From positions 3,038,001-3,102,000 of the forward strand of contig OX328103.1 in NCBI GenBank assembly GCA_946811185.2: 64,000 nt of DNA, in the 5' to 3' direction. The notes under the pieces were generated by a model. It saw only the letters and a list, made by a program, of their open reading frames with translations, was not told the DNA's origin and ran no database searches. The position numbers and the translations under genes were made by a program. This document shows, in pieces, positions 1 through 64,000 of this stretch (its first letter is position 1; the number at the start of each line of letters is the position of its first letter). Origin of the DNA: Hippopus hippopus (taxonomy: Eukaryota > Mollusca > Bivalvia > Cardiida > Cardiidae).

Positions 1-382
1 TGTGTAATTTTATATACCGGAAGTAGTGTAAAATAAGCTGTGAAATACAGAGAACCCAACCAAGACTTCGACTGGGCCTATATTTACGACACATGTGCAA
101 TATACTTTACGGCAATAATGCGTAAACCAGTCCGATTCTATAAATAAATTCCCGGAAAACCACTTTTGTCTAAAATAAACCCTGTAGTTAAATAAAGAAC
201 TGTGTTCGCTTGATATTGAAGGAAGAACAGACTTGGATTTATGACGCCTTATTCAAGTTCGTAGATGATTTAGAGTTTGGAAAGTTTCATCACAGATGAC
301 GCAGTCTCATTTATTTTGGGGGTCATTAGAATTAAAATTGCGTCTATGACGCAGGATTTGTGTGTCATGGAAAACCCTGAAA

Positions 383-531
383 TAGAATATTTGTTTTTAC
401 GGTGAAAGATCGAAATTTATTTCTTCTCGTGAACGTCATCGGTAATATTTTCACGAGTGGCTGTCACCGATGATGTTCACGAGATGAAATAAATTTCGAT
501 CTTTCACCGTAAAAAACAAATATCCTCTGTA
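383..531. repeat. F5 foldback element
   Basis: Inverted arms: GGTGAAAGATCGAAATTTAT on the left and its complement before AAACAAATATCC on the right, around GAGTGGCTGTC. One of four copies (also 3577, 27220, 28845). Confidence 0.5.
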
Positions 532-536
532 TATTT

Positions 537-779
537 GAGCCCTGCTCTGGGAAAAGGAGGTTTAACGCATCTCTGTGATGCATGATTCCAGGCAAGTCAT
601 TGCGTAATAATAGATCCATACAATCCATTTTGTCAACCACTGCCTGCATCATGTGGTAGACAGAAAATTAAAATTAGCAAAACCTTGGACCAATGTCAGC
701 CCGTGTGATCAGCACAGGCTGACATGGGTCCATACTGTTTGCTGATGCATTAAGCCCCCTTTTCACAGTGCATGGCTCA
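537..779. repeat. M2 element
   Basis: Ends GAGCCCTGCTCTGGGAAAAG and its inverted partner CCCCTTTTCACAGTGCATGG, about 240 bases, with an inner inverted pair CAGCCCGTGTG / CACAGGCTGACATGGGTC. Likely a non-autonomous TIR transposon. Confidence 0.5.
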
Positions 780-1050
780 TAAATATTTATTGAAGTTTTG
801 ACTTATTTGAGAGCTACATAGTTTTATCTATGATTATGCAACGTTTTTCGGAAAAAAAAAAAACTGGAACCTTTTATGCTTGAGGACCTTTACCTTGACA
901 CCAATCAATAGGGGAAGTTTACACTGGGGCTGTGTAAAAAATCATGTAATTTTTGTAGTCACATTAAAAAGTTATATTCTGCCAACATGAATTATGGCTC
1001 TCGTACCTGTAGTCATGTAGCCTGCTAAAGCTACAGAACAAATAAGTTTA

Positions 1051-1836
1051 CTCTTTACCAGATGACAAAATTTTAGTCTTCTCCAAACTGAAAGCATTTG
1101 CAGATGACAATTTCAATGTGGCTCAAATGGTGCAATTTTTTTTTTTTTTTTTTTGATAGGGTAGAAAACATTGTGGGAAAAGGAGAAAATGCTGGGTACC
1201 AGTATTTTCTCCTTTTCCCACTATGTTTTGAAAAGGCCTCTTTTCCAGGGTCGTCAAAAGTCAGCATTGTGCGTAAAGGGTTAAGAAATCAATTATAAAG
1301 ATAGTTTAATGACAAAATTTTGAACTCAACCAAATTGAGACCACCTGCTGACAACAATTAATTATAGCTGAAATGATGACTTCTGTCTTTGATAGGGTAG
1401 AAAATTTTGTGGGAAAATGTGACTAGCATTTTCTTGTTTTCCCACTATTTTCAAAAGCTTTCTTTCTTTGGGTCGTTAAAACTCTGGATTGTGAGGTAAT
1501 GGGTTAAGTAGTGTTTAGATAAACAAAAGTTGTTTCCCTTTTTTATGAAGACTGATGCATTGGTCAACAGCATGTATATTGACCTGTTCATGAGGACAAA
1601 TAGCATGGTTTGTAACGGCACCTTAATCTTGACTCTTTACCAGATCACAGAATTTTAGACTTATCCAATTTAAAAGCATTTGCAGATCACAAGTTATGTT
1701 ATGGGGCTAGGAAGTCAAAATCTGCCTTTGATAGGGTAAAAAACATTTTTGGGAAGGGAAAAAATGCTAGTTACCAGCATTTTCTTCTTTACCAGAAATG
1801 TTTTCAAGAGCCCTATTCTTCAGGTAAAGGGTCAAT
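1051..1836 (+). repeat. Three M1 elements
   Basis: Copies at 1051-1280, about 1307-1503 and 1639-1836, each ending in GGTAAAGGG or a variant. The second has lost its first bases; the last two have lost part of the central palindrome. Confidence 0.5.
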
Positions 1837-1996
1837 AAATTGTGTGATACCACACCAATCCTATACTTAACGTAGAACACTGCCAGTTAACAATGCATGA
1901 TACTGCATGTATAGATGTATATTGCTTATTGCATACTTTTGGGTCATACTTATAAACAGTGGATGGTATTGCACAAAAATTCGTATACATAGGACA

Positions 1997-2250
1997 GAGT
2001 CATGCTCTGTGAAAAGGGTTTTAACGCATTTGCAAAAAGTATCAACCCAGGTCAACCTGTGCCGTCCACACAGGCTGACCTGAGTCGAAACTTTCTGCTA
2101 TTGGTCAGTTTTCTGCACGCCAAAGGATCAATCTACCTTAGGATACAGTCCGTTGTTACACAAAATGAATATCATGGATCCCTAATTATACTTATACTTC
2201 GTATGATGCATCACAGAGATGCGTAAAGCCCCCTTTTGCCAGAGCATTGC
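1997..2250 (+). repeat. M2 element
   Basis: Starts GAGTCATGCTCTGTGAAAAG, ends in GCCAGAGCATTGCTC; inner palindromic CAGGCTGACCTGAGTC. Inserted in the minisatellite. Confidence 0.5.
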
Positions 2251-2318
2251 TCATATATAGGATGTTTGTTGTATATTTTTGGTCATACTCATTAATGATG
2301 CTTGTTAATGCACATATA

Positions 2319-3323
2319 CGAGGGCAATTAAAAAATAACGTAGACAAACCATATTACCAAGCTGTTTAACATGATATTTTCATGACTTTCTAATACAGTG
2401 AAACCAAACATTTTTACAGCTTATGTCTAAAATATCTGGGACATCGGTTCACTGGTTGTCTAGATACACCATCTTATGCTACATTATCACAGTGACCATG
2501 GCGCAGGATAAATTACGTCACCCGACGTTATCAACATCATTTCGGAAGACTCACCCTACAGCTTTTCCAAGTTCTCACCCGTGCACTCTATACAACGTCT
2601 GTTCCCGTGGATCCATTCCTTTTGTCAAATGTTTTTGTACCAGTTCTTTTCGATCCAAGCCACTATGACTATGATTCTGGTTTCATAATTCAATTGTTCT
2701 GTTGCCTTCATAACATTGCTGATGCTACTGATGAGTTTCATGTCAATTTTTCGCTTTCTTCCCTGGCCAATATCGTCCTCTACAGATGTTCTTCCCTCTG
2801 AACATGTCAATGCCGCTTGTAGACTAAGGCTCGGCACACCTTTGGCTTTAGCTCTGCTTTTTCCAGGATATCTCGTGTCTCAGTTGGTGTTTTTCGGAGT
2901 ACAACACGGAACTTTAGTGTCAGACGTTGCTCCATGGCTTCGGACAAATCTGGTTGCTTTGGTCAATAAATAGTTTTCAAACAACCCTTGTGAATTTGAC
3001 ATTGAAATTCAACACAAACAGTGATGTAAGATCATGCTAAATGTATGTGCAGTTTTATAATGTTTTGCCACTGTATATTAGTAGATATGAGCTTAGTCAT
3101 GCGATGTAAAAAATCAGATGTCGAAATTCTGTGGGTTGCGCCGTGTGTCTAAACTTCCGTTGCTATAACAGCCATAGTTTTGAGTAAAATGTAAGGGTAT
3201 CATAATAACGTTAATTAATGAATTGGAATTAAGTTACACCTTATGTATACCAATTTTTATAAATTTCCATTCAGCCTAAGTGTAAATATCAGCAGTGTCT
3301 ATGTATTTTTTGAATGGCCCTCG
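2319..3323 (-). mobile_element. Mariner-like element, decayed
   Basis: Ends CGAGGGCAATTAAAAAATAA and, inverted, CGAGGGCCATTCAAAAAATA, flanked by TA on both sides (2317-2318 and 3324-3325). About 1005 bases, shorter than a whole mariner of about 1.3 kb. Holds a broken transposase start on the minus strand. Confidence 0.5.
2600..2935 (-). pseudogene. Mariner transposase N-terminus remnant
   Basis: Reads MEQRLTLKFRVVLRKTPTET then a stop after VYKRH; the frame then shifts to SEGRTSVEDDIGQGRKRKID. MEQR..LKF..KLGKTPTE and EGR.SVEDD are hallmarks of the HTH_48 DNA-binding domain of mariner transposases. No catalytic part recognised. Confidence 0.5.
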
Positions 3324-3576
3324 TACATATAGGATGCTTGTATATTTTGGGGGGTCATACTCATTAACAATGCTTGATAGAGCACATATACATATAGCAT
3401 TCTTGTTGTATATTTTAGGGTCACACTCATTAACAATGCAGATAGGGTGCTTGGTGTTTATTTTTGAGTAATACTTATCAACAATGCATGATATTGCACA
3501 TATATGTATAGGGCATATAGGGTGCTTGTTGTATATTTTGGAGTTATGGTCAATATCGGTGCAAGGTATTTTATAG

Positions 3577-4295
3577 AGGATATTTGCTTTTTTCAGTAAA
3601 AGATCGAAATTTATTTCATTGAGTCAACATTATCAGTAATATATTCACGAGTGGCTGTGCCACTCATAAAAATATTACTGCTGATGTTCACTCGATGAAA
3701 TGAATTTCAATTTTTCACAAAAAAAACCAAACAAATATTCTATTTATTTCATGCTTCTAACCCCTTTTTTGGGGGGAGTTACATCAAAATCTAGTGCAGT
3801 TCTTTTTGGTAATTCCCTGTGGCGTACCCCCTTCGAATAACAACTTTTATGAACATGAAACTTCACAACAAATGCAAAGCTGAAAAGCAAACTGTACCTG
3901 TCAGGATTCAAACCCTTGCAGAAAAGATCCTTGTTTTTCGAGATTTAAAGGACCAACACAATAACCACTAAGGTAAAGAGAATTCTCCCCAACGCAGTTG
4001 TTAGGTATTGATTTTATATGGGAAGAAGCTAAGCAGTAAGGAAGGAGTGATCTCCCGTAACACAACACATTACAATATTATGTAAAGTGTTAGAAATGTA
4101 GGGTAAATTACATCATATTGCCATCTGATTGAATGGCACACGCTGTTTACCTAGGTAACTAGTGCGCGGGAACTACTTTTTCCGCCTTCAATCGAAGAGT
4201 TATAAAATCGGTATTTTTCACTGGTCTTAACCATGAAATATAGAACAATATTCCACCGTTATTTCTCGATAAACTATTGAAAAGCATGAAATAAA
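3577..4295. repeat. F5 element, long form with an inserted SINE-like piece
   Basis: The foldback at 3580-3740 continues into sequence matching 28550-28850 in opposite orientation (TTACCTAGGTAACTAG, ATTTCTCGATA). A SINE-like segment at 3880-4060 interrupts it. Confidence 0.5.
3880..4060 (-). repeat. SINE-like repeat (type shared with 17266)
   Basis: The complement reads GTTACGGGAGATCACTCC, then CAATACCTAACAACTGCGTT, then TTAGTGGTTATTGTGTTGG and GGGTTTGAATCCTGACAGG. The last two resemble tRNA A and B boxes. The same order occurs at 17266-17440. Confidence 0.5.
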
Positions 4296-4371
4296 TATTT
4301 GTTGCTTATTGTATATACATCTTTTAACTGATTAGAAACATCTTTTAAATTTTTAAGGGAAAAAGGACATT

Positions 4372-4951
4372 AACCATTTACCAAACAATACTCAGTTTTA
4401 ACAACTCAAGGGAGGGAATCTTTTAAAAATAAACATTTTCTACTTTTCTCAAAGTGTTTTCTACCCTCTCAAAGACAAATCTTGTCATATGATCATGCTT
4501 GATTTGTCCTCTGCCAATGCTCCCAATACAGATAGGTCTAAAATGTGGCTCAGATGATGGAACTTGCCTTTCATTGAGTAGGAAATATTGTGGGAAAAGG
4601 AGAAAATAAGTTTTTTCCACAATGTTTTCAAAAACTGTCATTCTCAGAGTTATTAAAATTCTGGATTGTGTAGTAATGAGTTTAGTTTAAATCAGATGAC
4701 AACATTTAGACCAGTCTGTATTGTTTGTTAACCCTTTACCAGATGACAAAATGTTAGCCTTGTCCAAATTGAAAGCATTTGCATCAACTATTTCAGTGTG
4801 GTTCAGATTGTGCAATCTTGCTTTGATAGGGTAGAAAACATTGTGGAAAAAGGAGAAAATGCTGGTTACCAGCATTTTCTCCTTTTTCCATAATGTTTTT
4901 AAAAGGCCTCTTCTACATGGTCGTGAAAACCAGAGATTGTTTGGTAAAGGG
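4372..4951. repeat. M1 elements (composite and a complete copy)
   Basis: 4372-4680 looks like two copies merged in opposite orientation. 4732-4951 is complete (220 bases) with TTAA at 4728 and 4952 and the palindrome ATGCTGGTTACCAGCAT. Confidence 0.5.
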
Positions 4952-4962
4952 TTAAAGGGTTA

Positions 4963-5195
4963 ATGCATCTGCAAAAAATATTGACCAGGATTAGCCTGCA
5001 AAGTCTGTGCAGACTGACTAAGGTCAAAACTTTTGGCTAATGGTAAGTTTTCTGCATGTCAAAGGACCACTCTGTCTCATGATTTAGTCAGTTTTTTAAC
5101 AAACTGCCCCAAATAAGATGAGAACTTGCTTGTTATAATGCATTATGAAGATGCATTAAACCCCCTTTTCCCAGAGCATCATTCATGTACAAAAA
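4963..5195 (+). repeat. M2 element, 5' trimmed
   Basis: AATGCATCTGCAAAAAATAT through CCCCTTTTCCCAGAGCATC; the first end is missing. Confidence 0.5.
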
Positions 5196-5649
5196 GACTT
5201 TGTTACGGACACATCTATCGTCACCATTAACATATTAATCCTGACAACAAAATTCTACACTTGTCAAAATTGAAAGCATGTGCATATTACAGATTAAGGT
5301 ATTACCATCCTAACGCTTCTAGTGCAATATGGAATAAAATTTCTTATTAGTTGATAAATGAGGATTTATACTGATATAATATTTTTGCACATTTCTAGCT
5401 AACCAGAAATTCCTTTGATGTCTATCTTGAAATTATTTCTTGATACTTTTGTTAGTTTCCTGAAAAGGGAGGTAATTATCATCTCCCTTTGTAATGAGAA
5501 TATAGTGGTTTTAGATTTATAAATGATAATTCTAAGAAGGAAAAAAAGGAAAAAGTGGCTCGGTAAAGGAGTACAATAATACTCATTTTTAATCATAGCA
5601 AATTTTGTAGGATAATATTATAGTGGAAATGGCTGTTTTCCATTAGGAG

Positions 5650-5812
5650 GGTACTACCTTAAGTGTGCCTCAAATGATGAATAAATGGTAGATAACATTG
5701 AAGGAAAAGGAGAAAATGCTGGTTACCAGCATTTTCTCCTTTTCCCTGAACGTTTCCCAAAACCTTCCTCCTTACAGGTCATTTAAAAACGAGATTGTGT
5801 GGTAAAGGGTTA
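5650..5812 (+). repeat. M1 element, 5' truncated
   Basis: Perfect central palindrome at 5707-5749 (GGAGAAAATGCTGGTTACC and complement) and end GGTAAAGGGTTAGG. A fragment of another copy lies at 5237-5295. Confidence 0.5.
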
Positions 5813-5867
5813 GGGTTTTAGCTTGAATTGTATGATCATTAATCAAGAGCAGAACAGGCTAGTTAAC

Positions 5868-6330
5868 ATAGCTGTTTTCAGAGAAAATATTGAGGTATTG
5901 TCATAGCCCTGGCATTGTCATTGTCTGTGTTGTCATCTGGGTCATGCAAAAACTTTGACATTTTATAATATCTCTCTCATTACTGCAGATGTTTAATTCA
6001 ACCTTGTACTAGTTTTGAACCATTAAAAGGAGAACCCATACAACAGTGACGGGTTACCATCAAAGTATTTTTTACGCAGTCATGCCTCATTTTGGACTTA
6101 AAATTTTCTAAAAATTGACACCTTATAGTATATGTCATTACTGAAGAATATTTACTATAAACTTCAACTAGTTGTTAACTGTCAAAAGGGGAACCCATAA
6201 AACAAGGGCAAGTAACCACCAAAATATTTCTGACACAGTTATGCCCCCTTCTTTTTTTTACTAATAATGTTTACTAAAAGCAACTGCAGCTGAGCAGTGG
6301 CACCCACATGTGGTGCTCATGCTGTAGATT
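5868..6330 (+). repeat. R4 dispersed repeat, one and a half copies
   Basis: GAGGTATTGTCATAGCCCTG, TCATTACTG.AGAT, GGGGAACCCATA and TGCCCC(CTT) modules in order; the middle part is doubled. Ends in GGCACCCACATGTGGTGCTC. Function unknown. Confidence 0.5.
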
Positions 6331-6379
6331 TACTCTGAACAATTACATATTTTATGAACTGATAACATAAAAGGGAAGG

Positions 6380-6545
6380 AAATTATATAATATTGTTGAT
6401 GGTATTGAAAACAAAGTGAGAAAAGGAAAAAATAGACTTTAACAAGCAACTGCACCATTCTCAAAATTGCATCATTTTGCAACAGTGTTTTCAAAATCTT
6501 TCTTTCTTGGGATTTTTAAATCATGGGGTTATTTTGTGAAGGGAT
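6380..6545. repeat. Degenerate M1 fragment
   Basis: GAAAACAAAGTGAGAAAAGG and TTTTCAAAATCTTTCTTTC remain; palindrome lost. Confidence 0.5.
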
Positions 6546-6674
6546 GATAAAATCCTGAATGAAATTTCAATTTTTTTAAAGGTTCTCATATTAGTTTAAA
6601 AAAAAAAGATCTTAACTCAAACTGTTCTTTTGGCTCCAAATTATATTATTTATATATTATAATATGCTAATAAT

Positions 6675-6935
6675 ATGGCTTGCAACACGGGAAAAGGGGC
6701 ATTTGGACATTTGCGTAAAGTGTCGTCTCGGATCAGCCTGCGCGGACTTAATCCGAGACGGCACTTCATGAGTACATTAGATTTTGTGCTACAGTAGACT
6801 TGTGCAAAACAGAAAATTGCTTAAAAGCGGAAAGCGTCATATCGGATTAGCCTGTGCGAACTGCGCCGGCTGATCCGAGATGACACTTTATGCAAATGTC
6901 CGAATGCCCCTTTTCGCGTGTTGCAGGCCACATAA
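6675..6935. repeat. M6 foldback element
   Basis: Inverted ends TGGCTTGCAACACGGGAAAA and, at 6910-6931, its complement, each followed by GGGGCATT.GGACATTTGC and CTCGGATCAGCC. About 260 bases, single copy here. Confidence 0.5.
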
Positions 6936-7497
6936 TCCTACTTTTACAAATTTTGGTTATCCAGTTCACAACAAAATTGATGCAACATCAAGTTTTTTTC
7001 GGCGTAGCTGAATGCGCTGGCTTTTGACTGTCTTCTTGGCACGGATAAAAAAAGAATGGATAGTACATGTAATTTGTGATTGGTAAAAAATGGCGGGCCC
7101 CTGCTGCCATATTTTCTCACACATTTATGAAACCACTATTTATAAGCTATCACTAATCGATGCCCTGGGGCCTTGATTCATACCATAGCAAATTAACATA
7201 ATAGAGATCGATCCTTTTCTTGTTCCTTTTAGAAATTTAATAAATTCATAAGCGTCACCCAATAACCCAATACTACTTTTCAACCAAATGGAAAACAGTG
7301 AGGAAAAGGAGGCATTTGCTTGTGAGGTTACTTTTCATTTTTTTACTTCATATTGAGCCACAAAAGAGTTTTAATCTTTCATTTTTCAGTACCTCTTACG
7401 CCGTCCATCTTTTTAAAAAATATTTCATGTTCTTAATTATCGTTAATTGACTATGAATTTGTTGACAAAATTTTTGACATGTCCATGTACATGTTAC
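6936..7497. other. No gene or recognised repeat
   Basis: Read on both strands; only short AT-rich frames and no repeat shared with the rest of the window. Confidence 0.5.
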
Positions 7498-7856
7498 GGT
7501 ATTTGTCTTCAAAAGGCTAGAAAACATTGTAGGAAATAGGAAGAAATGCTGATAACCAGCATTTTCTTCTCTTCCAACAATATTTTTCGAAAGCTTTCTT
7601 CTTTCAGGTAGTGAGAAGATGGAATTCACTGTTTAACCCTTTACCGAACAATACCACCTTTAATAATCTTGAAAAAGAAAGCTTTTGAAAACACTGTGGG
7701 AAAAGGAGAAAATGCTGGTAACCAGCATTTTCTCCTTTTCCCACAATGTGTTCTACCCCACTTAAGACAGAAATCGTGATTTTAGTAACATTAAATTTGT
7801 CATTTGTAAATGCTTCCATATTGATCCAGTAAAAAATTTGGATGTTTTGTAAAGAG
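7498..7856. repeat. Two M1 elements
   Basis: 7498-7632 is a 5'-truncated copy; 7637-7856 is complete (220 bases) in reverse orientation with TTAA at both sides and a perfect palindrome at 7697-7745. Confidence 0.5.
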
Positions 7857-7987
7857 TTAAATAATCATTCTGTAGTGAAATCCTCTGTTATGGGCACCCC
7901 ATGATGCAGTTTTCAGAATAAAACACTTTGTGTGTTTTTTTCCCCCTGATTTAAGTCACATTTGACCATTTCTGTGTTTGTTAACAG

Positions 7988-8143
7988 GATATAGATTCCA
8001 GACCGTTGCAGACCAGTGCTTTGGGTCTCCTTCAGAGACTTGTGGATGGCAATGAAAGGGTTCAGAACTTGGTTTTCTGTAAGTTGGACATTCTTTTGTC
8101 CATACAGAACAAACTGACTGAAGTGTTTCAAGTCGTCAAATTG
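7988..8143 (+). CDS. ITPR-like exon 1 (of those visible): RIH-type repeat
   Basis: Acceptor TTAACAG, donor GTATGT, 52 codons, phase 0 at both ends. The peptide runs from DIDSRPLQTS to FQVVKL and includes ERVQNLVFCKLDILL. This resembles the RIH helical-repeat region of IP3 receptors, where a short VQ..MF..LD.LL segment precedes the next helices. The preceding exon lies upstream; I found none between base 1 and here. Confidence 0.5.
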
Positions 8144-8195
8144 GTATGTTATTGTCTTTTTGACATCATATTATGCATATTTGCTACATCTACCT

Positions 8196-8362
8196 GGGGT
8201 TGCATATGGTGTCCATGGTTGTGAGGTAGAGTGTCCACCTTGTAACCAGAAGGTCCCAAGTTCAATACTCAGGAGCAGACGTCAACTTTTGGACTGTTTA
8301 CTGGCCCACGCATTTGTTGCGAGTACTGGTTTAGTTTCCAGGAAGCAGAATCAAGAGAGATG
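8196..8362 (+). repeat. tRNA-derived SINE (type S3)
   Basis: GGTTGTGAGGTAGAGTGTCC and GGTCCCAAGTTCAATACTC serve as A and B boxes; the body ends AGGAAGCAGAATCAAGAG. The same sequence lies inverted at 63868-64000. Confidence 0.5.
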
Positions 8363-8646
8363 AGTATAAGTTGCAAGAACTTGTTTCTCAATCAATGTAA
8401 AATATATATGTTTAAACTTAAATTTACGTTGGGTTTAAGCTTAGGTTTAACAACCAATATTTCTTTTGCCACATTAACTTACTAATTTGCTGGTTAATTG
8501 CTGCATTAACTCTACTAAACAATCCAGTCTCTACACTGTCAAGGAGATATTCTCCCCTTCTGTATTTTTGATAAAGCAACATTTGTCTTGAAAGTTTCAT
8601 TTAACTTACTTAGTAGGTTAACAGTTAATAGTTCTAGTTCTGCCAT

Positions 8647-9260
8647 AACCCTTTTCCACTCATTCGCTAGTTTTAACAACCCCAAGGAAGATGCCTTTTT
8701 GAAAACTTGTTGGAAAAAGGAGAAAATGCTGGCTACCAGCATTTTCTCCTTTTCCCAAAATGTTTTCTACCCTCTCAGTCACATATTTCCTTATATGAAC
8801 CACATTTAATTTGTCTTTTGCAACAGCTTTGAATTTGAACAAGTGTGAAATATTGTCGTTTGGTAAAGAGATAATTATTGTAAAATTGCTTTAACATGTC
8901 ACTACTTTGTTTCTATGACCATGTGCAGTTTTCCGATATTTGCTTCGTTCTAAACAGAGTCCAAATGTTCAATTGTTGCCATGTCTTTGGAGGTGAGGTA
9001 AAATACATGGACGCATGATCCCAATGTAAACATCGTTTAACTCCTTACCAAACGAAAGAATTTTGGACTCCTTCAAATTGAGAGCATTTGCAGACGACAA
9101 AATAACGTCGCTCAAATGATGATTTTTGTCTCTGATAGGCTAGAAAACATTGTGGGAAAAGGAGAAAATGCTGGTTACCAGCATTTTCTCCTTTTCCCAC
9201 AATGTTCTAAAAAGCTTTCTTTTTCAGGGTCGTTAAAATTCGGGATTGTGTGGTAAAGAG
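8647..9260. repeat. Two M1 elements
   Basis: 8647-8867 (reverse) and 9041-9260 (forward, 220 bases, TTAA at 9037 and 9261). Both keep the palindrome ATGCTGG(C/T)TACCAGCAT. Confidence 0.5.
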
Positions 9261-9378
9261 TTAAAGTTGTAAATTTATCTGAGATCTATAAATGGTTCAC
9301 GTAAAAAGACAAAATATCAATTTAATGACAAGTTAAAGAGGTTTCACAATATGCTTTATTCATTTATTTTCCTTCCAG

Positions 9379-9620
9379 ATTTTTGCATGTAATATAAATA
9401 CATGCAAGCAGATCACAGGCAGTCAGGTTCGGGCCATAGTCCAATATTTGACAAAGTACACAGAGAGACATGCTGCCATCTTGTTGGATATCCTACACAC
9501 CATTGTAAAACCTGTTAGATATGGGGAACCATTGAGGAGGAATCAGAATCTAGTTATGCGGCATATTGCTGTTATCAAGTCAAAAATAGCCGACCAGTTC
9601 AGCTTAAATGAAAGTTCACT
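9379..9620 (+). CDS. ITPR-like exon 2: RIH domain
   Basis: Acceptor CCTTCCAG, donor GTGAGT; 80 codons plus CT, completed to Leu by the next exon. It encodes INTCKQITGSQVRAIVQYL, then LLDILHTIVKPV and EPLRRNQNLVMRHI. The pattern of a helix, then IVK, then PL.RNQ.LVM matches the RIH fold of IP3 receptors. Confidence 0.5.
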
Positions 9621-9721
9621 GTGAGTTTGTCTTTGTTTTTGCAGACACTGCCTATGCCGTCTGGTGTATTTGCAGCTTTTCCTGCCGAGCCCGAGAAGCT
9701 CAGTAGATAGCACACATGACA

Positions 9722-10010
9722 TGAGAACAGAGGGTGCTAGTTCAGTTTCCAGCTCTGCAAATTTCTTTCCAAAGATTGATGATAGCTATATGCGTCAGGA
9801 TTCATTCCCTTCTAACCACTGACTATTGTTTCAATAATGGTTATGTTGTAAAGTGGCCAGTGGCTTGGAAAAAAATATTGCGTGGAATACTGGTACAAGA
9901 AACTCCTGGAAAGCATGGATAGGTGCACTGGCTACCATGATATGACTGAAATAATGTTGAAAAGGGCGTTAAACACCATACTAACAATCTATCAATCAAT
10001 TGATTGAATA
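9722..10010 (+). repeat. SINE (type S2)
   Basis: Contains AAGATTGATGATAGCTATAT, GGCCAGTGGCTTGGAA, GGATAGGTGCACTGGC and the 3' end GGCGTTAAACACCATAC. Other copies at 23865, 47008 and partly 54282. The tRNA head is worn. Confidence 0.5.
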
Positions 10011-10211
10011 TTCTGAAATTTTAGATGACATTTGTCTTTGGTTTTGCAAACAAAGTCTGTAAAGCCTATACTGTCTGCTTCGCTGAAACACTGCAGAAAA
10101 AAAAGCAACCATGACATTAAAATTATCTGGGTCTTATTCTAAAATAAAATTACCTGCTGAGTTTGTTCTGCATTTTAAGGGTTAATCGTTATGCTCTTTG
10201 TGTTATTTTAG

Positions 10212-10293
10212 GATCAGTTTTGCGGCTGAACCAGATGGGTCCAAGGTGACAAACTTTTTTACTATCATTGATCTGATGGCTTCATGTGCCCAG
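10212..10293 (+). CDS. ITPR-like exon 3
   Basis: Acceptor TATTTTAG, donor GTAGGT, 82 bases. The peptide ISFAAEPDGSKVTNFFTIID ends in LMASCAQ; in IP3 receptors the corresponding stretch ends the second RIH block with a CA(E/Q) dipeptide. Phase 2 in, phase 0 out. Confidence 0.5.
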
Positions 10294-10385
10294 GTAGGTC
10301 TGTCATGCAGTTATGGATACCATTATGAGATTCTTCTTGAAAGTCCTTGCCGCTGTGTGTTGGTTTTTAAGTATCTGCTGGAATT

Positions 10386-10690
10386 TTTTTTTAGCTCAGC
10401 TGTTTTGAAGACAAGATTGAAATATTGTCATAGCCTGATCATGGCCTGTGTCCTCTGTGTCTGTGTTGTAGTTGTTCAAAAACTTTGACATTTTATCAAA
10501 TCACTTTGACATTTTATCAAATCTGTCATTACTAAAGATACTCACTTCAAACTTGGACAAATTGTTGAATATCAGAAAGGGAAGACATAAATAGGGGCAG
10601 GTAACCATCAAAATATTTTTGACACATTTTAATGCCCCTTTTACAACTTTTTCGCTGAAAGTCAATCTATTTCTAAAAGCAACTGCAGCC
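10386..10690 (+). repeat. R4 repeat
   Basis: From TTTTTAGCTCAGCTGTTTTG to AGCAACTGCAGCC, filling most of the intron between exons 3 and 4. Confidence 0.5.
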
Positions 10691-10799
10691 AATTATTTGA
10701 CAGCTTGTTTTCAAAAGGTTTTTTGGGATGTAAAACCTGACATTAATTGGTAAAGGGCTAAACAATCTTTGTATCCACTGTCCAATGTTTGTTTCACAG

Positions 10800-10984
10800 A
10801 ATGGAAGCAGGACATCCAAGCAGACCTTACAATCTATGATACGGACAAATGTCCTCTTCAAAATTCTGGCACGAGTATCTCACCATAGAATGAGACCTTG
10901 TTTACGATTTCTGACTTACGTCTTCATTGAAGGGGTTGGCGTTGAAGAGGGGGCAGTGGATGATCTATGGCAGAAAAATGAAAT
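10800..10984 (+). CDS. ITPR-like exon 4: helical repeat
   Basis: Acceptor GTTTCACAG. The peptide LQSMIRTNVLFKILARVS continues to CLRFLTYVFIEGVGVEEG and DDLWQKNE. It follows the IP3 receptor layout of a D..R..TH...P..K.AY..FL.....VD.E block ending in MW. The donor is a weak GTACTG after GAAAT; it was chosen because it leaves two bases, matching the next exon. If wrong, only the last codon or two change. Confidence 0.5.
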
Positions 10985-11025
10985 GTACTGTATAACTTAT
11001 TTTTTTTTTAATGTTGAATGTCAAA

Positions 11026-11715
11026 TGACTAAATTTTAGACATATCTAAACTGAAAGTGTTTGCAGACGACAAATTAAATGTAGCTCAAAAGATGATCCT
11101 GTCTTTAACTTTTTACCAAACGGCAAAATTTTAAACTTGTCCACATTCAAAGCATTTGCAGACAACATTATAAATGTGACTTAAAAACTGAATTTTGTAT
11201 TTGGAAGAGAAGAAAACAATTGTGGGTATAGGAGAAAATGCTGGTTATCAACATCTTCTTGTTTTCCCACTTTGTATTTAAAAGCCTTCTCAGCCAGAGC
11301 CACTGAAACTCGGGATTATGTGGTAAAGGGTTAAAATGTTGCAAAATATTGTGGGAATTTGCATATTCATTATTTCAACATTCATTCAATACCTTTCTTG
11401 CATTATCCCCCCCCTCCCCCCCATTGCCAAGCAAAATCCATGGTGGGGAGTTCCCAGGATTATGCCAACTCTTTCTCAGATGCATTTTTTAGATTTGCTT
11501 AATTTGAGATTTGAGAGCATTTACAGAATGGAATATTGCCCAAATGAACGAATTTGTCTTCAAAAGTGTCCAAAACATTGTGGGAAATGTAGAAAGTGAT
11601 GGCTACAGGTCTAAATTAATGATATATGTGATAAGTTCATCTTTTCACCCTTTACCAAACATTCCTTAGAGAAGAAGGCTTTTGAAAACATTGCACGAAA
11701 AGGATAACATGTTGG
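11026..11715. repeat. M1 cluster
   Basis: Fragment 11026-11105, whole copy 11108-11331 (palindrome partly lost), fragments at 11505-11600 and 11646-11715. Confidence 0.5.
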
Positions 11716-11835
11716 ATCATTTCCTTATTTTCAAATGGTATAATAAGAAATTCAAATTTCATGTAACACCCACATTTCTTACTTTTGGCGTCTATTGGGA
11801 CTTTTAATGTTGAATGACCAATTTTTGAATTGCAG

Positions 11836-11940
11836 AACTTCACTAGATGACTTTTTAAAAAGTATCGTAAGAGATTTCAAGAAGATATCTGACAGAGAAA
11901 AGTTTCCACTTGAGGCTTTACAGAAGATAACCTCTCCAAG
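11836..11940 (+). CDS. ITPR-like exon 5
   Basis: Acceptor TGAATTGCAG, donor GTAGGG, 105 bases. Reads TSLDDFLKSIVRDFKKISDR then EKFPLEALQKITSPR, an amphipathic helix segment corresponding to the W..F..FL.DI region of IP3 receptors. Phase 2 in and out. Confidence 0.5.
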
Positions 11941-11969
11941 GTAGGGTTTTATTATTGCCTTCTCTTCTA

Positions 11970-12245
11970 TAACTCTTCACCACACGGACAAAATTTCAGA
12001 CCTGAATCAGACCAAATTCAAAGCATTTGCAGACGACAAATCAAGGGTGCGTCAGATGATGAAACTTGCTTTTAATTGAGTAGAAAGCATTGTGGGAATA
12101 GGGGAAAATGCTAATTACCAGCATTTCCTCCTTTTACCACAATATTTTCAAACCCCTTTTTTCTCAAAAAAAATTTGAAATTTGTCTTTGAAAAGGTAGA
12201 AAATATTGTGTGAAGAGGAAGGAATTGCTGGCTACTTTTTTTGGC
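11970..12245 (+). repeat. Degenerate M1 element(s)
   Basis: Starts CTCTTCACCACACGGACAAA; the palindrome is disturbed and a second fragment (TTTGAAAAGGTAGAAAATAT) follows. 12330-12382 also holds a short palindrome AGTTGTGTT / AACACAACTT. Confidence 0.5.
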
Positions 12246-12421
12246 TCTTTCATGTTGCAGTTCTTTCGTTGACCAGGGTTCATATTCAACAACCATCCTT
12301 AATTCTGTTTTTTGTCTTATACTAGATTTAGAAAGAACACAACTTCTGGTTGGCTAAACTACTTGGTTTAGCCAATGAGAAGTTGTGTTACTTTCAAACT
12401 TAGGAAATCTTTTAGTTACAG

Positions 12422-12503
12422 GACACAGGAAAGCACTACAGATGATGAGGGTTCAGAAGAATCACTTTGTTACATCATGGAAGCTGTTGTGCCTTTTTGT
12501 CAG
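12422..12503 (+). CDS. ITPR-like exon 6
   Basis: Acceptor TTAGTTACAG, donor GTTAGC, 82 bases. The peptide is acidic (ESTTDDEGSEESLCYIM) then EAVVPFCQ. A long repeat (R4) starts 70 bases after the donor. Confidence 0.5.
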
Positions 12504-12574
12504 GTTAGCTATATCTGCAGAAAAATACTTTTGCCACAGTATTTTTTTCAGTTAATTTTGCCTCATTCAGGCAC

Positions 12575-12890
12575 CTTTTTAGCATGGCTGTTTTCAGAGA
12601 AAATGTCAAGGCACTGTCATTTGCCTGGAGTCGTCTGCGTTGTCGTCTGAATTATCGTCTTGCAAAAACTTTAACATTTACAAGATAATATCTGTGTCAT
12701 TACTGAAGATTTTTGCTTCAAACTCAGACTAGTTGTTAACTATCAAAAGGGGAACCCATACAATAGGAGTAGGTATCCATCAAAATGTTTTTGATACAGT
12801 TACACCTTTTGGGAATTTTCACTGAGAATCAGTCTATTTCTAAACTCAACTACAACTGAGCATTGGCACCCGTATGCGGTGGTCTTTCTT
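12575..12890 (+). repeat. R4 repeat
   Basis: AGCATGGCTGTTTTCAGAG to GGCACCCGTATGCGGTGG. Confidence 0.5.
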
Positions 12891-13010
12891 ATTTTAAATT
12901 TTGTTTAATGTAGGCACTTTTTTTTTTTTTTAGCTTGGGTCTCCTTCTCCCACAACATTTTCAACAGGATGCATGATCATATTTATCACAAATGTTTCAT
13001 TTTTCTGCAG

Positions 13011-13091
13011 TGTCTTTGTGAATTTGTTCCTGTTGAAAAGATAGCTGACAGCACACAGAAGGAAATCGCCAACATTTGTGAACAGTTTAAG
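13011..13091 (+). CDS. ITPR-like exon 7
   Basis: Acceptor TTTTTCTGCAG, donor GTATGG, 27 codons in phase 0. Encodes CLCEFVPVEKIADSTQKEIA then NICEQFK. No motif beyond helix-forming composition; support comes from the borders and the open frame joining neighbours. Confidence 0.5.
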
Positions 13092-13239
13092 GTATGGATA
13101 GTTCTTTTATCCTAATCATAGGCGGTTTTTTTTTGTCTTGTTGTAAACAACTTCTACAACCTTTATAGGGATTTTCGACCAGATTTCGTTTTCGCAAGTT
13201 CTTTAGTATGTAACATGCAATTATTCCTTTTCTTATTGG

Positions 13240-13600
13240 CTTGGCTGTTTTTGAAGAAATTGTTGAGGTATTGTCAAAGCCTTGTCATGGTCTCTTTCGT
13301 AATCTTTTTTGTGAACAAACTTATATATCTCAGTTATTACTGAAGATATTTACTTCAAACTTGCACTAGATATTAACAATTAAAAGGGCAACCCAAACGA
13401 CAAGAGCAGGTAACCATCAAAGTATTTTGACACAGTTGTGCCCCTTTTTCTACCTAGAATTTTCACTGAAAATCAAGCAAATTCAGCCGAGCGTTGGCAC
13501 CATCTATGCTAGCCAAGGCGACGATCAATACTTAGATCTTACGTAGTAATGTCACCTAGGCTAGCGAAGATGCATTGGCACATGCATGCAGTGCTCTTGT
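13240..13600 (+). repeat. R4 repeat
   Basis: GGCTTGGCTGTTTTTGAAG to GAGCGTTGGCACC, with a short degenerate extension to CATGCATGCAGTGCTCTTG. Confidence 0.5.
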
Positions 13601-13668
13601 TTCCAAAAGTTGTCTTCTCTAAGAAAGTGAAATGAAATGTTTTATTGTTATATTGTGTGATATTGTAG

Positions 13669-13824
13669 GTTTTTCTTGACAAGGCTGTGCCGTATGTGGA
13701 TATCATACCATTGGATTTGAGAAAACGACTTATAGAGTGCCTGAACACAATGAAGTCCTGTGTCAGTTGGAATACAGAAACTCTGGAATTGGAACAGAAG
13801 TTCAACTCGGAGGATATGAGCACT
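13669..13824 (+). CDS. ITPR-like exon 8
   Basis: Acceptor TATTGTAG, donor GTAGGA, 52 codons in phase 0. Encodes VFLDKAVPYVDIIPLDLRKR and then a Trp-containing segment KSCVSWNTETLELEQKF. An M1 element begins within 20 bases of the donor. Confidence 0.5.
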
Positions 13825-13842
13825 GTAGGACAACAGATATTT

Positions 13843-14645
13843 ACTTTTTACCACATGACAAAAGTTTAGAACTGTCCTAAATGAAAGCAGTTGTAGATGA
13901 TTGATTAAATGTGACTTTAAACAAGACAATTTAGGTGTTGTCTTTGACAGGATAGAAAGCATGGTAGGGAAAGGGAAAATTGCTCAAATGGGCATTTGCA
14001 TTCATTTATTCTTTACCAGATGACAAAATTTAAGGCTTGTCCAAATTGAAAGCATTGGCTGACAACAACCTACATGTGTCCCAAATGATCGGATTTGTCT
14101 TCCTTAAGCTGGAAAACATCAACAGCATTGTCTCCTTTTTCCAAAATGTTTACAAAAGCCCTTTTTCCTAAGGATCGTTGGATTGGATTTTTTGATAAAA
14201 CATTCACTCTTTACCACACCATGCCGAGTTTTAATAACCCAAACAAAGAAGGCTTTTGAGATCATAGTGGGCAAAGGCGAAAATTTTCTCCTTGACCTAC
14301 ATATACTATGTTTTCTACCCTGTCATAGACAGATTACTTGAGCCACAGTTAACTCTTTACCAAACGACAAAATTTTAGACTTGTCCAAATTGAAAGCATT
14401 TGCAGACGACAAAATAAATGTGACTCTAAAATTGAAACATGACTTTAGAAGAGTAGAAAATATTGTGGGAAAAGGAGAACATGCTGGTTACCAGCATTTT
14501 CTCCTTTTTCCAAAATGTTTTCAGAAGGCTTCTTCCTCTGGGTTGTAAAATCCAGGGATTGTTTGGTAAAGGGTTAAAGTGATATTTGCAAATGCTTTGA
14601 ATTTGGACTTGTCCAAAATTTTGTCGTATGGTAAAGATTTAAAGT
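13843..14645. repeat. M1 cluster of five
   Basis: Copies at 13843-13990, 14008-14190, 14207-14345 (reverse), 14353-14573 (complete, 221 bases, TTAA both sides) and an end piece at 14577-14640. An M3 core piece lies at 14730-14768. Confidence 0.5.
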
Positions 14646-14941
14646 AATTTTTAAGTTATGTGAAAATTCCCAGTCAGTTTCAAGAATCACATGGTACAGG
14701 CTGTTCTGGCAGAAGATTGCACAAAATGGAGGACACTGTAGATCCAAGATCAGACTGCATATCCACTGTTCTCTTGCATGAAGGGTGCTTTTCAGTTTTC
14801 GTGTCAGAAATCAGAATTTCATTTAAAACACCAATACTCACAACTTTTTTATGTTTTCCCTGCAAATGTACAGGAAGTTTACAGTGTCATTCAGTGAAAC
14901 GGTGCAGTTTTGAGTGGTTTAAATAATAGGATAGCCTTATT

Positions 14942-16485
14942 ATGTCTCCCCCGTCAGGGTCGGGAGACATATTGTTTTTCCCCGTGCATCCGTCTGTCTG
15001 TCTGTCAGGTTTGGGAGACATATTGTTTTTCCTCGTGCGTCCGTCTGTTAGTCTGTCTGTCCCTCTGTACGTCAAAAATTCTTGCCTGCTCTATAACTCA
15101 AAAACCTTTTAAGATATTTTAATAAAACTTCACACATTTGTAAAGCACCATGAGAGAAAGTGTCATGCACAAGAACCATAACTCTGGCTTGTATATTTTT
15201 CGAGTTATTTCCCTTTGATTATTTTCCTTACTCATTTTACTTACAATTTCATGTCCGCTCTATAACTCGAAAACCGTTACAGATATCTTGATAAAGCTTA
15301 ATACATTTGTAAAGCACAATGAGATGATTTGTCATGCACAAGAGCCATAACTCTGGCTTGTATATTTTTGAGTTATTTCCCTTTGATCATTTTCCATACA
15401 ATTAATTGGCTGCTCTATAACTTGAAAACTGTTTGAGATATTTGATGAAACTTCATACATTTCTGAACCACAATGAGATGATGTGTCATGCACAAGAAAC
15501 ATAACTCTGCTTTGCATATTTTTAGACTTATTTCCCTTCGATTGTTTTCCATACAATTTCATTTCCGCTTTATAACTTAAAAACCATTAGAGATATTTTG
15601 ATGAAACTTCACACAACGAGATGCACAGAACCATAACTCTGGTTGTATATTATTTCAGTTATTTCCCTTCGATTATTTTACTTTATATATCAGATACTCA
15701 TTTAGTTTGATTGACTAACTAACATTAACTTTCATCGCTTTCACCATGTGTTTGCATTGTTCTTCCTCAACTTCACATTGTTTGTCCTTGCTAGTGTTCA
15801 CAAACTTTATGTTGTTCGTCCTTGCTAGTGCTTTTATATGCTAAACTTATCTATTTTCATGAGCCATTTATTTTGCTGTTTTTTGGCAAGAAAGAGGAAC
15901 TTCCTAAAATAAATTGCTGATAATTTGTTTGTATAACTTGGGCTTAGCCTGTGCTAGTGCTCTTATCTATACTGTCAACCTATTTCTTTTCATGAGTGCT
16001 TTATTTTCCTGATTTTTGTGTGAAAGAGGAACTTGTGAAAATAAATCCATACTGTACATTGTCATTGCTTTGCCTAGTTCTGTAATCACCCAAAAATATG
16101 AAAATAAATGGCTGCAGAGAAACGGTTGGTTTACAATATTATTTGCTTTTCTTTTATGAACAGTTTATCATTCATCCATCATTGATTGATATTGGCTTGA
16201 ATAAAGCGTGCACATGTAAGAAAATCTTACGAGACAAACGATGCTGACATGACCTCAAATGTATACATGACATTAAGCAAGAAAATCAAAATCAGATCCT
16301 CACGAGAAAACCTGTTTTCAGGGTTTCTTCCAAGACAAAATAAAAACTATTCTGTGCGAGAAAAACTATCAAGAAAGTTGAAATTTTGAGTATACAAAAT
16401 AGTTGCCCAACTCTCAAAGCAACAACCAACAAATATGTACATCAAAAATTGGCACATCTCCATGCTCCAAAAAGGGGGGAGACAT
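14942..16485. repeat. Element with ATGTCTCCCCC ends and inner tandem repeats
   Basis: Ends ATGTCTCCCCC (14942) and its complement GGGGGAGACAT (16475-16485). Inside: GTCCGTCTGTCTG-type runs, four units of 150-170 bases starting with GCTCTATAACTCGAAAAC at about 15087, 15255, 15408 and 15566, and a further 120-base duplication (GCAAGAAAGAGGAACTTCC at 15887, TGAAAGAGGAACTTGTG at 16022). No coding frame seen. Confidence 0.5.
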
Positions 16486-17027
16486 CTGTTTTTTGTAGAA
16501 AAAAAAGTTCTAGTTCCAATTGGTAACCCTGTCTATTTTTATCACACCAGGTATGACAAAGTCGTACTGATTTGAACATGATTCCCAGTAATCAATGATC
16601 ATTTGACATTCCCGCAAGTCTTTGGGAAACTGGTGCGAAATTTGAAAGTATCCTAAGAGGCTGTGTAGCGCAATAAGGGGATACCATTGAAAAATACTTT
16701 TTTCTTAATTTGGGCTTTCTACTTTACTGTTCAGTTTCCAGTTTACGCCTTACTTAATTCAGTGACAAATTATCTTTGAAGTTTGGTCAAGTTATGAAAA
16801 TCTCAATAGCTCCCTTTAAAGGGTTTATACACTCACTGCTACTTGTGTATTGACTTCTATATTCCAAATTTTGAATCCTGTCAGTGGCACAGTTCTTTCG
16901 TTTGTTTATCAATTTTATATCGGTTGATATCATTTTCAAGCCAATAATATATCTATATAATTATCCACTTTGAATACTTCAATATTAACAAGACAATCAG
17001 ATTGCTTAATGTGGAATTCATTATCTC
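16486..17027. other. No gene or recognised repeat
   Basis: AT-rich, no open frame of note and no repeat shared with the window. Confidence 0.5.
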
Positions 17028-17238
17028 ATTAACACATGACAATATTTTAGACTGGTCCAAATTAAAAGCATTTGCAGACGGCAAATTAAACATGGTTCAA
17101 AATGATTAAATTTGTTTCTGAAACATTGGGGGAAAAAGAGAAAATGCTGGTTAACAGCATTTTCTCTTTTTCCCACAATGTTTTCAAAGGTCTAATTTCC
17201 AAGGTTCATTAAAACTTGGGATTGTGTGGTAATGGGTT
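17028..17238 (+). repeat. M1 element
   Basis: Palindrome AATGCTGGTTAACAGCATT with arms into AAAAAGAGAAA; ends GGTAATGGGTTAAA. Confidence 0.5.
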
Positions 17239-17265
17239 AAATTAGTTTGAATAGGTTGGTAGGTT

Positions 17266-17440
17266 AGATAGTTATGGGAGATAACTCCTTTGTTACCCCA
17301 TAGCTTCTTCCAAAATAGAATCAATACCTAGCAACTGCATTAGGGAAAATTCTGTTTAGCTCAGTGGTTAGTGTATTGGTCTGTTAAGCTTTAATAAATG
17401 AGCATCTTTACTGCACAGGTTTGAATCCCAGCCAGGGCGG
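17266..17440 (+). repeat. SINE-like repeat with tRNA boxes
   Basis: GTTATGGGAGATAACTCC, CAATACCTAGCAACTGCATT, TTTAGCTCAGTGGTTAGTG (A box) and GGTTTGAATCCCAGCC (B box). Inverted relative at 3880-4060. Confidence 0.5.
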
Positions 17441-17535
17441 TTTGTATTTCAGCTATGCATTTGTTGCGCACTTCCATTTTTGTAAGACGACAGGTTGGTG
17501 AATATTACCCCAGACTCTTCTTCTCTTTCTCACAG

Positions 17536-17662
17536 GATACATCTGACCCAGACAGTGAGCAAGAAATCAATCGACAGTTTCAGACTTTTCTTAGAAATCC
17601 GACGCTTGCATCTGAAGGCTACCAGAAACAGTCAGAAATGCCCACAAAATTGGTGAATAAAA
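17536..17662 (+). CDS. ITPR-like exon 9
   Basis: Acceptor TTTCTCACAG, donor GTAAGT, 127 bases, phase 0 in and 1 out. Reads DTSDPDSEQEINRQFQTFLR then a Lys-rich end. It follows the longest intron of the first half (3.7 kb), which holds a 1.5 kb repeat element. Confidence 0.5.
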
Positions 17663-17711
17663 GTAAGTCACTATATTTGACATCACAAGCAATTTGGAAG
17701 ACTTTGCTATT

Positions 17712-18538
17712 TAATTCTGTACCAAACAATCCCGCATTTTAATGACCCTGAAAACAAAGCTTTTGAAAACATTGTGGGAAAAGGAGAAAATGCTGGTAAC
17801 CAGCATTTTCTCCTTTTTCCGTCACTATGTTTTCATCCCTATCAAAGACATTGGAATTTCATTCAATCTGTTGTCTGCAAATGTTTTAAATTTTGTAGAG
17901 TACAAATTTTTTGACATGGTTAACTCTTTAACACACAGTCCTGACTTTAAACAACCCTGTGAATGAAGGCTTTTAAGAACATTCAAAGAACAGGAGAAAA
18001 TGCTGGTATCCAGAAAATATCCATATTTTAGTCACATTTATTTTGTTGTTTGCAAATGCTTTCAGTTTGGACCAGTTCACAATTGTGTTGTTTGGTAAAG
18101 AGTCGGGCGTAAAACCACTTTTGCCAGTGCATGGCTCAGATAGAATGACTGTTCTCAATAAGTACTGAAGAAATAGATATTGCAGTTTCAAAGCTGCTTT
18201 TGTCAGAATATCTGGTAAAGGAGTGAACAGTGTAGATCAAGATCAGACTGCACAGAATACAGAATATGCAGTCTGATCTTGATTTACAGATCAGATAGCC
18301 TGCACAAGTGATTAACACTCCAAACCACACAATTTTAGACTAGTCCAAATTGAAAGCATTTGCAGATGACAAAATGTAATGTCGCTCAAATGATAAATTC
18401 CGTCTTTCATAGGGTAGTAAACATTGTGGGTAAAGGAGAAAATGCTGGTTACCAGCATTTTTGGCTTTTCCCACTATGTTTTCAAAAGGCTTTTCCCTTT
18501 GGGTTATTAAAACCAGAAATTGTGTGGTAAATCATTAA
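17712..18538. repeat. M1 and M3 cluster
   Basis: M1 copies at 17712-17930 and about 17935-18103 (reverse) and about 18310-18536 (forward). M3 core CAGTGTAGATCAAGATCAG with its inverted partner at 18228-18290. Confidence 0.5.
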
Positions 18539-18603
18539 ATCTGGGTTCAACAGTATAAGGTAAAACCCATTACCACACAATCCAGAGTTTTAAAGACCCT
18601 TTA

Positions 18604-19316
18604 AAGAAATTATGACTGAAAATTACAAATTGATCATCAAACCATGCTTTTGGGATATTCTAAACAAAATAATAAACTAAATATGCTATCTCTAGAAATA
18701 AAAAAATTCCTTTATTGCTGTAGAAACAAAGCAAATACACCTTCTATAAATGGACTGAAAAACAGATTGAATTTTAACTTAAATGTTTACAGATCAACAG
18801 AATGTTTACTGACAGAAATAACTTGACAGTTGTAGAATACGCTTAATTTTGTTTTCTGTTTCATCCCTGTGAATTTATTTTTTTTCTTCACTTCCATCTG
18901 ACCCGCCCGGGTGGCTCAGTGGTGAGAGTGTCGGACTCTTGACCTGGTAGTTGTGAGTTCGATACCCGGTTGAGGCGAACTTTCTTTCTGGCGTATTTTC
19001 GCCTCTCACCTCTGCTGAAGCATGTGAGAAAAGCAGTCGGTGGCTTTGGAAAGGAAGTTGTGTTAGTACTGGTGTGAGAAAGCCAGGAAACACATGTGCG
19101 TCACTGACCGCCATGATATGACCTTAGCTGTTTAAGTGGCGTTAAACCCCAATACAACCAACATCACTTCCATCTCCATCTTCCATCTATATATAAGCAT
19201 GTTTTGCATATTCGGATATATGTTATTTTATGATTATGTGCGTTTGTAAGGTAATGAGGGATGGCCACGAGCCTCATTTACCAATGGACGTGGCAAATAA
19301 AGGTTAAAAAAAAAAA
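18604..19316 (+). mobile_element. Retroposon with poly-A tail (LINE 3' end or long SINE)
   Basis: Inserted in M1 with a 14-base target duplication; 3' part GGGATGGCCACGAGCCTC and GGACGTGGCAAATAAAGG resembles LINE 3' tails. A 60-codon frame at 18644 has no recognisable domain. Confidence 0.5.
18900..19164 (+). repeat. tRNA-derived SINE (type S1)
   Basis: A box GGTGGCTCAGTGGTGAGAG, B box GTGAGTTCGATACCCGG, 3' end GGCGTTAAACCCCAATAC. Flanked by CACTTCCATCT on both sides (18889-18899, 19165-19175). Confidence 0.5.
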
Positions 19317-19544
19317 GTTTTAAAGACCCGAAGGAAAAGGACTGGTAACCAGCATTTTCTCCTTTTCCCACAATTATTTCAACCCTTTCAAAGACAAAAT
19401 TCATATTTGTGCTAAATTTAATTTGTCATCTACAAATTTTTCCAATTTTGCCAGATAAGCCCAACAAACATTTCCAGTATAGAAATAAAACCTAATTAAT
19501 TGCAAAATTATGATGGCTCTAATGTGTTTCAACAAAGCAGACAG

Positions 19545-19605
19545 TGTAGATCAAAGATCAGACTGCATGTTTTGTGCAGTCTGATCCTGATCTACACTGG
19601 TTGCA
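19545..19605. repeat. M3 core
   Basis: Palindrome around AAGATCAGACTGCATG...TGCAGTCTGATCCTGATC. The element may extend to the AAGGTGCTATAAGGGT near 19625. Confidence 0.5.
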
Positions 19606-19671
19606 AAAGCAACTAAAGTTGTGAAAGGTGCTATAAGGGTGAAAAAGATTTCACTTTATGTCTTTCTGCAG

Positions 19672-19801
19672 AAAAGCTGGAATGTGCTGATCTGGATTTG
19701 AAACATGACTTCAAGTTGTTGTACCAGCATGTGGTTGTTGATGTGAGGAAATCTAAAGGAGAGGTGTTTGAAATAACGGGAAAAATAGCACAGACATTAC
19801 A
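19672..19801 (+). CDS. ITPR-like exon 10
   Basis: Acceptor TTTCTGCAG. The donor GTAATT at 19802 was chosen because it leaves two bases, fitting exon 11, and avoids an in-frame TAA. Peptide KKLECADLDLKHDFKLLYQH then VFEITGKIAQTL. A donor at GTGTTT (19772) looks tempting but leaves the wrong phase. Confidence 0.5.
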
Positions 19802-19855
19802 GTAATTTTAATTTGTTATTTTTTGAAATGAGGAGAGCAGAGAGATGGAGAGGGG

Positions 19856-19894
<39 letters not shown>

Positions 19895-20058
19895 TGGGGA
19901 AGGGAGAGAGTATATATTATTGTATATTTACCCTTTACCATGCACTCAATGCTCCTACCCCCATGAGGTAGGGTTTTTGAAAACATTTTGAGAAAATGGA
20001 TTGTCTTCATTAATTCATTCATTCACTCATTCATTTATTCACTCATTCATTCATTTAC
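19856..20058. repeat. Microsatellites and M1 fragment
   Basis: (AG)n at 19859-19891, M1 start fragment at 19930-19995, (ATTC)n at 20008-20058. Confidence 0.5.
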
Positions 20059-20400
20059 CCCATGTCATCATTTAATGAAGTTACTGAATTTCTCGCAACA
20101 GTTCAACTATTGGAACATGTTCTATACTTCCTCTCAGAAATATTTAAGAAGACAGTAACTATTATGAAAACTATTATGAAGTAACATGATTAAAAATGCA
20201 TCTTTCATTTGAAAAGTCCTGCTCGGACAATATGCTGGCAAATGAATAATTTCATACTTTCAAGATACAGTTTACTCTGAAGGATGGGAATAATTCTCTT
20301 TGTGTCAATATCCAAGTCATAGGTTTGTTTCTATTGAAACATGTATGATGGCATTTTGAAATATATTTAACAGTCATTTTGATTCTCTAGTTTACTAAAT
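20059..20400. other. No gene or recognised repeat
   Basis: Intron sequence; nothing shared or coding seen. Confidence 0.5.
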
Positions 20401-20529
20401 GTTATTTGAATGAAAAACAAGCTTATGTTCCAATGCAAACTATTGTCACATCAAGATCTGCAAATTCTGGAGAACTGTTTTTATGTCCATCAGTTCCAAC
20501 ATTTTCTATTGTAATTGTGTAAAAAAAAA

Positions 20530-20730
20530 ATTTACTGTTTACTGAACAGTCCTTAGTGTTAACGACCATGCAGTGGAAGGCTTTTGAAAATGCTGGTAAA
20601 CAGTAGTTTCTAACATTTTTTTGTCCTTTGAGGAAAAATCCTGGTATTCGAGTCACTTTTTATTTGTTATTTGGAACTGCTTTCAATTTGGATCAGTCTA
20701 AAATTTTGTTGATTGGTAAAGATTTAAGAT
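20530..20730 (-). repeat. M1 element, degenerate
   Basis: TTACTGTTTACTGAACAGTC to GGTAAAGATTTAAG; palindrome reduced to GCTGGTAAACAG. Confidence 0.5.
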
Positions 20731-20828
20731 GTTGGAAACTGTAACAATATTTCATTGTACATGGATTCTGTTCACTGTACATGTATTTTCCTTTTATCTT
20801 TTATCGCTTTTCCTTTTATAAATTGTAG

Positions 20829-20978
20829 CCACACAAAAGCAGTTAAACTTCGACATGAGGTTGTGTATGAGAACCCTGGGTTACACAAGAGATACCTGCA
20901 GATATTAAGGATGTTTCTGTTAGAACAGATTGTTCAGCTTCCTACAAACTTTGAGTTATACATCTACAAAAACAGAAG
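20829..20978 (+). CDS. ITPR-like exon 11: helical repeat
   Basis: Acceptor ATAAATTGTAG, donor GTAAAT, 150 bases. Reads HTKAVKLRHEVVYENPGLHK, then RYLQILRMFLLEQIVQLP. Long leucine-rich helices, consistent with the central RIH solenoid. Confidence 0.5.
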
Positions 20979-21094
20979 GTAAATCACACATATGCCACAG
21001 ATTTTCCTCTTTGTTACCTTTATAAAGATTTGAGAGATAGGACTTTTTGTTTGTTGATGAAAAACAGGCAAATATTAAACTTGGTAAAATTAAC

Positions 21095-21830
21095 CCTTTA
21101 CCACACAATGCCGACTTTTAATGACCCAGGGAAAGAAGCCTGTTGAAAAAAATTGTGTGAAAAGGAGAAAATGCTGGTAACCAACATTTTCTCCTTTTCC
21201 AACAATGTTTCTGTACCCTATCAAAGATAAATTGCTCCATTTAAGCCACACTGAAATTGTTGTCTGCAAATGCTTTGAATTTGGACAAGGCTAAAATTTT
21301 GTCATCTGGCAAAGGGTTATGGCTCAAAATGAAAACAAATAGATCTTTGTTTCACATTATTTATAACTTTAAATTACAAAACTCTTACAGGCATGTTAAC
21401 CCTTTACCACGCAATCCCGAGTTTTAATGACCTAGAAATAGACAGCTTTTGAAAACATTGAGGGAAAAAGAGAAAATGCTGGTAACCAGCATTTTCACCT
21501 TTTCCCAAAATGTTTTCTATTCTATCATAGAAATTTGTACCAATTTGTAGCAATTCTGACTGTTGTCTGCGGATTTTTTTAATTTGAAGAGGCTAAAATT
21601 TGTTGTTTGAGAAAGGGTTAAATATTGCTATTATTATTCTTATGAATAGCATTATTTAGATTGGTTTAAACCTTCACTAAACAATCCTGTGTTATAATGA
21701 CCTGGAGAAGAAGGCTTTTGGAAGCATTGTTGGAAAAGGAAAAATGCTGGCTACCAGCATTTTTTCTTTTCCTACAGTGTTTTCTACCCTTTCCAAGACA
21801 TATTCATTGCTGCAGCCACAGGTTTTGTTT
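21095..21830 (-). repeat. Three M1 elements
   Basis: 21095-21316, 21400-21617 and 21668-21830 (3' cut). The first two are near full length with TTAA before them and preserved palindromes. Confidence 0.5.
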
Positions 21831-22045
21831 GAATGCAGCCTGTATGAGGTAAAGTAAGAAAAGCTGTTCACAACTAAAAAAAAGTTTTTCACATTTTTTT
21901 TTTTTTTCAGTCCAGAAAGAAAAATTAAAATACTTGCTTTCCTGGATGGGAAAATAAGACAATGAAATGTTCGGAATGGATTATTTGTACCTATTTTTGG
22001 TCGGAAAACTTTATATGGTATCTTGTTATTTTATGTTTTAAACAG

Positions 22046-22205
22046 GCAGCTAGAGAGAGTGAAAAACATACAGACAACCCTTGTAAACAATGGAGCAGTA
22101 GAATGTGCTTTACAAGATCTCTCCCCACATCTGCCTGACTCACATCTGAGAGAATCTCTACAGCTCTTGAACTGTCTGCTGTTTTATGGAAATCAAGAGT
22201 GTCAG
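22046..22205 (+). CDS. ITPR-like exon 12: conserved helical block
   Basis: Acceptor TTTTAAACAG, donor GTATAC, 160 bases. Reads NIQTTLVNNGAVECALQDL, then HLRESLQLLNCLLFYGNQEC. IP3 receptors have here a Q..L...GA..LV.DL block, then ..F.ESI.LAIALL.GGN, so the match to the family is good. Confidence 0.5.
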
Positions 22206-22239
22206 GTATACATTTTATGTTGTTCTTGTCATGGGAGGT

Positions 22240-22535
22240 CAAAGAGGCAGATGTTTTCAAAGAAAACATTGAGGTATTGTCCTAGCCCTGGCGTCGTTGT
22301 CCTCTGAGTCGTTGTCTGCTTCATGAAAAACTTTCGTTTTATAATATCTCTGTTATTACTGAAGATGTTTACTTCAAAGACAATAATTTATTATTTATCT
22401 ACTAAAAGGGGAAACCCATACAACAAGGGGAGGTAACCATCAAAGTATTTTTGACATAGTTATGCCCCTTTTTTGACTTATGATTTTCACTGAAAATCAA
22501 GCAACCTTAGCAGAGCATTCGCACCCACATGTGGT
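22240..22535 (+). repeat. R4 repeat
   Basis: GAGGCAGATGTTTTCAAAG to GCACCCACATGTGGTGCAC, starting 35 bases past the exon 12 donor. Confidence 0.5.
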
Positions 22536-22546
22536 GCACTTTTTGA

Positions 22547-22590
22547 TTCTTTACCACACAATTCTGAGTCAGGATTGTGTTGTAAAGGAT
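22547..22590. repeat. Minimal M1: both ends only
   Basis: TTCTTTACCACACAATTCTG joined to CAGGATTGTGTTGTAAAGGA: 44 bases with nearly all of the interior lost. Confidence 0.5.
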
Positions 22591-23128
22591 TAAAATGAAC
22601 TTGCAGTTACCTCTTCACTCATTAGATTTTTTTTCGGCCGGTGAAATTTTCATCAGTGTAGTCAAGTAAATTAATGTTACAGAACAAAGTTTTAAACTTC
22701 TGTCACCTCAGATGGTAATGTTGAAAATATACAAAAATTAAATAGAGCTGGTAAAATTAAAACCGTTCAGCTGCTAAATAAATATAACAAAAATTTCCTT
22801 TTTATAGTAAAAACCAAAACATTGCAATTTCAAAGTTTGTTTCACCGAGAAAAAAGTGCTGTGTGGGGCAGTGTAGATCTAAGATCAGACTGCATGTTTT
22901 TTGACAGTCTGATCTTGATCTGCACTGTCTGCAAAAGTGCCCAGAGTCACACTTACCAGCCTAAGGGTTATCAGAAACAATGAAGTGAAAGAGAAGAATA
23001 CATTATTCTAAATGGAAAAATTATTTATTGTACTTGAATTTTTTTTTTTTGTTTTGATAGATGAATGGAAAAGGATGTAAATGGTACAGTTGCAAGCTTA
23101 GCTTCTCTATTTTTCATTTTTCCTGCAG
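22591..23128. other. Intron: M3 core, otherwise nothing
   Basis: M3 core at 22868-22930 (GTGTAGATCTAAGATCAG and partner); poly-T at 23040. No coding signal before exon 13. Confidence 0.5.
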
Positions 23129-23226
23129 GATGCAATATTCCAGTTTTTGTGTGAAAGACCTGATGTCCTTGTTATTGCAACTTTACAGAGCAGGATAGCT
23201 GGGTTTAGAGACTTTGCCATGGATAT
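23129..23226 (+). CDS. ITPR-like exon 13
   Basis: Acceptor TTTTTCCTGCAG, donor GTAAGT. Encodes DAIFQFLCERPDVLVIATLQ then SRIAGFRDFAMDM. It continues the family pattern (IQ..FF.RL.......F...), with Q.AIFQFL just after the GNQEC of exon 12. Confidence 0.5.
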
Positions 23227-23235
23227 GTAAGTTAA

Positions 23236-23836
23236 CCTTTTTACCAAATGATAACATTTTAGACTAGTCCAAATTGAAACCATTTGCAGACGACAATTTA
23301 GATGTTTCATATGTTATCCAATTTGTCTAGGAAAGTGTAGAAAATATTGTGTGAAAAGGGGAAATTGCTGGTTACCTATCAAATACAGAAACCATCATTT
23401 GAGCTACTTTTATTTTTTCGCCTGCACATGTTTCAATATTTCACTGTTTGGTAAAGAGTTAAAGTGTAGAGAAATTAGTTTGAAAAGGTGATATTGCTGG
23501 TTATGCCAGCATTTCCCTCTTTTCCTTGGTCACATTGTTCGATATACAGAAAACTGATCTTTAATTAGCATTGACCATAGATGTCTTGAATTTGCATGTG
23601 TTCATTGTTTAATTCTTTACCGTATGAAAAAATCTTAGACCAGTATAAATTGAAAGCATTTGCAGATGACAAAATAAATGTGACTCAAACATTCAAAGTT
23701 GTTTTTGGAAGGACAGAAAACATTGTGGGAAAAAGAGAAAATGCTGGCTTCCAGCATTTTCTCCTTTTTCAACAATGTTTTCGAAACCTGTCTTTCTCAG
23801 GTTCATTAAAAGTATGGACTCTGTGATAAAGGTTTA
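23236..23836 (+). repeat. M1 copies
   Basis: 23236-23460 (palindrome lost), fragment at 23462-23530, and 23617-23836 (palindrome AAATGCTGGCTTCCAGCATTT). Confidence 0.5.
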
Positions 23837-23864
23837 AACTTTCTGTATCCTTACTATGTTAATG

Positions 23865-24145
23865 TAGCTCAGTCAGTTATGTTAATGGCTTCAAACCAGG
23901 GATCAGTGGTTCAAATCACCAACTTGGTCAATTTCTTTTCAAGGATTGATGATAGTCATTGCCACAGGATTCATTCCTCTCTTGCTGCTGATCATTGTTT
24001 AGATGATGTTTATGTGGGTAAGCAGCCAGTGGCTTTGAAAGAATACTGTGTGAAGTACCGGTAAAATAAAGGAAGCATGGGTAGGTGCAATATAATTGAG
24101 ATAATGTTGAAAACAGTCTTAAACACCATACAAACAAATAAACTG
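23865..24145 (+). repeat. SINE (type S2)
   Basis: AATGTAGCTCAGTCAGTTATG near the start, AAGGATTGATGATAGTCATT, AGCAGCCAGTGGCTTTGAA, 3' end GTCTTAAACACCATAC. Confidence 0.5.
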
Positions 24146-24150
24146 TGTTA

Positions 24151-24352
24151 ACGCTTAAAGTGCCGTATAAACCCAAATGCCATTTTTAGTCTGGAAAGAA
24201 AACCGAAATAATTGCAATTCCATGGTAGCTTTTGACTATAGCAAAACAGACAGTATAGATCAAAAGATCAGACTGCGCATTTGTGCAGCCTGATCTTTAT
24301 CTACTCTAGCCACATATGCATCTATGGTACTGAAAGGCACTTTAAGGGTTAA
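24151..24352. repeat. M3 element, complete
   Basis: Ends CGCTTAAAGTGCC and GGCACTTTAAGGG, each next to TTAA; central palindrome GATCAAAAGATCAGACTGCG / CAGCCTGATC. Defines the family: about 200 bases with TTAA target sites. Confidence 0.5.
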
Positions 24353-24453
24353 ATTTTTATCTATATTTTGTAACAGACGAAATGTTAGTAGCCAGTTTAG
24401 ATGGCACTGTTGTTCTCTAGTATATTGGTTTGATCACAATTCTATTGATACAG

Positions 24454-24493
24454 GAACCCTGATAGAGACCCCAAACCTGGAACAGACAGAGAG
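24454..24493 (+). CDS. ITPR-like exon 14 (short)
   Basis: Only 40 bases: acceptor TATTGATACAG, donor GTAAAA. Reads NPDRDPKPGTDRE after the split Met. A charged linker; small but in phase on both sides. Confidence 0.5.
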
Positions 24494-24569
24494 GTAAAAT
24501 ACAAGATTCTTGAATCATTTTACTTGATGTATCAGAAAAAGCCTACTTGTTGTTCTTCTTTGCAGATTT

Positions 24570-24691
24570 TTAAGGTCACAATTGGATTTCTTGCTCAGCT
24601 GGTTTCAAAGAAAATTAGAGGTGTTGTTGTCGTCGGCATCATTATGCAAAAACTTTAACATTTTATAATATCTCTGTCATTACTGAACATA
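24570..24691 (+). repeat. R4 repeat, left part
   Basis: Runs to TCATTACTGAACATA and resumes at 26239 with TATTTACTTCAAACTATG; the gap is a pogo-like insertion. Confidence 0.5.
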
Positions 24692-26238
24692 CAGTGGAAT
24701 CTCGTTAGTTTGCATGTTGCTGGTTTGCAGCTATGTGTTAGTTTGTATGCTGTCTTCAGTCGCGATATTTATCCTTCTATATCATTGTTGAATTCCTCCG
24801 GATTCTTTTAACTTCGGTGGTTTGTAGTTCGTAGCATATTTCATGTCCCCGAAAGTGATATTTGAACACTAATTCATACCTTTAGTTCGTATATCAATTA
24901 ATCTGCTTGCAAACTTATGAAGGTGTGAAAAGTCGTGACCAACCTTGATTTTCACACCTGTTGATTGACGATGTTGATGGTACAAATCAGTTTTGAACTA
25001 CAAATGTAATTAAAGGCGTCACTTGGTTTGTAACTTCAATTAATCAATTAAAACGGAAATTAACAACTCCGAAATTCCTTAAAATATCCGACATGGGATA
25101 ATTCATAATCGTTTTACCTTACTTTCTATAAATCTGAACTGTCAGATACCTTACCTTATTTTCTATAAATTCGAAATGTCCGATACCTTTTGTTCTTTGG
25201 ATGGAAGTGTGGACTGTGATCAATATGCATGTATATGCAAAATTGATCCTGGTGTTATCTACCCGCCTTTTATTCAGAAAGAGTAAACAACAGATACCTT
25301 TTCTGTTAACATTTTTTTCATTTTTCCGTACTAAATCTTCCTTGTCCTACTTACTTTGTGTAACATATTTTGTTAACCATTGTACTATGATCCATATGTT
25401 TATATTCTATGCATGTATGTATGTATGTGTGTATGTATGTATGTATGATAACGGTCTGAAGTGCTCTGAGTGCTTTGATCTCCAAATGGAAAATCACTCT
25501 GAAGGAACTCAACAAATGCTTGTTTGGTCTCACTCCATTTTCATTGTAAATACCTTGACTCGGATATCTCTCCTAAGTCACCTTTTATCTCCAAAATACA
25601 AGTTTTGAGAGGAAAGAAATACTCCAGAAGCAAAAACGATGTAATTGGCACCTTCTTACTTTACACCATTTACCCCACCCCCTGAAATCCTTTTTTAACA
25701 TGCAGTTTTACTAACAAACTGAAGATGACGTATTGAGATCATTTGCTAGCTCACATGGCAATATTTTCAAACCATGTGACTGCAAATTGGCGCCAACTGT
25801 ATCACGTTACAATCGTTTTTTGACGAACCCTGCAAAGTCACATGATTCAATTCTAAAATGGCTACGGGATAGTGACGTAGCTCAAGGTCTGTTTTCTTTC
25901 AAAAGTTTGGATGGAATTGAATGCTGTTATTTTATGACGCTAACTAAATGATGAAGTTTAAAAATTATTTTTTAATCGAATCTATAAATACTTAAGTACA
26001 ATTTTGGTACTTTTCTTGATCGGACCGTAACTCAGTGAACCAACGATCTGCAAGGCTACCATTTTGGTAATGGGTACCAGTTTAGGGTACTGCAAGACAT
26101 GCTACATAAATCCGATGGTTTATTTCCGTAAACTGCACCGAAAACACCCGAACACAGTCACACTTTTTGGTTCATACTACATTTAGTTTGAATAAAAAAC
26201 TCCGGTCCCTTGCGCTACAAACTACTGAGATTTTACTG
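24692..26238. mobile_element. Pogo/Tigger-like element, non-autonomous
   Basis: Ends CAGTGGAATCTCGTTAGTTT and, inverted, CAGTAAAATCTCAGTAGTTT, flanked by TA. 1547 bases. No transposase frame recognised. (ATGT)n microsatellite at 25411-25447. Confidence 0.5.
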
Positions 26239-26420
26239 TATTTACTTCAAACTATGACTGTTTGTTTACTTTCAAAATGGAAACTTACACAACAAGGGCA
26301 GGGTAGCCATCAAAATATTTTTGACACAGTTATGCCCCTTTTTCGACTCAAACTTTTTGCTGAAAATAAACAACTGCAGCCGAGTGTTGACACCTGCATG
26401 TTGTGTTCTAGTTTTAAATT
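26239..26420 (+). repeat. R4 repeat, right part
   Basis: Continues the copy that begins at 24570: CAAGGGCAGGGTAGCCATCA, TATGCCCCTTTTTCGACTC, GTTGACACCTGCATGTTG. Confidence 0.5.
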
Positions 26421-26464
26421 AAAAAAAAAAAAACATCTTTTGATTAGAAAGTCTGTAACATAGT

Positions 26465-27064
26465 TTAACTGTTTATCACACGTTCCCAAGCCCAAGTGAC
26501 CTTGAGGCTTTTGAAAACATCGAGGGAATGGGAGAAAATGCTGTTTTTCGCAAATGCTTTGGATTTTGACAAGTCCAGAATTCTGTCAATTGGTAAAGGG
26601 TGAAGGAAATGTTTATACTCCGGGGCTGACAGGTACCACCATCCTGGGGACACCACCATCCTAGAGGTAACACATAAACTAAAGCTTTTTAGAGCTTTTG
26701 AAAACAGCTGGATGCTAGCATTTTCCCCCTTTTTCAAAAATGTTTCCTACCCTTTCAAAGATAAATTTCAACATTTGAACCACATTCAATATGTTGTCTG
26801 CAAATTCTTTCACTTCGGGCATGTTGTTGTCTGGTAAAGGTTTAACCCATTACCACACAATCCCTACTTTTGACTACCCTGAGAAAGAAGCCTTTGGAAA
26901 ACATTGTGGGAAAAGGAGAAAATGCTGGTAACCAGCATTTTCTCCTATTCCCAAAATGTTTTCTACCCTTCACAAAACATTTCAAATTTTCAGTCACTTT
27001 TATTTTGGTGTCTGCAAATGCTTTCAAATTGGACAAACCTAAAATTTTGTCGTTTGGTAATGAG
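26465..27064 (-). repeat. Three M1 elements
   Basis: 26465-26603 (internal deletion), 26690-26841 (5' cut), 26846-27064 (full, 219 bases, TTAA both sides; the palindrome arm differs only by CTATTCCC). Confidence 0.5.
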
Positions 27065-27119
27065 TTAAGCCATGGACTTCTAGGAGTATACTATGGACAC
27101 TTTTTGTAATTAGAAAAGG

Positions 27120-27480
27120 CCTTATTTTTAGTTCGGCTGTTTTTGAAGAAAGAGATGAGGTATTGTCGTAGCCCTGTTATCATCTGTGTCTGCGTCATCA
27201 TTGTGTAAAACTTTGATGATATAGAGGATATTTGTTTTTTACCGTGAAAGATCGAAATTTATTTCATCGAGTGAACATTATTGGTAATATTTTCACGAGT
27301 GGCACAGCCACGAGTGAAAATATTACCGATGATGTTCACGAGAGTTAAAGGCTAAGATGATATGATTGTCCTTTGAAAAAGAAGAAAAATTGTGGTTGCC
27401 AGCAATTTCTTTTTCCTTCCCACAATGTTTTCAAAAGCCTTCCTCTTGAAGGTCATAAAAACACACTATAATTTGCTATT
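27120..27480. repeat. R4 fragment, F5 foldback, M1 fragment
   Basis: R4 at 27120-27215; F5 at 27220-27345, a near-perfect hairpin around GAGTGGCACAGCCACGAGTG; M1 remnant at 27370-27460. Confidence 0.5.
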
Positions 27481-27518
27481 GTGAAAAGCTATTGATACTT
27501 TGACATGATACGTTGCAG

Positions 27519-27749
27519 GTAACAAAGTCTACGAGCCCCACACAGGAAACAGAGGTTGACAGGCCCAAATCTGGTGCAGTCTCACAGGATTTGTCTAACA
27601 ATCCGTCCACAAGTCACAAGACTACAGATAATATTCCTACTGCAGATAATATTCCTATGATACCTCTCACAGGGAATGAAAGTTCCCCTAGGTCAGTTAA
27701 CTATGGAAAGAACAACAAGGTTTATCCTTTTACAGAAAATAAGGATCAG
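27519..27749 (+). CDS. ITPR-like exon 15: low-complexity linker
   Basis: Acceptor TACGTTGCAG, donor GTAAGA, 77 codons in phase 0. Ser/Thr/Asn/Pro-rich, with a small internal repeat DNIPTADNIPM. IP3 receptors carry a variable, unordered linker at this point before the RIH-associated domain. An internal GT after SSPR (27691) could act as an alternative donor but would break the phase. Confidence 0.5.
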
Positions 27750-27766
27750 GTAAGATTCTTCTACCT

Positions 27767-28473
27767 CAACTCTTTACCAAAGGAAAAAATTTTGGATGTG
27801 ATCAAATTGAAAGCATTTTGCAGGCAACAAATCAAACCTGTCACAAATGATTGCTTTTCAGCTAGAGAAGGTTGTAAACATTATTGGAAAAGGAGAAAAT
27901 GCTGGTTGCCAGCATTTTCTCCTTTCCCCACAATGTTTTAAAAGCCTTCTTCCTCAGGGTTTTTAAAACTCGGGATTTTGTGGTAAAGGGTTAGCTCTAA
28001 GACTTTACCAAGCGACAAAATTTTAGACTCGACCAAATTGAATCATTTGCAGATGACAAAATAAACGTAGCTCAAATGATGATTTCAGTCTTTGATGAGG
28101 TAGAAATCATTGTGGGAAAAGGAGAAAATGCTGATTACCTCTATTTTTTCAAAAGCCACGTTCTTGCAGATTGTGGATTTTGAACATAAATGAAGGTTTG
28201 ATACATAAGTACATGTGAAAAGATTGTTAAAAATCTTAGATCTTGTTCTTTAACTTTTTACCAGATGGCAAAATTCTAGACTTGTCCAAATTGAAAGCAT
28301 TTTCAGATGACAAATTGAAAGTCGCCCAAATGATGATTTTTCTCTTTTTAGCAGTAAAAAAAGATTGTAGGAAAAGGAGAAAATGCTGGTTACCAGCATT
28401 TTCTCTTTTTCCCACAATGTTTTCTAAGGCCTTCTCTGTCAGTCATTAACTCAGGATTGTGAGGTAAAGGGTT
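27767..28473 (+). repeat. Three M1 elements
   Basis: 27773-27990, 28002-28170 (3' half eroded), 28255-28471 with TTAA after it. All in forward orientation. Confidence 0.5.
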
Positions 28474-28549
28474 AAGTTTTTGTCTAAATGTTTTCAAAAC
28501 CGTTCTGATGCAACACAAAAAGGAAGTTTTCTGCAGGTGGTATTGTATG

Positions 28550-29040
28550 TTTTATTTCATGCTTCCCGGTAGGATATCGAGAAATAGCAGTGAAAATATT
28601 TTTCGATATTACACGGGTACGACCAGTGAAAATACCGATTTTTATATTCTAGTTACCTAGGTAAATTGCACACGACTCACAATCAGATGGAAATATGACG
28701 TCATTTACCTTACATTTCTCGCGCTTGACGTAATATTGTAATGCGTTGCTATGCGCGAGGGGTACGTCACGGGGAATAATTGAAAAGAACTGTACTGGAT
28801 TTTGATAAAGCTCCTCCAAGAAAGGGTTAAAAGCATGACATAAATAGAATATTTGTTTTTTTCGGTGAAAGATCGAAATTTATTTCATCTCGTGAACACC
28901 ATCAGTAATATTTTCACTCGTGAACACCATCAGTAATATTTTCACTCATGGCTGTGCCACTCGTGAAAATATTACCAATGGTGTTCACTCGATGAAATAA
29001 ATTTCGATCTTTCACCGAAAAAAAACAAATATTCTCTATA
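28550..29040. repeat. F5 element, long form
   Basis: Body TATTTCATGCTTCCCGGTAG, GTTACCTAGGTAAATTGC, then the foldback 28848-29035 with arms GGTGAAAGATCGAAATTTAT. The piece CACCATCAGTAATATTTTCA is doubled at 28908-28946. The body matches 3740-4295 inverted. Confidence 0.5.
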
Positions 29041-29056
29041 TCTTATCTCATTGCAG

Positions 29057-29179
29057 AAAAAGAAGGAAAATGGTGAGAAACATAGTATGGATAAAGTGGA
29101 GAGAGAGACTGTAGAAATGACAAGTTTGGTGTTGGAGTTTGTATCAAACATGTGTCAGAATCAGCATTCTCAGCTACAG
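29057..29179 (+). CDS. ITPR-like exon 16: RIH-associated domain, start
   Basis: Acceptor CTCATTGCAG, donor GTAGGT, 41 codons. Ends in LVLEFVSNMCQNQHSQLQ, matching the family motif ..LRFLQLLCENHN..LQN that opens the RIH-associated domain. The N of LQN is the first residue of exon 17. Confidence 0.5.
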
Positions 29180-29267
29180 GTAGGTTGTGAGTTTAGTTTA
29201 AAAATATTGTAGGTTAACCCTGTAAGAAGTTTTCATGACTTCAGGTTTTTTCTTTTTTTTTTATTGC

Positions 29268-29330
29268 CTGTGTATATCAAGATCAGACTGCACAAAAGAT
29301 GCAGTCAGATCTCTGATCTGCTCTGCCCAC
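29268..29330. repeat. M3 core
   Basis: GTATATCAAGATCAGACTGC and an eroded partner; TTTGGCACTATAAGGGTTC near 29420 looks like its end. Confidence 0.5.
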
Positions 29331-29517
29331 TCTTTCAAGATATTCTGAACAAAAGCAACATTGAAATTGCAATTATTTTGGTCTTATTTCAAAACTGAAA
29401 ATGCCTGTTGGTTTATTTGGCACTATAAGGGTTCATGAAATTATATTTCCCTTTTCTTCTTATAATTTCTTTCTGAGTTATAGTGGATTGCAATTTCAGC
29501 TGTGTAAGAGGTTGTGT

Positions 29518-29900
29518 TTAATCCTTTACCACACATGAAAATTTTTGACAAAGTAGAAAACATTGCAGGAAAAGAAGAAAATGCTGGTTGCCAGCATTTT
29601 CTCCTTTTCCCACAATGTTTTAAAGATTTTTTCTCTTGCTTTGAGAAAGAGATATCTTCAAGGAGGCATTTCTCTTTTTTTTTTATAATTATGGAACTTT
29701 TTCCCAACATACAGAAATGGTGAACTGGTCTAAATGGAACACCTTTGCGGACTACAAATCAAAAATTACTTGAATAACCTGTTTTGTCTTTAATAGGATT
29801 GAAAACATTGTGGGAAAAGAACAGACACTGGTAACCAGCATTTTTTCCTTTTCCCTCAATGTTTTCAAAAGCTTTCTGCTACAAGTTCATTCAAACATTC
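29518..29900 (+). repeat. Two M1 elements
   Basis: 29520-29640 (5' part shortened) and 29720-29895, with palindromes ATGCTGGTTGCCAGCAT and ACACTGGTAACCAGC. Confidence 0.5.
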
Positions 29901-30127
29901 CAGCTACCTTGTCCACATATTTTGTAAAAATACTGACACAGACATTTTGATCGAATGTTACTTCTCTATTTCAGAATTACTTCAGGGTTCAGTAACCAGC
30001 CGCCCTGTCTACAGACTTTATAAATATGTCAACAGACATTTTGATTGAAAGTTACTTCTCCTCTATTTCAGAATTACTTCAGGGTGCAGAACCCAGCTAC
30101 CCTGTCTACAGACTTACAGATTTCAAA
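29899..30127 (+). pseudogene. Tandem relics of exon 17
   Basis: The segment from the acceptor and start of exon 17 (TATTTCAGAATTACTTCAG) occurs at 29968 and 30065 as well as at 30301, with a 97-base period between the first two. The copy from 29975 hits a stop after NYFRVQ; the copy from 30072 stays open (NYFRVQNPATLSTDLQISK). An older piece at 29899 matches the middle of the exon. Confidence 0.5.
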
Positions 30128-30165
30128 GGTTTTTCTTGGGGGAAAAAATATCTCCTTATTGGATA

Positions 30166-30227
30166 GTGTAGATCCAAGATCAGACTGCATGTTCTGTGCA
30201 GTCTGATCTTGATCTACACTGTCCCCA
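30166..30227. repeat. M3 core between exon 17 relics and exon 17
   Basis: AGTGTAGATCCAAGATCAG and complement CTGATCTTGATCTACACTG. GGGGTTAACACAG at 30259 marks its end. Confidence 0.5.
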
Positions 30228-30306
30228 AAAAGTCCTTGGGTCATGCTTAGCAACCTAGGGGTTAACACAGACACTCTGATCAAAAATTGCTTCTCTTCCA
30301 TTTCAG

Positions 30307-30456
30307 AATTACTTCAGAGTTCAGTACCCAGCTACCCTGTCTACAGACTTTGTGCATGTGCTGACAGATCTGATAGATACAGTTCATACACAGATAAACA
30401 CCCACACAGTGACTGTCCTCACACAAACATATGATTGCCTTGCTCAAATTGTCTCA
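30307..30456 (+). CDS. ITPR-like exon 17: RIH-associated domain
   Basis: Acceptor TTCCATTTCAG, donor GTAACT, 50 codons. Reads NYFRVQYPATLSTDFVHVLT then DLIDTVHTQI and LTQTYDCLAQIVS. NYFR corresponds to NFLR of the family. Two relics of its start lie just upstream (see 29899-30127). Confidence 0.5.
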
Positions 30457-30523
30457 GTAACTATCTAATCAACATGTTCTTACCGCCATAGAGATTTAAA
30501 GACTTTGACTAGAGATTTTAATT

Positions 30524-30812
30524 TTAGCTCGGCTGTTTTCTGAGAAAATGTAAAAAAAACATTGTCATAGCCTTGTTGTCGTCTTCATTGTTGCCTGTGG
30601 TGTCATTTGTGATATCTCTGTTATTACTTAAGATATTTACTTCAAACTCAGATGAGTTGTTAATTATCAAAAGGGAAACTCTAAAACAAGGGCACTTAAC
30701 CATCAAAATATTTTTGACACAGTAATGCTCCTTTTCTTTTACTTAAAATTTTCACTTAAAATCAAGCAACTTCAGCCTAGCGTTGGCACCCGCATACAAT
30801 GCTCTTGTCTTT
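30524..30812 (+). repeat. R4 repeat
   Basis: TTTTAGCTCGGCTGTTTTCT to GGCACCCGCATACAATGCTC. Confidence 0.5.
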
Positions 30813-30861
30813 AGTTATCTACAAATGCTTTCATTATAGGTAAGTACAAAAAGAAGAGGGT

Positions 30862-31085
30862 TTTCTCTTTACCAAATGACAAAATTTTAGACTTGTCTGA
30901 ATTTAAAGCATTTGCAGACGACAAATATATGTGTCTCAAATGAGAGAAGTTCTATCTGAAAGGTTAGAAAACATTGAGGGAAAAGGAGAAAATGCTGGTT
31001 ACCAGCATTTTCTTGTTTTCCCACAATGATTTCAAAAGTCTTTTTCATCAGGGTTGTTAAAACTCGGGATAATTAGGCAAAAGTT
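30862..31085 (+). repeat. M1 element
   Basis: CTCTTTACCAAATGACAAAA through palindrome to GGCAAAAGTTTAAG. Confidence 0.5.
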
Positions 31086-31117
31086 TAAGGGTCATAAAAT
31101 TTCCTACATGCTGTATA

Positions 31118-32289
31118 CAGTAAAATCTCGAGATTTCCAATCTCGAAAATTCAAGGACCCCGTATTTTTCGAGGAATTTGCATAGTCCCGGCAAAAACTC
31201 CACTATATAGAACCAAAAATAGATGGGTAATTTTGAGTCTCGATAATCTGAAAATTCGAACACATGTGCTGGTTCTGTCATCAATTTGCCTCTTTAAATT
31301 GATTGTTAATTTGAACACATTATTTTCTCACCTCTCAATTAATTTTTTTCACACCTTTCCCAGCAAAGAAAATTTTCGGCGTCAGCCCGTCCATGGTGTA
31401 GTGTAAGTTTTACAATCTATGACAATTACTACCGGAGATTCATACTACAATACGATTTTGAAAAGGAGTTGACCTTGATTTGATCACAAGAGGTTAATTA
31501 TGTTAAGTTTGACATGTTTGCTTCTACCACCTCTTCCTTCGATTATGTTGTTTGATATTTCATTCTGTAAAATCACTCGAGTATTTCATTCCTGATAAGA
31601 CAACTGATCTTATCCCGGATTTCATTTTTTTTTACGTATGTGCGTACATCACATGTTCAAAGTCAATTTTGACGCTAAAAAGACAGTTTGAAGCGTTTGT
31701 GATCGGAGGATGTCTCATTTTTTATCATTTTTCGTGTCTATCTATTTTTAGCATCAGGTTTTCCCGCCTTCATTCTTTGATCATTTTCAACACTTTTCAA
31801 ATGGCGATATTCAAAGATATTTCATTGAAACATCGGTATCTGAGGAACTTAAATCCATACATGTGTAGGCTTAAATATTTTTGATACCATATTATATCCT
31901 ATCTTCTGATGTTTTCTTAGGTCAAAAAATAATAATGCCCTTTCTTTCCCGTGGGATGACAGTTAATGGGGGCGAATACAACAGGGCCTTTCCAAAACCT
32001 CACAGGATTAAAGGAATTTTGACGTGACTTATTTCCAAGAACTCATATGGTCAGATTTGCTGCATTTAGAGAAAATAACCCTTTTGATATGATATTCTTT
32101 GAATATTATGAAAAAAGGGAACGAAAACTCGGATTTATTGATGGGGGAGGGGTTTAGTAGATGTTAACTTTACTTGCCGATCTTGAACGGAATTCATTTT
32201 TTCACGGACATTTTGGATAATTCGAAAACCGCGATAATTCGAATATTTTGCTTGTCCCCTTGGGACTTCGAATTATCAAGGTTTTACTG
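31118..32289. mobile_element. Pogo-like element, non-autonomous
   Basis: Ends CAGTAAAATCTCGAGATTTC and, inverted, CAGTAAAACCTTGATAATTC, TA on both sides. 1172 bases. A 110-codon frame at 31552 has no known domain. Ends share repeated TCGAAAATTCGAA-like words. Confidence 0.5.
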
Positions 32290-32326
32290 TATTTTCCAAT
32301 TTGAAGATTTCTGAATTTTACTTCAG

Positions 32327-32428
32327 GGTAATGCTGACAACAAAGTAGCTGTATTAGGTACTAGAGTATGTGAACAGACAAACTTCATGTTATTTATGGA
32401 CATGTACAGAGACTGCACAGCAGAGCAG
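32327..32428 (+). CDS. ITPR-like exon 18
   Basis: Acceptor TTTTACTTCAG, donor GTAGGT, 34 codons. Reads GNADNKVAVLGTRVCEQTNF then MLFMDMYRDCTAEQ. The joined QIVSGNADNK replaces the family's Y.QGPC..NQ loop. Starts 37 bases after the end of a pogo-like element. Confidence 0.5.
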
Positions 32429-32675
32429 GTAGGTACCTTAGCAGTAACAAACAATCATATTATACTGCAAAGAAATTTCTCGCAATCTGATTGGATAATA
32501 TGCTCCGAACATGTATTGCTTTACACTGGCAAAATCCAGGCTTGCACAGGATACCAAAAAACATGTTTCTTTTAAACTTCAGGATCAGTTGACAGCCTTC
32601 TAATAAAACATTATTAACACTGTTGTGTAGAGAGCTTCCATCTCGTGTTACGATGATGCAGATCTAATACATATG

Positions 32676-32920
32676 AGCCATGCTTTGTGAAAAGGGGGCC
32701 TCTTGCATCTGCAAAAAGTATCGATCCATGTCACTGACATGGGTCGTAACTTTTTGCCATTGGTAAATTGTCTGCATGTTAAAAGACCATTTTACCTCAT
32801 AATACAGTCGTTTGTTGAACAAAATGTAATTCATTGATCCATAATTAAAATTTTGATGACTTGCTTGGTATAATACATCAGACATGCACTAAACATCCTT
32901 TTGCCAGAGAATTGCTCATG
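32676..32920. repeat. M2 element
   Basis: GAGCCATGCTTTGTGAAAAG to TTTGCCAGAGAATTGCTC. Confidence 0.5.
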
Positions 32921-33009
32921 TTTTGATGGCGTTATTCCAGACCATCTGCAAAAGTTTCTACAGTAATCTAAAGGTTAATTATAAAATAGAATGAACTTTG
33001 ACATTTTAG

Positions 33010-33114
33010 ATCTATAACTTAAAGAAATCTGTTGGGACTTTCTGGCGTATGATGACAGAAGAGACAGTTGTAGTACATACGCAAGGTAGGGGTACAGAAG
33101 CAGATCTAGCCTCA
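33010..33114 (+). CDS. ITPR-like exon 19
   Basis: Acceptor GACATTTTAG, donor GTAAGT, 35 codons. Reads IYNLKKSVGTFWRMMTEETV. A second donor GTAGGG at 33086 would end the exon earlier but out of phase with exon 20. Confidence 0.5.
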
Positions 33115-33149
33115 GTAAGTTGTTTGTTCATTACAATTTCTGTTAACTT

Positions 33150-33280
33150 ACTGATTACCACACAAGCCCAAATTTTAACAACCTGGAAAAAGAAGAATTT
33201 GAAAACGAAGTTGAAAATGAGAAAATGGTATCCATTGAACAACCAGAGCTTATTCATTATGTACAGAGAAGAATATTAGA
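33150..33280 (-). repeat. Degenerate M1 fragment
   Basis: TTACCACACAAGCCCAAATT and AAAAAGAAGAATTTGAAAAC remain. Confidence 0.5.
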
Positions 33281-33637
33281 TGGTTTGAGACTACAACAAA
33301 CTGGCTTACCCAAAATTTTAGAACTAAGTTACAAATGGCTTTTTCAAATTGTCTCCCTTTGTAGATGGCCAAAGGGTTGCATTTTATTATTGCCCTTAGA
33401 GAATACCTTCTGCAGCTTTCTCCACACACCTTATTCATTGACCAGAATGCGTATCTGTGACATGTTGTTATGCATCTTGTATTTTTTTATCCCAGTCATT
33501 TTATGTGTTTCAAAATTACTGACCCATAAATTTAGAAAAAAGCACTTCCTAAGACAAACCCCTTTTGGCAATAATATGTTACTCTGCTGTGCTCTTGCTG
33601 AGACATTGCAGTAAAGAAATTAAGTCATAGATATTTG
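33281..33637. other. No gene or recognised repeat
   Basis: A 129-codon frame at 33225-33614 starts inside M1 sequence and has no conserved motif. Confidence 0.5.
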
Positions 33638-34172
33638 AGCCATGCTCTGACAAAAGGGGGCTTAATGCATCTCTGTGATGCTTGATACCAAGCAAGTCAT
33701 TAAGTAATTATGGATCCATAAAATCCTTTTTTTCTAAAAACCAACTGAATGATGAGTTAGAACCATCCGTTGACATGCAGAAAATTTAAAGATAGCGAAA
33801 AGTTTTGGCCCATGTCAGCCTGCGCGCACTGTGCAGGCTGACATGAGTCGATACTTTTCGCAAATGCATTACACCCCCTTTGTGGTGTGTCTGTCTTTGA
33901 AGCCCTTTACAAAGCTTTTTTGGTGGATATGAGCCATGCTCTGTGAAAAGGAACTTAATGCATCTGCGAAAAGTGTCTACCAAGGTCTGCCTGCACGGTA
34001 TGCAGAGGCTAACATGGGTCAAAACTTTGATGTAGGAGGACCATTCTACCTCCAGATCCAGTGGATTGTTAGACCGAATGGATTTTATGGATCTAAAATT
34101 GTGCAATGACTTGTTTGGTATAATGGATCACAGGGATGCATTAAATCCTCTTTTGCCAGAGCATGGTTCATT
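33638..34172. repeat. Two M2 elements
   Basis: 33638-33880 and 33928-34172, each with inner CAGCCTGCGCG / GTGCAGGCTGACATG or a degenerate version. Confidence 0.5.
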
Positions 34173-34821
34173 CGTTTTGAGAACTAAACAATAAGGTAAG
34201 AATATAAAAAAAAATAGTTACATTATGCTTTTCACATATATAGGATCTGACATGAGTTGTTGTTTGAAAAAAAAAAATTATTAAAGGAGTCTAGAGAAAA
34301 TGTTATTAAGCGAGTGAATGTCAGATTCTTTTTATCACATAACAATATTTCACAAATTATAGATCAGAAGATACAAAACCATCTATAGATGTACCCGTGG
34401 TAATAACCATAAAATCCTGTTCACTTCTATAAAATATGTACAAAGTTACGTCAAAAATGACGTCACACAATTGTGATATCCAACGTGTATAAGATAAGAA
34501 AATTTGTGATGGGTATTTTACACTGAAAACAAGGGAGGTTATATGATAAATATGAATACCTACTGTTGAACAAGTATGTGTTTTAAAATAATATAATGAC
34601 TGACCATTTAGCTAAGTTTATTTCATGCCCGAACAACAAGTCCAATTAGTTGGTCCTAAGATTTTTTGCAGCCTGTAAGAAACATTGCTTTCCTGTATGA
34701 AAATGGTTCATGTTTTTGTATCATATGAAAAGGTAGAGTTGGTAGCAGTTTATTGTAAAAAGTGATTGATATATGTAGTTGTATATGTTTTTTAGGTAAT
34801 GCATTTACACTCACATTATTT
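34173..34821. other. No gene or recognised repeat
   Basis: AT-rich intron; nothing recognised. Confidence 0.5.
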
Positions 34822-35115
34822 TTAGCTTGGCTATTTTCGAAGAAAATGTTGAGGTATTGTCATAGCACCATCATTGTCTGTGGCTTTGTCATGCAAAAAC
34901 TGACATTTTATAATATCTGTGTCATTACTGAAAATATTTACTTCAAACTTGGACTAGGTGTTAGCTATCAAGAAGGCAACCCAAACAACAGGGGCAGGTA
35001 ACTATCAAAATATTTTTGTCAAGGCAATACCCCTTTCTTCACTGAAAATTAATCTACATTTATTACTACAACCAGCTGCAGACAAGCATTGGCACCTGTA
35101 TGCAGTGCTCTTATG
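34822..35115 (+). repeat. R4 repeat
   Basis: TTTTTAGCTTGGCTATTTTC to GGCACCTGTATGCAGTGCTC, 75 bases before exon 20. Confidence 0.5.
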
Positions 35116-35190
35116 TCTGCCAAGTAATGTATTGCAAAATCATCATAATGCGTCAAAATATGGAGGAACGATATGAATGTTTTTTTTCAG

Positions 35191-35259
35191 ACTGCCATAG
35201 AATATCTGGACTCAGAAGTTGCTCTTCAAGTTATGACTCAATCAAGAAAAGACCAGAAG
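35191..35259 (+). CDS. ITPR-like exon 20
   Basis: Acceptor TTTTTTTCAG, donor GTAGGA, 23 codons. Reads TAIEYLDSEVALQVMTQSRK, resembling the family's ALE.Y..HTAQIEI.R segment, which lies just before the membrane domain. Confidence 0.5.
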
Positions 35260-35285
35260 GTAGGAAAACAAAAAGACTTGATTAA

Positions 35286-35995
35286 CCCTTTACCACAAAA
35301 TCCAGACTTCAATGACCCTGAGAAAGAGGCTAATGAAAACATTGTGGGAAACATGGTCTTTCCCACATGACAATGCTTTCTACCCTATGACAGACAAATT
35401 TAGTGTTTTGAGTAAAATGTATTTTGGCGTCTGCAAATGCTTTTGATTTCATCGAGGCTGAAATATTGTGGTGTGGTAAAGAGTTCATAGGAATATTTAG
35501 TTGCTGCATAAGATTATCCCTATTTTACAAACATTCTTCAAGGTTGTGTGCTTTTCTGGAGGTAAGGAGTTATCTTGGTTTTTAGTAGGGATTATGCTTT
35601 TGTTTAACCTTTTACCAAAGAATTCCGACTTATAACGACCTTTAGGAAGAGTTTTACATAACATTGTGTTAAAATGGCTTCTTTCCTTCCTAATACAAAT
35701 CCTGTCTTTTTAGCCAGATTCAACTTGTTATCTGCAAATGCTTTCAATTTGGACCAGTTCATAGTTTTCACATTCAGCAGAGTTTACCACACAATTCAGA
35801 GTTTTAATGACCCGAAAGAAGCATTTTGAAAACAGTGTTGGAAAAGAAACACAATTCTGGTAACCAGCATTTTCTCTTTTCCCCAATGTTTTCTACCCTT
35901 CCAAAGGCAAATGTCTATTTTTGTGTCATAATTTGTTTTGTTGTCTACAAAAGCTTTCAATTTAGGAAAGTCTAAAATTTTGTCATTTGGCAACA
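35286..35995 (-). repeat. Three M1 elements
   Basis: 35286-35485 (palindrome largely lost), 35611-35775, 35785-35990. All reverse orientation, eroded. Confidence 0.5.
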
Positions 35996-36117
35996 GTGAG
36001 AGACTTGATGGAGACTGAAAATCTGTTCGTATAAAAAAAAGATATATTATTCAAATATTGCTTACCAATGCTTAGAAAGCTACAAACTTTTTTGACTTTT
36101 TCGGTGTAATTATACAG

Positions 36118-36223
36118 AGCAAGGAGTGTACACGTATCAGAGGCCTTGTGAGAACTGTTGGTTTTCAGTTTTGTATGTTGTTGGAGAGAAAATTATTCAT
36201 ATTTCCATCCCTGTCAAAAGTGG
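36118..36223 (+). CDS. ITPR-like exon 21
   Basis: Acceptor TTATACAG, donor GTAAGT, 106 bases. Reads SKECTRIRGLVRTVGFQFCM then LLERKLFIFPSLSKV. The L.RK.FIFPSLS piece parallels ..MEQIVFPVPSIC of IP3 receptors. Confidence 0.5.
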
Positions 36224-36306
36224 GTAAGTTGATTATTGTTTTGTTATCATAGAGAAAGTACAATATCATATTTGACTTACTTGATGTATATGAGAGTTCC
36301 TAAGCT

Positions 36307-36690
36307 ACTAACCTCTTATGACACAATCATGGGTTTTAATGACCCTGAGAAAGAAAGCTTTGGAAAACATAGTCAAATTTAATCATTAGAGCCACACTTA
36401 ATTTGTTGTGTGTAAAATGCCTCAGTTCAAACCTTTTTTGACTTTGAATTTTCACTGAAAATCAAGCACTTGCAGCCATGCAGTACTCATGTTTAGAATG
36501 ACAGGGTGTATATCTCTGAAAGTGACCATCTGTAGCAATTCTTTAATTCTTTACTAAACAACCCTATGTGTCATAGACTCGTAGGAAAAAAAAAGACTTT
36601 TGAAAACATTGTTGGGGGAGGAGAAAATGCTGATAACTAGCACTTTTCCACTCCTACAGCATTTTCTACTCTGTCAAAGGCATGATTCTT
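36307..36690. repeat. M1 and R4 fragments
   Basis: M1 at 36310-36430 and 36545-36690; R4 end fragment at 36435-36495. Confidence 0.5.
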
Positions 36691-36695
36691 CATTA

Positions 36696-37180
36696 GTCCC
36701 CTACCGGCAAAGCCGAAGGGGACTTTAGGTTCACACTCAGTCCGTCCATCTGTCTCTCAGTCTGTCCGTCAGTCCACCGGCAAATCAGTTTTCCGGACTT
36801 TTTTTCTAAACGCTGGCAGATATTAAGCTGATTTTTGGTGGGCAAGTTAACCATTATGAGTTACAGATCAAGTTTGAGTTTCGTTCTGGTCCACTGATTT
36901 TTTATGAAATTACGGGCACTGGACTTAGAAATTTTCACCGAAAAAAAAAAGTTATCCGGACTTTTTTTCTAAACGCTGGCAGATATTGAGCTAATTTTCA
37001 GTGTGTAAGTCAACCACCATGAGTTACAGATCGAGTTTGAGTTTCGTTGCGGTCCACTAATTTTTGACAAAATTACGGGCCTTGGACTTAGAAAATTTCA
37101 CTGAAAAAACAGTTTTCCTGACTTTTTTTCTAAACACTGGCAGATATTGAGCTGTGTTTTGGTATGTGAATTTACCACCA
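36696..37180. repeat. Minisatellite, 161-163 base units
   Basis: Opens with CCCCTACCGGCAAAGCCGAA and GTCCGTCAGTCC runs; units starting (T)CCGGACTTTTTTTCTAAA at 36793 and 36956 and a variant at 37117. Nothing coding. Confidence 0.5.
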
Positions 37181-37505
37181 TTGCATGCACACCCATGTAT
37201 AGATCCTCCCCGAGGTGGGTCCTAGGTAACTCATAGTAGCATACCATTCCTTCAGTCATACTCACCATCATTCATTTTTTTCTGTTGCATCATCATATTC
37301 CTATATGTCACAAATTAAAATAGTATCTTGATGTCTCTGTAAAAATTTGTGAAAATGGATAATGAAATTTGAAATCTGTCAAGTTGCTTTTTCATTCTGT
37401 GTATGGGATGTAGTTGTTCTTGGACAAGTTGTTTCGATACTTTTTTTTTAATTTGGTGATACATTTCTATAGAATATAATTATAGCATAATTTGAAGACA
37501 TTACA
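37181..37505. other. No gene or recognised repeat
   Basis: Intron with poly-T; nothing shared. Confidence 0.5.
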
Positions 37506-37509
37506 TTAA

Positions 37510-37730
37510 CCCATTACCACACAGCAAAATTTTAGACCTATCCAAATTGAAAGCATTTGCAGACGACAATTTCAAAGTGGCTCAAATGATGCAATTTTGC
37601 TTTGATTGGGTAGAAAACTTTGTGGGAAAAGGAGAAAATGCTGGTTACCAGCATTTTCTCCTTTTCCCACAATGTTTTCAAAAGGCTTCTTCCTCAGGGG
37701 CGTTAAAAGTCGTCATTGTGTGGTAAAGGG
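37510..37730 (+). repeat. M1 element, young copy
   Basis: 221 bases, TTAA at 37506 and 37731. Differs at two positions from 61444-61664. Confidence 0.5.
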
Positions 37731-37734
37731 TTAA

Positions 37735-37955
37735 CCCTTTACCACACGGCAAAATTTAAGACCTATCCAAATTGAAAGCATTTGCAGACGACAATTTCAT
37801 AGTGGCTCAAATGACGCAACTTTTCTTTGATAGGGTAGAAAACTTTGTGGGAAAAGGAGAAAATGCTGGTTACCAGCATTTTCTCCTTTTCCCACAATGT
37901 TTTCAAAAGGCCTCTTTTTTAGGGGCGTCAAAAGGTGTCATTGTGTGGTAATGGG
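37735..37955 (+). repeat. M1 element sharing a TTAA with its neighbour
   Basis: 221 bases, starts straight after the TTAA at 37731-37734 that ends the previous copy; second TTAA at 37956. Confidence 0.5.
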
Positions 37956-38220
37956 TTAAAGATTATTTGTACAAAGAGTAAATTAAAAAATACTGTGCCT
38001 AATATTTTCTCTCATTATGTTCCCCAAGGGAAGTTTTAGGAACATATTGTTTTTACTACATTTCTTCTTCTTCTTCTGATTATTATTATTATTATTCTTT
38101 ATTTGTCTTCCACCACGATTGTCTGGGAATTTCCCAAGAGCTCTCAAATGTGAACAAATGGAAACTTTGTAGGATGATTAGGGACATTACAAGGATGAGT
38201 CAAAAGGTCTTGGAATTTTC
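37956..38220. repeat. GTTCCCCAAGGGAAG repeat fragment and (TTC)n/(ATT)n
   Basis: Short palindromic start TTCCCCAAGGGAA, then microsatellite at 38066-38100. Confidence 0.5.
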
Positions 38221-38465
38221 AGAATGGCTTTCATTAAAGCATTGCATACAAAGACGGACACGATGCTTATAATTCTGAAAGGGGGTCAAATACGTTCTTT
38301 CTCCTCCACAGAGTTTCACAAACTGTACGTGCCAGCGATATATACGGCTGGTAGGAGACTTGGTATTGCTATGCAATACTATCAGAATGCTTGTTTTTCG
38401 TATATTCCTTGACAAACTTTTCATGATAACTCTAATCATATCTATTCTATTTGTTTCTATGGCAG

Positions 38466-38584
38466 ATATACTAAAGACAGAAGAGGACAAAGATGTATAT
38501 AACTCATATTCGACATCCACAAGATCTGTTGAACTACTGAAAGATGATACAGTTCATAAAGTGTTCTTCAGAGTGAAAGATAAG
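38466..38584 (+). CDS. ITPR-like exon 22
   Basis: Acceptor TTTCTATGGCAG, donor GTGGTA (weak), 119 bases. Reads ILKTEEDKDVYNSYSTSTRS then VELLKDDTVHKVFFRVKDK. An M2 element starts 13 bases after the donor. The last 23 codons are repeated at 39009-39077. Confidence 0.5.
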
Positions 38585-38597
38585 GTGGTAGTTAAAA

Positions 38598-39332
38598 ATG
38601 AGCCGTGCTCTGTGAAAAGGGGGCTAAATGCATCTGCGAAAAGTATCGACCCAGGCCAGCCTGCGCAGGCTGACCTGGGTCGATACTTTTCGCTATTGGT
38701 CAATTTTCAGTATGTCAAAGGACCAGTCTACCTCATGATCAAGTCGGTCGTCTAAAAAAGTGGCTCTTATGGATCCATAATTATGTGATGACCTGGGCTG
38801 GTATCCTGTATCACGAAGATGCATTAAGCCCCCTTTTGCTAGAGCATAGCTCAAATATATGAGCAATGCTCTGTGAAAAGGGGGTTCCGCGAAATGTTTT
38901 GACCCAGGTCAGCCTGCACAATCCGCGCAGGCTGAGTGGGTCAAAACTTTTTTTTTGTATATTTTCTGCATGTCCAAAGACCATTTAGGCAAATGAATCT
39001 AATTTAAGTCTACAAGATCTGTTGAATTACTGAAAGATGATACACTGCATAAAGCATTCTTCAGAATAAGAGATAAAGTGGGAGTTAAAAATGAGCCATA
39101 CTATGTGAAAAGGGGGTTTGGTGCATCTTCAAAAAGTATCTACCCAGGTCAGATTGCACAGTCTGCGCAGGCTGACCTGAGTCAAAACTTTTTGCTTTTC
39201 GTAAATTTTCTACATGTCCATGGATCACTCTATCTAGTGATTCAGTATGTTGGTAGACAATGGATTCTATAGATCCATAACTATGTGATGACTTGCTTGG
39301 TATAATGACCTTTTGCCAGAGTATGGCTCTTC
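38598..39332 (+). repeat. Three M2 elements
   Basis: 38598-38853 (inner hairpin AGGCCAGCCTGCGCAGGCTG), 38862-38995 (shortened), 39088-39332. The first and third each follow a copy of the exon 22 end, so a segment was duplicated. Confidence 0.5.
39009..39077 (+). pseudogene. Duplicate of the 3' part of exon 22
   Basis: Reads STRSVELLKDDTLHKAFFRI then RDK, 20 of 23 residues equal to the end of exon 22, and keeps the same GTGG after the last codon. It is open and in phase, but lacks a good polypyrimidine tract before AATTTAAG, so a relic is more likely than an alternative exon. Confidence 0.5.
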
Positions 39333-39447
39333 TATATGGCTTTATTTATCCTGAAATAGACAGTGATTGAAAACACTGAGGGAAAAGGAGTTAATTATTA
39401 ATAGCTGTATAGCTGTTTATCTTTTCAAACAAGTAAGAACCCTGCAC

Positions 39448-39660
39448 CGCACAGTGCCGACTTTAATGACCATGAGAAAGACAGCTTTTGAAAACATTGG
39501 GAGAGAAGAAGAAAATGCTGATAAGCAGCATTTTCTCCTTTTTCCACAATGTTTTCTTCCCATTCAAAGACCTATTCAGTCAGTAGAAACACATTTAATT
39601 TTTGTCTGCAAATACTTTCAATTTGGAGCAGTCTAAAACTATGTTGTATGGTAAAGAGTA
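39448..39660 (-). repeat. M1 element
   Basis: ACCCTGCACCGCACAGTGCC to GGTAAAGAGTAAA; palindrome GCTGATAAGCAGC. Confidence 0.5.
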
Positions 39661-39663
39661 AAT

Positions 39664-40071
39664 TCTTTACCAAACAACAAAATTTTAGACTTGTCCATAC
39701 TTGAAAGGATTTGCAGACATTTCCAGCATTTTCTCCTTTTCAAACAATGTTTTCAAAAGCCTTCTCCTTCAGGGTCATTGCTCGGTAGGGTAGCTTAGTG
39801 GTTAGCTTAACTGACTCGTGACCTAGTGGTTGCGGGTTCAATAGAACTTTCTTTCTGGCAATTGTTCGCCTCTCACCTTTGATGCATGTGGAAAAAGCAG
39901 TCAGTGGCTTTGAAAGAAATTTGTGTCACTACTGGTGTGAGCAAGCCAGGAAATGTATGCATAGGTGCACTGGCCTCCATGATATCACCTAAACTTTGAA
40001 AACAGGTTGAAACTTCAATACAAATAAATAGATAAACCTTTCGGGTCATTAAAACTTGTGGTAAAGGGCTA
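39664..40071 (+). repeat. M1 element split by a SINE
   Basis: M1 runs to 39779 and resumes at 40051; the interior of the left part is also deleted (palindrome arm missing). Confidence 0.5.
39780..40042 (+). repeat. tRNA-derived SINE (type S1)
   Basis: GGGTAGCTTAGTGGTTAGC and GGTTGCGGGTTCAATAG boxes; target duplication GGGTCATT (39772-39779, 40043-40050); AT-rich tail. Confidence 0.5.
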
Positions 40072-40086
40072 AGCTTTCTTTATCAG

Positions 40087-40256
40087 CATGCCTACAGTGA
40101 TGACATTAAAGAAAGAATCAAGTACGATATAGACAGATCCTCACCTTCACTAAAGATACAAGATTTTATGAAATGGTCCAGTGAAACAACAGATTATGCT
40201 AGACATAGGTGGCATGTATGCAGATCTGGAGTTGGAAAACTTCTCGTCTATTCATG
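40087..40256 (+). CDS. ITPR-like exon 23: run-in to the membrane domain
   Basis: Acceptor TCTTTATCAG, donor GTATTA, 170 bases. Encodes SLKIQDFMKWSSETTDYARH then RWHVCRSGVGKLLVYS. It matches the family's D....MNW...L....VL stretch before S1. Confidence 0.5.
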
Positions 40257-40451
40257 GTATTATAACACTTACTGACTTCTTTCTTCAATATCATTTTTAA
40301 GTAAAGTTTTCAGAATCTTTTTTTTTTTAGCATTTTTATACCCCCGCAAAACGAATGTTTTTGTTCTAGTTCAGATTCTCTATAATTTTGATGCTAGGTT
40401 GCTCTGCAGAAAAAACTACCTCTAGAGTTTTAATTTTTTCCCCCATATAAT

Positions 40452-40680
40452 AATTCTTTACCAAACGATAAAATTTTAGGCACACCCAAATTGAAGGTAT
40501 TTGCAGCCAACAAATTCAGTGTTGCTGAAATGATGATTTCTATCTTTGATAGGGTAGAAAACATTGTGGGAAAAGGAGAAAATGCTGGTAACCAGCATTT
40601 TCTCCTTCTCCCACAGTGTTTTCAGAAGGCTTTTTCCTCAGGGTCATTCAAACTTGGGATTGTGAGGTATAGGATTATGA
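40452..40680 (+). repeat. M1 element
   Basis: TTCTTTACCAAACGATAAAA, intact palindrome, end GAGGTATAGGATTAT. Confidence 0.5.
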
Positions 40681-40928
40681 GTTCTGATGGTGTTAATCAT
40701 AGTATTGACTCTCAGTAATCTTTTCCACACAGTCCAAAGTGTTGGAATGCTTGTTACAGTGTTTGTCTTTATATCTCAGAAGAGATTTGAAATAGGTCGT
40801 GTTTGGTCTATAAGGCCCAGGTGAGCAACTGAGGGCCATCACGGCCCTCTTTTTGTTGTGTGGTAAATGGTTATTATGAAATATTTGCATACTTGTGAAT
40901 TGCTATTGGTTAATATGCTATTATTCAG

Positions 40929-41021
40929 GTTACCCTTCAACTATATGATGTTGACACTGACATTGGCCATTCTGATAATGATTGGGATTGACTATGACGG
41001 TGGTGGAAACGGATCAAAAAG
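40929..41021 (+). CDS. ITPR-like exon 24: transmembrane S1
   Basis: Acceptor GCTATTATTCAG, donor GTGAAC, 93 bases. LPFNYMMLTLTLAILIMIGI is a clear membrane helix (S1), followed by the polar lumenal DYDGGGNGSKR. Confidence 0.5.
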
Positions 41022-41069
41022 GTGAACTACCAATCGTTTGTACCTTAAATTTTAGGCTAATTTTTTTTA

Positions 41070-41290
41070 TCCTATACCACATGCAATAAATTTATACTAG
41101 TCCAAATTGAAAACATTTACAGGTGACAAAATAAATGTGACTGAAAAGTTGAGATTTGATTTGGGAAGGATAGAAAACATTGCGGGAAAAGGAGAAAATG
41201 CTGGTTACCAGCATTTTCTCCTTTTCCCACACTGTTTTCAGAAGGCTTCTTTCTCAGGGTCCTTAAAAGTCGGGATTGTTTGGTAAAGGG
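41070..41290 (+). repeat. M1 element
   Basis: CCTATACCACATGCAATAAA to GGTAAAGGG; perfect palindrome at 41188-41231. Confidence 0.5.
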
Positions 41291-41394
41291 TTGAGCAAGA
41301 ACTGAAATAATGTGATTCCTTTTCTATTATGAATTCACGCATTAAACTATGATGCAAGTGGAAATGGACAACAAAAGCACTGCATGCTGTGGCA

Positions 41395-41650
41395 AACACT
41401 TGGCTGCAGTTGCTGTTTGGAAAAATTTTAAGTTAAAAAAAGGGGCATATTTTGATGGTTACCTTTCCCCTGATATATGGGTTTGATAGGTAACAACTAG
41501 TCCAAGTTTGAAGTAAATATCTTCAGTAATGATAGAGATATTTATAGAATGTCAAAGTTTTTGCACCATGCCACAGACGACGCTATTGACGATGCCAGGG
41601 ACATGAAAATACCTTGATGTTTTCTTCAAAAACAGCCGAGCTAAAATTGG
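41395..41650 (-). repeat. R4 repeat, reverse
   Basis: The complement reads AGCTCGGCTGTTTTTGAAGA and later TGCCCCTTTTTTTAACTT; the only clear reverse copy. Confidence 0.5.
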
Positions 41651-41734
41651 TGAATTTGTTCTTCAGATTATGCAAACAGAGAAACGCTGTCTCCAATTGT
41701 CACAGTTTTTTCTTATGTATTCATGAATTAACCT

Positions 41735-42235
41735 AATACAGAGTTTTAACAGCCCTGAAGGAGAAGCTTTTAAAGAACATTTTGGGAAAGGCAGGAAATG
41801 CTGGTAACCAGCATTTTCTCCTTTTCCCACTATATTTTTACCGTTCCAAAGACAAGTCCAACTATCTTAGCAATATCTGATTTGTCCTTTGCATTTGTTT
41901 TGGATTTGGAGAAGTCCATAATTTTGTTGTTTTATAAAGAGTTAAAGTTCAGATATAAACAGAGTCTGGTAACTTTACTGTTTACTCAGTTTACTGTTTT
42001 CAAAAGCCTTCTTCTAAAGGTTATTAACTCTTTACCAAATGACAAAATTTTAGACTGGTCTAAATTAAAAGCATTTGCAGATGACAAACTAAATGTTGCA
42101 TAAATTGTTTTCTTTTAAAGGATAGAAAACATTGTGGGAAAAGGACCAAGTGTGGCATTGGCATTTTTTCCTTTGTTTTTCATAAGTCATTTTACTTTGG
42201 GTCGTCACAGATTTGGATTGCAGTTTAATGGATTA
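41735..42235. repeat. Two M1 elements
   Basis: 41735-41943 (reverse) and about 42027-42235 (forward, palindrome lost). A further start fragment at 42503-42541 follows exon 25. Confidence 0.5.
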
Positions 42236-42322
42236 AACTTGAGATCATTTGGTAATACGCTAATGTAAATAATGAATTTTGCAGAATGGATAATTCTACC
42301 TTTTTTGCTCTTATATTTTCAG

Positions 42323-42472
42323 ATATGAGGCAGATCGTAGTTTCCGTGTTGGAATTGCAGTGTATGCTCTGGGGGGTGTCCACAATTTTTTGTCCATAGT
42401 TATTTTCATATGCTTTATCACTCTGAACTCGCCCCAATTCTATGGGTTGATGCATCTGTATCAATTTACCAG
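42323..42472 (+). CDS. ITPR-like exon 25: transmembrane S2
   Basis: Acceptor CTTATATTTTCAG, donor GTATGC, 150 bases. After YEADRSFR comes a hydrophobic span (GVHNFLSIVIFICFITLN), taken as S2, then the polar SPQFYGLMHLYQFTR. Confidence 0.5.
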
Positions 42473-42802
42473 GTATGCTATCTTTATATAATAAATTGGT
42501 TATCTCTCCAACAAATGACAAAATTTTAGACTTGTCCAAATTCATCTTCCTTCTATTGACGGACAGTGGAGAGCAGTTTTTCCTATGGTCCGATGGCTTA
42601 CTTTATTCTAGATTTTACTTCTTCATGTCTTATTTGACACAGTAATTAGAGTATGATATAGGAATACATGTACAAATACTTTGGCTAAAGAAAGAATTAT
42701 TAGAAACAAGGAAATTTTCCTTTTGCCACTATGCTTTCAAATGTGGTCTGTGGCAAAGATGAAATAAAGCTTTTCTGTGACATTGTTAATAGGATAACTA
42801 TA

Positions 42803-44124
42803 TGAGGGTTGTTTGATATGTAATGTGTATTGTACGATATCTCAAAAGTATTCGACTCAAATAGTGAAATGAACATTACATCCCTTCAAAGTATTCTCCG
42901 CGGTTTGAAATACATAATTTCAATCTCTGAATCCATTTCTGAAATGCGTCACGGTACGCTGATTTAGGTAGACCTCTGAGGCACTGACTGATGTCTGAGC
43001 CAAGGGCTTGTCAGGACTTGTAATGACGACCAGATAAGAACTTTTTAAGTTTTGGAAAAAGGAAAAAGTCGCATGGGGCTAGATCTGGAGAGTATGGTGG
43101 GTGTGGCAAGACGGTAACCTTGTCCGACTTCAAAAATTGCTTCACAAGCTCAGATGTATGTGATGGAGCATTATCATGAAGTAGACGAACATGCCTAAAT
43201 CCTGACACAGGGCGTCGTTTAAGATAATATTTCTTGACCTTTTTTAGTATAACATCTTGGTAATACCGACCTGTAACACTTTTGCCCTTCGGCACTGGAA
43301 TTTGTACGGCTATACCATCACATGAGAAGAATATGCAATAAAGAACCTTCTTTGTGCTTGTGCTTCTACAGGCCTTCTACCGTGTTTAGTTAGCCATATT
43401 TTGTTTCCAATTTTTCTTACTGGTTCGAAATAGTGAACCCATGTTTTGTCACCAGTAACAATGTTTGCAAATTGTCTTTGATTGAATTTGGGAAACATTT
43501 TGAGCAATTGCTTAGCGGTTTGTACTCGTACCCGTTTTTGCACATCTGTCAATATATGCGGTATCCATCTGGCAGAAATCTTTCCTACTTTCAAAATACG
43601 CTTCAAAATGAAATGCACCCGCGATAGCGATATGCCAACAGCATTGGCAATATCACGAATCGTGTATCTGCCGTCACTTTCAATTATTTCCCTGACTTTT
43701 GAGACATTTGCCTTGCCTGTTAAAGTCACAGGTCAGCCAGATTTTGCTGCATCTTTGACAGACTCTGTGCCAGTCAGAAATTTCTTTCTCCAACTGCGAA
43801 CGGTCTCATAAGATACCTTATCAGACCCATAAACTTCCCCAATTCAGTAAAAATCTGCATTACCGAATGACCGGGTTTTGTGCGAACTTTTATATAAGCT
43901 CTAATTTCTTCAATATTCCGTTTCCCAACGATTTTTACAACATTGGTCAACGACTAGCACTATTGAAATGACTATAAGTTTAAAACTATGTGGAGCTGAA
44001 GGCTCGTGTTTATGCTGTTGGAAAGGTATTGAATAGAGCTATTCAAGCGTATCATCATCCACGAAATCGTGCAAAGCGTTATCGAGCTGTGGTACAATAC
44101 ACATTACATATCGAATAGCCCTCG
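42803..44124 (-). mobile_element. Full-length mariner, inactive
   Basis: 1322 bases with ends TGAGGGTTGTTTGATATGTA and, inverted, CGAGGGCTATTCGATATGTA, TA on both sides. Whole-length mariner (about 1.3 kb) with a broken transposase. Sits in the intron between exons 25 and 26. Confidence 0.5.
42876..43960 (-). pseudogene. Mariner transposase, broken
   Basis: Minus-strand pieces: HTH region (SYETVRSWRKKFLTGTES), second HTH (TIRDIANAVGISLSRVHFIL), catalytic GDKTWVHYFEP, then LLHDNAPSHTS and YSPDLAPCDFF. The last two aspartates are 34 residues apart, the D34D form. Damage: one lost base in the HTH, a TGA where SGRP is expected, a frame slip near 43310, and a TGA after RHYKS. Ends at the TAA at 42876-42878. 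Confidence 0.5.
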
Positions 44125-44187
44125 TAGTTGTTGACAGAGACAGAATTATTAAGATCTGATAGAAACTAAAAATATTTACATTTCCAG

Positions 44188-44299
44188 TGCATTCGTAAAA
44201 GGAAAGCCAAATGACAACAGGCTGAAGGAGTTTGAGATGCAGAAAAAAAGCTCCAGGTTACAGATTAATGCATACGGACCAAAAATGATCTACTACACT
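44188..44299 (+). CDS. ITPR-like exon 26: S2-S3 linker
   Basis: Acceptor TACATTTCCAG, donor GTAAGT, 112 bases. Charged, cytosolic-type peptide KGKPNDNRLKEFEMQKKSSR ending GPKMIYYT at the edge of S3. Acceptor lies 63 bases past a complete mariner element. Confidence 0.5.
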
Positions 44300-44334
44300 G
44301 TAAGTTAGCACACAGTTCCCTTATTTCCTTCAAC

Positions 44335-44662
44335 TCTTTACCACACAATCCCATGTTTTAAATGACCTGACAGGGAAGGCTTTTGAAAACATTGTGAAAA
44401 AAGGAGAAAATGCTGGTAACCAGCATTTTCTCCTTTTCCCACAATGTTTTCTACCCTCTCAAAGACATATCCAAACATTCATATTGGAAGCAATTATTGT
44501 AGAGGAAAAAATAATTGTGGCTCAAATGATGAGATTTGTCTCGAAAGGTGGAAAACATAGAGGGAAAAGGGAAAAAAAAAATGCCGTATATTGGCATTTT
44601 CTTACTTTTGCCATTTTATTTTCAGGAACAGTAATAAAACAGGAATGTTGGCTAAAGGGTTG
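44335..44662. repeat. M1 composite
   Basis: A reverse copy to about 44480 runs into a forward half from 44515 to 44660, like the composite at 4372. Confidence 0.5.
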
Positions 44663-44872
44663 AAACTAAGTCATTACTGGTTATGCCTCTATAGTAGACT
44701 GTCTTTGAAAGCATTAAGGGTAAAGAAGGAATTGATTGTTCCAACTTTTTCCTCCTTTTTCCTGCAATTTTTTCCATACTTTTCGACTATTGGCTGGTTA
44801 CAGAAATATCATTTGGCCTTGTTTAATTTCTCATGTTCCATAGGTGGCTAAGTACCTCAGAGCAAAGTTTAA

Positions 44873-45092
44873 CTCTTTACCACACAACAAAAATGTGGAC
44901 TTGTCCAAACTGAAAACGTTAGCAGACGACAATGTATATTTGGTTCAAATGATAGAATTTGTCGTATATGTGGTGGAAAACATTGTGGGAAAAGGAGAAA
45001 ATGCTGGTAATCAGCATTTTCTCCTTTTCCCAAATGTTTTCAAAAGACTTTTTTCTCAGGGTTGTTAAACCTCGGGATTGTGTGGTAAAGGG
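44873..45092 (+). repeat. M1 element
   Basis: 220 bases with TTAA at 44869 and 45093; palindrome ATGCTGGTAATCAGCAT. Confidence 0.5.
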
Positions 45093-45151
45093 TTAAAAAA
45101 AATACAACAGTCTCTTCCTAGTTTCTTAGACATGATTTTTGTCTCTTTCAG

Positions 45152-45275
45152 TTATTTTTGATTGCATCTATATGTGGCACAGCTTTTCATGGGTATACAT
45201 TTGCCTTGTGTTTGTTACAAATTGTGGAACTTAACAGATACTTGAAGAGGATTTGCAGTGTTATCTTACATAATG
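45152..45275 (+). CDS. ITPR-like exon 27: transmembrane S3 and S4
   Basis: Acceptor TGTCTCTTTCAG, donor GTAGGT, 124 bases. LFLIASICGTAFHGYTFALC is S3, then LLQIVELNRYLKRICSVILH is S4, with the HNG that begins the S4-S5 turn. HNGK at this point is shared by IP3 and ryanodine receptors. Confidence 0.5.
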
Positions 45276-45489
45276 GTAGGTAGTTAGTTTTTATCACAAA
45301 ACCACCTTTGTTTTCAATGTAATACAGCCATTACAAATTTTGTTGTCTGAAAAACTTTTTAAGCAAGCAATTAATGCAGTATTTGGTCAACACTCTGTAA
45401 TCATACGCCTCATTTCTTGACATTGTTGACCCGAATTTCTTTGTGAAATTAAAAGTCAAAATTGGTGATCATGATAAAGGTAAAAATTT

Positions 45490-46611
45490 ATTATCTTCAA
45501 ACCCCTGTCACACCAGAGCGGCGATCCCATGGCGTCCAAGAAAAAATGCAGAACGCCGAGGTGCACGCAGTACGATCGCAAGCATCGTCACAGCAACGCA
45601 ATGGCATCACGAGTAAACTCGTTGGGATCATCTAGGACGCCGAGGGACGGTGCGCATTTTGAGCATGCACAAAACAAACGCTGTCGCTCGTCATTTTGAG
45701 AAGAGCGCAGTGGGATCACCAGAAGGTCGTCTTAGCGGCACAGTAAGGTCTTCCACAATGCAATGGGAGCTCCGCCGGGCACACAGAGGTCGCAGTGCAA
45801 ACGCTATGGTTGTCGGTGGCACTTGCACAGCGATTGTACCACAGGCTTTGAGATTACACCGTGTCTCTGCTGTGCCTATACGGCGCATCAGCGGCGCTTA
45901 TACAGCGAGTCAACGGCGCTGACACAGAGTGTCATTTATTTCACTGTGCTCTTAAAACAACACCTCTAAGCTCCAACGGCGATCAGTGCGCTTGTAAGGA
46001 GCTTCTACAGTGTCCATCACTCTTTCTCTGACAAAAACGAACATATAGTAGACGAAATATGCAAAATAACATTCAATTTACCATGGCTGATGTACGCTAG
46101 CAAGCCGGGCTAGTAATGGTTGAGGAGTTAACAGTGGTTGACTTGCTTCTGTTTGAGAGGGTTGGGGTTTATGTCTTGTTTTTTCCCCTTTTCTTTTTAC
46201 GAGCATTGTTTTATTCTCCGTTGACTTTTTGAGACCACAGCAAAGAAACAATTGATGAATAAATGTGTATACATACAATTCGTTTTAAGAGATTGTTCAT
46301 TGTCACGCCTTCAGCTTAGTGTGAGCGCCTTGTGAACGCCTGGTGCACGTAGTATGAGCACCGTGAAAGTGCAGAGCACGCAGTAGTAGTGCCATGAGAG
46401 AGCAGAGAATTGCCAAGAAGAACTCGGTAGGAACGCGATAACGCACCATAGGAGCTCCGTAGCAATGCCTTGGTCGTGGTGAAAACCCTGTGACATCTCC
46501 GTCTTCGTGAAAAATATCCGCTTTTTCCTGCGATCTCATGGTGCTCTGGGAAATTAAACAACGCCGTCCCAACGCAGTGGAAACGCCGTATAGTGTGATA
46601 AGGGCTTTAGA
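45490..46611. mobile_element. GC- and CpG-rich element with inverted ends
   Basis: Left CCCCTGTCACACCAGAGCGG and right (inverted) GCCCTTATCACACTATACGG. Much richer in GC and CpG than its surroundings, especially 45500-45950 and 46310-46590. Frames of 60-100 codons overlap on both strands, none with a known domain. Likely a DNA transposon; superfamily not assigned. Confidence 0.5.
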
Positions 46612-47007
46612 TTCAAAACAAAATCATTATATGCAAGTTTCTTTGGAACTTTTTTTTTCATTTGTAACGTACCTACCAAAGAAGCATATAGGCTTCAGTA
46701 CATATGTGTAGGCCTATGTTTTAATGTGTCATCAACTATAATTCTTGAGATACAGTTATGTGATTTAAAAGAAAAAATCTGATATTTCATCTCAAATGCC
46801 AGCTCATGTCAAGTCCTATTTATCTCATATTTATACTTTGGTTTAGTTCGAATAATGCAATGATAGTGCATTCTAATAGAAGGAGTAAGAGTGGTGGATG
46901 CGGCCTGGGGGCAGAAAAAGAGTATGTTTCTTTCCCAAAGATGGTAAAAATAAGCTTGTGAAATGAAAAACAGTAGAGGAGTGAACCTCTAGTTCTAATT
47001 TTAGGGC

Positions 47008-47292
47008 TGAGCCCCGGTAACTCAGTAGTGTAGTGTGCAGGACTTGAGAACAGGGGGTTCGGCCAATTTCTGTCCAAGGATTGATGATAATCATTGTGAC
47101 AGGATTCATTCTTCTCCCACTGCTGACCATCGTTTTGACGATGGTTATGTGGGAAAGCAGCCAGTGACTTGCAAAAAAAATTGTGCAGAGCACTGGTAAA
47201 AGAGACTCAAGGAAAGCATGGATAGGTGCATTGGCCACCGCTATATTACCGAAATAATGTTGAAACGGCATTAAACACCATACAATCAGTCT
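47008..47292 (+). repeat. SINE (type S2)
   Basis: GCCCCGGTAACTCAGTAGTG, AAGGATTGATGATAATCATT, GGAAAGCAGCCAGTGACTTG, 3' end GGCATTAAACACCATAC. Confidence 0.5.
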
Positions 47293-47333
47293 AATTTTAG
47301 GGAACTTGAAGTTGGATTAACACTAACGCTAAA

Positions 47334-47600
47334 TCTTTACCAGACAACAATATGTTGGACTCATCCATATTGATGGCAATTGCAGACAAAAAACAAAATG
47401 CAGCTCAAATGATTAATCTGTGAAAAAGTAGAAAACATTGTGGGAAAAGAAGAAAATGCTGGTAAGCAGCATTTTCTTCTTTTCCCACAATGCTTTCTAC
47501 CCTATTAAAGACAAAAATCATCATTTGAGCTACATTTAATTTGTTGTCTGCAGATTCTTTCATTTCGGTAAAGTCCAAAAACTTGTTGTTTTTATAGGGT
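47334..47600. repeat. M1 composite
   Basis: Forward start CTTTACCAGACAACAATATG merges into a reverse end CGGTAAAGTCCAAAAACTTG; palindrome ATGCTGGTAAGCAGCAT. Confidence 0.5.
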
Positions 47601-47671
47601 TTCAGTTGCACTGTACACTTTATAGATTAAATATGCATCTCATTTACATCAACCATATTGAGAACAAAAAT

Positions 47672-47948
47672 ATTGATGAGTCACTCTCTGGCAAAAAGGA
47701 TTTAAAGCGTCTCTGTGATGCATTGTTGCATTGTACCAAGCAAGAATCACACAATTATGGACCGATCAGTAAAATCCATTTTGTATAACAACAGACTGGA
47801 TCGTGACGTACACTAATCCTTTTACATGAAAAACATTGACCAATAGCAAAAAGTTTCAACCCATGACAGCCTGCGCAGACTGCGCAAGCTTACATGGATC
47901 AATATGCTTTGCAGATGCATTAAATGCCCTTTTCATAAAGCATGGCTC
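47672..47948. repeat. M2 element
   Basis: GAGTCACTCTCTGGCAAAAA to CATAAAGCATGGCTCAC, ending about 55 bases before exon 28. Confidence 0.5.
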
Positions 47949-48004
47949 ACTGTTTTTCTTCACTTATTCAACAACTTTGTCTCTGACTATTGACATTCTT
48001 TCAG

Positions 48005-48183
48005 GGAAATACCTTGGGATGACAATCTTGCTAGTGCTGATTATACTGTATATGTATGCTATTGGAGCCTTTCTATTTTTTCGAGAAGTATACATTCAAC
48101 AGGCCAATGGTCACTACTGTAATTCCATGCCACAGTGTTTTGTTACGATATTACATCATGGTTTAGTTGGAACAGCCTATGAG
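48005..48183 (+). CDS. ITPR-like exon 28: S5 and pore helix, altered filter
   Basis: Acceptor GACATTCTTTCAG, donor GTAATC, 179 bases. GMTILLVLIILYMYAIGAFL is S5. The lumenal loop has YCNSMPQCF, matching the paired cysteines before the pore helix in the family (CETLLMC in IP3 receptors). The pore helix VTILHHGL is well conserved, but the next residues are VGTAYE where the family has (R)(S/A)GGGxGD. Glycines and Asp of the selectivity filter are missing. The donor is sound and no other donor restores the motif. Confidence 0.5.
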
Positions 48184-48482
48184 GTAATCGCAGGTTTCAT
48201 ACAATACTAAATATTTTATCCACAGCAAAATACTGATTACCTGTATCAAAGCCTTGATGGCAGCAGTCGTTGATGAAACCCATGAACGAATACATGTACA
48301 AAAGCAAGGTGTTGAAAGGAATATAAAAGCTTAATAAAGGAAAACCTTTTCCCTATGCAGGCACCTTTGATGCATGGGTAATCAAAGGCTCCTGAAATAG
48401 TGGTGCAAATGGACAAATTACTTCATTGGTTTATCTGTCACTCCTTTTTCCTTTTTTTATGATATTTGTCCGACTGTTTAAC

Positions 48483-48900
48483 TCTTTACCAACAATCTGG
48501 TGTTTTAATAATTTTGATTTTTTTACCTTTTGAAAACGTTGTGGAAAAAATGCCAGTCTCCAGTTTCCTACACTGTTTTCTACTCTATCAAAGACAAATT
48601 CTTCAACAGTTTGAGCTATATTGAATTTAGTGCCTTCTATTGCTTTGAATTTGAACAGCCGGGCCGGGTAGCTCAGTGGTTAGTGTATCTGAATCATGAC
48701 CTGGTTGTTGCAAGTTTGATATTCGTCTGAGGTAAACTTTCTTTGTGGTGAACTTTTGCCTCTCAACTCCTATGCATATGAGAAAAGTAGTACATGGCTT
48801 GGAAAGAAAGTTGTGTTAGTACTGGTGTGAGAAAGCCAGGAAATATATGCATAGGTGTACTGACCACTGTATTAGTCCAAAATTTTGTAGTCTAATAAAG
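48483..48900 (-). repeat. M1 element split by a SINE
   Basis: M1 reads to TTGAATTTGAACAG (48657) and resumes at TCCAAAATTTTGTAG (48875). Palindrome partly lost. Confidence 0.5.
48658..48872 (+). repeat. tRNA-derived SINE (type S1), 3' trimmed
   Basis: GCCGGGTAGCTCAGTGGTTA and TTGCAAGTTTGATATTCG boxes; stops at GGTGTACTGACCACTG. Target duplication not clear. Confidence 0.5.
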
Positions 48901-49081
48901 ACGTAGTGCAATATCTCTGTATTATTGACTATATTCATGGATTTTTGATCTAGACATTTTTGTTTCTGCCAATCAGGGGCCTAGTTTTGAAACTAACTAG
49001 CCAAGTCATCTTTAGAATTGCTTTGTTTACATGGATTTATTATATAGGATCAAACTTGATGATAGCTATACACTGTTTCAG

Positions 49082-49231
49082 ATGTTTGATCACGACACAA
49101 CCTCGTCATTCACTGATGCAGTACGGATAGGACTGTACAATATCTCTTTCTTTGTTGTCATCACGATACTGGCTCTGTATGTGGTCCTGGCCTGCCTTGT
49201 TGATGGTTTCTTGTGTCTCAAGCAAAAAATG
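49082..49231 (+). CDS. ITPR-like exon 29: transmembrane S6
   Basis: Acceptor TACACTGTTTCAG, donor GTATGT, 50 codons. Reads MFDHDTTSSFTDAVRIGLYN then S6 (ISFFVVITILALYVVLACLV) and DGFLCLKQKM. The VDGF matches IDTF / IDAF at the inner gate of the family. With this start the pore-to-S6 spacing is 23 residues against about 24 in IP3 receptors, supporting the chosen border. Confidence 0.5.
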
Positions 49232-49246
49232 GTATGTATTTAGTTT

Positions 49247-49728
49247 TACCCTTAAAGTGCTTTCACTGATATAGTTGCCTTTGCGTCCAGTGTAGATCAA
49301 GATCAGACTGCGCAAAACATGCAGTCATACTTTTATCTAAACTGTCTGTTTCGCTTAACTCTTTACCAATTGACAAAACTATAGACTTGTTCAAATTCAA
49401 AGCATTTGCAAAAGACATATTATTAGATGTAGCTAAAATGGTGATTTCTGTCTTTGATAGGATTGAAAACATTGCGGGAAAAGGAGTAATGCTGGTTAAA
49501 GCTAAACCTGAGAAGCACCAGTCATTGTTTTTAACCCTTAGAGCACCTTTTACAACTGAAGTTACTGTAGATAATAGTGTAGATTAAGATCAGACTGCTT
49601 GTTTTGTGCAGTCTGATCTTGAAACTACACTTTCCACAATCTTTTTAGATATTTTGAAAGATACAACAATTAGGTCTTTTCTCTGACTGTAAAAGTCCAT
49701 TGTGCTTATCTGGAGCTGTAAGGGTTAA
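49247..49728. repeat. M3 - M1 - M3 chain
   Basis: M3 at 49247-49354, M1 at 49359-49500 (3' cut), M3 at 49535-49724 with TTAA at both sides (49531, 49725). Confidence 0.5.
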
Positions 49729-49965
49729 CTCTTTACCAAACAACAAAATTTTGACCTGTCTGAATTGAAAGTATCAACAGACGATAACTCAAATGTTTAA
49801 CAAATTATGAAATCTGTCTTTGAAAGGATATAAAACATTGTGGGAAAAAGAGAAAATGCTGGAAACCAGCATTTTCTCCATTTCTTGCAGTGTTTTCCTA
49901 AGCTCTTCTCCTTGGGGGTGGGGGGGGGGGGGTGGGTCATAAAAACTCGGAATTGTAAGGCAAAG
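49729..49965 (+). repeat. M1 element next to M3
   Basis: Starts directly after the TTAA shared with the M3 copy; contains (G)n at 49919-49931. Confidence 0.5.
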
Positions 49966-50019
49966 TGTTAAGTCTGTACCAAATAAAAAATCTAACACTT
50001 GACCTAACCAAAGACATTT

Positions 50020-50281
50020 TATCCATGCTCTGACAAAAAGGCGTTTAATGCATCTCCATGATGCATTATAGCAAGCAAGTCATCACATAACTGTGGATCC
50101 ATAAAGTCTATTTTGTCTAACAACAGACCGAGTCCTGAGGTAGAATGGTCCTTTGACATGAAGGAAATTTACAAATAGCAAAAGTTTTGATGCATGTCAG
50201 CCTGCATGGACTGTGCAGGGTGACGTGGGTCAATACTTTTCGCAGATGCATAAATTTGCTTTTCACAAAGCTTGGCTCATT
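50020..50281. repeat. M2 element
   Basis: CCATGCTCTGACAAAAAGGC to CACAAAGCTTGGCTCA; inner CAGCCTGCATGG / GTGCAGGGTGACGTGG. Confidence 0.5.
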
Positions 50282-50401
50282 GGCAGATGTCAAATAAGAA
50301 TTGCTTTTACGGTGGTATTTGTCCTTGGAAGGTAGATAGTATTCTGCAAAAAGATGCAAGTGCTGGTTAACTGCAATGTTTTCAGAAACCTCTTCTTTTA
50401 A

Positions 50402-51100
50402 CCCTTTACCACACAATCCCGACTTTTAACGACCCTGAGATAGAGGCCTTTTGAAAACATTGTGGGAAAAGGAGAAAATGCTGGTAACCAGCATTTTCTC
50501 CTTTTCCCACACTGCTTTATACTATATCAAAGATAGATTTCCTCATTTGGGTCACATTTAAATTGCTATCTGCAGTTGCTTTAAATTTGGACAAGTCTCC
50601 ATTTTTCTCATGTGGTAAAGGGTTTACATTGTAAAAGCAAAGAACTATCCAGTAAAGAGTTTAACCCTTTACCACACAACATTTTTTTGTCAGTTATCCA
50701 TATTTGAAGCATTTGTAGAGGAGAAACTAAAAATGGCTCAAATGATGAGATTTTTTTTGAAAGGGTAGAAAACATTGTGGGAAAGGGAGAAAATGCTGGT
50801 TACCAGCATTTTCTCCTTTTCCCACAATGTTTTCAAAAGCTTCCTTCCTCAGGGTCGTTAAAATTCGGGATTGTGTGGTAAAGGGTTAACTATTTACCAA
50901 ATAACAAAATTTTAGACTTGGCTAATCTGAAAGAATTTACATATGACAAGTTTAGCGCAGCTTAAATGATAAATTTTCCTTTGAAGAGGTAGAAAACTTT
51001 GTGGGAAAGGGAGAAAATGCTGGTTACTATGATTTTCTTTTTTTTTCCACAATGTTTTCAAAAGCTGTTTTTATCAGAGTTGCTTAAAGTCAGCATTGTG
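50402..51100. repeat. Three M1 elements in a row
   Basis: 50402-50622 (reverse, 221 bases), 50665-50885 (forward, 221), 50890-51100 (forward). The last two share the TTAA at 50886-50889. Confidence 0.5.
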
Positions 51101-51233
51101 TGGTGTTTTCAACAGCCCTCTTCATCAGGGTTGTTAAATATTTGGACTATGTGATAGTTCTCTTTTTGTGGGGAATTAAATTGCCAAAATACAATAATTG
51201 TGATGTCTTGAGAGATTTTTTATTCATTTACAG

Positions 51234-51311
51234 CGTCATGCAAAGGAAGATTTTCGAGCAGTATGCTTTATATGTGGCCGTCCAAATGCTGATTTCAGTA
51301 AGGCAGGAAAG
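51234..51311 (+). CDS. ITPR-like exon 30: zinc motif, CFICG half
   Basis: Acceptor TTCATTTACAG, donor GTAAAT, 26 codons. Reads RHAKEDFRAVCFICGRPNAD then FSKAGK. CxxC is the cysteine half of the Cys2-His2 zinc site that joins the cytosolic end of S6 to the C-terminal domain in IP3 and ryanodine receptors. Confidence 0.5.
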
Positions 51312-51329
51312 GTAAATAAAATTTTTAAA

Positions 51330-51540
51330 ACTCTTTACATGCCAACAGAATTTTAGATTTGTCCAAATTGAAAGCATTTGCAGACAAATTTTAAAATATG
51401 GCAAAGATCAAGGTATTTATCTTTAAAAGAGTAGAAAACATTGTGGGAAAAGGAGCTGGATACCAGCATTTTTTCCTTTTCTCACATTTTCAAAAGGCTT
51501 CTTCCTCAGGGTCTGTAAAACTTGGGATTGTGTGGTTAAT
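51330..51540 (+). repeat. M1 element, shortened
   Basis: CTCTTTACATGCCAACAGAA to GTGTGGTTAATTAA; one palindrome arm lost (GAGCTGGATACCAGC). Confidence 0.5.
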
Positions 51541-51569
51541 TAATTGTCAAAAGGTTAGGTCACATTATT

Positions 51570-52045
51570 AGCTCTGTTGTTTTTGCAGAAAATATCTAGG
51601 TATTCTCCTAGCCCTATTGTCATCTGTGTTTTTACCTTTATCTTTCATAAAGGGAATCTATACAATAAAGGCAGGTAATTCAGATATTTTTGACCCAGTT
51701 ATGCTCCTTTTTCAACGTAATTTTTCTTCGAAAATGTAACTGCAGCCAGGGTTTGCACTTGCATGCCCTGTTTTTAGCTTGGCTGTATTTTAAGAAAATA
51801 TAGAGTTGTTGTCATAGCCTTGGCGTTGGTATTGTCTGCATTGTCATCTGCGTCTTCATGCAAAAACTTTGATATCTTGTAATGTCTCTGTCATTACTGT
51901 AGATATTTACTTGAGACTTAGAGTAGTTGTTGCATATTAAAAAGGAAACTTGTACAACAGAGCAGGTAACTATCAAAATGTTTTTGACATAGTTATGCCC
52001 CTTTATCAACCTAAATTTTCACTAAAAGCTTCTGCAGCTGAGTGC
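51570..52045 (+). repeat. Two R4 repeats in tandem
   Basis: 51570-51775 (middle deleted) and 51772-52045. The second ends 20 bases before exon 31 begins. Confidence 0.5.
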
Positions 52046-52065
52046 TTGTTCTTTTTTTTCCATAG

Positions 52066-52185
52066 GGATTTGAGGAGCATGTAAAGAGAGAACACAACCT
52101 GTGGGATTACATCTACTTCTTTATACATCTAGACACAACACCTACAAGAGAATACTCTGCATTAGAGAACTATGTGTATGGACAG
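52066..52185 (+). CDS. ITPR-like exon 31: zinc motif, histidine half
   Basis: Acceptor TTTTTTCCATAG, donor GTAAAC, 40 codons. GFEEHVKREHNLWDYIYFFI provides the two histidines, spaced as in the family (H-x4-H), and the following EYSALENYVYGQ parallels EYTGPESYVAEM. Strongest single family match in the window. It directly follows an R4 repeat. Confidence 0.5.
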
Positions 52186-52249
52186 GTAAACTTAATACTT
52201 GTCAAATAACAAAGAAATATATTCAAGTGCCTTGATTACTAGTTTTGTG

Positions 52250-52565
52250 AGACCAGCCCACATAGCTCAATAGGTAAAGTGTAGGACTCGTGAACATGAT
52301 GTTTCGAGTCACTTGAGGGTGTGGGTTAGATCCCCACGGCTGGCCATCTAAAATTACTAATAGTCTTTCGGATGAGACGTTAAACCGAGGTCCTGTGTGA
52401 CGGTGCTATACAGCGAGCACGTAAAAGAACCAGGCGTAACTTAAGATGGGTTTCGTCCTGTATCTGCACTATCCCCCGTAACAATACTAACAGCCTTCAG
52501 GGGGCATCGCCCATATGGACAACCAGTGGCGATGATAAATAAACAGAAATTCAATCAAACTAGTT
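52250..52565 (+). repeat. tRNA-derived SINE (type S4)
   Basis: CCACATAGCTCAATAGGTA and GGGTTAGATCCCCACGG boxes, then CGGATGAGACGTTAAACCGA and CCTTCAGGGGGCATCGCCC. ACTAGTTTTGTG occurs on both sides (52238-52249, 52559-52570), a probable target duplication. Confidence 0.5.
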
Positions 52566-52604
52566 TTGTGGTGAGGGCCTAGTTGCATGCATTTTCGATG
52601 CACG

Positions 52605-52695
52605 CCCAGGTAGCTCAGTGGTTAGTGCATCAGACTCGTGACCTGGTGGTTGCGAGGTTGCTACCCGGTTGAGGCAAACTGTCTTTCCAACACAT
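52605..52695 (+). repeat. SINE fragment (type S1, tRNA head)
   Basis: GCCCAGGTAGCTCAGTGGTT and GTTGCTACCCGGTTGAGGC; cut after the head. Confidence 0.5.
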
Positions 52696-52799
52696 TCTTC
52701 AGAGGGAAAAAAACGGCAAGATGAGATAACATTCATTTTGGGGGTAGATATTGTAAATTGATTAAAATAGACTCTTTCACTTTATTGATCACCGAGTTT

Positions 52800-53015
52800 T
52801 AACTCTTTACCACATGACAAAATTTTAGCCTTGCCCAATTCTTAAAGCATTTGCAATCAACAAATTAAATGTGGTTGAAATTATGATAATTGTCACAAAA
52901 TCTCATGGGAAAAGGAGAAAATGCTGGTTACCAGCATTTTCTCCTTTACCCACAAGGTTTTCAAAAGGCTATTCCCTCTGGATCGTTAAAACGAGGGATT
53001 GTGTGGTAAAGGGTA
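52800..53015 (+). repeat. M1 element
   Basis: CTCTTTACCACATGACAAAA to GTGGTAAAGGGTAAAA; ends 25 bases before exon 32. Confidence 0.5.
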
Positions 53016-53039
53016 AAACCATATTACTCTTGTTTGCAG

Positions 53040-53159
53040 ATGAAGGAGGGAAAATATGACTTCTTGCCAATCAACAGGGCAATATGTTTGGAGGCGGCAG
53101 ATAAAGCTGAGAGGATGAAGTTGTCTGATAAGAAGGCCGGAGACAGTGAAGAAAAAGGG
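53040..53159 (+). CDS. ITPR-like exon 32: C-terminal domain
   Basis: Acceptor CTTGTTTGCAG, donor GTAAAT, 40 codons. MKEGKYDFLPINRAICLEAA parallels the family's M..ERNLDWFPRMRAMSL. The rest (DKAERMKLSDKKAGDSEEKG) is charged. Confidence 0.5.
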
Positions 53160-53197
53160 GTAAATATATAGTTACCTTATTCGTAAATGCATGGTTA

Positions 53198-53415
53198 CCC
53201 TTTACCAAACTCTCTCCAGCTTTAACAGCCCTGAAGAAAATGGTTTTTGAAAACATTGTTGAAAAAGGAGAAAATGCTGGTAGCCAGCATTTTCTCCTGT
53301 GCTCACAAAGTTTTATACACTTTCTGTGACAAATCATATCAGTTGTGCCAAATCTAATTTGTTTTCTGCAGTTGCTTTCAGTTTGGACTAGTCATAAATT
53401 TTGTTATTTGGTAGA
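53198..53415 (-). repeat. M1 element
   Basis: CCCTTTACCAAACTCTCTCC to TTATTTGGTAGATTAAA; palindrome ATGCTGGTAGCCAGCAT. Confidence 0.5.
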
Positions 53416-54050
53416 TTAAATCTATAAAATTGCAGCCTAGAAAATGATAAAAATGGCTGTCCCCATGAAACTATTTTTTGTCTGCAATGTACCTGTCAAA
53501 GAAGTGAATAGGCTTCACAAAAATTTCAATACACATGTATTTGTAGGCCTATGTTTTAGAACATCATGAACTATAATTCTTGATATACTGTTACTGGTAT
53601 GTGATAAAAAGAATCTGACCACTGTTGGCTCTAGAGATACAATTTTATTTAACTCTACAAAAAAATTTTGCTAAGGTCACTAAAGGCTGCTTGATAACAT
53701 TTTTTCTCGACTGGTTTAGTAGAGTTTTACCTCAACTAATAGCCTGGGTCCAGGCAGTAATAATCTTTTAATTACTCCATATCGTGATCTTCTTTCACGT
53801 CCATACAAATCGGTCGCTCGGTTTATCGCTTGTGTAATTATCATTTTTGACAAAGTAACATCTAATTAGATAAAAGGAAAAAATGATCGGGCTGGAACCC
53901 AGGTTACTCAACTACCAACCCATGTCAGATTGTATAATCTAGACTGTAGATAAGTAACTAAATTCATCCTGTGTACTATAATGGTAATGATGCAGTATAA
54001 TTCTGTGACTTTAGAGAAAATTTTCTACACACAACCTCCTGCAGATGACA
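53416..54050. other. No gene or recognised repeat
   Basis: 53480-53640 shares words with 46660-46790 (GTAGGCCTATGTTTTA, CTATAATTCTTGA), an unclassified repeat. Rest unassigned; a tRNA-like GGGCTGGAACCCAGGTTACT is at 53889. Confidence 0.5.
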
Positions 54051-54057
54051 CTTCATC

Positions 54058-54640
54058 CCTTTACCCAAGAACAGAATTTTAGATTTGTCCAACTTTAACG
54101 CATTTGAAGACGAAAAATTCAATTTCATTCAAAAGGATTGATTTGCCTTTTTAAGGTTAGAAAACATTGTTGGAAAAGGAAAACATGCTGGTTAACAGCA
54201 TTTTCTCCTTTTCCTACAATGCTTTCAAAAGCATTCTTTTTCAGGGTTGTTGCTGGTAATCAGCATTTTCTCCTTTTCCCATGGGATCCTGGGTAGCTCA
54301 GTGTGGGACTTGTCACCTGGAAACTCAAGGTTTTAGCCTCACTAAAAGCACTGGGTTTTTCATGGGAGTGTCTTTTGGCAAGACAATTGAGAGCCTTGGC
54401 CTAGTACTGGTGAAACTCAGGGTATACATGAGTAAGGGAGCTGTTGCTGTGATATGACTGAAATAGTGTGAATGCGGTATAAAATGTCAATCGATCAGTC
54501 CTATTCCCACTGTGTTTTCTACTTTTTAAAGATAAAAACCCATCATTTAAGCTTCATTTAAGCTCCATTCATTTTGTCATTTGCCAATGATTTCAATTTG
54601 GACCAGTCTAAAATTTTGTCATCTTGCAGAGTTAATGCAT
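54058..54640 (+). repeat. M1 copies, the second split by a SINE
   Basis: 54058-54250 is one copy; 54250-54281 and 54504-54640 are halves of a reverse copy. Confidence 0.5.
54282..54503 (+). repeat. SINE inserted in M1
   Basis: CCTGGGTAGCTCAGTGTGG near its start; TTCCCA on both sides is a possible target duplication. Confidence 0.5.
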
Positions 54641-54715
54641 GTTTTAAAAGTGAATAGTAGTAACCTTTCAGTGGCTCCAGCACTCTTCTCTTTTCTTCAG
54701 CTTTTCTCACTGTAG

Positions 54716-54757
54716 AGAATTTTGAATGTTGAAAATGAAGTAAAGAAGAATAAAAAG
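54716..54757 (+). CDS. Possible micro-exon of the ITPR-like gene
   Basis: Forty-two bases between TTTTCTCACTGTAG and GTCAGA would add RILNVENEVKKNKK in phase 0 between exons 32 and 33. The acceptor is good, the donor is weak. The Lys-rich peptide suits the basic start of exon 33. It could equally be chance. Confidence 0.5.
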
Positions 54758-54789
54758 GTCAGATTGTGTGTGACAGAGCAACTATATTT

Positions 54790-55050
54790 GAGCAATGCTC
54801 TGTGAAAAGGGGGTTTAATGCATCTGCATAAAGTATCAACCCAGGTCAGCCTGCACAATCCACGCAGGCTGACCTGGGTAGAAACTTTTTGCTTTTGGTC
54901 AATTTTCTGCATGTTCAAGGACCATTCTACCTCATGATTAAGTTGTTGATTGTTAGAGAAAATGGATTTTATGGATACATAATTATGTAATGACTTCCTT
55001 GGTATAATGCATGCAGATACATTATAACCCTTTTTACTGGAGCATGGCTT
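54790..55050 (+). repeat. M2 element
   Basis: GAGCAATGCTCTGTGAAAAG to ACTGGAGCATGGCTTAC; inner CAGGTCAGCCTGC / GCAGGCTGACCTGG. Confidence 0.5.
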
Positions 55051-55420
55051 ACATACACATGTCTGGCGTTTGTTTGTTCCAAAATGTTGTCCTGTATATG
55101 CACACAAATTCAGCTAGTTTTCATCATGCAATATATTTGTTCTGTCATGCTCTTCATTCTGTTTTTGCACAAGGGGGAAATCATCGTGTTAGCCTTGTGA
55201 AACTAATCTGGGAATGTGTCAGTTTAGTGCACTAGATTGTTGAATTTGTTTTAAATTAACCAGATCCCAAAATTGCTTTTCAGTAATTGGGCAACTGTTA
55301 CTGTCCTTAAATCACATAGAAATGAGAGTCTATAGATGCCTTCTTGTGCAGTCTGAGTTCTAACAAAATTTCATCTTTTAAATGTTCAACAATTATGACA
55401 AATACATCTACTGAAATCTT
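55051..55420. other. No gene or recognised repeat
   Basis: Intron; only short frames. Confidence 0.5.
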
Positions 55421-56546
55421 TACCAAACAACAAAATCTTATACTAGTCTATATTGAAAGCATTGGCAGACAACAAATTAAATGTGCCCCAACAATTGAAG
55501 TTTGTTTTGGGAAGTGTAGAAACATTGTGGGAAAATGAGAAAATGCAGGTTACCAGCATTTTCTCCTTTTCCCATATTTTCTGACGACTCTGTTTTCAGA
55601 TTATTTTCAAAAGCTTTTTTTCTCAGGATCGTTAAAGGTTGGAATTGTGTGGTAAAAGGTTAACTCAATAGGTATTGTAGATGATTTCTTGTTATGCAGC
55701 ACACATCTTCTGAAAACAATGTGGAAAAATTAATAAAGATGTTTTCCAAAGTCGTTTGCTACACTTTTTTCGCCCTAGGTAATGAGTACTTTACCTGTTA
55801 CCAAACAATTTCTGGTTTTAACGACCCTGAGGAAGACACCGTCTGAAAACATTGTGGGAAAAGGAGAAAATGCTGGTAACCAGCATTTTCTCCGTTTCCC
55901 ACAATGTTTTCTACTCTATGAAAGTCAAGTGTCAATTTTTGAGTCATGTTTATTTTGTCATCTGTAAATGCTTTGAATTTGGGTAAGTCTAAAATTTTGT
56001 TGTTTGGTAAAGGGTTAAGCAAATGGTGGTAAGAAGTTTGACTAAGGTTTTACCCAAGGACAACATTTTAGACAGGTCCAAAATGAAAGCATTTGCAGAC
56101 GATAGATTTAATGAGGCTAAGATGATGTACTTTGGCTCTGAAGGAGTAGAAAACATAGTGGGAAAAGGTTACTAGCATTTTTCTCCTTTTCCCACAATGT
56201 TTTCAAATGACTTCCTCCTAAGGCCCATTTAAACTCATGATTGTTTGGTAGATTGTTAAAGGTGTATTATACATAGGATTCTGGCTAGGCATGTTACTAG
56301 GGCTATTTAGTAAAAATTAACTCTTTACCAAACAACCAAATTTTAGACTTGTTCAAATTGAAAGCATTTGCAGACGACAAAATAAAAGTCATTCAGAATT
56401 TGAAATTTATTTTTTGAAAGGTAGAAAAACATTGTTGGAAAAGGAGAAAATGCTGGTTACTTGCAATTTCTCCTTTTCCATTAATGTTTTCAAAAGTCCT
56501 TTTCATCAGGGTCATTAAAAGTCAGGATTGTGTGGTAAAGGGTTAA
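55421..56546. repeat. Four M1 elements
   Basis: 55421-55660, 55794-56014 (reverse, 221 bases, very intact palindrome), 56050-56256, 56322-56542. A TTAA follows at 56015. Confidence 0.5.
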
Positions 56547-56810
56547 ATGGAAGGGGCTGGACAAAAACACTGTTATGATTCTGACTTGCTCAACAAGAAA
56601 AGTACCGGTAGTCTAGCCATGTCATGATTGACTTGACAGTTGGTAGTGTTAGCTGGTATGGGTAAAATATGTATATCAAGGTGAAGCTAGTGTCTTATTT
56701 TTCACTTATTCTGATCTAGTACTCAAGCTCAATGACACATTTGAGGACTTTTCGCTTTTCCATCTCTTGCAATAAAGTTAAATTCAATTTAAGTATATTG
56801 TAATTATACC
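56547..56810. other. No gene or recognised repeat
   Basis: Nothing shared or coding seen. Confidence 0.5.
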
Positions 56811-57120
56811 CCTGCCAAACGAATGTTTTCGGGGGTATACTAGAATCAGCCTGTCTGTCTGTCCGTCAGTGTGTCCGTCTGTGTACAAAATACTAGTAAT
56901 TTTGTGTCGCAAACTCCTCCTACAGTTTTGCTGCTATTGTATTGAAAGTTTGTTGATACATTGTGGGTGAGGGAGAAAATGCTGGTAACCAGCATTTTCT
57001 CCTTTTCTCACAATATTTTCTACTCCTTCAGGGATGAAGTCAATCATTTAAGCCAACTGACTTTGTCAACTACATATGCTTTTAATATGTGAAAACTTTT
57101 CCAGTGGTAAAAAATTCGAA
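56811..57120. repeat. ACCCCTGCCAAACGAATG repeat and M1 fragment
   Basis: GGGGGTATACTAGAATCAGC and GTCTGTCTGTCCGTCAG runs to 56945; a related start lies at 40343. M1 fragment at 56955-57110. Confidence 0.5.
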
Positions 57121-57205
57121 GTATTGGTGTCATACAGCTTTTATTTTCTTTTAACATCACATGATATCCTCTTCTTGAGAAATGTAACTTTTAATTATAA
57201 TAATG

Positions 57206-57782
57206 TACACGAGCTTTGGGCGGTACAACCGCCTTCTTCTAGTGTGATCCTGTGATACAATGCCTGCAGTAACAGTTGTTTACGCAACTTCAAGGTAACG
57301 TTGACGTCACGTAAACAATTAATACCAAGTCCAGGGATGAAGTCATTGCAGCTTTAATCCCGCCAAATGGGCCCGAACCCAGACCAAAAATGCATCCGAC
57401 CCACGCTCCAGCAAAAGGGGGCCTAATGCATCTCCGTGATACAGAATACCAAGCAAATCAGTACATAATCACGGACCCATAAAGTCCACCTTGTCTAACA
57501 ACCGACTGAATCAGGAGGTAGAATATTACTTGGACATGCAGATAATTATCTGATGCATTAGGCCCCCTTTTGCTGGAGCGTGGGTCGGATGCATTTTTGG
57601 TCTGGGTTCGGGCCCATTTTGCAGGATTAAAGCTGCAATGACTTCATCCCGGGACTTGGTATTAATTGTTTACGTGACGTCAACGTTACCTTGACGTTGC
57701 GTAAACAACTGTTACTGCAGGCATTGTATCACAGGATCACACTAGAAGAAGGCGGTTGTACCGCCGAAAGCTCGTGTACATT
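57206..57782. repeat. 577-base inverted repeat with M2 at its heart
   Basis: Arms of about 230 bases (57206-57435 and 57548-57782), from TGTACACGAGCTTT to GGGGGCCTAATGCATC, differ at about five positions. The loop is an M2 core. Confidence 0.5.
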
Positions 57783-57901
57783 CTTTTAACATGATAGTTA
57801 TTACAGGCATGTTTAATATTAAGCTTTAAATTGCATTTTTCCTGTAATTTTTGCATCTTCTTGGATCCTGTTTGTGTTAAATATACTAAAGCTGTAGATA
57901 C

Positions 57902-57903
57902 AT

Positions 57904-57935
<32 letters not shown>

Positions 57936-57985
57936 CGTGTGTGTGTGGGTGGGTGGGTGTGTTGTGTGTGTGTATATATATATTT
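57902..57985. repeat. (GT)n microsatellite
   Basis: GT runs with GGGTGGGTG interruptions, then (AT)n. Open frames rich in His/Thr/Pro or Cys/Val here are translations of it. Confidence 0.5.
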
Positions 57986-58480
57986 GCCAAAGTCGCTGCC
58001 ATTTTTTGGCGTCGTTGCCGTTGACGTCATGTGACGTTGATGTCATCAGCCTTTAATGATAAACAATATTTCCCTTGATAAAGGTTTGAAATAATCGAAA
58101 CTAGTCGGGATTAAAATATTTTTTCAAAATGACACTTGAAGTTTGATCTCTTTTTATTCATTTATTTTGATACATTGATGGTATACTGAAGTTGTGCAAG
58201 ACGCAGTTTTCAATCATCTACTCCCTATGATTCAAGGGTAATATCCCCTTGAACTTAGAAAATTTTTTGTTAAATTGCCTGTTTCCGTCAAAGCACTAGC
58301 GGGGATATTAAGTCACATTCAGTGACAGCTCTAGTTTAAACTGGACTACATTATGCACTTGCAGCTTGTGATACCAGTAATTCTTTGGGGGACTTTCGGA
58401 AAACTGTGCCAAATATATAAACTGGACTTCTTTCGACAGCTGAATATACAGTCCATTTAAACTCGGCAAAAACTTCTTAT
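57986..58480. other. No gene or recognised repeat
   Basis: Intron; nothing shared with the window. Confidence 0.5.
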
Positions 58481-58498
58481 AAGCTTAATTAAACAAGT

Positions 58499-58605
58499 GG
58501 ACAGTATAGATCAAAGATCAGTAGGCAAGTTCTGTGCAGTCTGATCTTGACCTATGCAAATTCTCAAAAGCCCTTGTTATTGCTTCTTGCCTTGAAAGCG
58601 TTAAT
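58499..58605. repeat. M3 core and end
   Basis: CAGTATAGATCAAAGATCAG and CAGTCTGATCTTGACC. Confidence 0.5.
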
Positions 58606-58698
58606 TCTTAATCAGGATTTATGCTGTACATAAAAATAAAAGCCAGTTTTCTAAATTTCACTGTCCTAGACATTGGTAATGACTTCTGGTTTGTTTAA

Positions 58699-58919
58699 GC
58701 CTTTACCAAACAATCCCTGGTTTTTACGACCCTAAGATAGAAGCCTTTTGAAAACATTGTGGGAAAAGGAGAAAATGCTGGTAACCAGCATTTTCTCCTT
58801 TTCCCACAATGTTTTCTACCCTGCTGGAAACAACTTTCAATTTTTTAGTTAAGTTTATTTTGTCGTCTGCAAGTGCTTTCAATTTGGACCAGTCTAAAAT
58901 TTTCTCCTTTGGTAAAGAG
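58699..58919 (-). repeat. M1 element
   Basis: 221 bases, TTAA at 58695; perfect palindrome at 58757-58809. Confidence 0.5.
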
Positions 58920-58924
58920 TTGAG

Positions 58925-59192
58925 AGACGTTCTGGCAAAAAGGAGTTTATGCATCTCTGTGATGCAATTTATACTGAGCAAGTCATCACATAACTGTGAA
59001 TCCATAAAATCTATTCTGTCTAACAACGGAACTGAATTATAAGGTAGAATGATCCTTGGACATGTAGAAAAATTGACCAATAGCAAAACATTTGAACCCA
59101 TGTCTGCTTGCACAGACTGCACATGCTGACTTTGGTCGATACTTTTTGCAGATACTTAGATCTAAACCCTTCTTCCACAGAGCACGACTCAT
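58925..59192. repeat. M2 element
   Basis: GACGTTCTGGCAAAAAGGAG to CCACAGAGCACGACTCA. Confidence 0.5.
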
Positions 59193-59349
59193 TTGTCTCT
59201 TTAACCAGGATGCTATACATAAATTGTTGTTCTCTTTAAGTTAAAATGTCTTTCTTGAAAGCCATTAGCCATGAAAAACATGTTTAACAAAGCCTTCTAC
59301 TTCAGGTACTAGTACATGTTATTTGATTTATACTCCATGCTTTTAGTGT

Positions 59350-59578
59350 TAACTCTTCACCAAACAACATTTTAGAATTGTCGAAATTGAAAACATTTTT
59401 TGACAACAATTCAACTTGGCTCAAGCGATCGTATTTGTCTTTGAAAGGTTAGAAAACATTGTGGGAAAAGAAGAAAATGCTGGTTACCAGCATTTTCTTC
59501 TTTTCCCACAATGTTTTCAAAATTCAAAATTATCTTCCTCAGAGTTGTAAAAACTCGGGATTGTGTGATAAAGGATTA
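59350..59578 (+). repeat. M1 element
   Basis: CTCTTCACCAAACAACATTT to GTGATAAAGGATTAAAC; ends about 30 bases before exon 33. Confidence 0.5.
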
Positions 59579-59607
59579 AACAATTGTGTATCATTTATCT
59601 TCCACAG

Positions 59608-60132
59608 CTTGCTCAACGAAGGAAAAAACTCAGAAGACTTCCATCCTTTGATCATGAAACACCCAGGCCAAAAGAGAAAAAGCATGGACAGGCACATAAA
59701 GACGAAGCCAGAAAAACAACCAAAAACAAACCAACTTTGGACATTAAAGACCCAGAGAGAAAACAACATGACCCCTATATAGACAGACAAGCCATGCAGC
59801 AAAGGAGGAAATCTGAAGCTGTTCCTGTAAAGGAAAGAAGAAAATCGGAAGCTCCAGGAAAAGGCACCACAAAGACAAGGGAACCTGAAGAACAGCTAGA
59901 GGTTCCAAGTCAGAAAGTAGAGAGGGAACTTCAAGCGGAGGTTAAGCAAGAGCCTCAGGATGTTGAACATAAAATTGAAGATCTTCAGAATAAAGAACTA
60001 GATATTAAGCCTAGTGCAGAGCAGCAAGGGGCCGAAGACCTTGGAAAAGAGCAGCAAGGGGCAGAAAACCTAAGGACAGATCAACAAGAGTTTGGACAAC
60101 AAGGCACAGAACAACAGGATGTTCAACAATAA
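59608..60132 (+). CDS. ITPR-like exon 33: terminal exon, charged tail
   Basis: Acceptor TATCTTCCACAG; 174 codons then TAA. Begins LAQRRKKLRRLPSF, carries two copies of the basophilic kinase site RRKSEA 11 residues apart, and ends in Glu/Gln-rich repeats of EQQGAE type. IP3 receptors end in a coiled coil of about 100 residues instead; here a basic-to-acidic, probably disordered tail takes its place. Continuous open frame over 525 bases supports it as coding. Confidence 0.5.
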   Translation, partial: LAQRRKKLRRLPSFDHETPRPKEKKHGQAHKDEARKTTKNKPTLDIKDPERKQHDPYIDRQAMQQRRKSEAVPVKERRKSEAPGKGTTKTREPEEQLEVPSQKVERELQAEVKQEPQDVEHKIEDLQNKELDIKPSAEQQGAEDLGKEQQGAENLRTDQQEFGQQGTEQQDVQQ

Positions 60133-60153
60133 TGGGCAGAACAACAGAATTAA

Positions 60154-60953
60154 AGCCCCAGTAAAGTCAAAAATAGGTAATTTTCACTGTTTATAACTCG
60201 AAAATATATCGGATAACCCATCACAACACAGATATATAAGATCGGAGAAAACTCCAACATGTCAGTTACTGCATTGATTGCCATGATATACGTGTGCGAA
60301 AATGCATGGAGAAACCTGTCGATTTCAGGGACGCCATTGATCGAGACAACCTTCGTTATCGTTCGTGTATATTCGAACTAGGTCTTCGAGAACGTCACGT
60401 GATAACATTGCATCTCATTAGTGCTATGGCGTAGTAGACAGGACTATTGTTTACAATTCCAATATTGTGTCATTGGAGAGTAAGATTGCTCATTCTGAAC
60501 CTGTTTTCTTATTTGGATGTAGTAAACTCGTCCTGTATTGATGATAAATGAATAAGCGATGATCAGCCTGTGTTGTCGTTTCTGTTTACGATGTCGATAA
60601 ACTTACGTTTTTTAAGCCTAGAATGGGAACAAAACGATCAAGTGAATGAAGGGTTTGTTTCGACGCCTTGAATGATCATGTAGTGTTTATGTCACAATCA
60701 CGTCACTGCGGACATTTACAACAAAAAGTCGGCTAATTGTCGGCGATCATCGATGTAAACAAACAGATAATGCGGCATGGTAGGATCTGTTCTAGTTTCA
60801 AAATTCGTTTTCTGCCATTGACTGGAACTTTTGCGAACTGCACCTGTACATATCGTGAAATTCATAATAATCGCCATATTTTTACATGGTAAAAATGAAA
60901 TTTACTTTTATTTTATAGACAGGTTTTTTATTCAGTTGGACTTTACTGTGACT
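60154..60953. mobile_element. 800-base TTAA element in the 3' UTR
   Basis: Ends AGCCCCAGTAAAGTC and, inverted, AGTCACAGTAAAGTC, with TTAA at 60150-60153 and 60954-60957. TTAA sites suggest a piggyBac-type, non-autonomous element. It lies 21 bases after the receptor stop codon. Confidence 0.5.
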
Positions 60954-60957
60954 TTAA

Positions 60958-61300
60958 CTCTTTACCAAAGAGAAAATCTTGGACTGGAACAAATTGAAAG
61001 CATTTGCAGACAAATTTAATTTAGCTCAAATGATAATTTCTGTCTGTGATAGAGAAGAAAACATTGTGGGAAAAGGAGAAAATGCTGGTTACCAGCATTT
61101 TCTTCTTTTCCCACAATATTTTCAAATGCCTTCTTCTTCAGGGTCGTTAAAACAGGGGATTGTGTTGTAAAGGGTTACAGGAGCATTTACTTTATACCAA
61201 AGAACAAAATTTTAGACTTGTTCATATTGACAGCATTTGCAGACAACAATTCAGTAGTGTCTCAAATTACTAAATTTGTTTTGAAAGGGTGCTAAACATG
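60958..61300 (+). repeat. M1 copies
   Basis: 60958-61174 begins right after the TTAA of the 800-base element; 61188-61295 is a 3'-cut copy. Confidence 0.5.
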
Positions 61301-61440
61301 AGGCTGTTCGATAAATTTGTGGAATTTTGTTGTAAAAATAAATTTGGGTGACCAAATAAGATCACTTTCAGCATACATATCAAACAATGTATACTTGAAA
61401 CATCCTCCAAATTTCATACAAATTCATAAAGAAATACATT
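61297..61440. mobile_element. Possible mariner end fragment
   Basis: ATGAGGCTGTTCGATAAATT resembles the ends at 42803 and 44124 (GAGGGTTGTTTGATAT); no partner end in view. Confidence 0.5.
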
Positions 61441-61443
61441 TAA

Positions 61444-61664
61444 CCCATTACCACACAGCAAAATTTTAGACCTATCCAAATTGAAAGCATTTGCAGACGA
61501 CAATTTCAAAGTGGCTCAAATGGTGCAATTTTGCTTTGATTGGGTAGAAAACTTTGTGGGAAAAGGAGAAAATGCTGGTTACCAGCATTTTCTCCTTTTC
61601 CCACAATGTTTTCAAAAGGCTTCTTCCTCAGGGGTGTTAAAAGTCGTCATTGTGTGGTAAAGGG
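61444..61664 (+). repeat. M1 element, young copy
   Basis: 221 bases, TTAA at 61440 and 61665; 219 of 221 positions equal to 37510-37730. Confidence 0.5.
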
Positions 61665-61694
61665 TTAAATAGAGAATTACAAAACATAGGTAAA

Positions 61695-61880
61695 AGCACA
61701 TCTCCGGGCTCCGGATGTGGAAAAAACTGATGTCGACGTCATTACATCTCAAGAGGCTCCGGATGTGGAAAAAAATAATGTCGACGTCATTACATCTCAA
61801 GAGATCGCAAAAAGTAAAGAGTAAACAAATGCTTTTAATTTGGAAAAGTCTAAAATTTTGGTGTTTGGTAAAAGGTTTAA
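61695..61880. repeat. 55-base duplication and M1 end fragment
   Basis: GGCTCCGGATGTGGAAAAAA..ATGTCGACGTCATTACATCT occurs twice (61708, 61754). M1 end at 61825-61875. Confidence 0.5.
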
Positions 61881-62555
61881 AGGTGGGTATTTAGATTTTT
61901 CACATCTCATCAAATTAAAAAATATATATATCACTGAAATTTATATAAAAAACAATACAAATCATCAATAATTAATAATCATAAAATTACAAAAGATTTT
62001 TTTTTTTGATGGTGTTCCCTTAAAAGGCTACGTAGCCTCTTAAGGTACTTTTAGATTTCGTACCAAAAATCAAAAAAGCATTGTGGGAATGTCAAGTGAC
62101 TGGCACGTGACTAATGACGCTTAAATTCCATAACATAACAAACATGTAATTATTTTCCATAATGTCTTCTTTGGACGCTATGTTTGAAGCTTCGTCTGTG
62201 TATTTCCGGTATGTAAATGAGCGAGTTGCTCATATAAAAATAGACCGTGTTTCCCGTCGGTGTCGACCTGGGCCGTAGTAAATCTCTAATTTCTGTTGTT
62301 GTCGGATGGTTTTCGACTACTGGGGTTTTACGAATGAAAATTAAAAGGCTTTGGGAGTATAAGGATGATTTTTTTGTATTTTTGTAAATTTTCCTCCCAA
62401 AATCTGAAGGGCCACCTTTAAGGCAAAAGTGGTTATGCTTGTTACAAGAACAGTAAGATTAGTTCATGTTATTGTAAAAGAATTTCCATATATACATGTA
62501 TATAACACTTGCATTATAGAAAGACTTTTTGTATTTAATCTTATTTTCTACTCAA
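61881..62555. other. 3' flank without a gene
   Basis: A 28-base near-palindrome (TTAAAAGGCTACGTAGCC) at 62020-62046. No coding frame, no convincing promoter; TATAAAAAT at 62233 is alone. Confidence 0.5.
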
Positions 62556-62758
62556 GTTTACACTTAATCTGTGATATTTTTGTAGACAAGATTCTTATAA
62601 AAGCCTTTTTCCTCCTAAAACAAAAGATGGGTCTTTGTAATGGCCATTTTTGATATCCGTTTACACTTAATCTGTGACATTTTTGTAGATAAAATCCTTA
62701 TTATAAGCTTATTTCCTTCTAGAACAACAGAAGGGTCTCCATAACAGCCTTTGTTGTG
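62556..62758. repeat. Tandem duplication, 103-base unit
   Basis: GTTTACACTTAATCTGTGA..TTTTTGTAGA at 62556 and 62659, each ending in AGGGTCT/GGGTCTTTGTAATGGCC-like sequence. Confidence 0.5.
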
Positions 62759-63505
62759 CTAGAATACATTTTTGCCAAAAAATGTACATATAATTAGTAT
62801 TAGAACTTTGAAAAGGGATAGATAGCTACAGTGTCATTCACCACAGACAGAAATCCTCTTTATTTTGGAATGAGAACTATTTGAAATACATGTATATATC
62901 AACATATCCCAGTTTTCTTTAAAACAGTAGAATAATGTTGTTTTTTTTTTGCAAAGCTGGAGATGACAAACAAAATTTAGGAGTGACTTGTAAGTGTTTT
63001 AAACTTCATTTATTGTTTCAAACTGTCTGCATCAGGTACTTTGACTTGTAATTCTAGTGCCACCATGAAATGATTTCCATTGCAGCTACAAATGGAAGCT
63101 ACATGAATTTGCAATTTAGTCTTAGAAGCTGAAGTTTAATACTTCACCAAATAATATCCAATGATTTTATCAGTGGCATGTAAGGTAAAGTTCCAGAACA
63201 AAGAACTGAATATGAACCTTACCTCATAATAAAATTTCAACTCGTGAGTATAAGAATCTGCTTTGCTGAGACATTCTGCACAAAATTGACTTTTAAACTG
63301 CAATCATTTACATGTAGGTGTAATTTTTATTGTTGAAAATGTCGGTAGGTTTTTTTTTTGGCACCCTACATGTTAATGTAGTGTAGGGATTTTTTTTTTT
63401 GATTATAGAAATAGAGCTGTGTGTTTTACTCTGCATATTTGTAAGGTTGCGTCTTACATTCATCTGCAGAGATGTGTGTTATTTAGATTTTCTAATTCCC
63501 TTCTT
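62759..63505. other. No gene or recognised repeat
   Basis: AT-rich; a GTAGGGTTTTTTTTTGG-type run at 63345-63400 only. Confidence 0.5.
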
Positions 63506-63508
63506 TAA

Positions 63509-63729
63509 CCCTTTACCACACAATTCCGTGTTTTAAGGACCCTAAAGAAGAAAGCTTTTGAAAACATTTGTGGGAAAAGGGAAAAAATGCTTGTAACAAG
63601 CATTTTCTCATTTTCCCACTATGTTTTCTTCCCCTTTACAGAAAGTTTCATCATTTGAGCCACACTTATTTTGTCATATACAAATGCCTTCAATGTAGAA
63701 AAGACTAAAATTTTGCCGTGTGGTAAAGA
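63509..63729 (-). repeat. M1 element
   Basis: 221 bases; TTAA at 63505 and 63730; palindrome reduced to ATGCTTGTAACAAGCAT. Confidence 0.5.
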
Positions 63730-63867
63730 TTAATATGCATGATTCATGTTGCATTAACCACATTGTATTTATCTACTAACAATAAAAAAAATTTTTTTTA
63801 GTTTAATTAGTTTAAACATATTTATTTTTCATCCATTGAGAAACAAGTGCTAACAACTTATAACAAT

Positions 63868-64000
63868 CTCTCTCTCGATTCTGCTTCCTGGGAACTACAC
63901 CAATACTCGCACAGTATGTGTGGGCCAATGATAAAAAATTTGGAAGTCGACACCTGCTCCTGGGTCTCGAACTTGGGACCTTTTGTTTATGAGGCTGATG
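63868..64000 (-). repeat. tRNA-derived SINE (type S3), cut by the window
   Basis: The complement carries GGTCCCAAGTTCGAGACCC (B box) and AGGAAGCAGAATCGAGAG, matching 8196-8362. Confidence 0.5.

Follow-up and report, generated by a model that had tools for sequence, protein, structure and literature searches.

A Strongly Diverged IP3R-B Gene in Hippopus hippopus, from a Subfamily That Mostly Lacks the GGGxGD Filter

Gene Structure and Family Identity

The window is a 64-kb stretch of Hippopus hippopus contig OX328103.1 (C8:3038001-3102000 in our analysis of the 1.07-Gb genome), and its + strand carries roughly the C-terminal two thirds of a channel gene whose MIR and IP3-core-like N-terminal exons reach ~39.6 kb upstream of the window. 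Exon candidates were predicted from codon usage, with eight open frames from other channel loci in this genome as the training set, and were then supported by homologs, giving the following features:

7988..8131, + strand, armadillo/RIH-region exon (ends approximate); open, cag acceptor, 6 of 13 query proteins match
9379..9620, + strand, exon of the RRNQNLVM region; splice sites, 13 of 13 query proteins match
10212..10293, + strand, exon; phase fits the preceding exon, within the Dreissena alignment
10830..10961, + strand, exon region (ends approximate); 1 of 13 query proteins, Dreissena alignment
11836..11940, + strand, exon; splice sites, Dreissena alignment
12422..12503, + strand, exon; phase fits, 3 of 13 query proteins
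13011..13091, + strand, exon; phase fits, Dreissena alignment
13669..13824, + strand, exon candidate (3' end approximate); Dreissena alignment
17536..17662, + strand, exon candidate; Dreissena alignment
19672..19801, + strand, exon; phase fits, Dreissena alignment
20829..20978, + strand, exon; 2 of 13 query proteins, Dreissena alignment
22044..22208, + strand, exon region RQLERVKNIQ (ends approximate); 11 of 13 query proteins
23129..23226, + strand, exon candidate; at the edge of the Dreissena alignment
29057..29179, + strand, exon candidate before RIH_assoc; Dreissena alignment
30307..30456, + strand, RIH_assoc exon; PF08454, 33.7 bits against a cut-off of 28.5
32327..32428, + strand, exon; query-protein match, Dreissena alignment
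38466..38584, + strand, exon ahead of S1, RSVELLKDDTVHKVFFRVKDK; query-protein match, in-phase splice
40087..40256, + strand, pre-S1 exon; query-protein match, in-phase splice
40929..41021, + strand, S1 exon; in-phase splice, aligned to Dreissena P0124
42323..42472, + strand, S2 exon; query-protein match, in-phase splice
44188..44299, + strand, exon leading into S3; in-phase splice, Dreissena alignment
45152..45275, + strand, exon of S3-S4 and the S4-S5 linker; query-protein match, in-phase splice
48005..48183, + strand, S5, C-x5-C lumenal loop, pore helix and VGTAYE (last six codons); PDB match, in phase, donor placed as in the A1, A2, and B paralogs
49082..49231, + strand, S6 exon with altered gate region LYVVLACLVDGF; PDB match, in-phase splice, alignment
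51234..51311, + strand, CFICG half of the C-terminal zinc finger; PDB match, query-protein match, in-phase splice
52066..52185, + strand, H-x4-H half of the zinc finger and C-terminal domain (EYSALENY); 13 of 13 query proteins, best 62 bits, in phase
53040..53159, + strand, C-terminal domain exon, the last modeled; query-protein match, in-phase splice

The last 11 exons in this list (38466-53159) form the channel domain and splice in phase to 471 open residues, running from before S1 to the C-terminal domain. When compared with the PDB, the spliced pore and zinc-finger exon matched a ryanodine receptor chain at 7.8e-12 (entries named RyR2 from 8.6e-12) and IP3R1 at 7.2e-11, E-values that place the family resemblance beyond chance. 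The succession of S5, pore, and S6 followed by a CFIC...H-x4-H C-terminal domain is a feature of the IP3R/RyR superfamily; with the PDB and RIH_assoc matches it bears out the family assignment, an IP3/ryanodine receptor-type channel, of an earlier note made from the sequence. The Pfam Ion_trans match fell below its cut-off (20.9 vs. 25 bits), and GGGxGD, commonly cited as the superfamily signature, is absent from the window gene. No SPRY or RYR repeats were found in the relatives P0059 and P0124, the model of the window gene itself being partial. By summed exon matches, the best relatives are the Mercenaria clade-B protein P0059 (32 of 33 named regions) and Mactra P0058 (31 of 33), both at a lenient E-value of 50; identity to these proteins is ~34-35% across 702-705 residues, while Mercenaria and Mactra B are 85% identical to each other and the remaining clade-B mollusc pairs compared reach 57-63%.

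The locus also contains repeats and duplicates. Partial tandem copies lie at 38950-39140 (of exon 38466-38584) and at 30072-30167 (of exon 30307-30456), the latter resembling its source exon only across the first ~15 codons. On the - strand, 43011-43732, within the intron that separates the S2 exon from the exon leading into S3, holds a transposase remnant (DDE_3 1.2e-7, HTH_24 1.7e-6), which we take to be mariner-type. The palindrome GGAGAAAATGCTGGTNACCAGCATTTTCTCC recurs in 42 copies (up to 3 mismatches) over the whole window, where none are expected by chance, as a MITE-like repeat.

Pore, S6, and IP3 Site

The pore exon (48005-48183; acceptor cag, donor gtaatc) ends in ...CNSMPQCFVTILHHGLVGTAYE, the S6 exon (49082-49231; acceptor cag, donor gtatgt) starts with MFDHDTTSSF, and the two join in phase 0, so that the spliced junction reads ...CFVTILHHGLVGTAYE and then MFDHD... 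S5, the paired-cysteine loop (C-x5-C), the pore helix VTILHHGL, S6, and VDGF all lie in open frames that splice in phase, which confirms what had been read there before. VGTAYE does stand in place of GGGxGD, as had also been proposed: the splice is in frame, and searching all six unspliced frames of the 64-kb window for G[GAS]GxG[DE] gave no match. Such a search would miss a motif split across an intron, but the pore junction itself was read directly. At the DNA level, GG.GG.GG...GG occurs neither in the pore intron (48184-49081) nor in 47600-48004, and its sole match in 49232-51233 is a poly-G run. The filter VGTAYE is absent from the relatives listed. The earlier claim of about normal pore-to-S6 spacing stands in part: S6 is in register, but the filter segment aligns two residues shorter than in members with GGGxG[DE], as it does in other non-GGG rows of the alignment.

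S6 is altered as well. The sequence LNIIFGIIVDTF of the relatives has become LYVVLACLVDGF in the window gene, and positions that are near-invariant among the rows shown have changed from N to Y, F to L, G to A, and T to G.

At the IP3 site, FLRTTGRQ of IP3R1 aligns to HLRL--RP of the window gene and YRK to SRK, and RQK..R is kept. RTTGR and YRK, which we take to be IP3-contacting residues of the canonical receptor and which characterize IP3R-A, are thus both missing from the window gene. Among the IP3R-B rows shown, 16 extend over this site, the window gene included, and all of them lack TTG.

Paralogs in the Hippopus Genome

Searching the genome with the RIH_assoc profile gave 16 matches at E up to 10, which were classed by best match:

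C7, canonical IP3R; 2 RIH_assoc matches, filter GGGIGD
C8:16.17 Mb, IP3R-B A1; 1 RIH_assoc match, pore exon end IGDMFE
C8:14.51 Mb, IP3R-B A2; 2 RIH_assoc matches, pore exon end IGDLFE
C15:12.1 Mb, slow clade B; 1 RIH_assoc match, VEGPYT at both pore exons
C2, RyR in two places; 6 RIH_assoc matches
C8:3038001-3102000, window gene; 1 RIH_assoc match
L025, L027, and L028, RIH_assoc matches without clear kin

The count of canonical genes that had been suggested as a check thus comes to at least one canonical IP3R and two RyR copies, beside at least three slower IP3R-B genes and the window gene. A genome search with the window pore (14 matches) supplied the filter sequences of the paralogs. In four IP3R-B pore exons (A1, A2, and B twice), a GT stands immediately behind the filter, in the position matching the one behind VGTAYE; a donor right behind the filters of the paralogs makes a missed exon in the window gene very unlikely. 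With a GT donor immediately behind the non-GGG filters of the three other IP3R-B genes found in the genome, the view that the filter was replaced and not skipped holds.

Several features of these paralogs are worth recording. The slow clade-B gene has tandem S5-pore exons ~3 kb apart (C15:12059634-12059816 and 12062588-12062767; L032 and L033), each bounded by AG and GT and terminating in VEGPYT, which are candidate mutually exclusive pore exons. In the A2 gene, a stop-bearing RIH_assoc exon match (C8:14514555-14514704, L017) lies 215 bp upstream of the intact one. The two RyR copies (C2:30.477-30.521 Mb and 30.538-30.582 Mb) are highly similar and ~61 kb apart, reflecting either a recent tandem duplication or a haplotype left unmerged in the assembly.

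Phylogeny and Constraint

In a FastTree phylogeny with the root set on canonical IP3Rs, support is 1.0 for the union of RyR with IP3R-B and 0.997 for the IP3R-B clade; 48 of the 48 IP3R-B-like proteins placed on it fell inside this clade, and the window gene groups with IP3R-B, neither with canonical IP3Rs nor with RyR. Under this simple model the gene came out basal among animal IP3R-B outside sponges (fork support 0.009), a position taken as long-branch attraction. Before a Dreissena relative was added, the tree did not fix its place in clade B, and neither a mollusc B nor a bivalve B that leaves out the window gene was rejected by the AU test (p 0.397 and 0.317). A mixture-model tree (quick search) places it inside heterodont clade B with an SH-aLRT of 100, and together with Dreissena P0124 at 96. 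Its end branch measures 3.23 changes per column vs. 0.05-0.06 for Mercenaria and Mactra B.

A third search, made with the C-terminal half, yielded a single protein at E up to 0.01, the ITPR2-like P0124 of Dreissena polymorpha (1489 aa); the method needs shared 5-residue words (its first run missed P0058 and P0059), and orthologs elsewhere may be missed. P0124 is the probable ortholog of the window gene, with 40% identity over 467 residues of the channel region and a shared CFICGR; it differs in its filter, VESPYA, and is less diverged, its C-terminal half being 51-52% identical to Mercenaria and Mactra B. S6 carries N and F in 93 of 96 proteins with readable S6 and N and L in two others, while Y and L, the residues of the window gene at these positions, recur in P0124 only. 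The altered S6 in both the window copy and its Dreissena relative suggests changed gating.

Constraint was examined at columns identical in ten clade-B rows, split by conservation across the whole family. The window gene retains 152 of 217 such columns (70%) where the family is >=95% conserved, 124 of 263 (47%) at 70-95%, and 43 of 125 (34%) under 70%; at columns varying within clade B, it matches the clade majority in 275 of 1013. As judged from these alignments, purifying selection on the gene is still visible.

Filter Loss across IP3R-B

The IP3R-B name reportedly originates with Alzayady et al. in 2015, and Capsaspora IP3R-B is said to have bound no IP3 and released no Ca2+. The first homology search returned 50 proteins, the best being oyster and other mollusc 'ITPR2/3-like' sequences of ~2600 residues; in a motif listing of these 50, GGGxGD occurs in P0050 only, and two Oscarella proteins read GGGLGE. 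A profile search extended the set to 114 listed proteins. From the 124 proteins collected, 11 RyR and 7 others (P0050, P0107-P0111, and P0123) were set aside, leaving 106 IP3R-B-like proteins, isoforms and near-copies included, of which 48 were placed by the tree and the remainder by similarity. The pore is covered in 96 and not reached in 10. Of the 96, GGGxG[DE] is missing in 91 and kept in 5 (P0018, P0036, P0083, P0096, and P0101). By record names, the 91 come from molluscs, nemerteans, annelids, brachiopods, hemichordates, an acoel, Trichoplax, and sponges, and the bilaterian, placozoan, and demosponge rows of the alignments shown have a filter segment that falls two residues short of GGGxG[DE].

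These counts contradict the framing of the filter loss, in the earlier note, as peculiar to the window gene, and they indicate that the loss is very old. The window gene stands apart as an accelerated heterodont copy whose filter and S6 have changed further.

The replacement filter is itself conserved within one large IP3R-B group. Fifty proteins (44 different segments) match a C-x5-C...R-[YF]-G pattern, and in this R[YF]G group the seven columns after that G, L-I-G-D-[LM]-F-[ED], have entropies of 0.31-1.42 bits, compared with 2.14-3.48 for the next eight. Conservation of GLIGD[LM]F[ED] suggests a pore in use with another selectivity, for a group that does not include clade B, to which the window gene belongs; in the slow clade-B rows shown, the acidic filter position is occupied by T or N. 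Among the open-access papers searched, we found no report of the missing GGGxGD of IP3R-B; the founding paper of the subfamily lies outside that coverage and may mention it.

Proposed Function and Alternatives

We propose that the window gene is an accelerated heterodont clade-B IP3R-B duplicate, and its sequence somewhat favors an IP3-independent ER channel or channel subunit with changed permeation. The protein would form a tetramer in the ER membrane and open in response to calcium or a partner, not IP3. Cations would pass a shorter filter lined by backbone and a side-chain ring, here GTAYE, whose glutamate aligns to the acidic residue of GGGxG[DE]; calcium selectivity would be different and probably weaker. 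It may also act as a modulatory subunit beside the slower clade-B channel. Several observations count against a channel with changed permeation: the 3.23 end branch, the altered S6 residues, and the precedent of IP3R2 G2498S, a filter glycine mutant for which abolished conduction is reported (PMC7939385). In addition, the filter is not conserved in Dreissena, and the data on a conserved replacement come from the R[YF]G group, whereas the window gene belongs to clade B. The loosened S6 and filter of the window copy make a modulatory or nonconducting role possible.

The main competitor, which we consider less probable though still a serious one, is a pore-dead subunit or scaffold that sits in the ER and joins or imitates receptors without conducting, acting through contacts (e.g., in store-operated entry or in tethering the ER to mitochondria) or by dampening the activity of the slower clade-B channel. 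Filter and S6 are relaxed in the window copy while the pre-S1 and zinc-finger exons stay recognizable, and pore-dead IP3R1 D2550A is reported still to rescue SOCE (PMC10406432) and still to support ER-mitochondria contacts (PMC6700175). On the other hand, conservation of the replaced filter in the R[YF]G group does not resemble a dead pore, the window gene retains S5, C-x5-C, and the pore helix, and G2498S is reported not to be dominant negative in heterotetramers (PMC7939385). A decaying copy, a pseudogene in progress, is improbable: the branch is very long, the gene holds partial exon duplicates, and openness alone is weak evidence because exon pieces were chosen partly for it, but 11 consecutive exons run in phase with no stop and match relatives throughout, and clade-B-identical columns are kept twice as often where the family is conserved as where it is not. 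That a missed exon, an alternative splice site, or an assembly fault conceals a normal GGGxGD can practically be dismissed, given its absence from the six unspliced frames of the window, the donor placed as in the paralogs, and 91 of 96 pore-covering relatives equally without it.

For the subfamily, we offer a more tentative proposal, which we hold at slightly less than even: IP3R-B may be an old class of animal ER channels with its own filter, GLIGD[LM]F[ED] or a related sequence, which arose when a GGGLGE-like ancestral filter lost glycines and became two residues shorter. The class would represent a further permeation type of the superfamily, one that IP3 does not open and that vertebrates, fly, and worm lack, and heterodonts would have added to it a fast-evolving copy with a reworked gate.

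GGGxGD is treated as a hallmark of calcium-release channels, and one filter change can kill a human-type receptor (PMC7939385). IP3R-B, mostly without it, has been kept in sponges, a placozoan, an acoel, hemichordates, annelids, nemerteans, brachiopods, and molluscs; either these giant proteins conduct by other means or they serve an old function for which a standard pore is not required. The window gene is a strongly diverged new member of a known subfamily, and the subfamily-wide lack of the hallmark filter is the more interesting result. A leech study describes IP3RB as understudied, present in the bilaterian ancestor, lost toward vertebrates, and missing from fly and worm; it reports leech ip3rb2 enriched in touch neurons and terms IP3RB physiology to be determined, and its main text contains no word starting with 'selectivity' or 'pore' (PMC7992859). 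That an IP3R-B member marks leech touch neurons makes the question testable in existing systems.

Comparison with Known Systems

A scallop PyRyR-like protein was set aside as a counterpart, as it is reported to carry SPRY and RYR domains (PMC13362341). IP3R-B resembles the window gene in its tree position as sister of RyR, in the loss of TTG from the IP3 site and of GGGxGD, and, among the other IP3R-B genes of this genome, in the place of the donor behind the filter; the window gene differs in a branch many times longer than those of slow clade-B genes, in VGTAYE, and in its altered S6. The canonical IP3R (IP3R-A) shares the overall architecture, the six-helix channel, and the CFIC...H-x4-H C-terminal domain, but unlike the window gene it has GGGxGD and the RTTGR and YRK of the IP3 site. 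RyR is the nearest other branch on the tree, and the window pore scores slightly higher against RyR than against IP3R1; it differs in having GGGIGD and a length of ~5000 residues.
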